Translations under genes and position numbers: made by a program | From: Cordylochernes scorpioides | Taxonomy: Eukaryota > Arthropoda > Arachnida > Pseudoscorpiones > Chernetidae | Length of the DNA stretch: 64,000 nt | Reading direction: 5' to 3' | Assembly (NCBI GenBank): GCA_030710605.1 | Contig: CP092865.1 | Location: 143,577,081-143,641,080 of the forward strand | In this document: piece after piece, positions 1-64,000 of the stretch | How the letters are laid out: each line of letters opens with the position of its first letter | How positions within the stretch are numbered: the stretch's first letter is position 1 | The notes under the pieces: model-generated | What the model was told of the DNA's origin: nothing | The model's database searches: none | The model's input: the letters and a program-made list of their open reading frames with translations, nothing else

Positions 1-468
1 AATATTGAGGGAAATCTCATCCTACCATTTAGTGGGCAAAGTACAAGCCCATCTTTCACTGTTCGTACGTCAGAGGTTCTTGACCCAGGTGTGAGGTGAG
101 TCCACATGTTCCCAGCCATAGTCCCTATGGGTGGGGGTGTGGGATGGTCTAAGCACCGATTCTATACAAACAAATTCTTAGTACCTTTTAGGTAAACATA
201 ATTATTAAGGGCGCCAAGGAATTGTGCGTGTTAACATAGATATGTACAATTCCTAAAACATATCTTAAAAATTATTTATTTAGCTATAGATAATGGGGTG
301 CATGTGGTAATTTTATAATACAAAAGCAAAATAATGATTATATAAGGTTATAAAGGGCAAAAGAAATTAAAAGTGATATATAAGACTAAATAATAACAAC
401 AATATGGTAAATAACGAGGGGGAAAGAGATACACCAAACAAAAAATGTATGAACATGATATATATATA
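1..468. other. Unassigned AT-rich DNA
   Basis: I see no coding region, recognisable mobile-element domain or RNA gene here. It ends in an (AT)n run at about 458-469 that is the target of the solo LTR that follows. Confidence 0.5.
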
Positions 469-1153
469 TGATAATTTAAACCAACAACCCTATATATTGT
501 AATATTTATAACAGGATTGTCATGTTGTATATAGAACTAATTATAAACTATAACTAATTATATGCATAATTGACATGTCTCCTTGCATCACCAAATGTAA
601 TGTACTGAGGATGAATAAATAAAACTATATAATAGATTAAAAACTAAGTTAAAAGCAAGATTGAGAGATTTACAAAGTAACTTCTAAAGATAGATTGGAA
701 GCCGACAGCCAGGCGCCATTCTCGAGTAACAGAGACACGTGTGACACGTGCATGACCTAATTCTCTTGGTCGGAGGCGTAGTATAAAAACGCCCGCGTAG
801 CAACAGCCAGGCAGTTCAGTTCCAGTGAGTCTTCCGGTCAGCGTCACCCCTTATCGTCTCCAGGGACCAACTCATCGACCATGTAAAACAGTAAGGAATC
901 TTCTATCTCCATCTTTGCTTTTGGCTCGACTTTTTATCTATTCAAGAAATTTTCCTTCGACAACTGTGTCGCTTCGTTTTGTGTGTGTGTCCTTACCACC
1001 CATCGCTCAACAACTACGACTGCTTCTAGCCAACATGCCACACTGCATTCATCCAACAGCATAAACTACTACTACATTACTACATTATTACAGAGAGTCG
1101 GCAGGATTCTACAACAGGCTTACCAAACCCCAACACATTATTACATATATACA
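469..1153 (+). mobile_element. Solo LTR of the Gypsy-A family (diverged copy)
   Basis: This segment aligns along its length with the LTRs of the complete element at 1363-9605. Shared landmarks are the TGATAATTTAAACCA start, the GAGGATGAATAAATAAA stretch, the CACGTG E-box, a TATA box (GTATAAAAAC near 780) and the CAGTTCAGTTCCAGTGAG start-site region. It is shorter than the intact LTR in its 3' third. It ends ...ACACATTATTACA and is flanked on both sides by (AT)n. No internal region follows, so it is a solo LTR left by LTR-LTR recombination. Near its end it reads AGTCGGCAGGATTC, which resembles the complement of a tRNA-Ser 3' arm. Confidence 0.8.
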
Positions 1154-1362
1154 TAGAAGAGAAATATCGTTGATATAGAAGATATAAATGATAAACAAAA
1201 TATATATGCTGTGGTTAAAATTCTCATTCTGTATGTCTGGCTGAAGATGGTAACAACGCTGCTACCGAAATGTCACACGCCACCTGATTATTAGGACTTG
1301 GTCCCGATATCATGTGTCAATAACCAATAATCCAAATTGATTGTGCCTTACATATATATATA
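1154..1362. other. Short unassigned spacer between two LTR insertions
   Basis: Non-coding DNA ending in an (AT)n run (1351-1362) that served as the target of Gypsy-A. Confidence 0.4.
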
Positions 1363-2145
1363 TGATAATTTAAACCAATAACCCTATATTATGTAATACG
1401 TATAACAAAATTGTCATGTTGTATATAGAACTAATTATAAACTATAACTAATTATATGCATAATTGACGTGTGTCCTTGTATCCCCATATGTAATGTACT
1501 GAGGATGAATAAATAAAAATATATAATAGATTAAAAGCTGAGTTAAGAGCCAGAGAGAGATTTACAAAGTAACTTCTAAAGATAGATTGGACCCCGACAG
1601 ACTGTCGCCAGTGTCCGGTGTCCCTCGACACGTGCATGACCCAATTCTCTTTGTCAGAGCTGTCGTATAAATAAGACCGGCCTTAGCAACAGCAGTCAGT
1701 TCAGTTCCAGTGAGTTCCCCATCAGCTTGTCGCCGGTTGTCACCAACTCATCGACCATGTAAAACAGTAAGAAACCTTCTCGATCTCCATCTTTGCTTTT
1801 GGCTCAACTTTTTATCTATTCAAGGAACTTTCTTTCAACTGTGTCGCTTCGTTTTGTGTGTGTGGACATCCCCAGCTTTTCCACTCTGCCTCGACCACGA
1901 CTGCCTGTACTTTGTGAGAACTGTTAAAGGTCCTACAAGGTGCAGAGAGGCACTGGAAAACTCTCCACCCCTGACTGTTCCTCGCGGTTACTACAGGTTT
2001 GACCCTCGGTTGCCACAACTTATAGCGAGAGTCGACGAGGTTCTACAACAGGCTTACCAAACCCCAACGCATTATTACAGAGAGTCGACAGGACCCCAAC
2101 ACATTATTACAGATAGTCGACAGGATCTCAACACATTATTATACA
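1363..2145 (+). repeat. 5' LTR of Gypsy-A
   Basis: It is repeated almost exactly at 8813-9593. It begins TGATAATTT. The far end is uncertain because it consists of tandem ~34-bp modules (AACACATTATTACAGA followed by GTCGACAGGA) that blend into the presumed primer-binding site. TG...CA ends are obtained if it stops at 2145. Confidence 0.85.
1628..1702 (+). promoter_or_regulatory. Predicted Gypsy-A LTR core promoter
   Basis: A CACGTG E-box (1628-1633) is followed by a TATAAATA box (1666-1673) and, about 32 bp from the TATA start, an arthropod initiator-like TCAGTT (1696-1701). The spacing suits RNA polymerase II initiation near 1698, which would define the start of the R region. The same arrangement recurs in the 3' LTR near 9116-9151 and, diverged, in the solo LTR near 780-812. 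This is inference from motifs only. Confidence 0.55.
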
Positions 2146-2165
2146 GAGTCGACAGGATAACCACA
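2146..2165 (+). other. Candidate primer-binding site, tRNA-Ser-like
   Basis: Just after the 5' LTR the sequence GAGTCGACAGGATAACC resembles the complement of the 3' arm of some animal tRNA-Ser species (AGTCGGCAGGATTCG type). It lacks the usual leading TGG. Two similar copies, near 2087 and 2114, lie within the LTR end itself. Moderate to low certainty. Confidence 0.35.
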
Positions 2166-2227
2166 ACGAAGGAGACCACAACGAAGAAGGTAAAGACTGT
2201 CCAGATAGAAAAGAGCCAAGAAGCAAG

Positions 2228-3220
2228 ATGGAGGAGCAAACCAACCCGTCCAACGATACAGCCGAACAAACTATCCCCAAACAAGAAACGACATTGGAAG
2301 AGGAGGAAACGTCGCCGCCCCAAGATACCTCCGCAGACCCACTGACACAGATCGCCGATGCCCTGAGTAAGTTACTGGTAGCCCGATCTCCTAGGGAGAT
2401 AGACGTAAGTCCATACGATGGTACTTTTGAAGCCCAAAGCTTTTTCGACAACTTCGATGCCCAAGCAGACCGAACTGAACTGACCTACACAGATCGCCTA
2501 CGCAAATTACCCTGCTACCTACAAGGTAAGCCCCTCCAATATTTCCGAAGCCTACGGTTAGATAGGTTATATTATATTGAAGCCCGCCAGAGATTGATAG
2601 ACTTATTCCCAGCAACGACAGAAGCGTCGTTTGCACGCTTTTTAGCAATCAAAATGACACCCCAAATGTCCCTAGAAAACTACTACCAAAACAAAACTGT
2701 TATGGGTATGAAACTCGACCTACCCGCCGACATTTTAATTGAATCTCTGACCGACGGACTACCCGTCGCAGACCAGCGATTAGTCGCAACTGTGCAGCCA
2801 AACACCATTAAGGAATGGTTCGACCTAGTGTCAAGAATAACTCAGTGTGCCACCAGTGCAGTGAACCAGCGCCAAGTAGACAAGGCTCCACACCCCACCT
2901 ACCACAACCCACCACCGCGGTACAACAGCCAGCGGCCATCACGTGTAACATACCCAGTTACACCTCCCCCCTCGCCTTGCAAGTATTGCAATGCCATGCA
3001 CTGGCACTCCCAGTGTGGACAACGGTTCCCACGGGACCAAACACGCCCAGTCTACAGCGCCCGGCCACACACAACCACTGTACCAAGACGTGGTACCCAC
3101 ACCCAGCCCAAGGTCCAACCTCCGAGCCATGTGCCCCAAGTCCAAGCTGCAAGCCCAGACGACTCTGCAAGCCCCGCGAGCAGCTCAACGGTAGGAAAAC
3201 CTGAAACTTATTTTCGTTGA
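2228..3220 (+). CDS. gag: Gag polyprotein of Gypsy-A
   Basis: A 330-residue structural protein expected to form the virus-like particle and bind element RNA. The first ATG after the LTR lies in the context GCAAGATGG, about 80 bases past the LTR. The N-terminal third is acidic and Thr/Pro-rich, and the middle (about residues 55-220) is a retrotransposon Gag-like helical region (SPYDGTFEAQSFFDNF, and later PADILIESLTDGLP). The C-terminal part is basic and proline-rich with one zinc knuckle, CX2CX3HX4C, starting near residue 251 (CKYCNAMHWHSQC). The frame closes with TGA at 3218-3220, and pol lies one base forward (+1). I recognise the family role but cannot place it in a named clade. Confidence 0.85.
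   Translation: MEEQTNPSNDTAEQTIPKQETTLEEEETSPPQDTSADPLTQIADALSKLLVARSPREIDVSPYDGTFEAQSFFDNFDAQADRTELTYTDRLRKLPCYLQGKPLQYFRSLRLDRLYYIEARQRLIDLFPATTEASFARFLAIKMTPQMSLENYYQNKTVMGMKLDLPADILIESLTDGLPVADQRLVATVQPNTIKEWFDLVSRITQCATSAVNQRQVDKAPHPTYHNPPPRYNSQRPSRVTYPVTPPPSPCKYCNAMHWHSQCGQRFPRDQTRPVYSARPHTTTVPRRGTHTQPKVQPPSHVPQVQAASPDDSASPASSSTVGKPETYFR
3195..3220 (+). other. gag-pol overlap with candidate +1 recoding site
   Basis: The pol frame opens after a stop at 3192-3194 and gag ends at 3220, leaving a 26-base overlap. At its end the gag frame reads TAT TTT CGT TGA. A UUU codon followed by CGU is the core of the +1 shift site described for influenza A PA-X. Slippage of tRNA-Phe from UUU to UUC at 3212-3215 would place the ribosome in the pol frame (next codon GTT). 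The TGA one codon further could add a pause. The overlap and frames are seen directly; the mechanism is inferred. Confidence 0.5.
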
Positions 3221-6200
3221 ACAATTAATAATATGGACTGAATTGTCACCAAATGTAAACTTACCCTTTTTAATAGACACGGGAGCATCAATAAACCTAC
3301 TTAACTTAGATATTTTAAGAACCATAGAAAATAGATTACCATATAAAATTATTATCCATCAGTACAGTTTAACTATAAATGCAATAGCCCACAATGTAAA
3401 TACCCTTGGATATATTTTTTTAAAACTTAAAATCGGTAACCTCACCCAAAAACTAAAATTTTTTATAGTAGAAGCTTCACTACCTTTTGGTATTTTATCT
3501 ATTAATACCCTTAAAATATTTAAATTAATTATAGATTTTAATAATCTCCAAATTTATCAAAATAATGATGCTCTCCCAACGAATGTCTATAAGTTCACCA
3601 AGTGCAAACAGGATTTATGTCCCACTCAACCGAGGGAAACTGATATGTTTACCACTTTCCCCTCGCACCAGTCCTGTTTACACGTGGCGGACTCTACTCC
3701 AATTATATGTTCACCCCCTATATCTCCTACCCATGATATTGAGATTTCTATACCTTCTAATGCGGCACCTCAGTTAGAACATTGTCCACACGAACTCCAC
3801 CGAATTCTATATGAATTCTCACAAGTGTTCTCTACTAATAAATACAATGTGCCCAAATTGAACATACCACCGGTAAAAATCAATACCACCACAGATAAAA
3901 TAATAGCATTACGCCCATATAGAGTGCCACTACACGACCAACAAGAAATACAAACCCAAATAGAACAAATGCTCCAATATGGAATCATTGCCCCGTCAGT
4001 TTCACCTTATGCCAGCCCCATAACGCTTGTTACCAAACGTGACCAAACGAAACGTTTCTGTATTGATTACAGAAAACTTAATGAAATCATCGCTCCAGAC
4101 GTACATCCTTTACCCTTAATAGAAACCATTCTTGACAAATTGTCAAAAGCCAAATATTACTCTTCTGTAGATATAGCATCCGCATATTGGCAAGTGGAAA
4201 TAGAACCTAACTCACGTAATCTACTAGCTTTCGTGACGTTAGATAGTCAGTACGAATTTTGTAGACTTCCTTACGGATTTAAAAATTCACCACAGATATA
4301 CCATCGTGCCATAAACCAGGTCATGCAAAAATATAAACTAAATTTTGTTACCCATTACTTCGACGATTTCATTATTTTTTCTGACACCCTAGAGGATCAT
4401 CTACAACACCTACAACAATTTCTAACAGTGTGTCAACACGAAAACATCAAACTTAATTATAATAAATGTTCATTTTTTAAAACAAAAATAGATTTCTTAG
4501 GATACACTGTTACCGCAGGTACTTATGCACCGCAGACGCGCAACCTTGATACTATAAATGCAATAAAACCACCTAACAATCAAAAAACACTACAATCATT
4601 TTTAGGAGCAGTAAACGTTTATAATAAGTTTATAGCAGATTATGCCCGCTTACGAGCACCTTTAAATAAACTACTTAAAAAGGATGTAAAATGGAATTGG
4701 AACACAGACTGTCAACAAGCTTTCACCACTCTCAAAGAGAGTTTAACCAGTAAACCAGTACTACACTTGTATCAAGTCGGTTTACCATGCCGCCTTTATT
4801 GCGACGCATCCACCCAAGGGATTGCCGGCATACTCAAACAGGTACACCCAGACGGACAAATACATCCTGTGCAATATTTTAGCCGCGCCCTTAGGGCACA
4901 TGAGAGAAACTACACCGTTTCCGAACTTGAGTGCCTCGCCATCGTCGAAAGTGTAGACAAATTCCGAATATACCTCACCGGTATAAAATTCACCATATAC
5001 ACAGACCATCAAGCTTTACAATGGCTTAAAACTATAAAAAATCCGTCAGGCCGACTATTTAGATGGAGCTTGAGACTATCTACCTATAATTACGAAATAC
5101 ACTACATCAAAGGCAGTCAACAGTATGAGGCAGATTTACTCTCAAGAAACCCCTTTGTAGGATTTATCAGTACTGATATTATAAAACAGCATCAACCAAC
5201 AGCATCCCCCTTCAACATTGATACAAACGGCTTACATACCATTACCCGAAAAGGTGTAACTAAAATAATAATTCCCGAAACCCTGCAACATACTCTCATG
5301 AACAAAGTTCACCAAGAATACAACCACCCAGGCATCTCTCAGATGACCCGCATAATTACTACCCAGTACTACTGGAAAGGTATCTCTAAATCTATAGAAA
5401 AATTTGTCAGGTCGTGTCACACCTGCCAAATCATTAAAAGGCCCAAAGGTAAACCCTATGGTGCCCTCGGACAAATTCCACCACCTCAACAACCATTCGA
5501 CTTAATCTCTATAGATACCATAGCTGGATTTTCGAAATATGGACACTCCAAGACCTATCTACACGTAATAGTGGATCATTTAACGCGATATGCTTGGACC
5601 TTTCCATCGAAGTCCACCAGTACCCTAACGTACATTCAAACCCTCAAGACTGTACTACAGCAAGGATCTCCAAAACGTCTGTTATCTGACAGAGCGCCCG
5701 CTTTTACCTCAGAAAAATTCCGTAAATTTCTAATAATGCATGGTATACAACCTCTACTAACTACCAGCAATAATCCACAAGCAAACGGTTTAATAGAACG
5801 CTTAAATGCGACCATTACAGGCAAGCTCAGACTAGCTTATCTAGAAAATCCGAAAGCTTCCTGGACTCAACTAGTTAAACGCGTCACTCAGACGTACAAT
5901 AACACACCCCATTCTGTCACAAGTTTTCCACCTACCTACTTAATGTTCAATGTTATCCCCCCAGATCTAAGAACTCATCTTAACCCATATCCCGAGATAA
6001 ATATAGCACGAGAGATAGCAAGCTCTCGTACTCAAAATAAACATAAAAAAGATAAAGAAACATTTGATAAGCAGCACAGAACACCACATTTCGAAGAGAA
6101 TGATCTTGTTTTGGTAAAAAATTACAGACATCCCGACACAGGTAAATTAGCACCATATTTTACTGGACCCCGCAAAATAATTGAAATAATCTCACCCAAT

Positions 6201-6470
6201 GTCGTTCGAATAGATCGCCCAAATCAGCCACTCAATAGAGATAGTGACACCATACATGTCAATAAATTAAAATATTACACAGAGGATGTGTTGTACATAA
6301 CACCTCCACAGCCCCGATTCGTTCAACACCCACAGCGATTGCCTCAAGATGTATATTTCATTGAATTCAATCATTTGACTCCAGATATCTTTGAAACACA
6401 ATTATTCCGAATTATACCGCCTACAAGCTCACAGCCTTTTTTACATTTAAATCCCAGTATTTTCAATTAG
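3195..6470 (+). CDS. pol: Pol polyprotein of Gypsy-A (protease, RT, RNase H, integrase)
   Basis: An uninterrupted pol that copies element RNA into DNA and integrates it. It has no obvious ATG at its start, so it is probably made by +1 frameshifting from gag. The residue numbers here count from 3243. The aspartic protease motif LIDTGAS is at 10-16. Reverse transcriptase runs over about 240-440 with LPYGF and the catalytic YFDD at 372-375. RNase H follows (LYCDASTQG, then TDHQALQWL). The integrase has an HHCC zinc finger (His690; CHTC from 725) and catalytic Asp758, Asp816 and Glu852, giving the DD35E spacing. A C-terminal module contains LAPYFTGPRKI. The order RT-RNase H-integrase places it in Ty3/gypsy (Metaviridae). 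All catalytic residues I checked are present. Confidence 0.92.
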   Translation, partial: ENLKLIFVEQLIIWTELSPNVNLPFLIDTGASINLLNLDILRTIENRLPYKIIIHQYSLTINAIAHNVNTLGYIFLKLKIGNLTQKLKFFIVEASLPFGILSINTLKIFKLIIDFNNLQIYQNNDALPTNVYKFTKCKQDLCPTQPRETDMFTTFPSHQSCLHVADSTPIICSPPISPTHDIEISIPSNAAPQLEHCPHELHRILYEFSQVFSTNKYNVPKLNIPPVKINTTTDKIIALRPYRVPLHDQQEIQTQIEQMLQYGIIAPSVSPYASPITLVTKRDQTKRFCIDYRKLNEIIAPDVHPLPLIETILDKLSKAKYYSSVDIASAYWQVEIEPNSRNLLAFVTLDSQYEFCRLPYGFKNSPQIYHRAINQVMQKYKLNFVTHYFDDFIIFSDTLEDHLQHLQQFLTVCQHENIKLNYNKCSFFKTKIDFLGYTVTAGTYAPQTRNLDTINAIKPPNNQKTLQSFLGAVNVYNKFIADYARLRAPLNKLLKKDVKWNWNTDCQQAFTTLKESLTSKPVLHLYQVGLPCRLYCDASTQGIAGILKQVHPDGQIHPVQYFSRALRAHERNYTVSELECLAIVESVDKFRIYLTGIKFTIYTDHQALQWLKTIKNPSGRLFRWSLRLSTYNYEIHYIKGSQQYEADLLSRNPFVGFISTDIIKQHQPTASPFNIDTNGLHTITRKGVTKIIIPETLQHTLMNKVHQEYNHPGISQMTRIITTQYYWKGISKSIEKFVRSCHTCQIIKRPKGKPYGALGQIPPPQQPFDLISIDTIAGFSKYGHSKTYLHVIVDHLTRYAWTFPSKSTSTLTYIQTLKTVLQQGSPKRLLSDRAPAFTSEKFRKFLIMHGIQPLLTTSNNPQANGLIERLNATITGKLRLAYLENPKASWTQLVKRVTQTYNNTPHSVTSFPPTYLMFNVIPPDLRTHLNPYPEINIAREIASSRTQNKHKKDKETFDKQHRTPHFEENDLVLVKNYRHPDTGKLAPYFTGPRKIIEIISPNVVRIDRPNQPLNRDSDTIHVNKLKYYTEDVLYITPPQPRFVQHPQRLPQDVYFIEFNHLTPDIFETQLFRIIPPTSSQPFLHLNPSIFN

Positions 6471-8812
6471 GTCAGGAAACAAACTGCCAGAGTGGAGGCA
6501 GAGGAATTTTCTTCCAGCCAGCAGAATGACTCATCGCACCGCCAGCAAAAACAAGCAACCCAGCTGAAATGGACACCGGTTGCAGCGGCGTCAGGTTAAC
6601 ATGACACCTCCAATTGCAGTAGGCCTGTATCTTTGGCCCAGCAGAATGCTAGATTTTAGTGTCCAAATAACCTACCAGATTAAAACGGATAGGAAAGTTA
6701 TATAAAATTCCTTTTATAGCAAATCTTATTTTATAAGGTTGTCGATCCTTTAAATGACATCATATGAGACGCCATATTATACCATCGTAAAAAGACGATT
6801 AAATCCACAAACTGGCGCCCATCGCCACGACAATGTTCCAATCTTCAACACTCTTCACTGTCAATCATACAATTATATGACTTTTGGGTACGTTTTTAAT
6901 ACGAACAAACACAACATTACCGGCTCATTCGTTAGGAATAAAAAAGAATTTAACCTCTCATTTCTCCATAGGTAACGCAATGTTACATGGAAAAAAGATC
7001 TGTTAAATTAATAGTTTAAATGATTTTTTCCCAAGCGTAACAAGCCGGCGTTTGGGTAGGCTCACCTAAAAATTTTGCAGACCAAACTGCATAAAACGCT
7101 CTGCAATCTTTTTAGCGCCTAAGACATGCACTATACACTTCATGTATCCAAAGTCCCCATCTTCCACTACACTACATCATTTTTAGGGATCAAGATCGCT
7201 CCCCGTCTGGTCTCACATAATATAATCAGGAAGATCTGGCAAAGACCAACTTCTCAGACCGGACCAAAGCGACATTGGGCCACATTGCCTCCCCATAGGT
7301 CAAACTAAAGACACCAATAATCTTGGACCTACACCTAGACATTGTGTGAATATGTTCCTTTCTTTTTTTTTTTCAGGAACGAATATTTTTTGTTTTCTTT
7401 TAACTTTTCTTCAAAAGAGACATTTTTTGCTCCATTTGTTACTACTTAACATTTATATAATCATTAATAACCTTTAATTATATTATATTTTTTTGTATAA
7501 AATCTTGAATAATTATTTTTATTTTTTTTTACTTTTCAATTATAATCAAATTTTTATTCCAACATTATTTTAACAACTTTATTGTAACAATTTTATTCTT
7601 CATGATATTATTTTAGTATGGCAAAACATTTAATTCTTTCAATAATCATTTTTAATTCATTATTATATCTTTTATATATTACTAATTCTAATTATTATAT
7701 CTTTTATATTTTGCTAATTCATTATTATGTCTTTTGTATATTACATGTTTGATTTTTAGAAATATAGTAGAAAAATTCTTCCTGGAGTAAACTTATACGA
7801 TAATAACAAGGCGAAGGAAGACGAGTTATTATCGTATATGTTTGATTTTATCCCCTTATACTGTTGTTATCCGCAATCATATTTCTATCTTTTTATTCAC
7901 TATATTTTTGTTTAAATAACTTTATTATATGACAATGTTTATCATCAACTATCGGGCATCTACAACAATCGTTTTCAACAATCATATTCTTTAACTAATT
8001 CCCTATGCTTTCTCACTACCTATTTCAGCCATTGCTAGAAACGACAGCACTGCTTGACAATTTTTCTTTTGATTTCGTAATTCAACAAACTCTTTGAAAA
8101 CACCGTTCCCCAGAAGTACAAGTCTCGACTTTTGGTCTGAACACGTTTCAAAAGTTTATTTCAATCATCCGCAGAGCACATCACCAACGCATGCACAAAG
8201 CGTTCACTTTTTTCCAACTTTCAATTTTTTTTCAGCTCTAGCGGACCACAATCAACCTTTGATTTCAAGTCAGGTCAGACCACCTACTGTCGCTACAACA
8301 ATTCTACATATCGCATGGCTCTACCACCCCTTTCAAGCATATTAATTCTTTTCTTCAACATCTTTTCAACCAATAACCTTACAATTGTGACAAAGCACTG
8401 TAACCTTATACAGGATCACAGGTGAAACATTGCCTAGGAAGACGCACAAGTCTATATCCTCGCTTTGCACCTGGATCTCAGTATTTGATTGTCTGTGCAA
8501 CACTTACAATTGCATATTCTTCAACCCCTAACCCTTTCCAACGCCCGCCAACAATCTCTTAGAACATCATCATTATTTTTTAGCAAACAAAGGTTTTATC
8601 TACAGTTCTCTTTTATAATGAATATCATAACTTTTTAATTAAACATAAGTTTTATTTTTATAATTTTCAGATATAGCCAAATAAACATCTTGTTATAGCC
8701 CTTTACCCTCACAGTTTTAATTAATTAAAAGAAATTTTAATTACTTACCTGTGTTAGAGAGGCTTTACCCGCTTAAACCCGGATAAACCCTTTCACTCCC
8801 GGGGCCCATCTA
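6471..8812 (+). other. Non-coding 3' tail of Gypsy-A
   Basis: About 2.3 kb between pol and the 3' LTR. I see only short ORFs (6754-6975, 7126-7308, 8094-8345) without signal peptide, membrane segment or Env-like features. Much of 7320-8650 is pyrimidine- and T-rich. A short inverted repeat occurs near 7790-7835 (ACGATAATAAC ... TTATTATCGT). No clear polypurine tract precedes the 3' LTR: the bases before 8813 are GGGGCCCATCTA. This may be a decayed env region or a captured segment. Confidence 0.6.
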
Positions 8813-9593
8813 TGATAATTTAAACCAATAACCCTATATTATGTAATACGTATAACAAAATTGTCATGTTGTATATAGAACTAATTATAAACTATAACTA
8901 ATTATATGCATAATTGACGTGTGTCCTTGTATCCCCATATGTAATGTACTGAGGATGAATAAATAAAAATATATAATAGATTAAAAGCTGAGTTAAGAGC
9001 CAGAGAGAGATTTACAAAGTAACTTCTAAAGATAGATTGGACCCCGACAGACTGTCGCCAGTGTCCGGTGTCCCTCGACACGTGCATGACCCAATTCTCT
9101 TTGTCAGAGCTGTCGTATAAATAAGACCGGCCTTAGCAACAGCAGTCAGTTCAGTTCCAGTGAGTTCCCCATCAGCGTGTCGCCGGTTGTCACCAACTCA
9201 TCGACCATGTAAAACAGTAAGAAACCTTCTCGATCTCCATCTTTGCTTTTGGCTCAACTTTTTATCTATTCAAGGAACTTTCTTTCAACTGTGTCGCTTC
9301 GTTTTGTGTGTGTGGACATCCCCAGCTTTTCCACTCTGCCTCGACCACGACTGCCTGTACTTTGTGAGAACGGTTAAAGGTCCTACAAGGTGCAGAGAGG
9401 CACTGGAAAACTCTCCACCCCTGACTGTTCCTCGCGGTTACTACAGGTTTGACCCTCGGTTGCCACAACTTATAGCGAGAGTCGACGAGGTTCTACAACA
9501 GGCTTACCAAACCCCAACGCATTATTACAGAGAGTCGACAGGACCCCAACACATTATTACAGATAGTCGACAGGATCTCAACACATTATTATA
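8813..9593 (+). repeat. 3' LTR of Gypsy-A
   Basis: Essentially identical to 1363-2143. It ends in the same ACACATTATTATA, then passes into (AT)n, so the exact boundary (9593-9605) is ambiguous. It contains two of the three PBS-like modules (near 9525-9545 and 9560-9575). Confidence 0.85.
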
Positions 9594-9605
9594 TATATAT
9601 ATACA

Positions 9606-11570
9606 TAGATATATATGAATATAATAGATTATCTATAGGTCTAACCCATACTTTGTGATATATCTTCCCACTCGAGTTCATAATATCTCTCTGAAAAAAT
9701 ATTTAATTCTATGTCTAAAATAAAATAAGATTAGCTCATTGCTCTAGGCCATTTCAGGGCCAAATCGATCTTCCCTTAAAAAAAAAATTCTTCCCTTTTA
9801 GATCTGAAACGCTACATTGGCTTGTTCTGGCAATCTGCTTCAAAAGTTCATTTAGATGCCCTACTAATTTAAAAATTTATCTTATCTTATAATGAGTTAC
9901 CCTCGTTAAAAAAAATCTACTTACTAACTGATATTTAGACTTAAATTCGTTCTAACTAAACGTACGGTAGACTGATAATCTTTAATTAGGTGATTAACTT
10001 TTGATAGCCTGGGGCGATATAAGACGCAAAGAATCTGGACAGTCCATCTGTCACTTTGCTAATTGGTACCTAAAATCTGTAGACGGAATCGCCTCGTCTA
10101 ATCGTAACTTGTTTCTTACATGCTCAATTGTTAACCCTCATTAGAAACCCCCTTTAGACTTTGACTAAGAGACAAGGAGTTACAGGGAATTCGATTTCTC
10201 TACCCAGCACATGTTTCTAAGCTCGTCCATCGGGGAATTTGTTCCAGGCTGCGCAATATATAGAAGAGCATCCAACGTGCCGATCCTTTCCAACCTCCCG
10301 ACTGAATCACCCTCATATCAGCCACGCTTAACGCGTCGTAAACTACGATGTCAGATCGGTTATCCGAGGTTTGTCGCTGTACACTTTGTTTGCGACATCG
10401 GCAACTGAATCTCCCCACCTAGCACAAAGTTCACCTGGTACCTCTCCGTTCCCTCTACTGAGGAGAAATCTTGTGGGCTTTCTGGTCTGATAATAACCTC
10501 CCACGATCTTCCAGTCTGAGAATCAAGACATGATCATTGTCTACTACTCTTAAAATTCAAGTTGATATAATGAAAAAGAGTAATTGAATACCCTGATAAT
10601 AGAAATCAATTTTATACTCCCTTAGAAGGAGACCTAACAAAATGGAGCGAATACTTTTCCTAACAATAGAGTTGTACAATCCTGTGAGGCTATCGATCCT
10701 AACAAATAAAGAAATCAAAATTAAAATTGAATCTATTGGTTCCCTAACCCTCTTCTAAAGTAATTTTGGTCTAACAGTATAATTGACTGCAGCTTTCTCA
10801 CATTCATTTCGCATTCCCATTCATACAATTCATTCATAGCGAGCAATCATACTAAAGCTAAATTCTATTATATAAGCCAAAACACTTCAATAATCAATGT
10901 CAACATTACCCTAACAATAGCTAATCTCCAGGACTAATGTGAAATCAAATAAAGTTTTCTAATTAAAACAAAGTGGGGACTAAAGCCCTATTAACTTAAA
11001 TAAATGCCTCATACAAACTCTATATAAATTATTTACTCATAGATAAATATTATTTATAATTAAACAGATAAATAAATCAAACTATGTTGATTGTCAACAA
11101 TCAAAATCTGAAATCTAACCTAACACTTTAACTGTGTGTCTCACAGTTTGAAAATCTTCTTATCTTGACACTTGGTGTCTAAACAAACGAATCATCAAGA
11201 CTAGCACTTAAATGGAGCGAACTGAACTTCAAGAATTTACCTCATTGCCGAATATGATAGGTCTACAAGTGTTTTGCCAAGGCTACTTCCCATATAAGAT
11301 CATTGGCATTCTTCTTTCCCTGCTATTCAGCTAAACTCTTTCTTTGGACTTATAGGGCTTTCAGTACCCAGCTCGTTCTGGAGTTTAACAACAGAGGCTA
11401 CTTGCTACTCTATCATATCAATTCTTAGACTGTAACTGCCTTACATACTCTCATTAGAAATTCTCTTTGGGCTGTGTTTTAACCCATAGCGAATATATTA
11501 CAAGCACAGCAGATATCTAATGCGTCTAAGTTCCCTAATTATCTTTAAAGTTGAACCACTGTTCATAACC
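9606..11570. other. Unassigned DNA
   Basis: I see no recognisable domain. Short open stretches exist around 10200-10420 on both strands, but neither shows a known motif. Confidence 0.4.
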
Positions 11571-12194
11571 TTCAATAAAAAAAATCAAAACAAAATATAC
11601 TGTTGAATTCAAGTGTTAAATCACAACATGCTATTAATACAGAATAGCCTCTTCAATAAAAAAACTGAAACTCCGTACAATGAACATTTAACACAAACAC
11701 AAGGTTGTAGCGTAAAAAAAAAGAACTTAAACTCTTTAAAAAAAAACACAGTTTATGGCCCTTAACTCACGTTCTAACACATCATACTATGATCAAAATT
11801 TAACTAAACTCTAGTACACATTCTATAGGTTTAATCATTGGCAACCTGGACACGATCTGCACTCAGTGGGCCTCTTGACCCTGGTCGAAGGGCGTATTTC
11901 AGGGCCGTCAATATTGCCACCAATTGCCCTATTTACTACCTCTAGCGGATTTCCTAAGATTGCTGTCTCTCGTGGTTCCTCTGGTTCTACAGTTGGACGA
12001 AATTGTAGCATAAAAATAAAAAACTAAATTTTCCTAAATCATATCCTGACAGGGTTGTGAAAGCTCTTCAAAACGATGTGTTATATTAAAACAAGGTTGA
12101 TACAACTCTTAAAGATGACAAGCTATCATTAAAACAAGGTTGTGAAGACTCTTTCAACTATGTACTACACTATGGGAGATTGTGACAATTCTAC

Positions 12195-12302
12195 ACTAGG
12201 ATAAGACGAAAAACCCTAGATATCGTCCATGTAGTGGGCTTGAAGCCCTACCACGACCCCGAAGTACAAGAACAGATTGCCCAAGGTCATGTGACCGACT
12301 AG
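12195..12302 (+). pseudogene. C-terminal tail of a Ty3/gypsy pol (relic)
   Basis: Reading from 12219 the frame gives DIVHVVGLKPYHDPEV, then a stop TAG at 12300-12302. VHV(S/G)xLKPYHDP is the characteristic last module of many gypsy Pol proteins. No upstream RT or integrase is recognisable, so only the 3' end survives. It is followed by a purine tract and a TG start, as expected before a 3' LTR. Confidence 0.65.
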
Positions 12303-12327
12303 TAAACAGCGGGACGCTGTTTCTCGT

Positions 12328-12530
12328 GTGGAGGGAGTGATGTCAGGAGGACAGAGTTTCCTGGTATTCCCTCTTATCTGGACCAACCGGTCGGGGTAAA
12401 CAGTGGCGTCACGTGGAAGGAGGAAATATCTGAGTTCCCCCCTCTTGCTCTAACTGCTTGGTCGACTTGGCTCATGTAAATAGTAACTCTTATTTTATAT
12501 CTAAAATCTCTCATATAACTCATTAAATAA
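12328..12530 (+). mobile_element. Polypurine tract and partial LTR after the gypsy tail
   Basis: GTGGAGGGAG (12328-12337) is a plausible polypurine tract, and TGATGTCAGG starts at 12338 as an LTR should. The rest is relatively GC-rich (GACCAACCGGTCGGGGTAAAC) compared with its surroundings. The 3' limit is unclear. A short similar phrase (GGACCGGTCGGTAAACATTAC) recurs near 14008-14032. Confidence 0.45.
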
Positions 12531-13333
12531 AACGGTGTAAAAACGGTGTACTATACAAGGATAAGGTTGTGACAATTTTCTCTAAATGACACACTAATAT
12601 TAAAACAAATTGTGAAGATCTTTAAAGATGGCAACAAACACTACAGCAAGGTTGTGACACGATATACTGCACGAAGACAAGGTTGAGACAAATAACACAT
12701 TAACACTGAAACAGGGTGTTAAAACTCCTTTCAACGGTCACTTAACACTAGAACACACGTTATGGTTTAAAAATAAAAAGAAGAACTGCAAACTATTTAA
12801 AGTTCACCATAACACTAAGACAAAATTGTTAACATGAAATAAAGTAGGAAAAACTGGAAGTTTAAAACACACGTTATAGTTTAAAATAAAAAGAAAACTG
12901 CAAACTCTTCAAAGTTCACCATAACATTAAGACAAAATTGTTAGCTTAAAATAAAAATTGAAAACTCTTTAAAGTTCATCATCACACTAGGACAAGATGT
13001 AGCTTAAAATAAAAAAGGAAAACCGAAATTTTAAGATTCATTACAACGCTAAAACAAACTCGTAGCTAGAAAAAATAAAAGAAAGCTGGAACTCTTTAAA
13101 TCACAGCCTATCACTAAGAACAAAGCGTTGTTAAAAAAAACTGAGTAACTCTTAAATATCATATACCAACATTAAAACCAAGATTGCAGCCAATAAAAAT
13201 TGCTTCTTAAAAGGGAGAATACATATTTGTTATTTAATATATAGCCTAGTATTGTAACTAATAAAGACCTATGTATATAAATTAGAGTATATAGTTGCTG
13301 AAACTTAGGTAAATCAGCTTACACAAACTCTCA

Positions 13334-13789
13334 GTGCATAATATGTACTATTTACAGATATTGCTATCTAGTCAAAAACAAATTATCCATCAACCACTTG
13401 ATGAAGAGTTAAAAAATCGTTCCATCGTTCTATCAGCCAACAGCTATTCTCTAAACTTGGACGCACCTCCTCCTATCAACCTTTATCTACTATTTACAAA
13501 ACTCTTTATCCAACTTTCTTCAATTCTTTCTCTTTCAACATCTTTCTGCATCTTTCTATCTCTTTCTCATCACCATTCAACGCTTTCTCACTCTTTCATC
13601 ATCTTTCATCATCCTCAACGCCTTTCAACTTACTTCCATCGCATCTCTCTTCAACGCTTTCAACACATTTCATCTCTTATTCATCGTCTTTTAACACACT
13701 TCACTGCCTTTTTATCGCCTCTCCCGCATCTCTCTTCCATCGCCTTTAACACATTTCACTGCCTTTTCATCCCTCTGGTGTTTCCCTGA
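13334..13789 (+). repeat. Pyrimidine-rich low-complexity tract (open but probably non-coding)
   Basis: A 151-codon open frame exists here, but from 13500 onward the DNA is a degenerate (CTTTCAWC/CATCTTT)n run, giving an artefactual Phe/Ser/His/Leu-rich translation. The strong one-strand pyrimidine bias removes stop codons by composition. I do not regard it as a gene. Confidence 0.6.
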
Positions 13790-16700
13790 AACCCGTCATC
13801 GGGATTTGGATCCCGATCTATTGCTCTAGCCTACCTTGATATCTCAGGAGTCCCTTCTGGGAATCTGTTCCTCCCCTGTCAGTTCTTATCAAGGCTGGCG
13901 ACCTACCCTCGTGTTTACAAGCAAGAAATTTCCTCCAATTCTACCTCCCCCTGGTCACCCCCCTTTCAGGAGATAAGCTTATCTCGGCTGCCTTAGAGAT
14001 CCTGTCCGGACCGGTCGGTAAACATTACTGTAGTTGCTGGGAAGTTGACAAGTCACCTTTCTTTAGCATTGTCTCTCTTCATGCGAGATAGGACAACTTT
14101 ATCATGGAAAAACAGAGATATATATATGTACAAAAGTCAGCTGTCCTATACTTTGTTGAACAATATCCCTTTCAAGAAATTATGCAAGCCCTTCGTAGAA
14201 TCGGAGTTTCTTGATATTAACTATTTCTTTGGTGTAATCTTGTAAATATTGTGCTCTGGTTAAATCAGACTATGTAATTCCTCTCGTCTCGAAGTTAGGT
14301 CTTAACATTGTTGACAACTCTTAACTCACAGGGCAGTAGCTTATAGAATTAAGTCGTTTATCTAAGACATGTTCAAGCTGATGAATGGAGCCCTTATAGT
14401 AGGTCTAAAGCGTATAGCTGATAGCAGATGATCTAGGTAAATTCGTTGTCTTGCATCTTTTACTTCATACAACAGGAGATGCCGATCAAAGGACCTCATC
14501 ATTAGAGTTAGAACTCGTTGCTCCTTTCAGAATGAAGTGGTTGTCAAAACATTGATGTGGGAAGAATCGTACATTTGACCAGTGTATATCGTTGAGTATT
14601 GACTATGCCGTCTCTCTCATTGCCACCCAGGTACTTTAGGGTGGAACTTGGTTTGTTGACTATTACGTGCGAATCCCGTCCGGCATTCAATAAGATATCA
14701 ATGGTGATCTTTGTCACGTCCAGGAGGCCATCCCATAAGCGACCAAATCAACTTTCCCCGACTTATAACACCGTCTCATCGCCGTAATTGAAATTAATTG
14801 GAACCAAGTATGGATCTTAATCTTGTGTCGTAGTTAATTTTATCAGTTCAACTTGTTTTGTTTTTTTCAATTTCCTCTTGATACACTGGCCTGACACACC
14901 AAACTTCTCCTAGTCAGTAGCAACTCCAATCCGTCCCAATGAGAAAGCCCCTTTAAGGCGTTGGTTTCCTGTCAAACTCATGTATGGTTCCAGAAGAAAA
15001 AAAAACTTACATATTTTACAGTGGTATCTACTCCCACTGGCATTATTAGTCACTATGATATTCATTTACTTTATTTTACTCAACTGTTATTAGCTGAATC
15101 ATTGTGATACCTCCGCGTAAACATTGTCTTTGATGTGACTAACTCCTTAAAGTTCCGCCATTTTAGATCACCCTGTTAATTATAATTGTCTCAATTAATC
15201 ACTGGAGTTATCTGCGTTGAGCGGAATATGCCACCTTATCTAGATTTCCACTCTAACTCCAGGATCTAGGCTGTCCAGATCTTTAAAAAAAATAACTATA
15301 TCTATACACTATTATTATTGAAAGGAACCACATATCTGATTCGTGAGCGTAATCGGAGCTTGCCTCTACAAAACACGATGATTATAGGAAGTCTGACATT
15401 GCTTCAACACTATTGGGATATCTCCCTCGTTTTCTCTAAGAGAAGTGGGTCTTGATTGAAAAGGAGATGCTCAAACCCATAACAATAGAATACCATGACA
15501 TTTGTTGACATACATCTCTTACATTTGCCTTGACAAAGCAACCCCCCTTTCTGTTGGTAAAGAAAGAAATGCTAAATATACAAGGGCTTAAGTTCGTATC
15601 TGAGCTGACCCGCTGCTGGTGGTTACTTAATATAACTAGATGCAGGCAATGATGTCTTTATTCGTCCTCATTCTAAGAAAGGTGCTACAGGGGGATGGAC
15701 AGAATAGTTGGAAACTTCACTAAAAGGAAAAGTTAAGTCTTAATTATGTCAATGTTGAATTTATCGTGACTGTACCACCACGCAAATGTCTATATCGTGG
15801 GGTGTACCAAAAAAAATGTGGGAAGATGTTGAAATCTACACTTGAAAGGATTATATTAGCTAGGAAAAAAACAGCTCGGGTTATCGTGTTACTGGTACTC
15901 AAGTGTTTACAATAATGTTGCTATAAACTAGATATATAATTAATATTAGACGGGATTTGCTTACAAGCACCAGAGATATAAACACCCAGTAAATATTATT
16001 AATTCAGTTGACCAGTTTCTATATAATCTAAATATGGGTATATGCCCCTCGAATCAACTAGAGAATCTTAAAAAAAATGTCGTTTTTTCACACTAATCTA
16101 AAGCGTGATAAGTAAATATTGGCGATAACTAGATAGAAAGAATCATGATATGAGCTGCCAAAGAAAATTATCTTAACGATGACATGTGGATTATTTGTAT
16201 AACAATCAATAACTTCATACAAAGGAATGTTACTTATGAAACATTCTACCGTTTAAAATTAAAAGAATATACTAAATATGGGGGCGCCGTCCCTATGCAT
16301 ATCATGTCCGTACAGTACAAAGTTGAAACATGTCAGTTTAATTGTGAGGAAGGCAAAAAAAAATTAATGCAGAAACTTTAAAACGCTGATAAAATATAAA
16401 ATAAATTTATAATGCTTTATCACTTTAATGATTAGACTTGTGGTATATAAGGCTAAATGGGTATAATTACTAGCCATAAAGTTGGATGTAACACGAATTG
16501 AAAGGTCGCGTGTTGTGCGCGTCCACTGGTCGCCATTTTGAAAATTTTATCGTGATTCGATCGTCACGCAAATATCGTGAATTATACCATATCGAGAATA
16601 AATTGACAATTCAACGATTTAAAGAGGCGAGCTAAGCTATACGCTTGTCTACAATATCGGGGTTAGATTTTAAAAGAAAAATTGCATATTCATATAAAGT

Positions 16701-17799
16701 TGACAAAAAAAATAAAAATCGAATACTGCGCATGACAATGTACCTTAGATAAGAGGATGAAAATTTTAAACTATTATATTGAAGACGTTAAATACCATAA
16801 AGATATGTACACAAATAATTGTGAGATCTAGATAGATAAGTAGACAAAAGGTAAATTGTGAGATGGATAGCTGAAATATAAAATTATAAATACATAAAGT
16901 AGTAAGTGAATAATACACACACTATTTAATTGTTTAGTAAAATCAAACTACTAAAGTCATAAAGGCGTTTCGCCTTCCCATACCCAAGAGATTGAAATAA
17001 AATATGGAGATTGTCCCTGGATACATCATATCTATTCAATGCCTGCTTAAAAAAAATCAATAAGTGTGCATGTCTAATTGCGAAAGGAGATTAAAAAAAA
17101 TAAGTAATGCAGACTCATCTAAAGTTGCTGAAATATAATTATATATATATGATGTCAATAAACACTGCTGCATCACTTTACAAAATGTAAGATGAAATAA
17201 GTGGATTACAAAATTAAATAAACAAAGCTAAAGACCCGAGAATAAATAAAGCTAAATAAATACAATTATTTAGTAAAACGAACATTATGTCCAAACATTA
17301 TATTCATATAACTGCAAAATTGTGAAAATACTTCGAGGTAAACATTGTCTCGGTTAGCAAAAAAAAAAAAAAGACAAATCACAAAATGACAAAATAAAAT
17401 GACAACGTGCCATTATTAGGACAAATAAAGATTTAAAATATATAGAAATCTCTACTCTTTGGTATAATCTAGATTATTACATTACATAGGCTATATCTTT
17501 AAAATATATATCAGAAAAGCTCCGAAATCATGCTTATCCTAGTAAGCTAAATACCCTTGAGATGGCATAAAGTATCAAATAAACGATTGAATTGTTAAAT
17601 AAAGAAAGAAAAATCAGTATGAAATAACTTGAAAAAAAAATTAAAAGATTAATTGGGAGCCTATATGAGATTAACTTAAACCGCGTGATAATGTACGTTT
17701 TTCCTTCAAACTAGATAAGAAAAAAACAAAGATTTCTAATCTTTGTGTTTACATTGATAATGCTCGACATCGGAAAGATAAGAGAAGGCTAAGCGTACT
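13790..17799. other. Unassigned DNA
   Basis: No domain is recognised with confidence. On the minus strand near 14640-14710 a short stretch reads VTKITIDILLNAGRDSHVI, vaguely like a retroelement aspartic protease with the catalytic DTG lost; I do not annotate it as such. Diverged short repeats appear after 16260 (compare 16270-16420 with 16990-17140). Confidence 0.35.
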
Positions 17800-18290
17800 A
17801 TAGTAATAACAAAGTTCAAAACATCTCCAGATTTATCAAGTGGAATCAATTTGTTGAAGAAAAGAATAATTAAAAATAAATTTTATTAAACCTTGAAATA
17901 AGTCGTATTGACCTACTAATAAAAAGTAATGGTGAGAAACTAAAGGAGGTGGAACATTTAAGGCATGAAGCCTTAAATACAGAAAATACAAATATTTGAA
18001 ATTAAATAAATCGTAAGTCAATGCACATCAGAAAAGAAAATAAATGCTATGAATTATTATCTAGACAACGTTAAATATTATAAAGATTAAAGATAACTAA
18101 GAGAGCATTCTAATAAAATTCAAAATATATTTTGTCTTATTGAGTGGAAATTCTGTGGGACGGAAATAATTAAAATATATAAAAATTATTAAACTGTAGT
18201 AAAAAAAGTTCCTTTTATCTTATAATAAAGAAGGTAATGATGAAAGACAAAGGAAGATAGAATATTTAAGACGTGAAAAACCTACCCGCA
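17800..18290 (+). repeat. Diverged tandem duplication (~300-bp unit)
   Basis: The stretch 17815-17990 (TCAAGTGGAATCAAT ... AATAAAAAGTAATGGTGAGAAAC ... AAGGCATGAAG) is echoed at 18110-18285 (TTGAGTGGAAATTCT ... AATAAAGAAGGTAATGATGAAAGAC ... AGACGTGAAAA). No coding content is apparent. The sequence just after (18270-18620) is locally GC-richer, without a recognised product. Confidence 0.5.
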
Positions 18291-18697
18291 AAAGCGGGGA
18301 GGATAGTAAGACTGACCTTTCAACTCGAGAGCTGGCAGCGAACTGTCTTAGTTGTTTTCTCACTTTCCAGCTATTGCCAATACATGTGTTTTGCACATAT
18401 CCCCCCAAAAATATCTCCATTCCCCCTAGCTTACCTTCCCCCTCGAAAACATCCTGTATGCACATCTGTTGTTTTTCACGTCAATCATTCCACCTCTCTA
18501 CAGATGTGGCCGCTGCCCCAACGTGTCAATCAAAGATATCCCTAGAGGTTCTAAATTTGGAGTTTGTGGGAAATTCTCAGGTTTCTGAGAAAACATTATT
18601 TCTAGGCTTAAGTTAGCGTCCCAAAATTTCAGGATCTATACAAAGGAAGAAATTATTTCTCCAATATTCGAAACTTAGAATTAAAATGTGGCACACA

Positions 18698-18752
18698 TCA
18701 ACCACACACACACACACACACAACACACACAACACACACAACACAACATAAG
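18698..18752 (+). repeat. (CA)n / (CAACACA)n microsatellite
   Basis: A run of CA dinucleotides passes into AACACACAC units. It lies just before the satellite array. Confidence 0.9.
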
Positions 18753-18824
18753 ATGCTTCTATTAACCTGAAAATTGAAAGGTTAGAATAATATATATGCT
18801 AAGCTCGAAACAAATTACGATAAT

Positions 18825-19900
18825 AAAAAAATGTGAAAAGGCGTCGTGATTAGATAAAGAAATTTTTCGGTTCAAAACGGCTATTCATTACTACAATATA
18901 TCTTAAAAGTGAACAAAAATGGAAAATTAGCCCAAAAATTGTGCATTCTTACTATGTATTTCTATACATTTAAATAAAACTTTACCAAAATCATGAAAAT
19001 AAAAAAAAATGTAAAAAGGCGTCGTGATTAGATAAAGAAATTTTTCGGTTCAAAACGGCTATTCATTACTACAATATATCTTAAAAGTGAACAAAAATGG
19101 AAAATTAGCCCAAAAAATTGTGCATTCTTACTATGTATTTCTATACATTTAAGTAAAACTTTACCAAAATCATGAAAATAAAAAAAAATGTAAAAAGGCG
19201 TCGTGATTAGATAAAGGAATTTTTCGGTTCAAAACGGCTATTCATTACTACAATATATCTTAAAAGTGAACAAAAAAAATGGAAAATTAGCCCCAAAAAA
19301 ATTGTGCATTCTTACTATGTATTTCTATACATTTAAGTAAAGCTTTTACCAAAATCATGAAAATAAAAAAAAAATGTAAAAAGGCGTCGTGATTAGATAA
19401 AGAAATTTTTCGATTCAAAACGGCTATTCATTACTACAATATAATTTTAAAAGTGAACAAAATGGAAAATTAGCCCAAAAAAAATTGTGCATTCTTACTA
19501 TGTATTTCTATACATTTAAGTAAAGCTTTTACCAAAATCATGAAAAAAATGTAAAAAGGCGTCGTGATATGTAAAGGCGTCGTAAAGACGAAGCTTTTAC
19601 CAAAAATCATGAAAATATACAAAAAAAATGTAAAAGGCGTCGTGATATGCAAAAAGGCGTCGTGAATAAATAAAGAAAATTTTCGATTCAAAACGGCTAT
19701 TCATTACTACAATATAATTTAAAAGTGGGCAAAATGGAAAATTTGTCCCAAAAAAATTGTAATGTGCATTCTTACTATGTATTTCTATACATTTAAGTAA
19801 AGCTTTTACCAAAATCATGAAAAAAAATGTAAAAGGCGTCGTGAATAACGTATTTTTAAATAAAGCTTTTATCAAAACCATGAAAATATACAAAGATGCG
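18825..19900 (+). repeat. Satellite array, ~178-186-bp monomers
   Basis: The phrase GGCGTCGTGATTAGATAAAG begins at 18840, 19018, 19197 and 19383, with monomers of 178, 179 and 186 bp. Diverged partial units continue at 19558, 19572, 19632, 19655 and 19838. Each monomer carries TTCGGTTCAAAACGGCTATT and TGTGCATTCTTACTATG. Monomers 1-3 are almost identical; the 3' side is scrambled by short internal duplications around GGCGTCGTGATATG. Open frames on the minus strand here are repeat artefacts. Confidence 0.9.
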
Positions 19901-20106
19901 TATTTGAACGTTAAATATTTCTTTGAAATTATAGGAAAGTTGGACAAAGGTATAAATAGGGATTGTTAATCATTATTCTGCATTTTTGTTTTAGGCTTAA
20001 TGTAAATCGTAGGTAAAGCATGAGATTTTTTTATTTCAGGTCATGGGGTTTACTTCATGTAAAGTTGTTTTACACTTTTCAACAGTAAATCGCCTCGCGT
20101 GGGCGC

Positions 20107-20930
20107 CAATTGTAGATTAGTTTTTAAGTTCAATTGTGGTATCCAATGTTGAATATTAGACAATGTCCTAAACTTATTAAAAATAAATTTTCCTTTTATA
20201 AAATTTCGCCACGGCTACTTCTTAAACACTAATCTAAACAAGTTTCAACCTTATTATTACATAGTACCAAAATGTTTGTTTGTTTGATTGTTTTGGTGAA
20301 ATAAATAAAAAAATGCAAATATTAAATTTAAAATATATAGGAAATTTATTACGATTAAAATACTGCATGTAATAAAAATATTGGAGATAGATATTATATG
20401 CAAGGCGGGTTTCCTTTCTTATTATTAAAAACATTTCTTCAATATCCTATATTGTCGAAATAATAAAAAAAAATTGAAAATTTCTATTCACTATATGTAC
20501 CATATAGTGATCTTTACCAATTGTAAATTTGTTTTTAAAGTTTAATGGTTGTATCCAATGTTGAATATTAGACAATGTCCTAAACTTATTAAAAAGAAAT
20601 TTTCCCTTTATAAAATTTCGCCACGGCTACTGCTTAAACACTAATCTAAACAAGTTTCAACCTTATTATTACATAGTACCAAAATGTTTGTTTGTTTGAT
20701 TGTTTTGGTGAAATAAATAAAAAAATGCAAATATTAAATTTAAAATATATAGGAAATTTATTACGATTAAAATACTGCATGTAATAAAAATATTGGAGAT
20801 AGATATTATATGCAAGGCGGGTTTCCTTTCTTATTATTAAAGACATTTCTTCAATATCCTATATTGTCGAAATAATAAAAAAAATTGAAAATTTCTATTC
20901 ACTATATGTACCATATAGTGATCTCTTTAC
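20107..20930 (+). repeat. Direct tandem duplication of 412 bp
   Basis: 20107-20518 and 20519-20930 are nearly identical, from AATTGTA(G/A)ATT through CACTATATGTACCATATAGTGATC. The spacing between matching points is 412 bp. No gene is evident; two 66-codon frames in the copies are repeat artefacts. Confidence 0.9.
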
Positions 20931-22040
20931 CACAAAAAAATTAATTTCTACCTATTAAGAACTATGCATATATCTTCTGACATATAAACGAGCCCATTTT
21001 TGGGCCCATACATAAAGAAGAAAAAAAAACTTAACCTACCATTGTCTCTCTATACGCACCGTCAGGACCTCCCGTCTGTTCGCCTGTCTTCTCGTTACTA
21101 ACTAAAAAAAAAAGAAAGAGGTGGCGCTCTCCCAAAAAAAATTATCATCATCTTACAGAGTAAGAAGAAAGTTCATTTAATTTCGCAGATATATTCAAAG
21201 AATAAAAAAAAAGTAAAATATTATTCCTTTCCTTTTTTTTATTAAAAGAAAATTAGAATTAATAATAAAACAATAAAATATAATAGGTTTATTCCTTAAA
21301 CATTTCTTTAGTAAAATTTTCTTTAAAAAATTAATTTTTTTTATATTGTTATCAAAAAAATATACCTAATTTATCTGAATTATATATATAATTAATTTTA
21401 TCCTTTTTGAATAAAATAAAATTTAGAATTTTTCGAGCTGGTATTTTTTTATATTGCTATCAAAATATATATACCTAATTTATCTAAACCATGTATATAA
21501 TTAATTTTATCCTTTTTGAATAAAATTAAATTTAGAAATTTTCGAACTGGTAATAAGACTTTGGACCCCTCTTCTTGCATATAAAGGAAGGAACAATTTA
21601 TATACATTTGTACATGTGCTCTTTGTACATTCTTCGTCTCGGTCTTTTTGCAGCGGGCTTTGGGATACATGCCCAGAGCTAATCCCATTTCTTCATCTCT
21701 TAATCGACCTCGTCGTTGTCCTTCTGTGGAGGGTTGGTCGGTATGGACAGGGCCAGTGTCATCTCCGACTGGGTATCTTCCCCGGCTTTGGGTCTTTAGA
21801 GCATTGAGCATCTGGCTGCTCAAGCAGGGCCGATGTCATCCTTCTACAGCAGATCTTGGTATACGCTTCCAGGGCTGTGTCTTCCCCTGCCTTGGCCTTT
21901 GAGCCACCGTCGGCCATTACAGTGGGACTTCCATCTGGACATCAAACCCTTTCGGCGAGACACAGCTTGTATATATATATGATGTAAAAGAATGTTTACA
22001 TCTTTGTTGGGTCTGTTTGATGGAAATCTGACCCAACAAT
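20880..22040 (+). repeat. Dispersed repeat family X, copy 1 (5' part)
   Basis: It aligns with 26220-26985. Shared phrases include CTATATGTACCATATAGTGATC versus ACTATATAGTAGAGATT, CTTACAGAGTAAGAAGAAAG versus TTACAGAGTAAAAAGAAAG, and TTGCATATAAAGGAAGG. It holds an internal ~112-bp tandem duplication (about 21326-21440 and 21441-21552). It ends with unit U: TATA-like TATAAAGGAAGG, then CCATCTGGACA, then the hairpin TTGTTGGGTC...GACCCAACAA near 22000-22036. Confidence 0.75.
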
Positions 22041-22149
22041 AGCCGCGGTAAAACTTTTAAGAAAAAAACAAATTTTTCTTTATGAATTTAATATGTCATC
22101 CAATGGTCAAAATAGATACATCTATTTGAACAAAAAAAATCTCGATCTA

Positions 22150-22640
22150 ACAATATGATGGAGAGATGCCATTTGAATTAAATGTGTATTATGATTCTTA
22201 TACTTTGCTGGAGATATTAAAACTAGAAAAAGTACCACAGGATATGTAGTTTACCTATGTGGAGGTACCATAAGTTGGTGCTCCAGAAAGCAACCTGTAA
22301 TTGCCCTTTCCAGCACTGAAGCAGAGTTCATTGCTGCAGCAGATGCATGCAATGAAGTGTCATACATAAGATCCCTATTAGAAGAATTAATTCCTGATAA
22401 TTTTGATATAAATATCTATGTTTATAACCAAAGTACTATAAAAATTATAAAATCAGGCCAATTCACCACTAAAACTAAACATATTGATGTCAAATATCAC
22501 TTTGTGAAAGATCAAGCCCAAAAAGTTTTACCTGATATATTGTCCAACAGAACACCAAATTGCAGACATCCTTACAAAACCTCTAGCCAGACCAAAGTTT
22601 GACAAATTCAAATCCCTTCTTATGACAACCATTTAAAACA
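22150..22640 (+). pseudogene. Ty1/copia pol remnant, RNase H domain
   Basis: From about 22216 one frame reads KSTTGYVVYLCGGTISWCS, then ALSSTEAEFIAAADA, and later KHIDVKYHFVKD. After a change of frame it reads IADILTKPLARPKF with a stop near 22635. These are diagnostic of the copia RNase H and its C-terminal end. At least two frameshifts interrupt it (upstream of 22216 and near 22550). Everything upstream (gag, integrase, RT) is missing. It lies directly before a polypurine tract and LTR. Confidence 0.85.
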
Positions 22641-22684
22641 TAAGTCAAATGAAGAAACTGTTGAATGTGATAAGATCACTGATT

Positions 22685-22971
22685 TAAGAGGGAATGTTGA
22701 AAAAAAAGAATAGTAAATCAATGATATGGACATACTTTTAGACTGACAACACTGTAATATAAAAACGAGAACAAAGGAGTGTTGGTTTTGTTTACAAAAT
22801 TAGTAATTGTAATGTAAATTGTTAAATGTTCTTTTCTCTCTCTCTTTGAAAATAATAAATTTAAAATACTTTCTTTAAAGGTAAAATTGCCTAATTCTTT
22901 AAAACCACTTCAGCTGTAAGTAAACTTGTTATTTGTTGTTTCATTGTCTGAACCATAAGAGATTCCCAACA
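22685..22971 (+). mobile_element. Copia polypurine tract and LTR
   Basis: TTAAGAGGGAA (22684-22694) is a typical copia polypurine tract. TGTTGAAAA starts at 22695. One possible end is GATTCCCAACA at 22971, giving a 277-bp LTR with matching TGTTG/CAACA termini. Alternatively the LTR extends to the next CCCAACA near 23226 and includes unit U. Confidence 0.65.
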
Positions 22972-23024
22972 TTTTCAACGTGTGTGTTGTAATTTAAGAA
23001 ATCTTATTGATTTTAACCTTTCAC

Positions 23025-24290
23025 TATATATAAGGAAAAGGATTGAAGTATGGTACATATATACACTATGTACACCATTACTGCTGTGGACTTCGGAATA
23101 CAGAAAGCTCAAAGCTCGTCCAGGTCCTCCATCTGGACAACAAAGACTTCGGCAAGGCACTGCAAATATATGATATAAAATGTTTACATCATTGTTGGGT
23201 TCATTTGGTGAAAAACGGCCCAACAAACATTATTCATTTAGAGACTAATAAAACAATTTTCATTCAACATACACAACAATCTGAAATTAACATATAAGAT
23301 TTAAAAAAGGAAACCTTTAAATTTAAAACACTATATATACATAAAATGCTATAAAGGAGGATATTAAATATATATAAACCAAAAAATCTTATCATGCCCA
23401 ATTCACCTATTTACCTCTACCTTCCTCTACATCCAGCAACCCAAGTCCAGGATTGGAAAAAGGGCGGCCAAGGCCGCAGACAGGACAGAGGCCTGAACTT
23501 TCAGCAACCCCTTGTCCTCAGCTTCCCAGGAAGAAAAAAAAATCAAACTCTATATCCTGCTCTTTGCTCCAGTGTTGCCAGACTCACCACCCCCCCCCCC
23601 CCCCTCCCCTCCAAAGGCTATCATCACCCTTCTCTCTCTGTACAAAAAAAATATCATTCAAAAATAATAATAAAATAAAAAATTGTAAATATTAAAGAAA
23701 ATCCACAAAAATAAGAATTAGAAAGTATTAGATAAAAACAATTTAAAAATACAATGAACATGGCGGGAACTTGAGGTTGGATTGGGGAAGGTTTGGAGCT
23801 CGTGGTGTAGCTGGTGTTCTGCCTTAAGATGGTAATGTCAGTCACCATGGGTCTATTGCTTGTCCATAGGCATGCTGGAGTCTGGCTTAGTACTGGTGGA
23901 GTCAAGTCAACCACCATAGGTCAGTGGCTTGACTACAGAGAAGGGGCGTCTGAGTTCATCTCAGACTCAGCTTGGTGGGGTCAGGTCATCCACCATGGGA
24001 CATGTGGCTCGACCACAGGGAAGGGGCATCTGAGTCCATCTTGGTCTCTGGCTAGGTGATGTAGGGTCAGGCCAGCTTCCATGGGTCAGATGGCTTGACC
24101 ACAGTATTTGTCTCTGACTCGATGCTGCCAAGGCTTAAGGCGGCCTCAGGCCTCATCTCTACACCTCACAATTAGAGGTTTGCTGCTAAGATGAGGAAAG
24201 GTGGGACATGGTTAGGTTAGGTGGGGTTCTGGGTGATTGTAGCATACAGTAGTCACGAGGTGCCCTAACATCACCACCACCACTCTCCAT
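23025..24290 (+). repeat. Dispersed repeat family X, copy 1 (3' part)
   Basis: It repeats unit U (23030-23226, with hairpin TTGTTGGGTT...GGCCCAACAA) and then aligns with 26985-27770. Shared parts are a GGCCGCAG stretch, CTCCAGTGTTGCC(A/T)GA, a 16-18-base poly-C tract (near 23589), and TCGTGGTGTAGCTGGTGTTCTGC. Three to four diverged ~90-bp units follow (GGTCAGTGGCTTGACTACAG ... GTCTGAGTTCATC). It ends near TCACGAGGTGCCCTAACA. No coding capacity is recognised. Confidence 0.7.
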
Positions 24291-24530
24291 TTGGGCTATG
24301 GCCATGTCCTTGTAGTCCTTGCCCATAAAATCCCTAAACAGACCTAACTGTTCTCTTTGTTCATAAGAGCCACAGAGAGTTTATCACTTTTTCTTAAGCT
24401 GTTCAGCTTTCCTGATACATGATTTAAACAGCTATCCTGCTTGGACTGTAACACTCCCACCTTACCTCTGTTAAAATCGTGATGATTTTATACTTTTACT
24501 ATTTCCAGATCTCTACATGTCCAAATGTTA

Positions 24531-24538
24531 GGGCGCCA
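24531..24538 (-). other. Candidate minus-strand tRNA-Lys-type primer-binding site
   Basis: On the minus strand the sequence reads TGGCGCCCTAACATTTGG. TGGCGCCC is the start of tRNA-Lys-type primer-binding sites of many LTR elements. It sits directly downstream (minus sense) of the segment interpreted below as an LTR. An eight-base match can arise by chance, so confidence is limited. Confidence 0.4.
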
Positions 24539-24699
24539 GTGGCTGCAGAAAACCAGACCACAAATTTATTCATCTATGGCACATGTAGAGACCTAAAGCT
24601 GTGCCAGCTAGCAATAATGTTGATGGGGAAATTAACCAATCATTTTTTTGGCTAAACAGATTTTTATTTAGACCAATAAAATCTTTCAATGTACATCAC

Positions 24700-25560
24700 G
24701 CAGATATATACTCGAGAGACAGCTTCCTTGGCCACTTGCCACTCGGGAGACAGCTTCCTTGGCCACTTGTTACTTGGGAGACAACTTCCCTGGCCACTTG
24801 TTACTTGGGAGAAAGCTTCCTTGGCCTCTTGCTACTCGGGAGACAGCTTCCTTGGCCACTTGCTACTCGGGAGACAGCTTCCTTGACCACTTGCTACTCG
24901 GGAGACAGCTTCCTTGGCCACTTGCTACTCGGGAGACAGCTTCCTTGGGCACTTGCTACTCGGGAGACAGCTTCCTTGGCCACTTGCTACTCGGGAGACA
25001 GCTTCCTTGGCCACTTGCTACTCGGGAGACAGCTTCCTAGGCCACTTGCTACTCGGGAGACAGCTTCCTTGGCCACTTGCTACTCGGGATACAGCTTCTT
25101 TGGCCACTTGTTACTTGGGAGACAACTTCCCTGGCCACTTGCTACTCGGGAGACAGCTTCCCTGGCCACTTGCTACTCGGGAGACAGCTTCCTTGGCCAC
25201 CTGCTACTCGGGAGACAACTTCCCTGGCCACTTGCTACTCGGGAGACAGCTTCCCTGGCCACTTGCTACTCGGGCGACAGCTTCCTTGGCCACCTGCTAC
25301 TCGGGAGACAGCTTCCTTGACCACTTGCTACTCAGGCGACAGCTTCCTTGGCCACCTGCTACTCGGGAGACAGCTTCCTTGGCCACTTGCTACTCGGGCG
25401 ACAGCTTCCTTGGCCACCTGCTACTCGGGAGACAACTTCCCTGGCCACTTGCTACTCGGGAGACAGCTTCCCTGGCCACTTGCTACTCGGGCGACAGCTT
25501 CCTTGGCCACCTGCTACTCGGGAGACAGCTTCCTTGGCCACTTGTTACTTGGGAGACAGC
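24700..25560 (+). repeat. 31-bp minisatellite, about 28 copies
   Basis: The unit is TTGGCCACTTGCTACTCGGG followed by AGACAGCTTCC. Variants carry GTTACTTGGGAG, CAACTTCCC or GGGCGACAG. Higher-order alternation is visible after 25200. Because 31 is not a multiple of three and the unit contains no stop in any forward frame, all three plus frames stay open and translate into the same 31-residue repeat (GHLLLGRQLPWPLATRETAS and its shifts). This is expected of the repeat and does not demonstrate a protein. Confidence 0.95.
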
Positions 25561-25631
25561 TCTACAAGGGCTCCCTACCACCAGCTACCACACTCTCTCT
25601 CTCTTCCTCTGGCTGCGCCTTTCTTTTTATA

Positions 25632-25641
25632 GGGTCCCAAG
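25632..25641 (-). promoter_or_regulatory. Predicted TATA box (minus strand)
   Basis: The minus strand reads CCCTATAAAAAGAAAGG. It would direct transcription into the 31-bp minisatellite. Upstream of it (25708-25783, plus sense) are six or seven ATGCAAA motifs. Confidence 0.4.
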
Positions 25642-25707
25642 CACGTGACCAAACCACATAAAAAACTACAAAAAATCAAACCTAAACAAATGAATCTTTC
25701 TAAAAAG

Positions 25708-25785
25708 AAAAATATGCAAAAAACATGCAAAAAAACATGCAAAAAAACTTATGCAAAAAACTATGCAAAAAAACTATGCAAACCA
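25708..25785 (+). repeat. Short tandem ATGCAAAAAA(A)C units (octamer-like)
   Basis: ATGCAAA occurs about seven times at spacings of 10-15 bp. ATGCAAA(T) is the core of the POU-factor octamer. The cluster lies upstream of the minus-strand TATA box. It may be plain low-complexity DNA. Confidence 0.5.
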
Positions 25786-25859
25786 GTTTCAACAAATATT
25801 ATTGGGTCAATTTCTATGATGATGAAGTATATAATCATCACCTTTACGATTTGAATAAC

Positions 25860-26219
25860 ACACACACTTCATTCCAATGCACCTTATGGTAATTTACAAA
25901 TATGTTATACCATTGGATACCTGACCAAAATGAAAAACACACCAAAACATGATACATACAAACACAGATTTGATTCCCAACGGGGTGTGTATAGATCAGC
26001 ATATTATTTATCAACCATGGAGAATACCATTATATGTCTAGTTTGGTATAAACACAAAAAAAATACAAATTGATAAAATGAAATACATATGAAGTTTTAT
26101 TATAACTGAAACCATCTGTAATTTGGGACAAAGAGAAGATTATATGCAAGATAAAGATATTCTCTTAATAAACGTTTCTTTACTTCTAATTTCATCGAAA
26201 TATATAAAAACAACCAAAA
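25860..26219. other. Unassigned AT-rich DNA
   Basis: I see no gene or named repeat. Confidence 0.4.
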
Positions 26220-27780
26220 TTTCTATTTTGGGTATATACTATATAGTAGAGATTGCAGCCAAAAAAAAAACCTATTAAATACTATATGAGGTTCCTATTC
26301 TATAAACAGGCCTTTTGGCCCACAAATGAAATTTATAGGGTACAGTAAACTTACCATTTTTATCTATTCTTCTTCCATCACTCAGCCCGATTCTTTTCGA
26401 CCTTCGCCTTCATTTACTCGATCCCAACTGTCTAAAATTTCAAATTTTTCGCGTGCCTCAAAAATTTTTATCTTCTTTTTACAGAGTAAAAAGAAAGGGT
26501 ATTTATTTCTCAGAATATATTTGAAAAATAAAATAAAAAAATTATTCTTTGGAATAAATAATTCTAAATTAATAATAAAAATAATAAAATATATCTGGTC
26601 TATTCCCTGAGATTTTAATTTAGTATTTCTTCTTAAAAAATTTTTGTTATCTTTAAAATAAAAAAATATCTAATCTATCTAGAGTATATATTTAATTAAT
26701 TTTATTCTTTGGAATAAAAATAATTTTAAATTTCGATGTGGTAATAAAAAATTTAGACCTTTCATCTTGCATATAAAGGAAGGGATTGGTTATAAAACAT
26801 ATATTACATATGTACATCCTCCATCTGGGCCTTACTGCAGCGGGCCTCGGGATACAAGCCAAGAGCTAGTCCAAGTCCTCCATCTGGACAGCAAACACTT
26901 CAACGAGACACTGTACATATATGATGTAAAATGTTTACATCATTGTTGGGTTCGTTTTGTGAAAAATGGCCCAACACACCCATGTCCACAATTCGAAAAA
27001 AGGGGCTGTTAAGGCCGCAGCCAGCGGCCTCGGCCCTCCGCAACTCCAAGTCTTTTTTGCTTCTCAAGAAAAAAAAATCAAATTCTTGTTAAGAAAAAAA
27101 ATGTCAATTTTCCAATGTCAATATCAAAATGTAAAATATCCCGCTTCCTTGCCCCAGTGTTGCTGAGCTCACCCCCCCCCCCCCCCCCCAAGGCTATAAT
27201 CCCTCTTTCTCTATGAAAATAAAAAAATTAAAAAAGGCATCTTAAAAAATGATAAAAATATATTAAATATAAAATTATTATAGAAATATTCCAAAAAAAA
27301 AATACAAAAATATTGAATTAAAAATAATTTTAAAAATATAATTATTATTGTTGCTTCTGGGCATCTTGGGGTCAGCTTGGGAAAGGTTCAGGGCTCGTGG
27401 TGGAGCTGGTGTTCTGCATGAAGATGGTGGAGTCAGGTCAAGCACCATAGGTCGGTGGCTTGACTACAGGGAAGGGGTGTCTAAGTCCATCTTGGACTGG
27501 CTTGTGGTCAAGTCAGCCACCATCGGCTCGACCACCAGGAAGGGATGTCTGAGTACATTTCAGACTAGCTTGATGTTGGTGGAGCCAGGTCATCCACCAC
27601 AGGTCAGGTGGCTTGACTACAGGAAGGGGATTTCGGTCTCTGGCTCCATCTCGACACCTCGCAATCACCAGAGGTTTGTGGCTTAGATAGACATAGGTGG
27701 GATATGGTTAGGTTAGGTGGGGTTCTGGGTTACTTTGGCATATTATGGTCACGAGGTGTCCCAACACCTCTATGGCCAAG
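26220..27780 (+). repeat. Dispersed repeat family X, copy 2
   Basis: A continuous copy aligning first with 20880-22040 and then with 23025-24290, without the copia insertion. It contains unit U (26760-26985), the conserved hairpin TTGTTGGGTTCG...GGCCCAACA, a poly-C tract (about 27174-27190), and the ~90-bp GGTGGCTTGACTACAG units. It ends at TCACGAGGTGTCCCAACACC. I cannot assign it to a known superfamily. An LTR-like or large non-autonomous element is possible. Confidence 0.7.
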
Positions 27781-28260
27781 CTTTTAAATTCGACCTCAGC
27801 ATGGAACTTCCTGGTCAACTGGTTCAGCTCAGCAACCTCTCAGGGCGCAATTGAAATCGTTTATCAGTAGCAATATTAGCGAGCTAGAAACCCCATGTAG
27901 TTGGCGTTTTGCGCACCCGGAACTGAGGTCCAAATATCTCTCTCTGTTTTAGTTATATTTATTCCTTAAAGTATAATTCGGAGCTTTACTATCTAAAAAT
28001 CTTTAAAAGGGTCATGCCCTTCAATATAAATATATATATTGTAATCAGAATGACAGAGTAATTTATTTAAGACCCAGCCACAAACCAAAATGTATAAAGT
28101 ATAAGAGAAGTAATAAAGAAAGTTTATATAGTAGCAAGCTATTTGAATATAAAAATTAATAATCTCACATAAAATATTAAAAATTTCGGTACAATATAAA
28201 GAGAGAGCGTGTGTGCTCTATAACGAATAAAATAATAGTTAACAAATAATTACGTTAGTA
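27781..28260. other. Unassigned DNA upstream of the zinc-finger block
   Basis: No recognised features. Confidence 0.35.
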
Positions 28261-28282
28261 GACTATAAAACCCATCTTTGAA

Positions 28283-28315
28283 AACAGAGTAAAGCCATCG
28301 ATAATTACATTCCTT
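28283..28315 (+). other. Probable non-coding first exon of zinc-finger gene 1
   Basis: TTGAAAACAGAGTAAAG..TCGATAATTAC...AAAGTAAACA is conserved with 48357-48405, upstream of the paralogue. A donor-like AAA|GTAAAC closes it, and a strong acceptor (TTTTTTCAG) lies at about 28733-28741. This suggests a 5' UTR exon joined to the coding exon. The exon start is not known. Confidence 0.4.
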
Positions 28316-29078
28316 AAAGTAAACATCTTTCTCTTAATCTGGCAGTTCGTTTTGTTTTAAATTGAATATCCAAATATTAATGAGCTTAAATATTTATTTA
28401 TATTAAATAAAATCAAATATAAATTTAAAGTAAGGACCTATTATTATAATTTTTATTTTGAACACAATTTTCTTTTGCACAAATTTGTTAATAAAAACAT
28501 AAACCTGAAATGGTGGAAATTTTTATATAGTGGAAATCAATTTTGAATTGATAATCACATATTTATCTCGAGGTAAGATTTTATCCAGACCATTTTATAT
28601 GCACTAAAAAATAGATTATGTTGTGTGCGTGATGCGAATTAAAAAATCGTACAATTAATATTCAAACTGTTATTAAAGAACTTTAGTGTTAAAATTTACC
28701 CAATTAAAAAATTTCTGAAAGCTAATATGTGATTTTTTTCAGGTAACTGAAATACTTATTTTTCACATCAACTAGGACCAAATTGGGGACAGCATCTACA
28801 CTATGTAAATAGGAAAATATTTTCTTCAAAATATTACCCAAAAGTATACATAACCCCTTTCTACCAAATTTATTTTTCTTTAATATAAAGTCATTAAAAG
28901 AGATTAAGCCATAAGTATTCTAAAATTTATTTCCATTAAATATAATTTTGTCAAACTAAAGAAAATTTTATAGAACCATTTTTGTAGCAAATAAGGGACT
29001 GATTGAATACCAAAACAAAATTTGGTTAATATAACAAAATAAATCAAGCCTATTTTCTACCAAAATATACCCATAAAT

Positions 29079-29861
29079 ATGGACTCAAAACCTTTTAAAT
29101 GTGAATATTGTTACTATGAAACAACAATAAAGCGCAATCTGACAAGGCATATGTACACACATACTGGTGAAAAGCCTTTTAAATGTGAATATTGTGATTA
29201 TGAATCAGCAGAAAAACAAAATCTTACTATGCATTTGTACACTCACACTGGTGAAAAACCTTTTAAATGTGACCAATGTAATTATAGATCTACACGTAAA
29301 ATATCTCTAAAAGAGCATAAACTTAATTTTCACACAGATAAAAAGTCTTTTAAATGTGATTATTGTGACTATGAAGCAGGAATCAAGCGTCTTCTTACAA
29401 ATCATTTGAATACACATCATAGTGAAAAAGATTATAAATGTGAATATTGTAATTATGAAACATCTTTAAAACGTAATCTTGCTAATCATTTGTACATACA
29501 TACTGGTGAAAGACCTTTTAAATGTGAATATTGTGACTATGAAACAACAGTAAAGCGCAATCTTACCAGGCATATGTACACACATACTGGTGAAAAACCT
29601 TTTAAATGTGAATATTGTGACTATGAAACAGCACGAAAGCAGAGTCTTACTCATCATTTATTCACACACACTGGTAAAAAACCTTTTAAATGTGATTATT
29701 GTGACTATGAAACAGCATTCAAGCAGAGCTTTACTCACCACTTAAACACACACACTGGGGAAAAACCTTTTAAATGTAAATATTGTGATTATAGGGCAAT
29801 AACAAAACAGCGTATCAACAAACACATATGTAAACCAATTGTAATTGATAAGAATTTTTAA
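29079..29861 (+). CDS. C2H2 zinc-finger protein 1 (nine fingers)
   Basis: A 260-residue protein made almost entirely of zinc fingers: eight C2H2 fingers of the form FKCxYCDYET(x)KRxLTRHxxTH joined by TGEKP-type linkers, then a ninth C-terminal finger ending HIC. It is presumably a nuclear DNA-binding regulator, but has no visible effector domain (no KRAB, BTB or ZAD). Fingers 3-4 and 4-5 have longer or altered linkers (HTDKKS, HHSEKD). The ATG at 29079 begins only three residues before the first finger. A 3' splice site upstream suggests a spliced 5' UTR. It is paralogous to 49079-49861 with the same length and finger order, differing at DNA-contact positions of several fingers (fingers 1 to 4). 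Confidence 0.88.
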   Translation: MDSKPFKCEYCYYETTIKRNLTRHMYTHTGEKPFKCEYCDYESAEKQNLTMHLYTHTGEKPFKCDQCNYRSTRKISLKEHKLNFHTDKKSFKCDYCDYEAGIKRLLTNHLNTHHSEKDYKCEYCNYETSLKRNLANHLYIHTGERPFKCEYCDYETTVKRNLTRHMYTHTGEKPFKCEYCDYETARKQSLTHHLFTHTGKKPFKCDYCDYETAFKQSFTHHLNTHTGEKPFKCKYCDYRAITKQRINKHICKPIVIDKNF

Positions 29862-30115
29862 GTGAACATTGTGGCTTTTTAGAATTACTGACAAATCAAA
29901 TCTCTCAAAAACTTTATATATTCATACAGGTAAAATCTTTTAGGATGCTAATATTGTGATTTGAAAACCGGATTTAGGGCAAATCTTATTACATATTACA
30001 TAAATTCACAAAGATTATAAGTCCAAAGAATGTAAATATTGTGACTTCAGAACTGCACACAAATCAAGCTTTACATTGCATATTACAAATATTTCTACAA
30101 TTAATAAGCCACTTG
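29862..30115 (+). pseudogene. Decayed extra zinc fingers after gene 1
   Basis: Past the stop the DNA still encodes finger-like pieces in shifting frames: EHCGF, then a KSNLSKTLYIHTG-like piece, and KECKYCDFRTAHKSSFTLHI near 30018-30080. These are interrupted by stops and frameshifts. The same decay follows the paralogue, so the array was shortened before the duplication. Confidence 0.7.
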
Positions 30116-30185
30116 AATGCGACTTTAATGTAGACAAATGATGCTGGTCAAGGATAAAAAAAAAATTATATATATATATATAATT

Positions 30186-30640
30186 ATAAAAAAGGCTTCT
30201 CCTTATTGTGCAACTGAAAGTTGCAGATGGCTTGCACCATCTTGCGGAATAAATATCAACCATTCTCGTTTATTTTTAATTATTCCAGAATTGGCCAAAA
30301 ACCCATTCTTGATTAATCAAAAAAAGCTAACCACGGACGCGTTTCAGGCTGTTGGCCCTCATCAGCCTGGTGAAAGCTGTACCTGAACAACCAAAAAAAA
30401 AAACTGGTCATTCAGGCATCCTGAAAAATCATGAAACAGGTAGTTGAGGGCTTGATGAGGGCCAACAGCCCGAAACGCGTCCGTGGTTAGCTTTTCTTGA
30501 TTAATCAAGAATAGATTTTTGGCCAATTCTGGAATAATTAAAAATCAAATAGAATAGTTGATATTTTTTCTGCTAGATGGTGTAAGCCATCTGCAACTTT
30601 CAGTTGCACGATAAGGAGATGCCTTTTTCATAATTTATGG
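30186..30640. mobile_element. Foldback element with ~180-bp inverted arms
   Basis: 30188-30367 and 30451-30636 are inverted copies separated by ~80 bp. Shared landmarks are TCTCCTTAT.GTGCAACTGAAAG, TTAATTATTCCAGAATTGGC, CTTGATTAATCAA and CCACGGACGCGTTTC. The arms differ at scattered bases, so this is not an assembly mirror. A third, single diverged copy of the outer arm lies at 30800-30925. No transposase is present. Confidence 0.85.
30330..30371 (-). ncRNA. Candidate hammerhead ribozyme (minus strand)
   Basis: Minus-strand reading gives ACCAGG, CTGATGA (30365-30359), GGGC-CAACA-GCCT, GAA, ACGCGT, C (30336), CGTGGT. These fit the hammerhead core. Stem I is ACCAGG/CGUGGU (one mismatch), the CUGAUGA box is intact, and stem II is GGGC/GCCU with a CAACA loop. 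The GAA box is followed by ACGCGU, whose self-complementarity would form stem III between two molecules, and cleavage would follow GUC. A two-base loop prevents a monomeric stem III, so dimeric action would be required, as described for some minimal animal hammerheads. The opposite arm (30450-30482) has a mutated core (UUGAUGA) and no stem I. Confidence 0.5.
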
Positions 30641-30699
30641 ACCTTATCCCAGTACAATATCACATTTGTACTATTTTTTCATATATATATATTCCCAAT

Positions 30700-30765
30700 G
30701 TAATGTGTTCTTCAAATGTGAATAATTTGTCTATAGAATAACAGTGTAAAAAATTAATCCTGCCA
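30700..30765 (+). pseudogene. Zinc-finger fragment
   Basis: TTCAAATGTGAATAATTTGTCTATAGA corresponds to an FKCE.FxYR-type finger start with a stop codon in it. It is part of the decayed finger series. Confidence 0.45.
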
Positions 30766-30799
30766 AATGATCATAAGGTAACAGGAACAAATTTAAATA

Positions 30800-30925
30800 A
30801 AGAGGAAGGTGTCTCCTTATCATGCAACTAAAAGTTGCTGATGTTTTGCACCATCTGTTGGAATAAATATCAACTAAATGCTGATTTCTAATTATTCCAG
30901 AAATGTCTAACCATGGCATATACAT
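30800..30925 (+). repeat. Single-arm copy of the foldback element
   Basis: GTGTCTCCTTATCATGCAACTAAAAGTTGC ... TTGGAATAAATATCAAC ... CTAATTATTCCAGAAATG matches the outer half of the arms at 30186-30640. The hammerhead-like part is absent. Confidence 0.7.
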
Positions 30926-30984
30926 AATTGTTATAACAATAATTTGTATATAAACTAGTGTGAAAATCCTTCAAAATTTTATCA

Positions 30985-31044
30985 TTTTAATTTTAGAATT
31001 GCACACAAATAGTCCTGAATCACATTTACGTGTTTACTTATGAA
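30985..31044 (+). pseudogene. Zinc-finger fragment interrupted by mariner
   Basis: TTTTAGAATTGCACACAAATAGTCCTGAATCACATTT corresponds to FRIAHK..LNH-like finger sequence. Its counterpart in the second block is 53440-53490. The mariner inserts directly downstream. Confidence 0.5.
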
Positions 31045-31046
31045 TA

Positions 31047-32347
31047 TACACAGTTTGGCAAATAATTTTTAAGACTCTCGCTAGATAAAAACCAATAGCA
31101 GAGCCAGTTATGAAATTGTGCATGCGTATATATATTCGAAGCCTTATCTAGCGCGTGGCTTTGTTTCAGCCATTTTGGTTAACTCTTTAAAACCATACAG
31201 GCGATTTTTGAAAAGTAAAAATTTTTGTTTGTCGGAATTCTGAGATGGAACAGAGAGAGGTCATTAAATTTAATGCAAAACTTGGTAGAAGTGCATCGGA
31301 AACATATATTTTGATGAAGCAAGTTTATGGTACGTTATGTTTGAGTAAATCAAATGTTTTCATTTGGCACAAACGTTTTTCGGATGGAAGAAATACACTA
31401 GAAGATGATAAGCATACTGAACGACCAAGTTCTTCGAAGACACCAGAAAGTATAGAAAAAGTGTGACAATTTGTTGCAAACAATCGCAGTGCATCCCTGA
31501 GAATGATGGCAGAGGTATAACACATCAACAAAGAAACTATTTGAACCATTCTGCATGAAGATTTGGGTAAAACTAAAGTCTGTGCTAAATTTGTTCCACA
31601 TACTTTAACGGGCGAGCAGAAATCATTGAGAATTGAACATTGAAGGGACATCATTTCTGCCTATGAAAATGATTCAAACTTCCTGAAATCAATTGTTACG
31701 GATGATGAAACATGGTGTTTTCAGTATGACCCAAAGACAAAACGCCAAAGTGCCGAATGGAAGTCAAAAAACTCTTCACAAGCCAAAAAAAAAACACGAA
31801 AAGTGCATTTAAAATCAAAACAATGCTGATTACCTTTTTCGATAGTAGAGGTATTATCCACAAAGAATTTGTTCTCGCTGGACAAACCATTACTGGAGAG
31901 TATTATTTAAACGTTTTGAAAAGTTTGATTGCCAGAATTCGTAGCATTCGTCCAGAATATCGCAATGAAGACAGTTGATGTTTGCTGCATGATAATGCAC
32001 CGAGTTACTCCTCACTCTTTGTTCGTCGCTTTTTGGCCAAAAATAACGTCTGTGTGTTGAATCATCCTCCGAACTCGCCTGATTTAGCACTATGTGACTT
32101 TTTTTTATTCGCAAAATTAAAAGGTTTTTTTTTTTTTTATGATATCCCGACCATCCAGACAGCTGCGACGAGCACTTTGGAGGCGATTTCTCAAAGTGGC
32201 CTGCAAGAGGCATATAATTCCTTATTAAATCGTTGTAACATATGTATTGAATCCGGAGGGATTATTTTGCATAGAAAAATAGTAGAAATTGAATTATTTG
32301 TTTTATTTTACAAACCCATTCTTAAAAATTATTTGCCACGCTGTGTA
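31047..32347 (+). mobile_element. Mariner element, full length but inactive
   Basis: 1301 bp with terminal inverted repeats TACACAG(TT/CG)TGGCAAATAATTTTTAAGA at both ends, flanked by the TA duplication (31045-31046 and 32348-32349). Length and structure are those of the Tc1/mariner superfamily. The internal transposase is broken. Confidence 0.92.
31245..32290 (+). pseudogene. Mariner transposase (DD34D), disrupted
   Basis: The start MEQREVIKFNAKLGRSASET is a mariner N-terminal helix-turn-helix region. The first 73 codons end in a TGA near 31464. Later pieces carry VTDDETWCFQYDPKTKRQ (first catalytic Asp), LHDNAPSYSSLFVRRFLAKN (second) and NSPDLALCDFFLFAKLKG (third), in the DD34D arrangement. 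Several stops, frame changes and A/T-run length changes (near 31785 and 32130) separate them. It can be made only as fragments. Confidence 0.88.
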
Positions 32348-32349
32348 TA

Positions 32350-33211
32350 TTTTTCTTTATCCCAAATACATGTAGTTTGAGCCCCTATATTCATGAAATA
32401 TAGTTAGCGACTGCCATTCACTATCAAGGGAACTATGGGCTTACACATATGAAAATAGTTTTACTTTTGCCTTTATAAGTTTTCCAGAGTCCTTTTTGGT
32501 TATTTAACTCACCTATGGGATTTACTTCTGTAAGTCAATAACACTCGTTTAATAGTACAACTTGAAATTGTACAATTAGCTAAACACACCTTTTAAAACC
32601 TTTCTATTAAAATTAAATTTTTATAAATAACATATTTGTATGGATACTCTTCAGAAAATTTTTCTGACGAATTTTTGAATACCATTGTTAGTTTAAATTT
32701 GTGTAATTTTTCTCTATTTTTTTAAGACCATTGCTTTGAATCCAATTTTTCCTACACTAATTCTACATCGCTTCTTATTATCCCCATTTAAAGTTGTACT
32801 AGAAAATTAAATGTACTGGATGTTCACACATTCTGGATTACCCATCTTCTATTAAACAAATATGATCATGCATTTTTATCACCCAAAAATACTTATAAAT
32901 AAAGAACATATAGAATTCATAGAATATTTGAATAACCTGGTTGAAATTTTGACAGTATAGTTTAAAATTCATAATATAAAAAAGTTCATGATTATAGGTT
33001 AATGTGCATATTCAGAGAAATCGTTATTAACAATTTTTGAATTTTCTCTCTTTTATTTTTTGTATGACATCTAAAATAGTTTTCACTACATTTCCAATTT
33101 CTTTCCAATTAATTGATTTTTTTGTTTTATATATTCATTTACTTATACTCGAGATTAACCACGTTCGATTAAACTAATATAATATTGAAGTAATAATTCC
33201 TTCACCAAACT
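32350..33211. other. Non-coding part of duplicated block 1
   Basis: Diverged collinear match to 54822-55690 (for example GGGATTTACTTCTG, AATTAGCTAAAC, CCCAAATACATGT). No gene is seen. Confidence 0.6.
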
Positions 33212-33274
33212 TTAAGAATGAAATACTTTATGAGGAAAGAGTTTCTCTTTCCTCATAAAGTATTTCATTCTTAA
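33212..33274. repeat. Perfect 30-bp inverted repeat with 3-base spacer
   Basis: The left arm 33212-33241 (TTAAGAATGAAATACTTTATG...) and right arm 33245-33274 are exact reverse complements separated by TTT. The palindrome lies between two TAATATAATATT copies (about 33176-33187 and 33272-33283). In RNA it would be a very stable hairpin. Confidence 0.9.
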
Positions 33275-33334
33275 TATAATATTACATTTTTTATTTCATT
33301 AAAAATAAGTTAAAAATTTGAATAAATAATAAAA

Positions 33335-33480
33335 TTAAAGGTAACAAGACCAAATCTAAATTTTGATAAACAGCATTGTTACCATCATTAGATAATCACT
33401 AAGATTATTTTGTACTTTTTCTGATGATCGTAACAATCTTTCTGAAATGTGTCAAACATTTCAATAATTGTAATATGATC
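33335..33480 (+). repeat. Dispersed repeat R (GGTAAYAAGACCAAAT family)
   Basis: Begins AAGGTAACAAGACCAAATCTAAAT and continues GTTACCATCATTAGATAATCAC. Relatives are at 53113-53235, 56090-61700 (split by Pao), 62135-62235 and 63930-64000. Confidence 0.6.
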
Positions 33481-33764
33481 ATGTTACTTTTTTGATTAAA
33501 GATGCTTTAAATTGATAAATGTCTGTGTTTTCTACATATATTTATACAATATATTAACTATCAAGATGAAATTCATGACACAGTTTAGAGGATACAAATT
33601 TTTATTTTATATTTTTAATTTATATATAAAATACTTATATAGATAGTGTTATCTCTGTGTCTATATAAATAAAAAAGTTGGTAGTGTGTGTGCTTATTGC
33701 GCCCATGTTTTCACAATATTTTATCTATCTGGATGTAACTTGGATGCATTATATATGTGGTAAC

Positions 33765-34466
33765 TGAGAAGGTCAATCCTGTAGACCTCACTCCTGTGGT
33801 AACCAAGAGGGACATTCAGGGTGTGGAGAGTTTTTCAATACCTCTCTTCACCTTGGAAGACCTTTAACAGTTCTCTCAGAGTACAGGCAGTCGTGGTCGA
33901 TGCAGAATGGAAGACATGGGATTGTAACACACAAAATCGAAGAGACACAGTGATAGTAGGAAAGTTCCGTGAACAGAAAGAGTTGAGCTAGCAGCAAAAG
34001 ATGAAGAGTTAAGAAGAGGTTTCTTACTAGTCTATGGCGACATGGTCGATGGTGTGGACCTTGGAGACAACTGCAAGGGCTTCCACGGAATGGGAAGTGA
34101 CAATGCATTTCCGGGAATTTTTGGCCTTATATATCCTGCTGATGAGGAAGTACTTCATCTGATGCAATAAGGGCGTGGATCATGTAAGAGAGGTCATTGT
34201 ACACTCTTAATGACTCTGGAAACTTCCTACATTTTAAGCCTCGTTCTTACATGTTGGACTTCTATATCTCAATCTCTGCTATTTAGCTCAACTCTTATTC
34301 TCTTACACAGTTTTATTATCCTCAGTTTGTACAGAGTACATTACATATTGTGATGCAATGGTTCATGTCAATCATACGTATAATTATTTACAAAGGTGTT
34401 TTTTATTATACAACACGACAATCTAGTTATATTTACCAATATGGGGTTGTTGGTTCAAATTACCTT
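33765..34466 (-). mobile_element. Solo LTR of the Gypsy-A family, minus strand, diverged
   Basis: The reverse complement aligns with the Gypsy-A LTR: TAATTTGAACCAACAACCCCATAT, GTAATGTACT...GAGGATAATAAAA, TCTTCATCTTTTGCTGC, CATCGACCATG and GGTGGAGAGTTTT-type landmarks. It is flanked by (AT)n on both sides. It has no internal domain. It is absent from the matching place in block 2. Confidence 0.75.
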
Positions 34467-34619
34467 ATATATATATATTTATCTTGTGCTTTTTTAACGT
34501 GTGAAAATTACAAAATACAATAGTTTACATTTGAACATTTCATACACCCATGGTTAATAAAAAAATTAGAGAAAAGTTGTTTTGAAAATTATGTAGTGAT
34601 GGAATCATATTGCTGTGTT

Positions 34620-35430
34620 AGCTTTACAAAAGTTGGGCCAAAATCCTCTGCCTATATATAAACTTAAAATTTGAACACATTCAGATTGTTTATCAAACCA
34701 TTTAAGGGTTTACAAGAGGCTGGAACTATTAATGACCTACAAAGATGTGAATGGCTCACATTTAAAAGTCACAATTATCTATAAAAGCTGTTGGCAAAAT
34801 TATTTTTCAAAAAGTTTATCCTAATAAAATCTTAGAAAAGCAGATGAATTTAGCTCTAAAAACAATCTTCAGCATAATTGCTTGAGCCCTTGGACAGAGA
34901 GGTTTCAAAATGACACTAATAGATTAATAATTTAGGAAATTGAAAGAGCTTAAAATTATGTCGGTACTGTATGATGGTTGTTGGCAATAAAGAAATGTTT
35001 TCACAGATCATAAAATCTTTACTGTTGATGAAAATATTGTCAAAATGATAAGATATATTTTCATGGTTTTCTAGAATTTTCTTTGATAGTCGAAGACTTA
35101 AAAAAGTAATGATCCTACTTCCGTCAAATTTTGGCCGGGAGTTATTTACAAAGCTCTAACAGAGCTTAACTTCCAAACACATACTATAAAGTATATATAG
35201 GAATAAATGTTAAAGCCCCTGAGTACAAAACTTCAGAGAATAAAATAGGATATTTCAACTACTGCTTTCAAAGCTGTTAACTGGTTAGAGAATTTTCCAG
35301 AATTCCTAATAGCCAATGGTCTTCTGGAAAAGTCGATTCAAACACCTTCGATTATTTTGTAGTTGTAGTTAAAGGAAAATATGCTCTTGAAGATAATTGA
35401 AACCAGTTTTGGTGAGGACATTGAAAGGTG
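34620..35430 (+). pseudogene. Decayed Tc1/mariner-type transposase
   Basis: Fragments in several frames: FTDHKIFTVDENIVKMI (34995-35045), SVKFWPGVIYKALTE (35125-35170), and a QWSSGKVDSNTFDYFVV piece (35320-35360) that corresponds to the usual QWPxxSPDLNPxDYFVW region. An upstream RRIIRKD-like part is barely visible. The first half is matched at 63590-63940 in the second block. Confidence 0.55.
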
Positions 35431-35439
35431 CATGACAGT

Positions 35440-36170
35440 GGTTTGATAATTTGAAAGCCCATGTAAAAAAAATTAATATTTTGGATTAATTATATATATT
35501 TAAAAATTTACAACCAATTTTCAAGGTATTTGGCCAATGGTCCCAAAACATTGTTTTCAACTGTTATGACCTGGGATTGTATCCTGCATTGGGTTTTTTC
35601 TAATTTAAAAAGAATGTTTCAATTATGCCCAATTTTTGCAAAATTCCAAATCCACCAGTGAGAGCATACAAACATGCCCTTACAAAACCTCATGAAAAAA
35701 TATATCTAATATAAATTTAAGGCATATATTAAAGTTGATTTTTACATCAAATCTTCCTAAGATGACTATACAAAAATTGGTTTTGTTGGATGCTCTAGGG
35801 GGAGAGAAGAGAGCAAAATAGTTATTTAGAGTTTAAAACTTATAAAAAAAAACACCTTTTAATTATGTGGTATTGCAGAATATCATATTTTATTCTACCT
35901 GAAGAAACACTTTTTCAAAATCTAGATTTTTCTAAACAATCCACACAGAACGTAAAATAGAGATTCTCTGCAAGATTATGGTAATAGGCAATTAACATTG
36001 TTTAAATATCATAAGCACTTTTTCTACCCGAGTCCCTTTAACAGGCTGTCCTTCATTCTCCTTGCCATTCCTGTCAGAAACACTAGATTGTCTTACTTTT
36101 GAGGTAAGGCTGCAATATTTTAAAATACTCCCATGTTGATTACAGTAGAATTAAAAGGAAATTACATAGA
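35440..36170. other. Unassigned DNA
   Basis: I see nothing recognisable. Confidence 0.35.
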
Positions 36171-36174
36171 CAGG

Positions 36175-36400
36175 TGGGCTATGTTTGATTGAAGTGGACT
36201 ATGTCTGGTTGAAGCGGGGACATGTTTGATTGAAGTAGGCTATGTTTGATTGAAGTGGGCTATGTCTGGTTGAAGTGGGCTATATCTGGTTGAAGTGGGT
36301 TATGTTAGATTGAAGTAGGCTATGTATGGTTGAAGTGGGGACATGTTTGATTGAAGTAGGCTATGGTTTATTGAAGTGGGCTGTTTGGTTCAAGAAGTAT
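36175..36400 (+). repeat. 20-bp minisatellite, first array
   Basis: About 11 copies of GGCTATGTTTGATTGAAGTG with variants (GTCTGGTTGAAG). It ends in AAGAAGTATTTGCTTATTAGAGAG. The flank after it (36395-36540) is repeated after the second array. Confidence 0.9.
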
Positions 36401-36779
36401 TTGCTTATTAGAGAGATGATTTTGCTTCTAGTAGTTTGATAAATTAAACAGGTAAATATCCTGTCAACTACTATTATGATAAATTTGTCGACTTACTATT
36501 ATATTGTTAAATATGGAATATGAGATTTTTATATTAGGAACTAATTGTATAAAGAAAATAAGGTTTAAAAGGATTAAAGGTTTGGTGTAATTTAAAGTGC
36601 GAAAACAGCAATGATAAAATTTATATTTATAAATGGTTAGAGAAAATGAATGTAACTTTATTTAAATATGCGATTGAAAACTATTGAAAAGCATGGGTAA
36701 TAATTTGCAAAGTTAAAAAGGGTAATTCGTGTAAAATGGTAAATACCAAGTACCTTGGAAAGGATGATGATGGCTGGAG

Positions 36780-38100
36780 TTGATGATCTCGGAAGATGGT
36801 TGACAATGAATGAGAGAAGGCTGCTTGTTGCTTGTAGGTTGTTGTTTCTTATCCCCTTGTGTAAAGATTACACGAATTCAATGAGTTCATGCTCCTCAAG
36901 CTGTTTTATGATAAGCAGCAGCCTCTCCCAAAGGTTCTGTTTAGTGCATCTAATGCAAGCCAAAATATGTTCTGGAGCTGCAGGTGCCCAGCTACATTTT
37001 GGGCAAGTGGGGTAGATTTTGTTATTATTTTCCATCTTCAATGGCTTGAGATGGCCTGTTCTAAATCTTGTTATTGTCGTTTGATTATATTTCTGAGGTT
37101 CAGAGCTCCTCCTGGGTCCACTCCACTGTACCAGCTGTGCTTAGGTGGGATCCTCCAGTTCTTGTTTATTTTTGTTTTGGCTGCTGTTTCTATTTCTTTA
37201 AAAGTAAGTTTATTTTTCTGTGGCAAGGGTTCTTTTGTGCCTTTTTCGCTAGTGCATCAGCAGCTTAATTGCCTTTAATGCCAATGTGTGAGGATATCCC
37301 CTGTAGGAGGCGAATTTTTGAGGTTTTTGAGAGTTTTTGGAGATGACCAATTATGTTCCTGCTTATTTTGTTTCAAGTTCCCCTGTGTGACTCAAGTGTT
37401 GTATGGCTATTACTAATCAGTAAGAATCCATATATCTTGATAATTAGTATTTCTAATGGATTTTAAGGCTTCATAGATGGCTATAAGTTCTCATCTAAAG
37501 ACTGAGCAATAATCTAGGTTTATTCTGTTCATTTTCTCAATGCTATTTATGGTTTTATTGAGACAGCCACTGCTAGTGTGTCCCAACTCGTCTCTGCTTC
37601 CATCGGTATAGATATTTATTGCATTTTTAGGAATGTTATCATTTCTAATGATAATTGTTTTAAGTATTCTGGATTTTGGTATTGTTTGTTGGTGGGTTCA
37701 TTTAAAGTGGCATTAAAAATAACATTTTGTTGTGGTTCACATGGAGAATTTTTTTCTGCTGAATTTTTTATTCCACTTTTTATTTTAAAAATCCATTTCT
37801 TTTGGCCAGGTGGAGAGGGCATTCTTTTTGAGTCTTAGATTGAATTCTCAATCAAGTATGTAATTGGAAGTTCTGTGTTTGTTTCTATAATTCTTGATTT
37901 TGTTTATATATTTTGGAAGATTGTAGCTTCTTCTATCCTTAAAGGGCCTAATGTCTGCTTCATAAAGTACAATATCATTAGGGCAGGTTTTTCGAAGACT
38001 GGTAATAATTCTAGCTGTGCTTAGTTGTATCCTTTCCAGTGATTTTAGATTTGTTTCAGATGCTGTACCAGATTTGATATCCATATTCCAAGATAGGTCT
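36780..38100 (-). pseudogene. Non-LTR retrotransposon remnant: RT end, RNase H, zinc-binding tail
   Basis: Minus-strand reading shows the end of the RT (SLERIQLSTARIITSLR ... DIRPFKDRRSYNLPKYI), an RNase H domain starting IYTDGSRDELGH (about 37610-37570) with ELIAIYEALKSI and ILTDS, and a C-terminal FRTGHLKPLK then CPKCSWAPAAPEHILAC, a CX2CX8HX4C zinc-binding motif. This order fits I/LOA/R1-type elements. Multiple stops and frameshifts show it is dead. It is flanked by the two 20-bp minisatellite arrays. Confidence 0.78.
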
Positions 38101-38224
38101 AATTAGAGATTTGTAATTTAATTTTAGTGTGGTTGCATCTCTTGTAGGTGGCAATGGTTGTAGAGGTTGATAGCTATTGTTGATTGTTGAGGACTATTGT
38201 TGATTGTTGAGAATTATCGTTGAT

Positions 38225-38480
38225 TATAGATGGAAATGGTTGTTAGTTTGAATATGGCTATGTTTAGTTGAAGTAGGCTATGTTTAGTTGAAGTGAGTTG
38301 TTTGATTGTAGTGGGCTATGTTTGATTGAAGTGTGATCTGTCTGGTTGAAGTGGGCTATTTTTGATTGAGGTGGGCTATGTTTTGTTTAAGTAGGCTATG
38401 TTTGATAGAAGTGGGCTATGTTTTATTGAAGTGTGCTGTGTTTGATTGAAGTAGGCTATGTTTGGTTTAAGAAGTATTTG
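38225..38480 (+). repeat. 20-bp minisatellite, second array
   Basis: The same GGCTATGTTTGATTGAAGTG unit as 36175-36400, about 12 copies, followed by the same flank (AAGAAGTATTTGTATATTAGAGAG ... GACTACTATTATGATAAAT). Confidence 0.9.
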
Positions 38481-38599
38481 TATATTAGAGAGAGATAATT
38501 TTGCTTTTAGTAGTTCAATCAATTAAACAGGTAAATATACTGTCGACTACTATTATGATAAATATTGTCTGCTTACTATTATATTAAATATTGCTTAGA

Positions 38600-39380
38600 T
38601 TATTTGCTGGTTCTTTTGAGTACATGGCAACTAAATGGTATTGGTATGCACAGTCGTGGAAATTCTTGAAAATATAATAAATTAGTATTATTCACAATTT
38701 TCTTTAATTGAGTTGATGAAAATAACTAAGGAAGAAATGCCGACTTAAGGCAGGTGAAATTAAGAAAGCAAAAGTGAAATTTATATAATTACAAAATATT
38801 TGAGCCAGACAATGTAAAACAACAATAATGGATTTATATAGTCTGAAGCCACGACAACTGGAGGTCAACTTTACATATCAGTTAGTTCTAGAAATTATAA
38901 TTTAAAAGTAAAATAATTTTTATACAACATATATATAAAGTGAATAAACAATGCATTAGTTTATATTTAAAAGTGAAGATATAATTCGAAGGAATTATAA
39001 GTAAAAATATATGATAAAAATGATTCAATATTTTGCCGTCAGATACATTTAGTTTTTAACAAACAGAAATTTGTTTTTATTTCGTCACACCGAGAGAGAG
39101 AGAGAGAGATTTGCAACAGACTTAAATTCTAAGGAATAAAATATGCAAATAAACATGCTAATTTATTTATTAGGCGATGTGAAGCGGATGATATATTTTT
39201 ACCATTCAGACTTTCAAGTGTCAATGCTTCAAAATATAATGTAGTTTTGGATAAATATAACCAATATTAGAAGAAAAAATATTATTTTAATAGAGCCCAA
39301 ATTCAATAAAAGTTTCTAAAAATAGGAAGAATCATTAGAAGAAAACATACATGATTTTTTTTTTCTGGTAGAATGATGCA
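38600..39380. other. Unassigned DNA with a (GA)n tract
   Basis: No gene is recognised. A short (GA)n microsatellite lies at about 39090-39109. Confidence 0.4.
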
Positions 39381-39384
39381 AATA

Positions 39385-39710
39385 TGACAACTAAAAAAGA
39401 ACTGATAAAAGACAGACTTGTAGTTGGTGTTAAAAGCTTGGCCTTATCAGAGAAGTTGCAGTTAATACAGATTTAACAATGGATAAAGCAATAGAAATTG
39501 CCAGACAAACAAGATGTGAGAATGCAGCAGAAAACACTGGGCAGATGACTCTTTATAAAATACAAATATTTACTTTGTCAAAAAGCAAAACCAGAGAAAA
39601 GGATATTCTAATAACTTTGAGCAGAAAGAAGTTAGCAAGCCAGGTAGCAGTAGAAACTTGTATCAAGCAGGAAAAGTTAAAGAAACGTACTAGATATGGC
39701 TTATAGAAAT
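39385..39710 (+). pseudogene. Gypsy-C gag fragment
   Basis: KKELIKDRLVVGVK, then ALSEKLQL and DLTMDKAIEIARQTR match the conserved Gag stretch IRDRLVxGIxDxxLSEKLQ...LTLxKAxxxARQxE of Ty3/gypsy elements. The frame shifts near 39440 and 39475. Confidence 0.65.
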
Positions 39711-39899
39711 TTCATAATTGAGAACAATGTCAGCATTAATTGCAATATGTAGATGTTCAAAGAAGGGTCATTTATGAAACAATATTGAACAAAATTGGTT
39801 GCACAAATAACTACATGGAGTTAATAAAAATTTTCTTGGATATTTTTGCATTAATTATATTTCTTTCGATATAAGAATGAATCGTGAAATCACAGTAAA

Positions 39900-40530
39900 T
39901 GGTTAATTGATGCCATTCATAATTGATACTGGTGTTTTTCCTCTGTATTTTCAGAAAATTGCAAAATAGGCAAAGGTATTTGCACCAACTTCTGAAAGCT
40001 GAAAAGACTCTTTGCACTTTAGGGATGAAAATGCAGGTTTTGGAAAATTTTCAGGCTACTCTTCAAGTCAATGAAAAGGTTTTTCATGAAGATATTTACG
40101 TAGTTAAAGAGATATATGTTTCACTTTAAAGTGCTAAAGTTGTGAAGAACTAGGATTTTTCTGAAGACTAATGCAAATCAATTCTCATTCAGCAATTGAC
40201 CCTTTGACAGATTTCCCAGAATTATTCTCTAGCTTTGGAAAGTTAAATAAGCCATATACAATTGAATTTAAATATCTAACAAAACCATATGCAATTCAAA
40301 CTCCGAAAGATTCCATTTCCTTTGATGAATAAAATAAAGCAGAAGAACAAAGAAATGGAACAACAAGGAGTATTAGAAAAAGTTTGATCATACAGCAGAT
40401 AAGCTAATTCCCATGGTGATTCTTCTTAAAAGAATAATGAAATTAGAATATGTGTGGATCTAACCAGACCTAATGGAATTATATAGAGAGAACAGCATCA
40501 AATGCCTATTTCAAAAGAAACACCAAGTCA
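39900..40530 (+). pseudogene. Gypsy-C protease stub and RT start
   Basis: FIIDTG near 39920 marks a protease active site. FPELFSSFGKLNKPYTIEFK near 40215 and KPYAIQTP are the region before RT. EYVWI..DLMEL and REQHQMPISKETPSQ match the RT N-terminus (RICVDLTxLNxxVxRExHxMPxxEET). Many stops. The piece 40441-40527 is duplicated at 41948-42032. Confidence 0.65.
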
Positions 40531-40824
40531 AGACATTTCTGACTTGATTCCAGAAAAGAGGGCCAGGAAAATCTTAGTTCAGATTCAACAAGAATTGAAC
40601 ACCCTAACTCTTTGGGTGTACAAATGCCCAATGATAATTCCTCAAACCAAGAAAAGGACACTTCTTTAAAGCTACCAAGTTCAAGTAGAACAAGGTCTAC
40701 ATTTAACCCAGTTGTTTCAGCTAAGACTTGATGCCGAGACTCTTCACCAGTTGCCACCAGAGGTTTTTCCACCCTTGACGACTACCAAGGAACCCATGAT
40801 CACCAGGAGTGGAAGAAGGAACCC

Positions 40825-41340
40825 ATGATCACCAGGAGTGGAAGAGTCGTCAAGCCACCATCAAGATATAAAGACATAATTCCTTTCATCTAAAGGAAGG
40901 AGGGAATGTAGTATTCTGTGTGTAAATAAGATATTAGATCTTCATCATAGAAAGCGTAAACATTGATTTATAAGGTATAGATAAAATAAATGTAACCTTT
41001 TAAATATCTTCTTTCTTATTTCCACTCAATCATTCATGACTGGTGGAAGTAGAATGCATCTGCCTTTGTCATTAAAACTGGGAGCACTACTCATTGGCAC
41101 GCTGACTTAGCTCCAAAAGAAATGGCAGCCTCTGACATGAGGAACAGACGCCATGTGCAGCCGCTCCTAACATGGAGTACAAATGCTGCTCATCCTGTAT
41201 TCCTGGATTAGGAGCCCTTACAGGGTACTATCAGCCGGGCCAGCTGAGCCCAGGTTTTTTAGTGAGCTTGTTACTGCTCCCCCTCCTTCTTTTTTCATCG
41301 GGCTTGGGACCGGCAAAGGTGGAGTTCCTTTTAAATATAA
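40825..41340 (+). repeat. Pol C-terminus, PPT and LTR of the Gypsy-C family, copy 1
   Basis: ITRSGRVVKPPSRYKD is a typical last segment of gypsy Pol. AAAGGAAGGAGGGAA (40892-40906) is the polypurine tract, and TGTAGTATTCTGTG starts the LTR at 40907. The unit is repeated in tandem directly after. Confidence 0.8.
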
Positions 41341-41931
41341 GGAACCCATGATCACCAGGAGTGGAAAGTCGTCAAGCCACCATCAAGATATAAAGACATA
41401 ATTCCTTTCATCTAAAGGAAGGAGGGAATGTAGTATTCTGTGTGTAAATAAGATATTAGATCTTCATCATAGAAAGCGTAAACATTGATTTATAAGGTAT
41501 AGATAAAATAAATGTAACCTTTTAAATATCTTCTTTCTTATTTCCACTCAATCATTCATGACTGGTGGAAGTAGAATGCATCTGCCTTTGTCATTAAAAC
41601 TGGGAGCACTACTCAGTGGCACGCTGACTTAGCTCCAAAAGAAATGGCAGCCTCTGACATGAGGAACAGACGCCATGTGCAGCCGCTCCTAACATGGAGT
41701 ACAAATGCTGCTCTTCCTGTATTCCTGGATTAGGAGCCCTTTCAGGGTACTATCAGCCGGGCCAGCTGAGCCCAGGTTTTTTAGTGAGCTTGTTACTGCT
41801 CCCCCTCCTTCTTTTTCATCGGGCTTGGGACCGGCAAAGGTGGAGTTCCTTTTAAATATAAATAACTGAAATAAAGTAATTTCATCTGGTGAGTAATTTT
41901 TAATAATAAATTAAATAATAACTATACAACA
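41341..41931 (+). repeat. Pol C-terminus, PPT and LTR of the Gypsy-C family, copy 2
   Basis: A second copy of the same unit, with a few base differences. Its LTR runs 41429-41931 and ends ACTATACAACA. The RT fragment resumes immediately after. Confidence 0.8.
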
Positions 41932-41945
41932 GTGATTGTGCCTAA

Positions 41946-43490
41946 AAATAATTAGAATATGTGTGGATCTAACCAGACTGAATGGAATTATTAAGAGAGA
42001 ACAGCATCAAATGCCTATCTTAGAAGAAACACCAAGTCAACTGTGCAATGGTGAAGAGTTCTCAAACTTAGATGCTAACTCTGGATTATGGCAGGTACCT
42101 TTAGATGATAAGTCAAGAGACTTTACAACATTTCAAACACCCTTTGGGAGTTTATTGTCCTATCCTAGGACAAAAAAAAAAAGGCAAAAATAAAGTATTC
42201 GATAACTCAAAAAGAATGCCTTAACATTATTTGGGTAAACAACAAATCCTGGCCATATGTTCAAGCTTTATTATTATTGTGACTGATCATTCTTTGTTCT
42301 GGCTGAGAGACCCAGATCTCATAAAGATAATTGAAAAAAAAATACAACAAGAGACCTCTAAAAAGTTTTTTTTTTTCAAAATTCATTACACTCTAAAAAA
42401 GAATTTTAATCCAAAGCCAAAAGGATGGCTTCTGGTGGTCCTTCTTTACATAAGGCCAGGAATACTGAGACATTCCCATGATTCGCCCACTGCTGGTCAT
42501 CTCATTCACCAAAATCTACTAATAAAAATATTTTTCTGGCCAGAAATGTTAGAAGCTATATGCCTTACTGTTGTCAGAGATAAGCTCATCTCCCATAAGC
42601 GCAATTACAGCTAATACCCTCCTCTAAAGTTGCCTTCAAAAAGTAGGAGTATATAATTTTGGAAGATTTCCAACATCAGTGGCAACCATTGGATTATTTC
42701 ATGCACTTATTACCTAATGAAATATGTGACCACTAAGGCTTTTCCTACAAGTGAATCCATGGAAATTGTCAAATACTTTATTGAAGATGTCATACTAAAG
42801 AATGGCGCGCCAAGGGAATCAATCACAAATAGAGGAAGGAACTTCACATCTTCAATGATTAGTAATCTGAACAACCAGTGTAGAATAATTCACTGGAAGA
42901 CGACCACCTAACTATCATCTAATGTAGTGATTGAATAAAGTAAGTTAGGGATTAGATCCTCCCATTCTTTACATATTCATATGACACAGATAAACAAGAG
43001 TCTACTGGAATTACCTTATTTTTCTTTTTACATGGGCGTGATGTGAGACTCCACTGGACATTTTTGTCATAATATAATGATTTCATCCAAACTCAAGAAT
43101 CAAAGCACGACAACTGGCATGTATCCACGCCATGAGAGGTCTCAGGGAATTGATAAACTTCGATATGACGCTCAGTTAATCTGGTAACTTAGGCTGGAAC
43201 TTTATCGCTATGCGCAGAGTGGGATAATCTGAAAAATTAATGAGATGTAACTACAGACTATATAAAGTCACCAGAAAACCTTCTGATTTAACTATGCGAT
43301 AGATACATTTGGGGGACCAACAAAGTCGATGTCAAATTAAGGGCATAGTTCACGTTTGCAGGATGAAGCCTTACTTAGACCAAGAAGATCAGGAGGACCA
43401 CATAGAAGAGGACATGGAATACAACTCACCAAGCTACCAGGAAGAAGAGTCTCAACTGAAAGAAGACAACCAATACCTGAATTGATTTTA
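41946..43490 (+). pseudogene. Gypsy-C RT, RNase H, integrase and C-terminal tail
   Basis: RICVDLTRLNGIIKREQHQM and SNLDANSGLWQVPLDDKSRD (RT) are followed by a large loss of the RT core including YxDD. Next come ITQKECLNIIW and TDHSLFWLRDP (RNase H), HDSPTAGHLIHQNL and FFWPEM (integrase zinc region), VTTKAFPTSESMEIVKYFIE and ILKNGAPRESITNRGRNFTS (integrase core), and VCRMKPYLDQEDQED (C-terminal module near 43350). Frameshifts and stops are frequent. Confidence 0.8.
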
Positions 43491-43547
43491 AACCCCTTTA
43501 CTTTGTCTCGAGCCCTGAGACAGAAAATGTAAGTTCCCTTATAAACC

Positions 43548-43720
43548 TGTAATGTATATTAAACTTTTAGTTTGGCAACGCCAACTATTTATCATCATCA
43601 CTGAATAGCATTCAGAATTTGCATGTAACTTAAGAAATAAACAATAAGTTTTGTTTACCGCGTCTTATTAAATTTACATAGACTATAAAGAATATTAAAG
43701 TGTAAACGAACAACATAACA
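43548..43720 (+). repeat. 5' LTR of Gypsy-B
   Basis: 173 bp, repeated at 47778-47950. Unusually short for gypsy. No clear TATA box apart from AT-rich stretches. Confidence 0.9.
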
Positions 43721-43736
43721 TGGTGGCAGCGGTAAG
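43721..43736 (+). other. Gypsy-B primer-binding site
   Basis: TGGTGGCAGCGGTAAG follows the LTR directly and begins with the TGG that pairs with a tRNA CCA end. I cannot name the tRNA with certainty. Confidence 0.7.
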
Positions 43737-43825
43737 TCTATCGTTTTAAAATATAAAAATATAGGTATAATAACTATTTTAATTTTTTTTATATTTTGCT
43801 TTCTCATAAATTATAAAAGATAATT

Positions 43826-44629
43826 ATGAATAATTTACCACCGCCTTCTGCGTTTACAATAGATCAAAATGATCCTAATAAATGGCCAAAATGGCGTAAA
43901 AAAATCGAAAAATACATCATAGCAAGTGATCTTGATTCAAAAACTATACAACAACAAAGGGCTATTCTATTACACATTATTGGCGATTCAGCGCTTGAAA
44001 TATATAATACATTTGGTTTTGAAGAAAATGCGCAAAGCCCTACTATCAAAGATATTCTAGATAAATATGATCAATATTTTAGACCATTTAAAAACACCAT
44101 ATATAAAAGATACATTTTCTTTACTTGTGAACAAAAGCTAAATCAAACTTTTGACGATTTTGTCACAGAAATTAAAAGTAAGGCTGAAGACTGTGAATTC
44201 GAAAATATTAAAGATTCTCTTATTAGAGACAGAATTGTTCTGGGTTGTAGGGATACAACACTTAGAGAAAAATATTTACAGAACCCCGATTTGACACTGT
44301 CATTGGCTATTAATCAAGGTCAGGGGGCTGAGGCATCGCAAAAACAATTAAGAAACATTGAAAAAGATTCAATTGATGCTATAAGGAAAAACTTTAATGA
44401 AAAATATAAACCTACCACCTCTTTGAAGAATAGCTACACAAGTAACCCAGTTAGAGCCAATTTTAATAAATCGATCAGGTGCTCAAAATGTAACATGGCT
44501 CATGACTTTGGAAAGTGCCCTGCATATGGAAAAGAATGTTACAAGTGCAGACGGCCAAACCACTTTTCAAATTGCTGCAAAATAGAGCAGTTAGGTGTAT
44601 ACAAGAAATTGAGAGGAAGAAAAAGATAA
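43826..44629 (+). CDS. gag: Gag protein of Gypsy-B
   Basis: 267 residues, complete from the ATG at 43826 to a TAA at 44627. An N-terminal Gag helical region contains the motif DPNKWPKWRKKIEKY, then YFRPFKNTIYKRY, FDDFVTEIKSKAEDC and RDRIVLGCRDTTLREKYL. The C-terminus is basic with two zinc-binding motifs: CSKCNMAHDFGKC and CYKCRRPNHFSNCC (CX2CX4HX4C). It would package element RNA. Pol starts in the +1 frame; the two frames overlap over 44613-44629 around GGA AGA AAA AGA TAA, a possible shift region. Confidence 0.88.
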   Translation: MNNLPPPSAFTIDQNDPNKWPKWRKKIEKYIIASDLDSKTIQQQRAILLHIIGDSALEIYNTFGFEENAQSPTIKDILDKYDQYFRPFKNTIYKRYIFFTCEQKLNQTFDDFVTEIKSKAEDCEFENIKDSLIRDRIVLGCRDTTLREKYLQNPDLTLSLAINQGQGAEASQKQLRNIEKDSIDAIRKNFNEKYKPTTSLKNSYTSNPVRANFNKSIRCSKCNMAHDFGKCPAYGKECYKCRRPNHFSNCCKIEQLGVYKKLRGRKR

Positions 44630-47526
44630 CCTACTGATTATAGACTCAATCATGGTCGGCCAAGTGTTAAGGAAACCGTGGAAGGAACTAATTTACATAC
44701 AAGGACATCCTGTTGATATTAAACTTGATACAGGAGCAGATGTAAATATTCTGCCGGAAAGGCTAATTAAAGAATGGCCTAATATGCCATTGCTGGAAAC
44801 AGCAGATTGCAAAATATATACTTATACAGGGCAACAAATCCCAGTAGTAGGAAAATGCCAGCTAGATTGTAAGACGAAATACGCTTGCAGAAAAGTTACA
44901 TTTTTAATTGTTAACAACTCAGCAGTTCCTATACTAGGTCTGGATGAGTGTGAGAAATTAAATTTAGTAAAAAGAGTGGAAACAATAAGTGATATCAGCG
45001 TTACTCTTACAGGACTCTTGGATGAATATAAAGATGTTTTCAAAGGAAATGGCCATTTGAGTTATATGTATGACATTACAATATCGGACATGGCGGAGCC
45101 TAAAATAAGTCCAGCCAGAAGACTACCCAGAGCATTGCTTCAACCAGTAAAGGAAGAACTGTTTAAAATGGAAGAAGACGGGATTATCGAAAAAATAGAA
45201 GAACCGACGGTATGGGCGCACCCAATGGTAGTGGTAAAGAAACCATCGGGCAAATATCGGATATGCATTGACCCAAGGGAACTGAATAAATGGGTCTTGA
45301 GGGAGCATTACACCTTACCTGCACCTGAAAACATTTTAGCAGAAATACCTAAGGCTAAATTTTATTCTGTATTAGATGCGAAATCTGCATTTTGGCAAGT
45401 GCCGCTAAGTGAAAATACATCTAAATATTTGGTGATGAGTACACCATTTGGGCGTTATCGATTCTTGAGGCTACCATTTGGAATTTCCAGTGCACCTGAA
45501 ATTTTTCAAAAAATTATGCACAAGATTTTTTGTGATATCCCTAATGTGGTCTGCTATATAGATGATCTTCTAATATGGGGTAATTCAATTGTGAAGATCA
45601 TAACTCTACTCTAAAAAAGGTTTTGGATTTGGCCAGAGAAAGTAGACTGAAGCTTACATTAAATAAACTTCAAATGGCCACAGGGGTAGTAAAATTTTTA
45701 GGTCATACCATCTCACAGGAAAGAATTTTACCTGATCAAGATAAAGTTAGAGCCATTCAAAATATGCAAATACCTAAAAATAAGCAAGAATTGCAAAGGA
45801 TACTTGGGACTGTAACTTATCTAGCCAAATTCATACTGGACTTATCATCAAATACTTCTAATATGAGAAACCTGCTTAAAAAGGATATAATCTTGAATTG
45901 GAATATTGCAGCAGATCAAGAGCTGAATTTTATCAAAACTCTCCTAACTAGTCCACCAGTATTGAGACACTTTGATCCTAATGAACCACTAGAACTTTTT
46001 GCTGATGCAAGCAAAGATGGGTTGGGTGCTATACTAATGCAAAAAGAAAAAGCTTTATCTAATGCATCTGCATCTCTCACTTCTCCGCAAAAACATTACT
46101 CCCAAATTGAAAAAGAATTATTGGCTCTATATTTTGGATGTAAAAGGATCCATTATTTCCTTTATGGTAGAAAATTTACTGCATATACAGATCATAAACC
46201 CTTGGTTTCTTTATTGAAGAAAAACTTTGATCAAATGTCACCTAGACTCCAAAGGTTGTCATTGTATTTATTAAATTATCAATTTGAATTGAAGTTCATC
46301 CCAGGAAAGAGTATGATACCTGCTGATACCCTTTCCAGACATTTCTTGCCCCAGGAACAAATGGAAGATAAAGAATTAGACTTATGTACTCAAACGTTTG
46401 TTTTAAATGTTGAGATCAAAGACCAGAGATTAACGAGACTACAGGAGGATACTTTAAATGATAAAGAATGCTGTTTGCTGAAGCAATATATTTTAACAGG
46501 TTGGCCCTTACACAAAAAGAACTTGCCTTCCAACCTCAAACCTTATTGGGAATTCAAAGAAGAACTTCATGAATGGCAAAACTTGATCTGCAGAGGTAAT
46601 AAACTTCTAATACCAAAAACCCAAAGAAGCGATATGTTAAAGATACTCCATGCTTCACATCAAGGTATAAACAATACAATTGCATTAGCCAAAAGATCCA
46701 TTTACTGGCCTGGAATGAATAAAGAAATTGAAGAATTAATCAATAACTGTTCAGTTTGTCAACAAACATCAAGAGCAAATCTTAAAGAACCTATGCTTCC
46801 ACACCAAGTACCTGATTATCCATGGCAAAAGGTAGGGATCGACATTTTTCAAATAGAAAGCTCAAAAGATCTCTTAATAGTGGACTACTTCAGCAAATAC
46901 CCAGAAATATATCAACTCCAAGATATGACAACAGACACCATAATAAGGAGATTAAAGAGAACTTTCTCGAACTTTGGAATTCCTGAAACTTTGGTGAGTG
47001 ATAATGGGCCTCCATTCTTTTCAAAGGAGTTCCAGAACTTTACTAGAACTTGGAATATAGTCCATGTAACATCTAGTCCTTACCATCCACAGAGTAACGG
47101 GATGGTAGAACGAACAGCTCAAACTTTAAAGAAATTGATAAAGAGATGTGGGGAAGAAAGTACAGACCCCTACTTAGCTCTTCTCAACTTACGAAACACA
47201 CCACACAATAATTTGCCATCACCTGCGCAAATTCTGATGTCAAGGAATTTAAGGTCTATAATACCCTCGAAGACATCCCAGTTCGTGCCCTCCATGATTA
47301 ACAATGAGGCGATCCAGAAACAGCTAGTTGATAATCAATTTAAAATGAAAAACTATTACGATAGACACTAGACCGGCAGACCCATTATCTATCAAGGATA
47401 GAGTTTGGTTTCGAAAAGATAAAAGATGGATCCCAGGCCAGCTGGAAAACCAAGCCAATGAACCCCGATCCTTCTACGTGAAAGATCAAGAAGGAAATGA
47501 ATATAGAAGAAATAGTATTCACATCC
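44613..47526 (+). pseudogene. pol: Pol of Gypsy-B, interrupted by frameshifts
   Basis: Protease (KLDTGADVNIL, Asp at about residue 26 from the ATG at 44652) and RT up to the catalytic YIDD (45555-45566) lie in one frame, which stops at 45612-45614 after a one-base loss near 45590-45600. RNase H (LFADASKDGLGA, TDHKPLVSLL) and integrase (HASHQG...CSVCQQ; GIDIF, SDNGPPFFSKEF and NGMVER for the catalytic triad) follow in a second frame from 45600 to a TAG at 47369-47371. The C-terminal module (DRVWFRKDKRWIPGQL) is in a third position, 47373-47526. Sequence is otherwise well preserved, so the lesions are recent. Confidence 0.88.
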
Positions 47527-47760
47527 GCGAGGAGTGAAACAACCCACACAGATTGGGAGAAACCAGAACAAGCTGATTTGCAGGACCTGGAGGAATCCCC
47601 ATCACAGCCTACATCTTCTGGACAACTCTCTTCTCCTGGATCCCCGGAGAACGTGACCACCACAGGACCCCCAGAGAGCTGTACCAATGGTTCCCTAGGG
47701 AACCTGATCACCACCAGATCTGGTAGAGTGGTTCGACCCCCACGCAGATTGGACCTTTGA
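47497..47760 (+). pseudogene. Last segment of Gypsy-B Pol
   Basis: An acidic, Ser/Pro-rich tail ending TTRSGRVVRPPRRLDL and a stop. TRSGRxVxPPxRxD is the usual end of Pol in this gypsy group. It is in a different frame from the module just before, so another indel lies near 47520. Confidence 0.7.
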
Positions 47761-47777
47761 TGGTTAAAGAGGGGACA

Positions 47778-47950
47778 TGTAATGTATATTAAACTTTTAG
47801 TTTGGCAACGCCAACTATTTATCATCATCACTGAATAGCACTCAGAATTTGCATGTAACTTAAGAAATAAACAATAAGTTTTGTTTACCGCGTCTTATTA
47901 AATTTACATAGACTATAAAGAATATTAAAGTGTAAACGAACAACATAACA
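47778..47950 (+). repeat. 3' LTR of Gypsy-B
   Basis: Matches 43548-43720 apart from one base noticed. It follows the polypurine tract directly. Confidence 0.9.
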
Positions 47951-49078
47951 ATGGTTTGATGCTGTTTAAAGGAGATCCTATGCAAAGAAGAATTGATTGA
48001 ATAATTTATTTGAACAAATTAATGAAAAAGTATATTCGATTTTCTTTATCATGCATGTCTTATAGCTTAGATTCTCTCTATCTGTAAATAATTAATTAAT
48101 AATTGTGATATAGACGTGCAGAAGAGTCAATAGAGAATACTTTTAAATATTTAAATGTCCAAACACGACTAATTTCTTAATTTCTACACTATACATTTCA
48201 ATATTAATATAGCTGTTATAATCCAGTAATCTGTTTCCAATTTATTTATGCATAAATTTATATTTAATTTGCCTTTAATTGTCACAACTTGTAATGTAAA
48301 TATGTATTTATATATAAATAGGTGTAACTTATTTATAAATATAAGATACCCCTATTTTTGAAAACAGAGTAAAGTGTTCGATAATTACTAGTTTCCTAAA
48401 AGTAAACAACTTTACCTTTAACTTTAGGTTTGTTTCATTTTGACTTAAAAGAGCCGTTTTAGGCTTAAATATTTAAATAATTTTTTTAAAGCATAAATAA
48501 AATTTGCACATCAAAGTTGCAAATCAAATTTGCAAATGTTTTTTTTTTAACTGTTAATCGCAACATATAGCACTATATAGGTGAGAAATCATTTTTACCT
48601 CTGTATATTTATGTAATCTAAGCAATATATTTTTTAATTAATAAAAATATTGTATCAATCAAACACCAAATAGGATTTAAAAAAACGATAGTATTAGGAT
48701 TTGCCTGATTAAGAAATTTACTGAAAACTAATGTATTTTTTTTTTCAGGTTGAAATATTTCCTGTTCACATCATCCTGAACGAAATTTGGTACAGCATCT
48801 ATACTATGTAAATAGGAAAAAAAAATTCTTCAAAATATTAATCAAATAGTACATAGCTCCCTTTTTCTACCAAAAATTTAAATCTTTAAAGTGCAATATT
48901 ATTAAAATAGATCAAGCCATTGATGCTCATTTTTTTTTTTCCTTTTGATTATGATTTTACCAAAACTAAAGAAAATGATAGAATCATTTTTGTAACAAAA
49001 AGGGATTGTTTGAATCTTGAAGCAAAATTGTTTTATAAAAAAATAAACCAATAATACTCCAAAATAAGACCCTTAGAG
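47951..49078 (+). other. Upstream region of zinc-finger gene 2 (5' UTR exon and intron inferred)
   Basis: 48357-48405 (TTTGAAAACAGAGTAAAGTG..CGATAATTAC) and 48740-48830 (TTTTTTTCAGGTTGAAATA ... ACAGCATCTATACTATGTAAATAGG) match the region before gene 1. A donor-like AAAAGTAAAC and an acceptor (TTTTTTTTTCAG) are conserved in both, which supports a spliced leader. Promoter elements are not identified. Confidence 0.45.
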
Positions 49079-49861
49079 ATGGATACAAAACCTTTTAAAT
49101 GTGAATATTGTTACTATGAAACAGCAGTAAAATGCAATCTTGCAACCCATATGTACAGACATACTGGTGAAAAACCTTTTAAATGTGACTTTTGTGACTA
49201 TGGAGCAATACAAAAAATATCGCTTACTAATCATTTGTTGACACACACTGGTGAAAAACCTTTCAAATGTGACCAATGTGATTATGGATCTATATACAAA
49301 ATATCTCTAAAAGAACATAAACTTACTATTCACACAGATAAAAAGCCTTTTAAATGTCATTATTGTGACTATGAAGCAGGACTCAAACGTCATCTTACAA
49401 ATCATTTGAACACACATCATGGTGAACAACATTTTAAATGTCAATATTGTAATTTTGAAACGACTTTAAAATGTAATCTTACTAATCATTTGTACATACA
49501 TACTGGTGGGAAACCTTTTAAATGTAAATATTGTGCCTTTCAAACAACAGCAAAGCGCAATCTTATAAGACATTTGTTCACACATACTGGTGAAAAACCT
49601 TTCAAATGTGAATTTTGTGACTATAGAACAGCAGTAAAGCACAGTCTGACTAACCATTTGTACACACACACTGGTAAAAAACCCTTTAAATGTGATTATT
49701 GTGACTTTGAAACAGCAGCAAAGCAGAACCTTATTAATCATTTGTACCGCCACACTGGTGAAAAACCTTTTAAATGTGAACATTGTAATTATAGAGCAGT
49801 AACAAAAAATAGAATTTCCAAACACATATGTAAACCAATTGTAATTAATGAAGATTCTTAA
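49079..49861 (+). CDS. C2H2 zinc-finger protein 2 (nine fingers)
   Basis: 260 residues, same length and architecture as gene 1 at 29079: eight C2H2 fingers and a final finger ending HIC. Linkers are HTGEKP, with altered ones at HTDKKP and HHGEQH between fingers 3-5, exactly as in the paralogue. Several fingers differ at helix positions that contact DNA (finger 1 VKCNLAT versus IKRNLTR; finger 2 IQKISLTN versus AEKQNLTM). This suggests a different target while the zinc ligands stay intact. No effector domain is visible. It is probably a nuclear DNA-binding protein. Confidence 0.88.
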   Translation: MDTKPFKCEYCYYETAVKCNLATHMYRHTGEKPFKCDFCDYGAIQKISLTNHLLTHTGEKPFKCDQCDYGSIYKISLKEHKLTIHTDKKPFKCHYCDYEAGLKRHLTNHLNTHHGEQHFKCQYCNFETTLKCNLTNHLYIHTGGKPFKCKYCAFQTTAKRNLIRHLFTHTGEKPFKCEFCDYRTAVKHSLTNHLYTHTGKKPFKCDYCDFETAAKQNLINHLYRHTGEKPFKCEHCNYRAVTKNRISKHICKPIVINEDS

Positions 49862-50010
49862 GTTTACATTGTGACTTTTTAGAATTGCAGACAAATCAAT
49901 TTCTCAACAATTAGATTTCACACATTCTTTTAGAAACTGAATTTTGTTGCTTAAAAGCTAGATTTATCAAAAGTCTTGCATTGCCTATTACAAAATATAT
50001 CGTTATTTAT
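49862..50010 (+). pseudogene. Decayed extra zinc fingers after gene 2
   Basis: GTTTACATTGTGACTTTTTAGAATTGCAGACAAATCAATTTCTCAAC parallels 29862-29920. The same finger remnants follow with stops. Confidence 0.6.
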
Positions 50011-50159
50011 ACCCAGTGAAGATGATAACGTGGCCCTGGTATCCAAACATCACTTATAAATTACAAATTTTAAATTTTTTCATTCATCACTATTTTTATT
50101 TCAATTTTCCCCAACATTCTAAATTCATTTTTCAAATATTGTTAGCCCTTCTTTTGAAA

Positions 50160-50250
50160 AATACTGGAAAGCATTTTATATGTGAATATTTCGACCACAC
50201 AACTAAAATTAAAGATAATCTTAATAAACCTATTTGAAATCCCACTGGTA
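50160..50250 (+). pseudogene. Zinc-finger fragment
   Basis: GKHFICEYFDHTTKIKDNLN followed by a stop, then NPTG: a finger whose second Cys has become Phe. Confidence 0.55.
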
Positions 50251-51038
50251 TCAATCAAGAGCTTATATTGTAGTTCTAATTTCATATTTGTACTATCAAT
50301 TATGGCCATTTCCTATTTTTGAATATAAATAATATGGTTTTTCATAAAACCCAAACAAATCCTTTGCATTTCAATTAAAAACTTTAAATATAAAATTTTA
50401 ATACAAAATTATAGTTTTAATGTTTCTATACTTTGCCTTTGAGATGACTATAGACTTTCTTAGCAGTGTCCTAAAATTTATGATTGAGATTTTTCTCAAC
50501 AGCATTTATTTTGCTAGCAAATATTATTTTACACCTGAAAATTTTAAAATTATTTATTTTTTTAACTTATTTGATTCAACACACCAAGGGATCAGAGATT
50601 TTCATTGAAGTCCCCATTTATTTATAAAATGTTAGTTATTAGCTTATCATGATAGATTACACACACCTTAGCTAAATCATTAAATTAATATTTTTAGAAA
50701 ATACTTATGCTATATCAATTAAAATGAATTGATACCATTCGACATTTTAACTTTCATTAACAGTTTAGCTTCTTCAATTCAATACACCAAGTGACCAGAG
50801 CTTTCGCTTAAAGTTGGTGTCGAATTAGAATCAGTGAAGTTGTTTATTAAATCATCTCACAACATTTAATTTTTTCGGATATTTTTTAGAATATACCTAT
50901 ATTAAATAGAAGTCATAATTTTAGAAAATACTCTTGTATAGCATATTCAATAAATAATTTGATACCATATTGGCCTTTTTATTTAAAATGGTTCATGATT
51001 AACTTTTTGAGAAACAAAATTGAATTACTACTAAATGT
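50251..51038. other. Non-coding block 2 DNA with pogo/Tigger-end fragments
   Basis: Two short phrases, near 50570-50600 (GATTCAACACACCAAGGGATCAGAG) and 50775-50805 (AATTCAATACACCAAGTGACCAGAG), resemble the terminal repeat seen at 54745-54814. No gene is seen. Confidence 0.4.
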
Positions 51039-51041
51039 ATA

Positions 51042-51201
51042 CAGTAGAACCTTCCTGTAAAGGACACCTAATTGCAAAGCCAAAGTGTCCTTTAGGGACA
51101 GGTGTCCTCTTACCATAGAGTTGCTAAATTGTAAAAATAGTAATTTTGCAAATGAAAACTGTCCTTTGTGGAGAGGTGTCCGCTAAAGGAAGGTTCTACT
51201 G
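51042..51201. mobile_element. MITE, 160 bp, with TA duplication
   Basis: CAGTAGAACCTTCCTGTAAA... and its inverse ...TTTAGC-type GGAAGGTTCTACTG form 28-bp terminal inverted repeats with three mismatches, flanked by TA. The CAGT(A/C)GAACC end is typical of pogo/Tigger-related elements. No coding sequence. Confidence 0.88.
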
Positions 51202-51484
51202 TATTTGGAAAATAAAGAAAAAGGTGAGAAAAAAATTATCTTTGCTTGTTTGCTTTTTGGCTAGTAGCCTAATCTGGGTGTATTCTATAGCAGATGAATC
51301 TCAAAAGTACTACATGTGTTTCTTCTTCTGTAAGTTATTTCAAATAGCAAATCATTACCCTCCAAAACACCTCATTGTAATCGTAATGACTTGTAGCCTT
51401 TTGGTTATTGAGTCAATTATTAGACCATCGTAAGAATGAAAAATTTTCTGTTTTCAATTTGTGGAAAGATAGGAATAAATACTG

Positions 51485-52300
51485 AAAAAAAGAATAATTT
51501 TGTATAAAACAATTATCAGGCCAGTTCTTACGGTATGGTTCAGAAATATGGTACAAATTTATAAATAAGCGATGCAAAGAAAAACTAAATTCTACTCAAT
51601 ATCAAATTCTTCTTTGGGTGAGCAGAGCCTACAAAACTACATCTTCCAACTGTGTCCATATAGTCTTGCGAACATCCCTCTTCTCACAGATTATATTGAA
51701 TCAAAATAATTAAATATGATTTGGCTCATCTTTCGATAGAGGATCAAAATACTTATAGACCACATATTCCAAGTATAATTATATCATTTTTAAGTGCAAA
51801 AATGGATGAATTATTTCTGAAAACAAATGAAACATTCTAAAGCTTTTTCCCGTTTGGAATCCCAACATTTTTCCGCTCCAATTTTTATAATGCCCAGTTT
51901 ATAACGAACCATGGAAATTTTAAGGAATTTTTATCAAAAATTGGCGCGGTTAAAGACTAGCTGTCATTGTGGCAACGAATTCCAGGACTCAAGACACCTA
52001 CTGCTGGAATGCCCACTCTTCTTCACCGCTAGACAACAGACAATAAATAATGTTGTAGATCTACATTAATTTGTAAATAGCAGAGAGAATTATCATAGGC
52101 TTAACTATTTTTGTAGATATATTTATGATTAGCTTTCAAACCTGAAAGGTTCAGGTTCCTAATATATATTATTGTTTCTCTCATTTTATTTTGATTACTT
52201 TTTCTGTATAACATTTTGATAACTGTTTCTGTTTAAAAAAATGTAAATCGACGCAATTATCCCCAGCCGGGATATCGCGTTTTGCGTGTTGAAATAAAAT
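51485..52300 (+). pseudogene. R1/LOA/I-like non-LTR retrotransposon remnant (3' end)
   Basis: IIRPVLT then YGSEIWYKFINKRCKEKLNS is the end of the RT domain. A later piece, SCHCGNEFQDSRHLLLECPL, carries the CxCX7HX4C zinc-binding tail. RNase H is not visible, so the middle is deleted or decayed. It ends near AATAAAATAAAA, consistent with a non-LTR 3' terminus. Confidence 0.72.
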
Positions 52301-52539
52301 AAAATTAGACCATGTGAAAACAAAAAACGTATGACATACAAATCATGCATCCACAAACTCGTGTGTTCCTAACTATAGCAACATTCACACCAATATAATT
52401 AAATTTTAGCAATAAAGTTGTATTTAAGCAAAAATTTACTATAAATATGGTTGAAATTTTAATTTTAAAATGCTATAATTTCCTTAGGTTGAATTAAAGA
52501 TACTCTACTGTAGTATGTTTTTCAATTTTATATATTGAT

Positions 52540-52935
52540 CTCTCTAACTCCGCCTTTGCCAGTCCCAAGCCCGGATGAAAAAGGAGGAGGGGGAGCAGTA
52601 ACAAGCTCACTAAAAAACCTGGGTTCAGTTGGCCCGGCTGATAGTACCTTGTAAGGGCTCCTGATCCAGGGATACAGGATGAGCAGCATTTGTACTCCAT
52701 GTTAGGAGCGGCTGCACATGGCTTCTGTTCCTCATGTCAGAGGCGGCCATTTCTTTTGGAGCTGAGTCGGCCTGCCACTGAGTAGTGCTCCCAGTCTTAA
52801 TGACAAAGGCAGATGCATTTTACTTCACCCAATCATGATGATTGTCCCCCGGCAGACACATTCAAAAGGCTCAAGCTTTACAAGCTGATTGAGTGGAGAT
52901 AAGAAAGAAGAAGATATATTGATCTTAGACCATAA
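52540..52935 (-). mobile_element. Solo LTR of the Gypsy-C family, minus strand
   Basis: The reverse complement matches the LTRs at 40907 and 41429: GGAGCACTACTCAGTGGCA, AAAGAAATGG, GACATGAGGAACAG, CATGTGCAGCCGCTCCTAAC, GTACTATCAGCCGGGCCA and AGTGAGCTTGTTACTGCTCC. No internal region is attached. Confidence 0.88.
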
Positions 52936-53079
52936 CATATATATTATAATAAAACCATATATTTTTAAATCTAGTATTGCCTTTTATGAAACTTTAAAAT
53001 ATCTAGCACATGGATTTTGATTCTATTTTGAATATAATATCGCCAAAATGAAAGATTAATATGTTTGTATTGACAATAA

Positions 53080-53240
53080 TAAGGTGCAATTTAGGTTAAA
53101 GAATAAAATCATGAGGTAATAAGACCAAATACAAAGTGTGTGAGGTTTTAATAACCTCATCATTACTATCATCAGACAAAACTAGTAAAAGATGGTTACA
53201 AGCCTTTTACAGAAGTGTAATAAATATTTATTTATTCGGA
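53080..53240 (+). repeat. Dispersed repeat R copy
   Basis: AAGGTGCAATTTAGG ... GAGGTAATAAGACCAAATAC ... ACTATCATCAGAC, related to 33335-33480 and 62135-62185. Confidence 0.6.
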
Positions 53241-53354
53241 TATGATTTTGATACCTTGTGTAATTTTATATCAAATAATGGATTTTCAAAAACTGAACAA
53301 TTTTAAAATGTTTTGTCAATAAAATCATAAGTATCAAACAAAAAAGGATTTTTA

Positions 53355-53495
53355 AATAGATATAAATATTTTAAATGTAAATTCTGTTGCTATGAAGCAA
53401 CATATGATTGTTATTACATTAAAATGTAAAATGTGAACAATGTAATTTTAAAATTTCGCACAGTCTTGAATCACATTTTGATGTTGACCTATAAA
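53355..53495 (+). pseudogene. Zinc-finger fragments
   Basis: FKCKFCCYEAT, then after a break KCEQCNFKISHSLESHF. Both have finger cysteines. The counterpart in block 1 is 30985-31044. The Tigger-like element inserts directly after. Confidence 0.6.
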
Positions 53496-53497
53496 TA

Positions 53498-54814
53498 CAG
53501 TATAACTTCGTTAATTTGATACACGCCAATTCGACACTACGTTAATTCGACCATGTTCTAATGCCCCGACCTCCAGCCTATCAAATAACAAACCGTAATT
53601 CGACACTATGATAATATGAAACTTCTGATAGTTTGACCATTTTAAAATTCGAATTTTGACAGTTGAATGTTTTTTTACATACAACTTGACCGTTCAAAAG
53701 GTAATACAGCAGCGGCAAGTGGCAGAGATAGGCGGTCGGCGATAGGATCGTGCCTGCACACTTTTGGTTTTCTGGTTAGTTTAAGTTTCACTTTGCAGTG
53801 CTGTTGCGCAATGTTGCGAATGTTATGGTTTTTTTTACACAGGAATTTAGGAATTGTTTGTAGGAATTATTTTCTTCTTAATTTTCAGCATTGAAATATT
53901 TTAGTTATTTTAAAATTTACAAATAATTTCCTTTTATAATTAATAAATCTTTATGAAATGTAGACACAATGATTATGATAACATTTTATTTCAATATTCC
54001 ATTTACACGTGGCATTATAAAATATTTAAACACAAAATCAACAACACCTGTAGCAGCAGTGGATGCCGTTAATACAATAAATATTCTTTGTTTTATTAAA
54101 GACATTTCAGAGGAAGAAAGACATTTTTTTTTTAAATAGACCACCTGGAATACATCCTGAATAGGATTTCAGTGCAAAAACAGACATCCATAAAGGAATT
54201 TTTTTTAAATCTTCATGATTCTTTTAAAATAATATTTTTTAATTTTCTTTTTATTTTCCATATTTCCTTTCGATATTTCTTTTAATATTTCAATATGGTC
54301 TGTAAAGTTAATATTTGATTATATTATTGAAAAGAAACACATCGTCAGTAAATTTGTTACAAAATATTATTTGTAATTACAGTAGAACTTGGATAATTCG
54401 AACTTCTTTAATTCGAAAACCTCTTTAATTCGAATATTTATCTTGGTCCCTAGAATTTCCTATATATATAATTTCCGTTTTTAATTCGAATTTTTGGATA
54501 ATTCGATTTTTTTTATGGTCCCTTGGGGTTCGAATTATCCAAGTTCGACTGTATTTGTTTCGAAAATATGCATTAATGCCATTTTGTTTCTGATACTAAA
54601 GATAATCATGAAAATAAAAATAAATACAAAAAAGTACACACACAATGGTTTGATTAATATCATTAATTTATATTACAGAGCTATTTTAAAAAAAACTATT
54701 ATTTAAAATATAAATTAGCTAATCATATATATATATATCAACTTTAATTCAATACTTCCCTCAATTCAACCAAAAGCTCTGATCCCTTGGGGTTTTGAAT
54801 TAAAGAGGTTTGAC
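53498..54814. mobile_element. Non-autonomous pogo/Tigger-like element
   Basis: Starts CAGTATAACTTCGTTAATTTG after TA (53496-53497) and ends in an inverted terminal repeat near 54745-54814 (CTCTGATCCCTTGGGGTTTTG ... AAAGAGGTTTGACTA) before TATA. Both ends carry the ATTCGA/AATTCAA motifs typical of pogo-group termini. No transposase is recognised; the 75-codon frame near 53667 has no domain. Another MITE is nested at 54380-54551. Confidence 0.6.
54380..54551. mobile_element. Pogo/Tigger-type MITE, 172 bp, with TA duplication
   Basis: CAGTAGAACTTGGATAATTC at one end and its inverse GAATTATCCAAGTTCGACTG at the other, flanked by TA (54378-54379 and 54552-54553). Internal AATTCGAA units extend the palindrome. 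No coding sequence. Confidence 0.9.
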
Positions 54815-54821
54815 TATATAT

Positions 54822-56155
54822 ATATATTTTTTCTTTTCCCAAATACATGTGATTCAGGCCACTATAATCATGGTGGATATTTAGCAGCCTCTTCTACTGT
54901 AAGCGCACCACGTCCCTACGCACATAGAACGGTTTTACTTTTGACTTTACAAGTTGGCCCTAGCTCCTTTTGCTTACTTGCCCTCACCTGTGGGATTTAC
55001 TTCTGAAAATCAATGAATAACCCACAGTTTAAAAACACAAAATAAAATTGCCACACAATTAGCTAAACCTTTTTTAAAATATGAATATTGACCTTACATA
55101 TTGGAACAGATACTTTTTATAACAATATTTTTCGGCAAAATTCTGATTATATTTGTTGGCTGTAATTTTTTTTTAATTTTTATCTATTTTTCAAAAACAA
55201 TTGCTTCGAATAATATTTCCCCACAATAATCAATTTAATAAAGTCTTCAACCTCGCATAATATCATCATTTAAATTGTGTATTGGAAAATTGAATTACAA
55301 ATCTTCTATTAAAGAAAATTGATCTTGCATTTTTTAATTGCCTAAAAATACTTATACATAAAGAAATATTTCACTGTTTTTAACATTCATTTATGCAATA
55401 TTTGAACTATATGGACTGCATTTTGACACAGTATAGAGGTGGGTGTTAAGAGAGTCAATGTCAGTTTCAAAATATCAAAAATTTACTTAATTCTAAGTTG
55501 ATGTGCATATAAAAAGAAATCTTCATTTCTTATCAATATTAGCATTTTTATATTTTAAAATTTTTTATATGACATATAATTGCCTTTCACTATATTTACA
55601 ATATCCTTCTAAAATAATTGATCTCTCGCTCTTGTTATATATATGTTATATAAAAATTATTTTATTTAAAATTACAATTTCTCGAGCAAACTACTCTGTA
55701 AGGTCGACCGCCAGATGTTGCAGCTTTCCGTTTATAAAACTCTTTGTTGTTGTTTTCCGTTGGCCAGCTCAAATATTTTTGTACATATGTAAATACATAA
55801 TCTTTTATTTTCTTCTTTACACCTCAAATCAGGTATTTCTTTTTAAATTGTTTCATTATCACAATTAAAGCAAATTGTGATTCAAAATTGTTTTATTATC
55901 ATTTCCGTGACTGCAAACAATATCATAATAATATTTCATGTATCCAAAGCAAAAGCTTATCTCAACATTTTTCAATACAATATATATATATATTTTTTTT
56001 TTTTTTTCACTAATCGGATTAACCATTTTTGATTAAAATTTTTTTTGGTTTCATTAAAGATACTTGAAAAGGCACTCATGTTTGTGAAATTTCAGTAATA
56101 TAATTGTTACCATCATCAATGTGCTTAAATGATTCTAGTACTTTGTCTAATAATG
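54822..56155. other. Non-coding part of duplicated block 2
   Basis: Collinear with 32350-33480 of block 1. It includes T-rich tracts and an open frame at 55503-55868 that is low complexity and not matched by an open frame in block 1. I do not call a gene. Confidence 0.55.
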
Positions 56156-56160
56156 GTAAC

Positions 56161-56492
56161 TGTTCGTGGCTTGAATGTTCAGTAAAGGATACTAAGAAGC
56201 ACTTTGCCACTTGTCTTGAATTGTTTTATTGTCTTTGGTTTTAGAGTTATGAGTAGCTACCACATGAATTTAGAATACATGAAATTGACTTAGATTTTGA
56301 TACTAGTGGTAGAGAGAGAGAGAAAACAAAAAGCTATATTAATTAACCAAACTAGAAATTTGCATACATACTGATTCCTTTAAAAATTTACATATTGAAG
56401 ATTTATATTGTACAATTGAATTTAGAATATTTTGGCTTAATTTTCATATATAAAATTGAATTTAAGGAAATTATTAACTATAGGATCCAACA
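56161..56492 (-). repeat. 3' LTR of the Pao element
   Basis: Matches 61284-61614; the few differences seen include TTCCTTTAAAAATT versus TTGCTTTAAAATT. A GA-rich microsatellite is included. On the minus strand the purine tract GCCGGGGGAGTA (56493-56504) precedes it. Confidence 0.92.
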
Positions 56493-56620
56493 TACTCCCC
56501 CGGCTGGGAAGAGATGACCAGAAAATAAAAAATAAAAAAAATAAATAAAAATAAAAAAGAGTTCCAATAGTATAGATGCTGGACTAATTGATTCCGACTA
56601 TGTAGCTAAGATTACAATTC

Positions 56621-58129
56621 TCATTGTTTGAAAGGTAATGGAATCAGCTTCCATCTTTGAGTATCCGATTGAGGTGAATCTTGGATGAGATTTTCAGATT
56701 CGTTGGCCAGTTCTCTTTCGGGAACTGCTGGATTATCAGACTCTGCGGCTGCTAAGTCGGATTCAATAGGATCTTCCCAAGGTTTTGATTCAGCCTTTAT
56801 GCATGAGCCTTGTTCGGTCGATTCCTCTAAATGTTCTTTGGAGAGTTGTCGACTTTCTGCCGCCTTCTCAAAATCTTCCAGATTGACTGCCTTTTCTAAA
56901 GCTTCGGGTCTTAAGACTTCTTTCTTCAAGATTTCTGGCCATTCTATATATGCCGATGAACTGTAATTTTCATCGTCGTCTTCAGATTCCTTGACGTCTT
57001 CTAAGCATAGAGAATCGATGGGTTTCCAGCGGGATAATTTAGCCTTTTCACCGCTCTGTAGATAATCCTTTGTTGATGTATCCACAATTTCAACAGGTAC
57101 AACTTTCTCTTTGCTTGACGATTCCTTAGCTTCTGTATAAACATTGATTATGCCACTGGTAGCCTCTTTAGGTCGATTAAGATCAGCTTCAACCACATTG
57201 AGGTGAGCTGGGTCATCATGGCACAGTTCCTTCTTATCCAGAGCTTCTACACTGACCACTGGTTCTTTCGAATATTTGCCTTCCGATTTATCAATAACCG
57301 AAACTTCGGAGATTTCAATCTTTGGAGTCCCGATATCTTTGTTAGACTCTTCGTCTTCAATGACAAAAGTGGTTTCTAAAATTGAAGAATCTTCTTGATT
57401 CTCATCAATAGCCTCAGGAATGTCGGCATTCTCAGTTAAGAGATTTTTGATAAGTGATTCCTGGCGTGGGGGTTTCGGTTGTAAGAGAGGGAAATTTTGA
57501 TTTTCATTTAAATAGGAATACTTGAGTCTACCTCCAACTCTTAGAAGTCTTTGAGTGTCTAAAAAGGGATTTAGAGAAGTTAGCTTGTTGGACAGAGGTA
57601 GTTGCTTGTTTGACTTCAGTAATTTTATTTCCGTGCAGAATTCAACTTGCTGGATTGATTTGACTAAGACTTGAATTGCCTTTGTTAATTCTCTTGTTGT
57701 CAAAGGTCCTTTCTGACGAATTGGATCAAAGAGGAGGCAATTGTAGTAGAATCTCCAACACCAAGCTGTTATTCGGATCAATTTGGTCATTGTGGAATAC
57801 CTTTCAATGAATTCTAGATTTAACATAGTTTCTGAATTTTGAATTAAGGTTGTTTGATCCAACACTTGACCTTCACCGACTTCTTCTTGAATGATATTGA
57901 GATTTACTTGGGTTGGTGAAGAAGGAATATATCGAACATTATTTTCTTGAAGCCAAATAGGATCCCGCCACCAAATTCTATGATTGACCAAGTCTTGAGG
58001 CATGATTCCTCTTGATGCGCAATCAGCTGGATTATCTTGACTGGATACATGGAACCAATCAGTGATTTGAGTCAAATTTTGAATTGACGACACTCTGTTC
58101 GAAACAAAGGCCTTTCCATCTGCTGGCAT
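56621..58129 (-). CDS. Pao-derived ORF: RNase H end, integrase start, acidic replacement segment
   Basis: 502 residues. Residues 7-60 continue the Pao RNase H and its linker (AFVSNRVSSIQNLTQITDWF, NPADCASRGIMPQDL, WWRDPIWL). Residues 110-230 are the Pao region before integrase, ending LLRVGGRLKYSYLNENQNFP and QESLIKNLL. There the integrase HHCC finger and DDE core should begin. Instead residues about 231-502 are a continuous, strongly acidic, low-complexity stretch (ESEDDDENYSSSAYIEWPE, repeated E/K/S clusters) ending RWKLIPLPFKQ. It has no stop over about 270 codons. No integrase catalytic residue remains. It lies in a different frame from the upstream ORF; the frames cross in RNase H at about 58100-58125. 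Confidence 0.75.
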   Translation of the reverse strand: MPADGKAFVSNRVSSIQNLTQITDWFHVSSQDNPADCASRGIMPQDLVNHRIWWRDPIWLQENNVRYIPSSPTQVNLNIIQEEVGEGQVLDQTTLIQNSETMLNLEFIERYSTMTKLIRITAWCWRFYYNCLLFDPIRQKGPLTTRELTKAIQVLVKSIQQVEFCTEIKLLKSNKQLPLSNKLTSLNPFLDTQRLLRVGGRLKYSYLNENQNFPLLQPKPPRQESLIKNLLTENADIPEAIDENQEDSSILETTFVIEDEESNKDIGTPKIEISEVSVIDKSEGKYSKEPVVSVEALDKKELCHDDPAHLNVVEADLNRPKEATSGIINVYTEAKESSSKEKVVPVEIVDTSTKDYLQSGEKAKLSRWKPIDSLCLEDVKESEDDDENYSSSAYIEWPEILKKEVLRPEALEKAVNLEDFEKAAESRQLSKEHLEESTEQGSCIKAESKPWEDPIESDLAAAESDNPAVPERELANESENLIQDSPQSDTQRWKLIPLPFKQ

Positions 58130-60635
58130 CTGATCTTATCCAATCTATGCAGATTTGTGAATCAGTCCACAAAAAGGTTTTGTCAGGTTGAAAAGGAAAT
58201 GATTCAAGAATGACTTGATTCATTTGAGCCAAAAGCAATGCTGCACTTAGTTCAAGTCTTGGAATTGTAATGGTCTTTAATGGTGCAACCTTAGTTTTTG
58301 AGGTTATCAGATTGATTTTGATCTTTTGAATTTTGAATCTAGTTTTCAAGTAAAAAACTGCTGAATAAGCATTAAGGGATGCATCACAAAATCCATGTAG
58401 TTGTAATTCTTCTATTTCAGAAGATGAACTGTTCAGGTATCTTGGTATTTTGATTTCCTTTAGGCACGATAGTTGAGTTTGGAATTTATTCCAATTTGAC
58501 TTTATATCTGATTCAATTGGTTCATCCCATGAAGTTCTCTCAGCAGGAAGTTGACGTTTTCGCCTATAATAGGGTGGTGGCTTTATCTTAGGAATAATCG
58601 AAGTTTCTTTCTTAGATGAGGGTGGTTCACTTGACTGAGAAGCGAGAGGTTGTTCTGGAGTGGATGGTTGACTTGATTCAGAAGGAAGTAATTGGTTTTG
58701 TTTAGAAGTAATTTGTGGAGTTAACTTAGAGATACGTGACTTTTTAGATTTACTTGGAATTTCTTCAGATTTACTTGGATTATCTTCGGATCTACTTAGA
58801 TTTTCTTCAGACTTACTTGAATTATCTTCAGATTCTTCTATAGAGGAGCATGAAAAATTGGAGTTCTGAGACATCTGTGGCTCTGTATAATCCCCAGAAC
58901 ATCGGCAACTCTCTGAACCTCTGGTGGGAGATGTAGGGGACTTGGGCCCACTTTGGGCCTTGAAATCTTCAACAGAAGCCGATGAGAGAGTGTAACTCTG
59001 CTCTGGGCTCATCGGGTAGGATGGCAGATTATCAACTCGGTTCTGGCTCTCTTCCGAGTGGGGGGAAATAACATCCTGGTTAGAAAATGATAAGTGGGAG
59101 TTGGAATCGGGTGGCTGAACCACTTTGGTCCATGTGGGGCTTTCCTCCTTCTTCTGAAGAACAGGAGTGGTCTCCTGCAGATGAGCAGTGTTACTGGGAT
59201 ACAAGGCCTGGGGATCTTCCACTGGTGGCCATGTTCCAGACTGAGTAGTGGATGTGCTCTGTAGGCTCAAAGTTAGAGACGGTGACCCTTGAACAGAGTC
59301 TGGTAGACTTGGAGAGGTCTGAATGGACTCTTGTAGACTTGGAGATGGGGCATTCTTTATACCCAACTGGGCCTTAGAAATTGGGACATCTTCAAGTTCC
59401 CAGAATTTTCTTATGCTGGAATCAAGTTCAGTGGTACAGTGATTGATTACCGAAGTATTTGACTTAATATTTGAATGGATTCTCCCATAAACAAGCCAAC
59501 CTAACTTGGTATTAAGTGCTATAGGATGGTACTTTAAATCTGTTTTCTGACCTAGAATGATTTCTACAAAGGTATCTGCACCCAAAATTAGGTCTATGGG
59601 CTTGGTGACATAGAATTCTGGGTCTGCCAAGAGCAAATTTTCTAAATGAGGAAAGTCTGCTGACTGAATTTGGAAGTTTGGAAGGTCAGCAGTTACCCTC
59701 CCAACCACAAATGCTCTGGCAGAAAATAATTGATCATTATGATGTGGGGTGAACTCTATTTCAACCTGCGATGTTGTCCTGTTGACAACAATGTCACCTA
59801 CACCTTTTAGTGTATAAGAATTTTTCCTTTTTTCAAGTCCCAACTTGTGGCAACATTGTTCTGAAATTAGGCTTATTTGGGACCCATTGTCCACTAATGC
59901 TCTACATAGCACAAATGAGCCATCCTTCGCCTTGACTTTAATAAGGGCTGTTGACAGTAGAATATTTGTTTCCGTTTCCAAAGGCATCGCATTACAGATG
60001 GTATTTGTTGAAATCAACATCTCTTGAGAGGTTGTTGGTTGTGGAATAGATGGTTCAGAGTTGTATTCATGCAGAAGAGTATGATGGTTCTGCTTGCAGT
60101 TTTTACATCTTGATGTGATGAGACATTTGGATATCTCATGATTTGCTCTAAGGCAATTTTGACAAAGTTTATGTTTTTTAACTAATTCCCATTTTTTAGG
60201 CAAGGGAAGATTTATGAATCTATGGCAGTCATTTAGTTTATGAATTTGATGACATAAAATACAATTTTGACCTTTGTTGACATAAAGGCCGTGAGCCATC
60301 ATATTTTTGCTAGAGGTTTTTTGTTCCTGGAACAAAGGAATTCTCATACCTTGCAGGCTTCTAGCATGTTTTTCTAAAAAATTCACAAATTTTTCAAATG
60401 TTGGATATTCTTCATTTTGAAGGGTTAATTCCCATTCTTTCCTGAGGGCTTCACCAATTCTTTTTTCAAAAAAATTGATCAGGATTAGATCTGTTAATGT
60501 GTTTTTCTCAAGTCCTAGCACTGAGAGATTTCTAATGCCTTCATTGCAAACATCAAGGATTTCATAGAGAGAACCAGCCGAAATAGATTTTAATGGCCTT
60601 ATGGAGAATATTTTGTTGATTTGTGAAAAAGCCAA
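58059..60635 (-). CDS. Pao Gag-protease-RNase H ORF with RT replaced by a Ser/Pro-rich segment
   Basis: 858 residues counted from 60635, which begins just after an in-frame TAA. Residues 1-115 are the C-terminal half of Pao Gag. Residues 125-190 hold three zinc knuckle-like motifs (CILCHQIHKLNDC, CQNCLRANHEISKC, CKNCKQNHH). Residues 240-390 are the DUF1758-type protease (ALVDNGSQISLIS, DLILGADTF, LGWLVYGRI). Residues 400-422 match the segment before RT (IRKFWELEDVPISKAQ). Residues about 424-698 are unlike any Pao RT: Ser/Pro/Glu-rich, with tandem SPSLxxSxQ units (430-460) and SKSEE units (607-630). From 700 the Pao sequence returns (SWDEPIESDIKSNW, LHGFCDASLNAYSAVFYL, SKTKVAPLKT, WTDSQICIDWI). 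The RT palm and its YxDD are absent. Confidence 0.82.
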   Translation of the reverse strand: MAFSQINKIFSIRPLKSISAGSLYEILDVCNEGIRNLSVLGLEKNTLTDLILINFFEKRIGEALRKEWELTLQNEEYPTFEKFVNFLEKHARSLQGMRIPLFQEQKTSSKNMMAHGLYVNKGQNCILCHQIHKLNDCHRFINLPLPKKWELVKKHKLCQNCLRANHEISKCLITSRCKNCKQNHHTLLHEYNSEPSIPQPTTSQEMLISTNTICNAMPLETETNILLSTALIKVKAKDGSFVLCRALVDNGSQISLISEQCCHKLGLEKRKNSYTLKGVGDIVVNRTTSQVEIEFTPHHNDQLFSARAFVVGRVTADLPNFQIQSADFPHLENLLLADPEFYVTKPIDLILGADTFVEIILGQKTDLKYHPIALNTKLGWLVYGRIHSNIKSNTSVINHCTTELDSSIRKFWELEDVPISKAQLGIKNAPSPSLQESIQTSPSLPDSVQGSPSLTLSLQSTSTTQSGTWPPVEDPQALYPSNTAHLQETTPVLQKKEESPTWTKVVQPPDSNSHLSFSNQDVISPHSEESQNRVDNLPSYPMSPEQSYTLSSASVEDFKAQSGPKSPTSPTRGSESCRCSGDYTEPQMSQNSNFSCSSIEESEDNSSKSEENLSRSEDNPSKSEEIPSKSKKSRISKLTPQITSKQNQLLPSESSQPSTPEQPLASQSSEPPSSKKETSIIPKIKPPPYYRRKRQLPAERTSWDEPIESDIKSNWNKFQTQLSCLKEIKIPRYLNSSSSEIEELQLHGFCDASLNAYSAVFYLKTRFKIQKIKINLITSKTKVAPLKTITIPRLELSAALLLAQMNQVILESFPFQPDKTFLWTDSQICIDWIRSDASRWKGLCFEQSVVNSKFDSNH

Positions 60636-60935
60636 TTATCTTCTGTTATTAAATCTATTGCATAAGGTATCCCATGCTTGCTGGTAGTTTTTGTCAGAAA
60701 TGGGAAAACCCCTAATCAACTTTTCCGCAGGACCCTTAACAGATGCATTTAGATATTGAAATTTTTGTATTTCAGTTAGTGTTTGATTTGAATTAATGGT
60801 GGAGTTAAATATTTCTCTAAAACTAAGCCAATTGGCTGAATCACCATTGAAAATGGGTAAATTTATCTTAGGTAAATTAACATTGGATTCGGGCAGTTGT
60901 TTATCACTATGAGTATTTTCTTTGGTTTCAATCAA
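60636..60935 (-). pseudogene. gag: Pao Gag, middle segment
   Basis: 99 codons including LPKINLPIFNGDSANWLSFR and SVKGPAEKLIRGFPISDKNY, the conserved DUF1759-type Gag region of Pao/BEL elements. It ends NNRR then TAA (60636-60638), and the 858-codon ORF continues in the same frame, so a single nonsense codon or a readthrough site divides Gag. Confidence 0.8.
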
Positions 60936-61207
60936 AGATAAAGCTCTTCAATAGACACCAACATATTAAAAATATCCTTCTTGGCCTTTGAATAATCGTC
61001 ATATTGTGTATCATCTAACTCTGATTCTAATAATGTGTTGATAACTTGATTTAGGCTAATTTTCCTTTCCTTAACTTCTTGTTGGAATAGCTTTAATCCA
61101 TGTATGTTTTTAGATTCTACAATAGCTTTTTTCTCTGATTCCAGATCCTTTATTTCCTGAATAATAAAGTTGAATTTGTGCCGAATTTTAACTTCTGATT
61201 TGGGCAT
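60932..61207 (-). pseudogene. gag: Pao Gag, N-terminal segment
   Basis: 91 codons, Lys/Glu-rich and probably coiled-coil, starting MPKSEVKIRHKF. It is the expected N-terminus of Pao Gag. It overlaps the next segment by four bases (60932-60935) in another frame, so a frameshift mutation near 60940 or a recoding event separates them. Confidence 0.65.
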
Positions 61208-61261
61208 GACTTTATTTTAAGAATTTTAAGTTTTCAAATGGCTTACCTTAATTTTTTAAAG

Positions 61262-61280
61262 TATCCGGCTCGAGGGACCA
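61262..61280 (-). other. Pao primer-binding site, tRNA-Tyr-like
   Basis: The minus strand reads TGGTCCCTCGAGCCGGATA, three bases inside the 5' LTR. From memory it is the complement of the 3' end of animal tRNA-Tyr with about one mismatch. Position and TGG start are right for a PBS. Confidence 0.75.
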
Positions 61281-61283
61281 TAA

Positions 61284-61614
61284 TGTTCGTGGCTTGAATG
61301 TTCAGTAAAGGATACTAAGAAGCACTTTGCCACTTGTCTTGAATTGTTTTATTGTCTTTGGTTTTAGAGTTATGAGTAGCTACCACATGAATTTAGAATA
61401 CATGAAATTGACTTAGATTTTGATACTAGTGGTAGAGAGAGAGAGAAAACAAAAAGCTATATTAATTAACCAAACTAGAAATTTGCATACATACTGATTG
61501 CTTTAAAATTTACATATTGAAGATTTATATTGTACAATTGAATTTAGAATATTTTGGCTTAATTTTCATATATAAAATTGAATTTAAGGAAATTATTAAC
61601 TATAGGATCCAACA
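61284..61614 (-). repeat. 5' LTR of the Pao element
   Basis: 331 bp; pairs with 56161-56492. It lies next to GTAAC at 61615-61619. Confidence 0.92.
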
Positions 61615-61619
61615 GTAAC

Positions 61620-62410
61620 ATTGCTGTTACTTAAATGTTACAAACATTCAAATAATTTGGATTTTTGGTCTTATTACCTTTTGATTAACACTGATGAAGG
61701 TCTATTTCAGAGTGCATGCATTGGGCCATTTGAAAATTTTTTATAGAAAATTTCTCATATATAAAAAAAGTTACTTCAAAAATGAAATTTTCATTTTAAT
61801 ATAATCTATAGCTTTAAATAATAAATAAAAATTTTAAAATATAAAAATGTGTTTTTTTTTTTTAATGTTGCAAATTTTTTTTATTGAGATTGTGCAAAAT
61901 ACAAATTCACTCCACTTACAATAATATGAGTAGAGAGTAAAGGGTAAATATTATCAGTTAAGCTATCTACACATTTATATAGTATTTATTTTAAGATATA
62001 AGATAAAAGCTACTGCCAATTACTTAGTATAAAAACTATGAAGCAGTCTTCACACAAAGAGGCACTAAACTTCAATTATATACTCTATATCATCTAATAA
62101 AACTTTCAGATTTTAAGTAATATTGAGTCATAAGGCACAATTTGGATTATAGATTATAAACACAAGGTAATAAGACCAAATAAATAAATAACACACTATT
62201 TATTTATTTGGATTTGGTCTTATTACTTTGTGTTTAATATTGAGTGAGATTGAAACTACTTTATTTCAATGTTCATATAAGATTATATATGGTTAAATAC
62301 AGAATAAATACGAATAAATAAGATTAAATATGGATAAATATAAATAAACGCAAAATATAAAATTTATAAATATACATATATATATAATATATATAGTTCA
62401 TTGGTTTTCA
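61620..62410. repeat. Dispersed repeat R copies and an inverted pair
   Basis: 61620-61700 is the second half of the R repeat into which Pao inserted. 62155-62185 (CACAAGGTAATAAGACCAAATAAATAAATA) and 62195-62230 (TATTTATTTATTTGGATTTGGTCTTATTACTTTGTG) are inverted copies forming a hairpin. The rest is AT-rich. No gene is seen. Confidence 0.55.
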
Positions 62411-62420
62411 CTGGTTAACT

Positions 62421-62660
62421 TCATTGCCTCGGGATTGGGGCCGACGGCAAACAGCCATGCCTGAAGATCCAGGGCTCTTCACAGGAGTTGATCACCTCCC
62501 GGAGCAGGGTTCGCACAACTCGGCAACTCCAATATCTGTGGGTCAGCGCCCCGTCGCTGGACTCACAGGCGGGACAGGTGGAACGCCTCGAGGCAGGATG
62601 GTCAGGATGTTGCTTCATTTTGTAATATTGAGTGGCTAATGTACTAAGTATAGGTTTCAT
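62421..62660 (-). pseudogene. Non-LTR retrotransposon C-terminal tail
   Basis: A short minus-strand frame carries CPACESSDGALTHRYWSC, the CX2CX8HX4C zinc-binding motif found after RT in several non-LTR clades, followed by RVVRTLLREVINSCEEPW. The local GC content is much higher than the surroundings. The rest of the element is missing. Confidence 0.6.
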
Positions 62661-63326
62661 CTAAAAAAGCTATAGGAAAGGGATGATAAAATAAAAGAAC
62701 AAAGAAAAATGAACAAACAAGGAAGAAAAATAGGCAGGTAATAAGAAGACTGGAAGGGCGAACTCATTTGACATTTTACACATACATTGAGCCAGCTGAT
62801 ATTCCCCTCTCCCCAACCCACTGTTAGATAGGCAAGAAAGTATGGGACAAGATATCTAGAACATAAATTTGCATCCTCATGCTTGACGCCTGGTGGGTAA
62901 ATAGGTGAATTCACCTCCTTCAAGTCCAAAGTAAAAGATGCTTATAAATAAATAAATGTTTGTTTTCCAAATACATTTTTACAAGATTTTATCTATCAGG
63001 ATGAAATTTTAACACAGTATAGAGTACATTAATGTTGATCTTATATCTTAATCCTATATTGAAAATTAATATTATATCTCGTTATTTATATAAAAATAAA
63101 TAAGATGACAGTGTGTGTGCTTATTGTGCATATTATTTCATAATATTTTACCTTTCTGTATGAAACTTGAATGCATCATAAATTGTTTTCATTTTATACT
63201 TTTCTTTTCCACCAATTAAAATTTCCAAAATACAGAAATTTATTTTTGAACATTTAATGCACCTGTTGTCAGTAAAATTGCAGAATAAGTTGTTTTTAAA
63301 ATTATGCAAGGGTGAGGAAATCATAT
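62661..63326. other. Unassigned DNA, then block 2 DNA
   Basis: 62661-62960 has no recognised feature. 62980-63326 matches 33540-33760 and 34480-34620 of block 1 (for example GTGTGTGCTTATTG). Confidence 0.45.
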
Positions 63327-63577
63327 TGTAGCGTAGAAATCAAGCCTTGAAATATTCTAAGATGTAAAAGTATTTATTGATGACGTCACAGCGACGAGTC
63401 GACAATTATTAACAGGTCAGCTCCAAAACTATTTACAGCTAGAGAATCTTAAGCAAGTAAGCAAAGAAATATTTTAAGATGATTTCACAAAACAGATTAA
63501 AATATATTTTTATAATCTGTTGAATATATTTTCATTGAATAATATTAAATTAAATAATAAAATATTTCTTCGCCACA
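63327..63577 (+). mobile_element. Solo LTR (251 bp) with ATAT duplication
   Basis: TGTAGCG...CGCCACA ends, flanked by ATAT (63323-63326 and 63578-63581). The equivalent position of block 1 (near 34608) reads ATCATATTGCTGTG without the insert, which gives the empty site. It contains a CRE-like TGACGTCA at about 63382-63389. The family is not otherwise present in the window, and the strand is uncertain. Confidence 0.75.
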
Positions 63578-63589
63578 ATATTGCTGTGA

Positions 63590-63940
63590 TAGCCTTACAC
63601 AATGTAGGCCATAATCCTTTTCCTATATGAAAACTAAAAATTTGAAAATTTCATGTTTGTTTATTGAACCATTTAAGGGTTTAACAAGAGCATGGAGCTT
63701 TTAATGACCTAGAAAGATATGGATGACCACTCATATAACAGACACAAGAATCTCCACAAACGATCTTTTGCTTTAAAACCCTGGACAGAGAGCTGTCATA
63801 ATTACCGCTAAATATATAAATTAAAAGTATACCTCAAATTTTGTCTGTACTGCATGATGGTTTTTGGCCTTAAAATGTTTTCATATATGAAAAAATTGTT
63901 AATGTTGAAATGAAACACAAAGTAATATGAACAAATCTGT
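63590..63940 (+). pseudogene. Decayed Tc1/mariner-type transposase, block 2 copy
   Basis: Collinear with 34620-35030: AACCATTTAAGGGTTTA, TTAATGACCTA.AAAGAT, CTGTACTG.ATGATGGTT, ATGTTTTCA. The coding frame is not recoverable by eye. Confidence 0.5.
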
Positions 63941-64000
63941 GATAAAGCACAATTTGGATTATAGATTATAACTACAAGAAAATAAGACCAAATTCAAATA
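63930..64000 (+). repeat. Dispersed repeat R copy, cut by the window end
   Basis: AAAGCACAATTTGGATTATAGATTATAA ... AAAATAAGACCAAATTC matches 62135-62185. Confidence 0.6.

What the first reader, a model, noticed from the sequence alone, without database searches (positions are those of the whole stretch)
56161..61614. A Pao/BEL element that has lost its RT and integrase cores and carries two ~270-codon open segments in exactly those places
Seen: intact LTRs, GTAAC duplication, PBS, PPT, Gag, zinc knuckles, protease and RNase H. The protein passes directly from the pre-RT motif (FWELEDVPISKAQ) into a Ser/Pro-rich stretch of ~275 residues, then returns to Pao RNase H sequence. A second switch after QESLIKNLL replaces integrase with an acidic ~272-residue stretch. 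Both replacements are open in frame, which chance DNA of this AT content would rarely be. Known: Pao/BEL order is gag-protease-RT-RNase H-integrase. Inference: a non-autonomous chimera that acquired two host or foreign coding segments, or a lineage that swapped enzymes for accessory proteins while relying on another Pao for RT and integrase.
Basis: partly seen in the sequence, partly recalled or inferred. Interest (0 to 1): 0.88.

Follow-up and report, generated by a model that had tools for sequence, protein, structure and literature searches.

The report
Retrotransposon with swapped-out enzyme genes
In what is almost surely a pseudoscorpion genome, a family of Pao-type retrotransposons has had its reverse transcriptase and integrase replaced in frame by foreign protein segments, and relatives that still have the missing enzymes sit in the same genome, so it probably spreads as a parasite of its own relatives.

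Summary
The element (56161-61614, minus strand) has 330/332-identical LTRs, a perfect 5-bp duplication, Gag, protease and RNase H, but no detectable RT or integrase; both replacement stretches are open. The segments match only Cordylochernes scorpioides proteins. The chimera is a multi-copy family: of 26 close relatives found with a segment-free query, 18 carry a cassette in place of RT, 7 have RT or its start, 1 has neither. Two (P0029, P0030) are complete Gag-PR-RT-RH-IN proteins, 90-99% like the window in shared pieces: plausible helpers. There are three replacement pieces, not two; intermediate forms exist. Segment 2 is a fragment of a longer frame (ORF X) found next to parts of another Pao family, so exchange between elements is its likeliest source; no donor of 1a/1b was found. 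The segments look disordered and vary two to three times more than Gag/PR/RNase H in the same 9 copies, so passengers are likelier than selected proteins. This copy is broken in gag and RNase H. No other copy's DNA could be fetched: dN/dS and LTR sharing are untested.

The parts
61284..61614 (-). 5' LTR, TG...CA
   Evidence: 330/332 identity to the 3' LTR
56161..56492 (-). 3' LTR, TG...CA
61615..61619 (-). target-site duplication GTTAC, 5' side
   Evidence: flanks printed
56156..56160 (-). target-site duplication GTTAC, 3' side
   Evidence: flanks printed
61261..61280 (-). primer-binding-site-like stretch, 3 bases beyond the 5' LTR; its likeness to the 3' end of a tRNA-Tyr is recalled, not tested
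   Evidence: sequence
56493..56505 (-). purine tract next to the 3' LTR
   Evidence: sequence
60932..61207 (-). N-terminal gag frame; frame break near its end
   Evidence: 92% and 97% match to P0004 and P0009
60639..60935 (-). gag, DUF1759; followed by the in-frame stop 60636-60638
   Evidence: Pfam E 2.4e-21; 99% to P0029
59349..60635 (-). rest of gag with zinc knuckles (by eye), aspartyl protease, pre-RT motif
   Evidence: 97% to P0029 and 90% with 30 gap positions to P0030 over 429 residues
58831..59348 (-). segment 1a: Ser/Pro-rich, replacement of the RT start
   Evidence: class III
58536..58830 (-). segment 1b: Ser/Lys/Glu repeats (21-bp unit), then PPPYYRRKRQLPAE; replacement of the RT core
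   Evidence: shared by classes II and III
57482..58535 (-). RNase H and following linker, frame break near 58100
   Evidence: Peptidase_A17 E 5.6e-37; its two pieces 98% to P0030, 94-96% to P0029
56654..57481 (-). segment 2: acidic, replacement of integrase; matches part of ORF X
56621..56653 (-). remnant of the integrase C-terminal end (WKLI joined to PLPFKQ, stop)
   Evidence: compare the ends of P0029, P0030 and P0011

Best explanation
It is one copy of a recently active non-autonomous Pao/BEL retrotransposon family of C. scorpioides. The family arose from a complete Pao by successive exchanges, probably during reverse transcription: segment 2 replaced the integrase, segment 1b the RT core, segment 1a the remaining RT start, and a deletion between short repeats removed the integrase C-terminus. 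It keeps LTRs, a PBS-like stretch, a purine tract and Gag, PR and RNase H, and is probably packaged, copied and integrated with RT and integrase supplied in trans by complete relatives such as P0029/P0030. Shown: anatomy, shared junctions, class series, helper candidates, one donor trace. Inferred: template switching as the cause, order of steps, trans-mobilisation, mostly passenger status of the segments.
For: The segments recur in C. scorpioides proteins on many contigs: segment 2 at up to 99% over its whole length; segment 1 at 98-99% over parts, 60-70% over its whole length because it is rearranged between copies. With a query free of the segments, 26 close relatives are listed: 11 class II and 7 class III carry a cassette instead of RT, 7 have RT or its start, and P0047 has RT gone without a cassette; of the 19 of these 26 that reach the RNase H end motif, 17 enter segment 2 and 2 integrase. 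P0029 and P0030 have GAG-PR-RT-RH-IN-DUF5641. Intermediates: P0041 has RT plus segment 2; class II keeps the RT start; P0011 and P0018 keep all or part of DUF5641 after segment 2. Short shared stretches at the switches. P0024 and P0025 continue beyond segment 2 on either side. LTRs 99.4% identical. P0005 has the complete family's protease type with the class II cassette, a sign of exchange.
Against: Copies other than the window are predicted proteins, whose introns and ends may be wrong; only the window shows the junctions in DNA. No LTR of a helper was seen. P0041 may be a recombinant rather than an ancestor. Keeping the switches in frame is more than pure passengers need. With the disrupted model P0033 included, the difference in singleton changes between segments and core vanishes (p 0.45).
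Confidence: 0.82

Rival explanations
1. The segments are selected accessory parts: the chimeric polyprotein (Gag-PR-segment-RNase H-segment) does something for the element, for instance favours its own packaging, interferes with the complete copies, or counters host silencing.
For: The switches are in frame and the segments open in the window; five predicted copies run from gag to the end of segment 2, P0032, P0034, P0037, P0038 and P0045; ORF X follows the pre-RT region of a second Pao family in P0024.
Against: Both segments are predicted disordered (mean pLDDT 33.3 and 48.1, shallow alignments); no Pfam or solved-structure match; in the same 9 copies protein differences per site are 0.032 (segment 2) and 0.038 (1b) against 0.012-0.016 for GAG, PR, RH. 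Gene models favour open frames.
Confidence: 0.15
2. The segments come straight from host genes, as in maize Bs1, and the forms next to other Pao families are later spread.
For: Higher G+C in segment 1 (0.45) and segment 2 (0.41) than in gag (0.33), RNase H (0.36) and PR (0.39); no source for 1a and 1b among the 141 proteins held.
Against: The 13 and 16 relatives are all C. scorpioides proteins and most also carry Pao or other transposon sequence; no plain host gene was seen. The searches were limited by protein length.
Confidence: 0.35
3. An assembly join or collapse made the chimera.
For: None found.
Against: The same junctions in many proteins on 16 contigs (contigs); flanking duplication and matching LTRs.
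Confidence: 0.01
4. The family is no longer mobile and some copies have been taken over as host genes.
For: Some predicted proteins fuse the element to host-like genes (P0032 named CCT6A, P0035 with E2F domains).
Against: Such fusions are common in gene prediction over transposons (general knowledge); LTR identity points to recent movement.
Confidence: 0.03

Closest known systems
Complete Pao/BEL (Belpaoviridae) elements, here P0029/P0030 of the same genome
   Same: Gag, protease and RNase H 90-99% identical to the window piece by piece, the low value with 30 gap positions from the P0030 model; same polyprotein end in P0029
   Different: the window copy lacks the RT core, integrase and nearly all of DUF5641 and has three inserted pieces
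Maize Bs1 (passages in PMC13317346 and PMC7264820)
   Same: LTR element that took up three separate coding segments
   Different: Bs1 segments come from named host genes; here the one donor trace is a frame beside another Pao, the family is multi-copy, and complete relatives are seen
Cattle ERVK[2-1-LTR] D-type elements (abstract and section list of PMC10924933)
   Same: non-autonomous majority (85%) with a complete minority in the same genome, proposed parasite-of-parasite
   Different: the abstract describes D-type elements as lacking functional genes; here Gag, PR and RNase H frames remain and the enzymes are replaced by foreign frames
Bdelloid rotifer LTR elements with shared extra ORFs (abstract of PMC5408684)
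   Same: the same extra frame in different retroelement families
   Different: there ORF3 is added to gag and pol; here frames replace RT and integrase
BARE-2 and Veju (passage in PMC13317346)
   Same: chimeras ascribed to abnormal template switching
   Different: there an LTR exchange or unknown DNA, not in-frame enzyme replacement

Membership tests
Pao/BEL LTR retrotransposon | two LTRs TG...CA with short target duplication | tested here: met
Pao/BEL LTR retrotransposon | DUF1759 gag and Peptidase_A17 (RNase H region) | tested here: met
Pao/BEL LTR retrotransposon | aspartyl protease | tested here: inconclusive
   Pfam match below cut-off, but the region is about 97% identical to the complete relative P0029
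Pao/BEL LTR retrotransposon | own RT of Pao type | tested here: not met
   so it is a derivative, placed by gag, PR and RNase H
Pao/BEL LTR retrotransposon | integrase and DUF5641 | tested here: not met
Non-autonomous LTR element with helper | lacks mobility enzymes yet recent and multi-copy | tested here: met
Non-autonomous LTR element with helper | complete relative in the same genome | tested here: met
   P0029, P0030 as gene models
Non-autonomous LTR element with helper | helper shares LTR, PBS and PPT | not testable with these tools
   no DNA of other copies; the genome search could not be reached
Bs1-type host-gene transduction | segments traceable to host genes | tested here: inconclusive
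   no host gene found; length-limited search
TRIM / LARD | no coding capacity | tested here: not met
   long coding frames

The most novel reading that the evidence does not exclude
Pao elements of this pseudoscorpion pass around a pool of accessory frames (ORF X, 1a, 1b) that sit in the RT or integrase place of more than one family; the RT-less lineages are organised hyperparasites whose chimeric polyprotein, kept in frame through four or more exchanges, helps them outcompete the complete copies.
Probability: 0.15. Interest if true: 0.82.

Novelty: new variant of a known kind. Interest (0 to 1): 0.6.

Why it matters
Non-autonomous LTR elements usually just lose coding sequence (general knowledge). 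Here each enzyme region is replaced almost exactly and in frame, with intermediate forms and complete relatives still present in one genome. That gives a ladder of steps for how a retroelement turns into a parasite of its relatives, and a direct test (dN/dS by domain and class) of whether captured frames are passengers or tools.

Tried and rejected
Tried without result: the window's own genome (genome search 'own') could not be reached in 15 calls, so copy DNA, LTR sharing, dN/dS and true copy number could not be had. Viral contigs gave no confirmed relative of either segment (5 and 22 pattern matches, none confirmed). No solved structure (E up to 1) and no Pfam family matches either segment (a UVR match at E 0.065 is under its cut-off). 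Both segments fold with low confidence, so no fold search was made. P0027, with the downstream part of ORF X, has no Pfam family and only an E 0.78 structure match. ARAGORN found no tRNA in the window. blastn (E 1e-3) and tblastx (E 0.01) printed no match of the element to the rest of the window.

Considered and rejected: assembly artefact; segments as diverged RT or integrase (P0030 holds both enzymes, and none of the 141 proteins shows a segment aligning to them); two captures only (three pieces).

Results against my reading. The pairwise variability of RT (0.027, 3 proteins) and integrase (0.021, 2 proteins) is near that of segment 2 (0.029) when each domain's own set of copies is used. The comparison on 9 copies left out P0033 and P0035; with P0035 it stays (p 0.002), with P0033 too it vanishes (p 0.45) because the RNase H of that model is disrupted (78%). 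Ascertainment: two of three protein searches used the segments as queries, so '32 of 34' is enriched for them; the segment-free search gives 17 of 19.

Papers: searches showed no account of this family in their listings; two returned none, 26, 41 and 42 listed 20 of 45, 20 of 46 and 12 of 13, and 60 listed 12 of 9,394. This covers the held open-access library only, and judges titles and starts of abstracts.

Full report
What is there. On the minus strand, 56161-61614 is an LTR element with LTRs 330/332 identical and a GTTAC duplication on both sides. A PBS-like stretch lies at 61261-61280 and a purine tract before the 3' LTR. Pfam names DUF1759 and Peptidase_A17, an aspartyl protease below its cut-off, and no RT or integrase in the 7 pieces scanned. 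The frame runs from the pre-RT motif into a Ser/Pro-rich stretch, back into RNase H, then into an acidic stretch and a stop. Each stretch has no stop in its frame and 7-28 in each other frame, and 0 of 5000 simulated sequences were open. Outside the stretches this copy is broken in gag (frame break near 60935, stop at 60636-60638) and in RNase H (frame break near 58100); gene models of other copies pass these places without interruption, for instance P0004 and P0036.

Host and copies. Segment 1 finds 13 and segment 2 finds 16 proteins, all labelled Cordylochernes scorpioides. Segment 2 matches at up to 99% over its length; segment 1 at 98-99% over parts and at 70% and 60% over its whole length (P0001, P0002). 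The window is therefore almost surely from this pseudoscorpion (taxid 51811). A third search, with the protease and RT start of P0005 (a stretch without the segments), gave 201 hits, of which 120 were listed. What follows rests on the 141 proteins held from these searches. They are gene predictions, one per 90% cluster, and may carry false introns.

Classes. I cut 12 domain slices and matched them to the 141 proteins, then checked junctions by pattern. Class 0, complete: P0029 (X) and P0030 (chromosome 1 by label) with GAG, PR, RT, RH, IN and DUF5641; the models P0028, P0031, P0039 and P0040 end within or at the start of RT. Class I: P0041 has RT and RNase H but passes into segment 2. Class II: RT start kept, RT core replaced by 1b, RNase H, then segment 2 where the model reaches it: P0004, P0005, P0008, P0009, P0032-P0038 (11). 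Class III: 1a and 1b in place of RT: the window, P0001, P0002, P0042-P0046 (7 proteins). Of the 27 proteins with the pre-RT motif 18 carry a cassette, 7 RT or its start, P0047 has RT gone with no cassette, and P0017 is uninformative; 26 of the 27 (all but P0017) come from the segment-free search. Of 34 proteins with the RNase H end motif 32 enter segment 2 and 2 enter integrase; on the proteins alone it is 17 of 19. P0011 keeps nearly all and P0018 the first 38 of 96 residues of DUF5641 after segment 2; 21 of 141 end as the window does.

Likeness to the complete copies. Window pieces against P0029: gag piece 99%, gag/PR piece 96.7%, the two RNase H pieces 95.7% and 93.7%; against P0030: 98.6% (73 residues), 90.2% (30 gap positions from its gene model), 97.9% and 97.6%. 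RT-less proteins match the P0030 PR slice at 97-100% and its RH slice at 97-99% where they align over the whole slice, apart from P0033 (78%, disrupted model).

Junctions. Compared with P0030 the switches fall at short shared stretches: LG[T/I]KNA, LEK[R/G]LQ[A/E]NPS, TSWDEP, FPLL[L/Q]PK, QRWKLI, and KLI for the loss of DUF5641 (read by eye). This is protein, not DNA, and fits template switching but does not prove it.

Donors. P0024 and P0026 hold a diverged segment 2 (83% over 195 and 59% over 115 residues) behind a longer frame, ORF X, and P0025 and P0027 carry a shared continuation downstream. In P0024 ORF X follows the protease and pre-RT region of another Pao family (41% to a Pao inside P0028, about 30% to the window family), and the diverged segment 2 is followed by a piece of which 53-69 residues match Pao integrase at 48-67%. 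The start of P0026 looks by eye like the same pre-RT region in another frame; BLASTP did not show it. No donor of 1a or 1b was found. 1a is longer or arranged differently in some copies (P0002, P0043), and P0007 and P0010 have another piece upstream of its shared part.

Constraint. In the same 9 copies protein differences per site are GAG 0.0157, PR 0.0137, RH 0.0119, 1b 0.0378 and segment 2 0.0320. Singleton changes are 26 in 349 columns for the segments and 30 in 924 for the core, Fisher p 0.002. P0033 and P0035 had been left out: adding P0035 gives 33 in 372 against 40 in 924, p 0.002; adding P0033 as well gives 36 in 372 against 77 in 924, p 0.45, owing to its disrupted RNase H. Recombination with complete copies could also keep the core uniform. 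With each domain's own set of copies the values are GAG 0.023, PR 0.017, RH 0.016, 1b 0.050, segment 2 0.029, RT 0.027 (3 proteins) and IN 0.021 (2). Structure prediction gives mean pLDDT 33.3 for segment 2 and 48.1 for segment 1, from alignments of 12 and 11 rows.

History. At two protease columns the five proteins P0028-P0031 and P0039 read C and M, while 17 of 18 RT-less copies with letters there, the window included, read S and R; the exception is P0005, which has the class II cassette with the complete type. P0040 and P0041 have RT with the RT-less type. So exchange between the lineages has probably happened, and P0041 may be ancestor or recombinant.

How it works, best reading. Shown: cis parts kept, enzymes gone, complete relatives present. 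Inferred: RNA of RT-less copies is packaged and copied with RT and integrase from complete copies. Gag, PR and RNase H seem more conserved than the segments, which suggests that they are still used or are refreshed by recombination. The segments are probably tolerated passengers that leave the frame open; a selected role is possible.

Known relatives. Bs1 of maize took up three host segments (passages of PMC13317346, PMC7264820). Cattle ERVK D-type elements are a trans-complemented non-autonomous majority (abstract and section list of PMC10924933). Bdelloid LTR elements share extra frames between families (abstract of PMC5408684). What I saw of these texts, abstracts or passages only, does not describe in-frame replacement of both RT and integrase with intermediate forms.

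Noticed in passing
P0024, P0025, P0026, P0027 (C. scorpioides proteins): ORF X, a long frame; Pfam gave no family over it. In P0024 it follows the pre-RT region of a second Pao family. What it is remains open.
   Followed up: partly
window 2228-6470 with repeats at about 1358-2143 and 8808-9593: Gypsy-like element with open gag (330 aa) and pol (1075 aa) frames; a 786-bp stretch recurs downstream at 99.6%.
   Followed up: partly
window 29079-29861 and 49079-49861: Two 260-aa C2H2 zinc-finger frames whose starts are exactly 20,000 bp apart, about 80% identical over 1.3 kb including flanks: a dispersed duplicate.
   Followed up: partly
window 24709-25561: 31-bp tandem array, 27.5 copies, open in several frames.
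   Followed up: no
window 43826-47371: Second gypsy-like element with gag and pol frames.
   Followed up: no
P0007, P0010: Different upstream piece (repeats of VHSELSKSKG) before the shared part of segment 1a, perhaps a further cassette.
   Followed up: no
window 58746-58834: 21-bp repeat inside segment 1b; its number differs between copies (P0008, P0009, P0035).
   Followed up: partly
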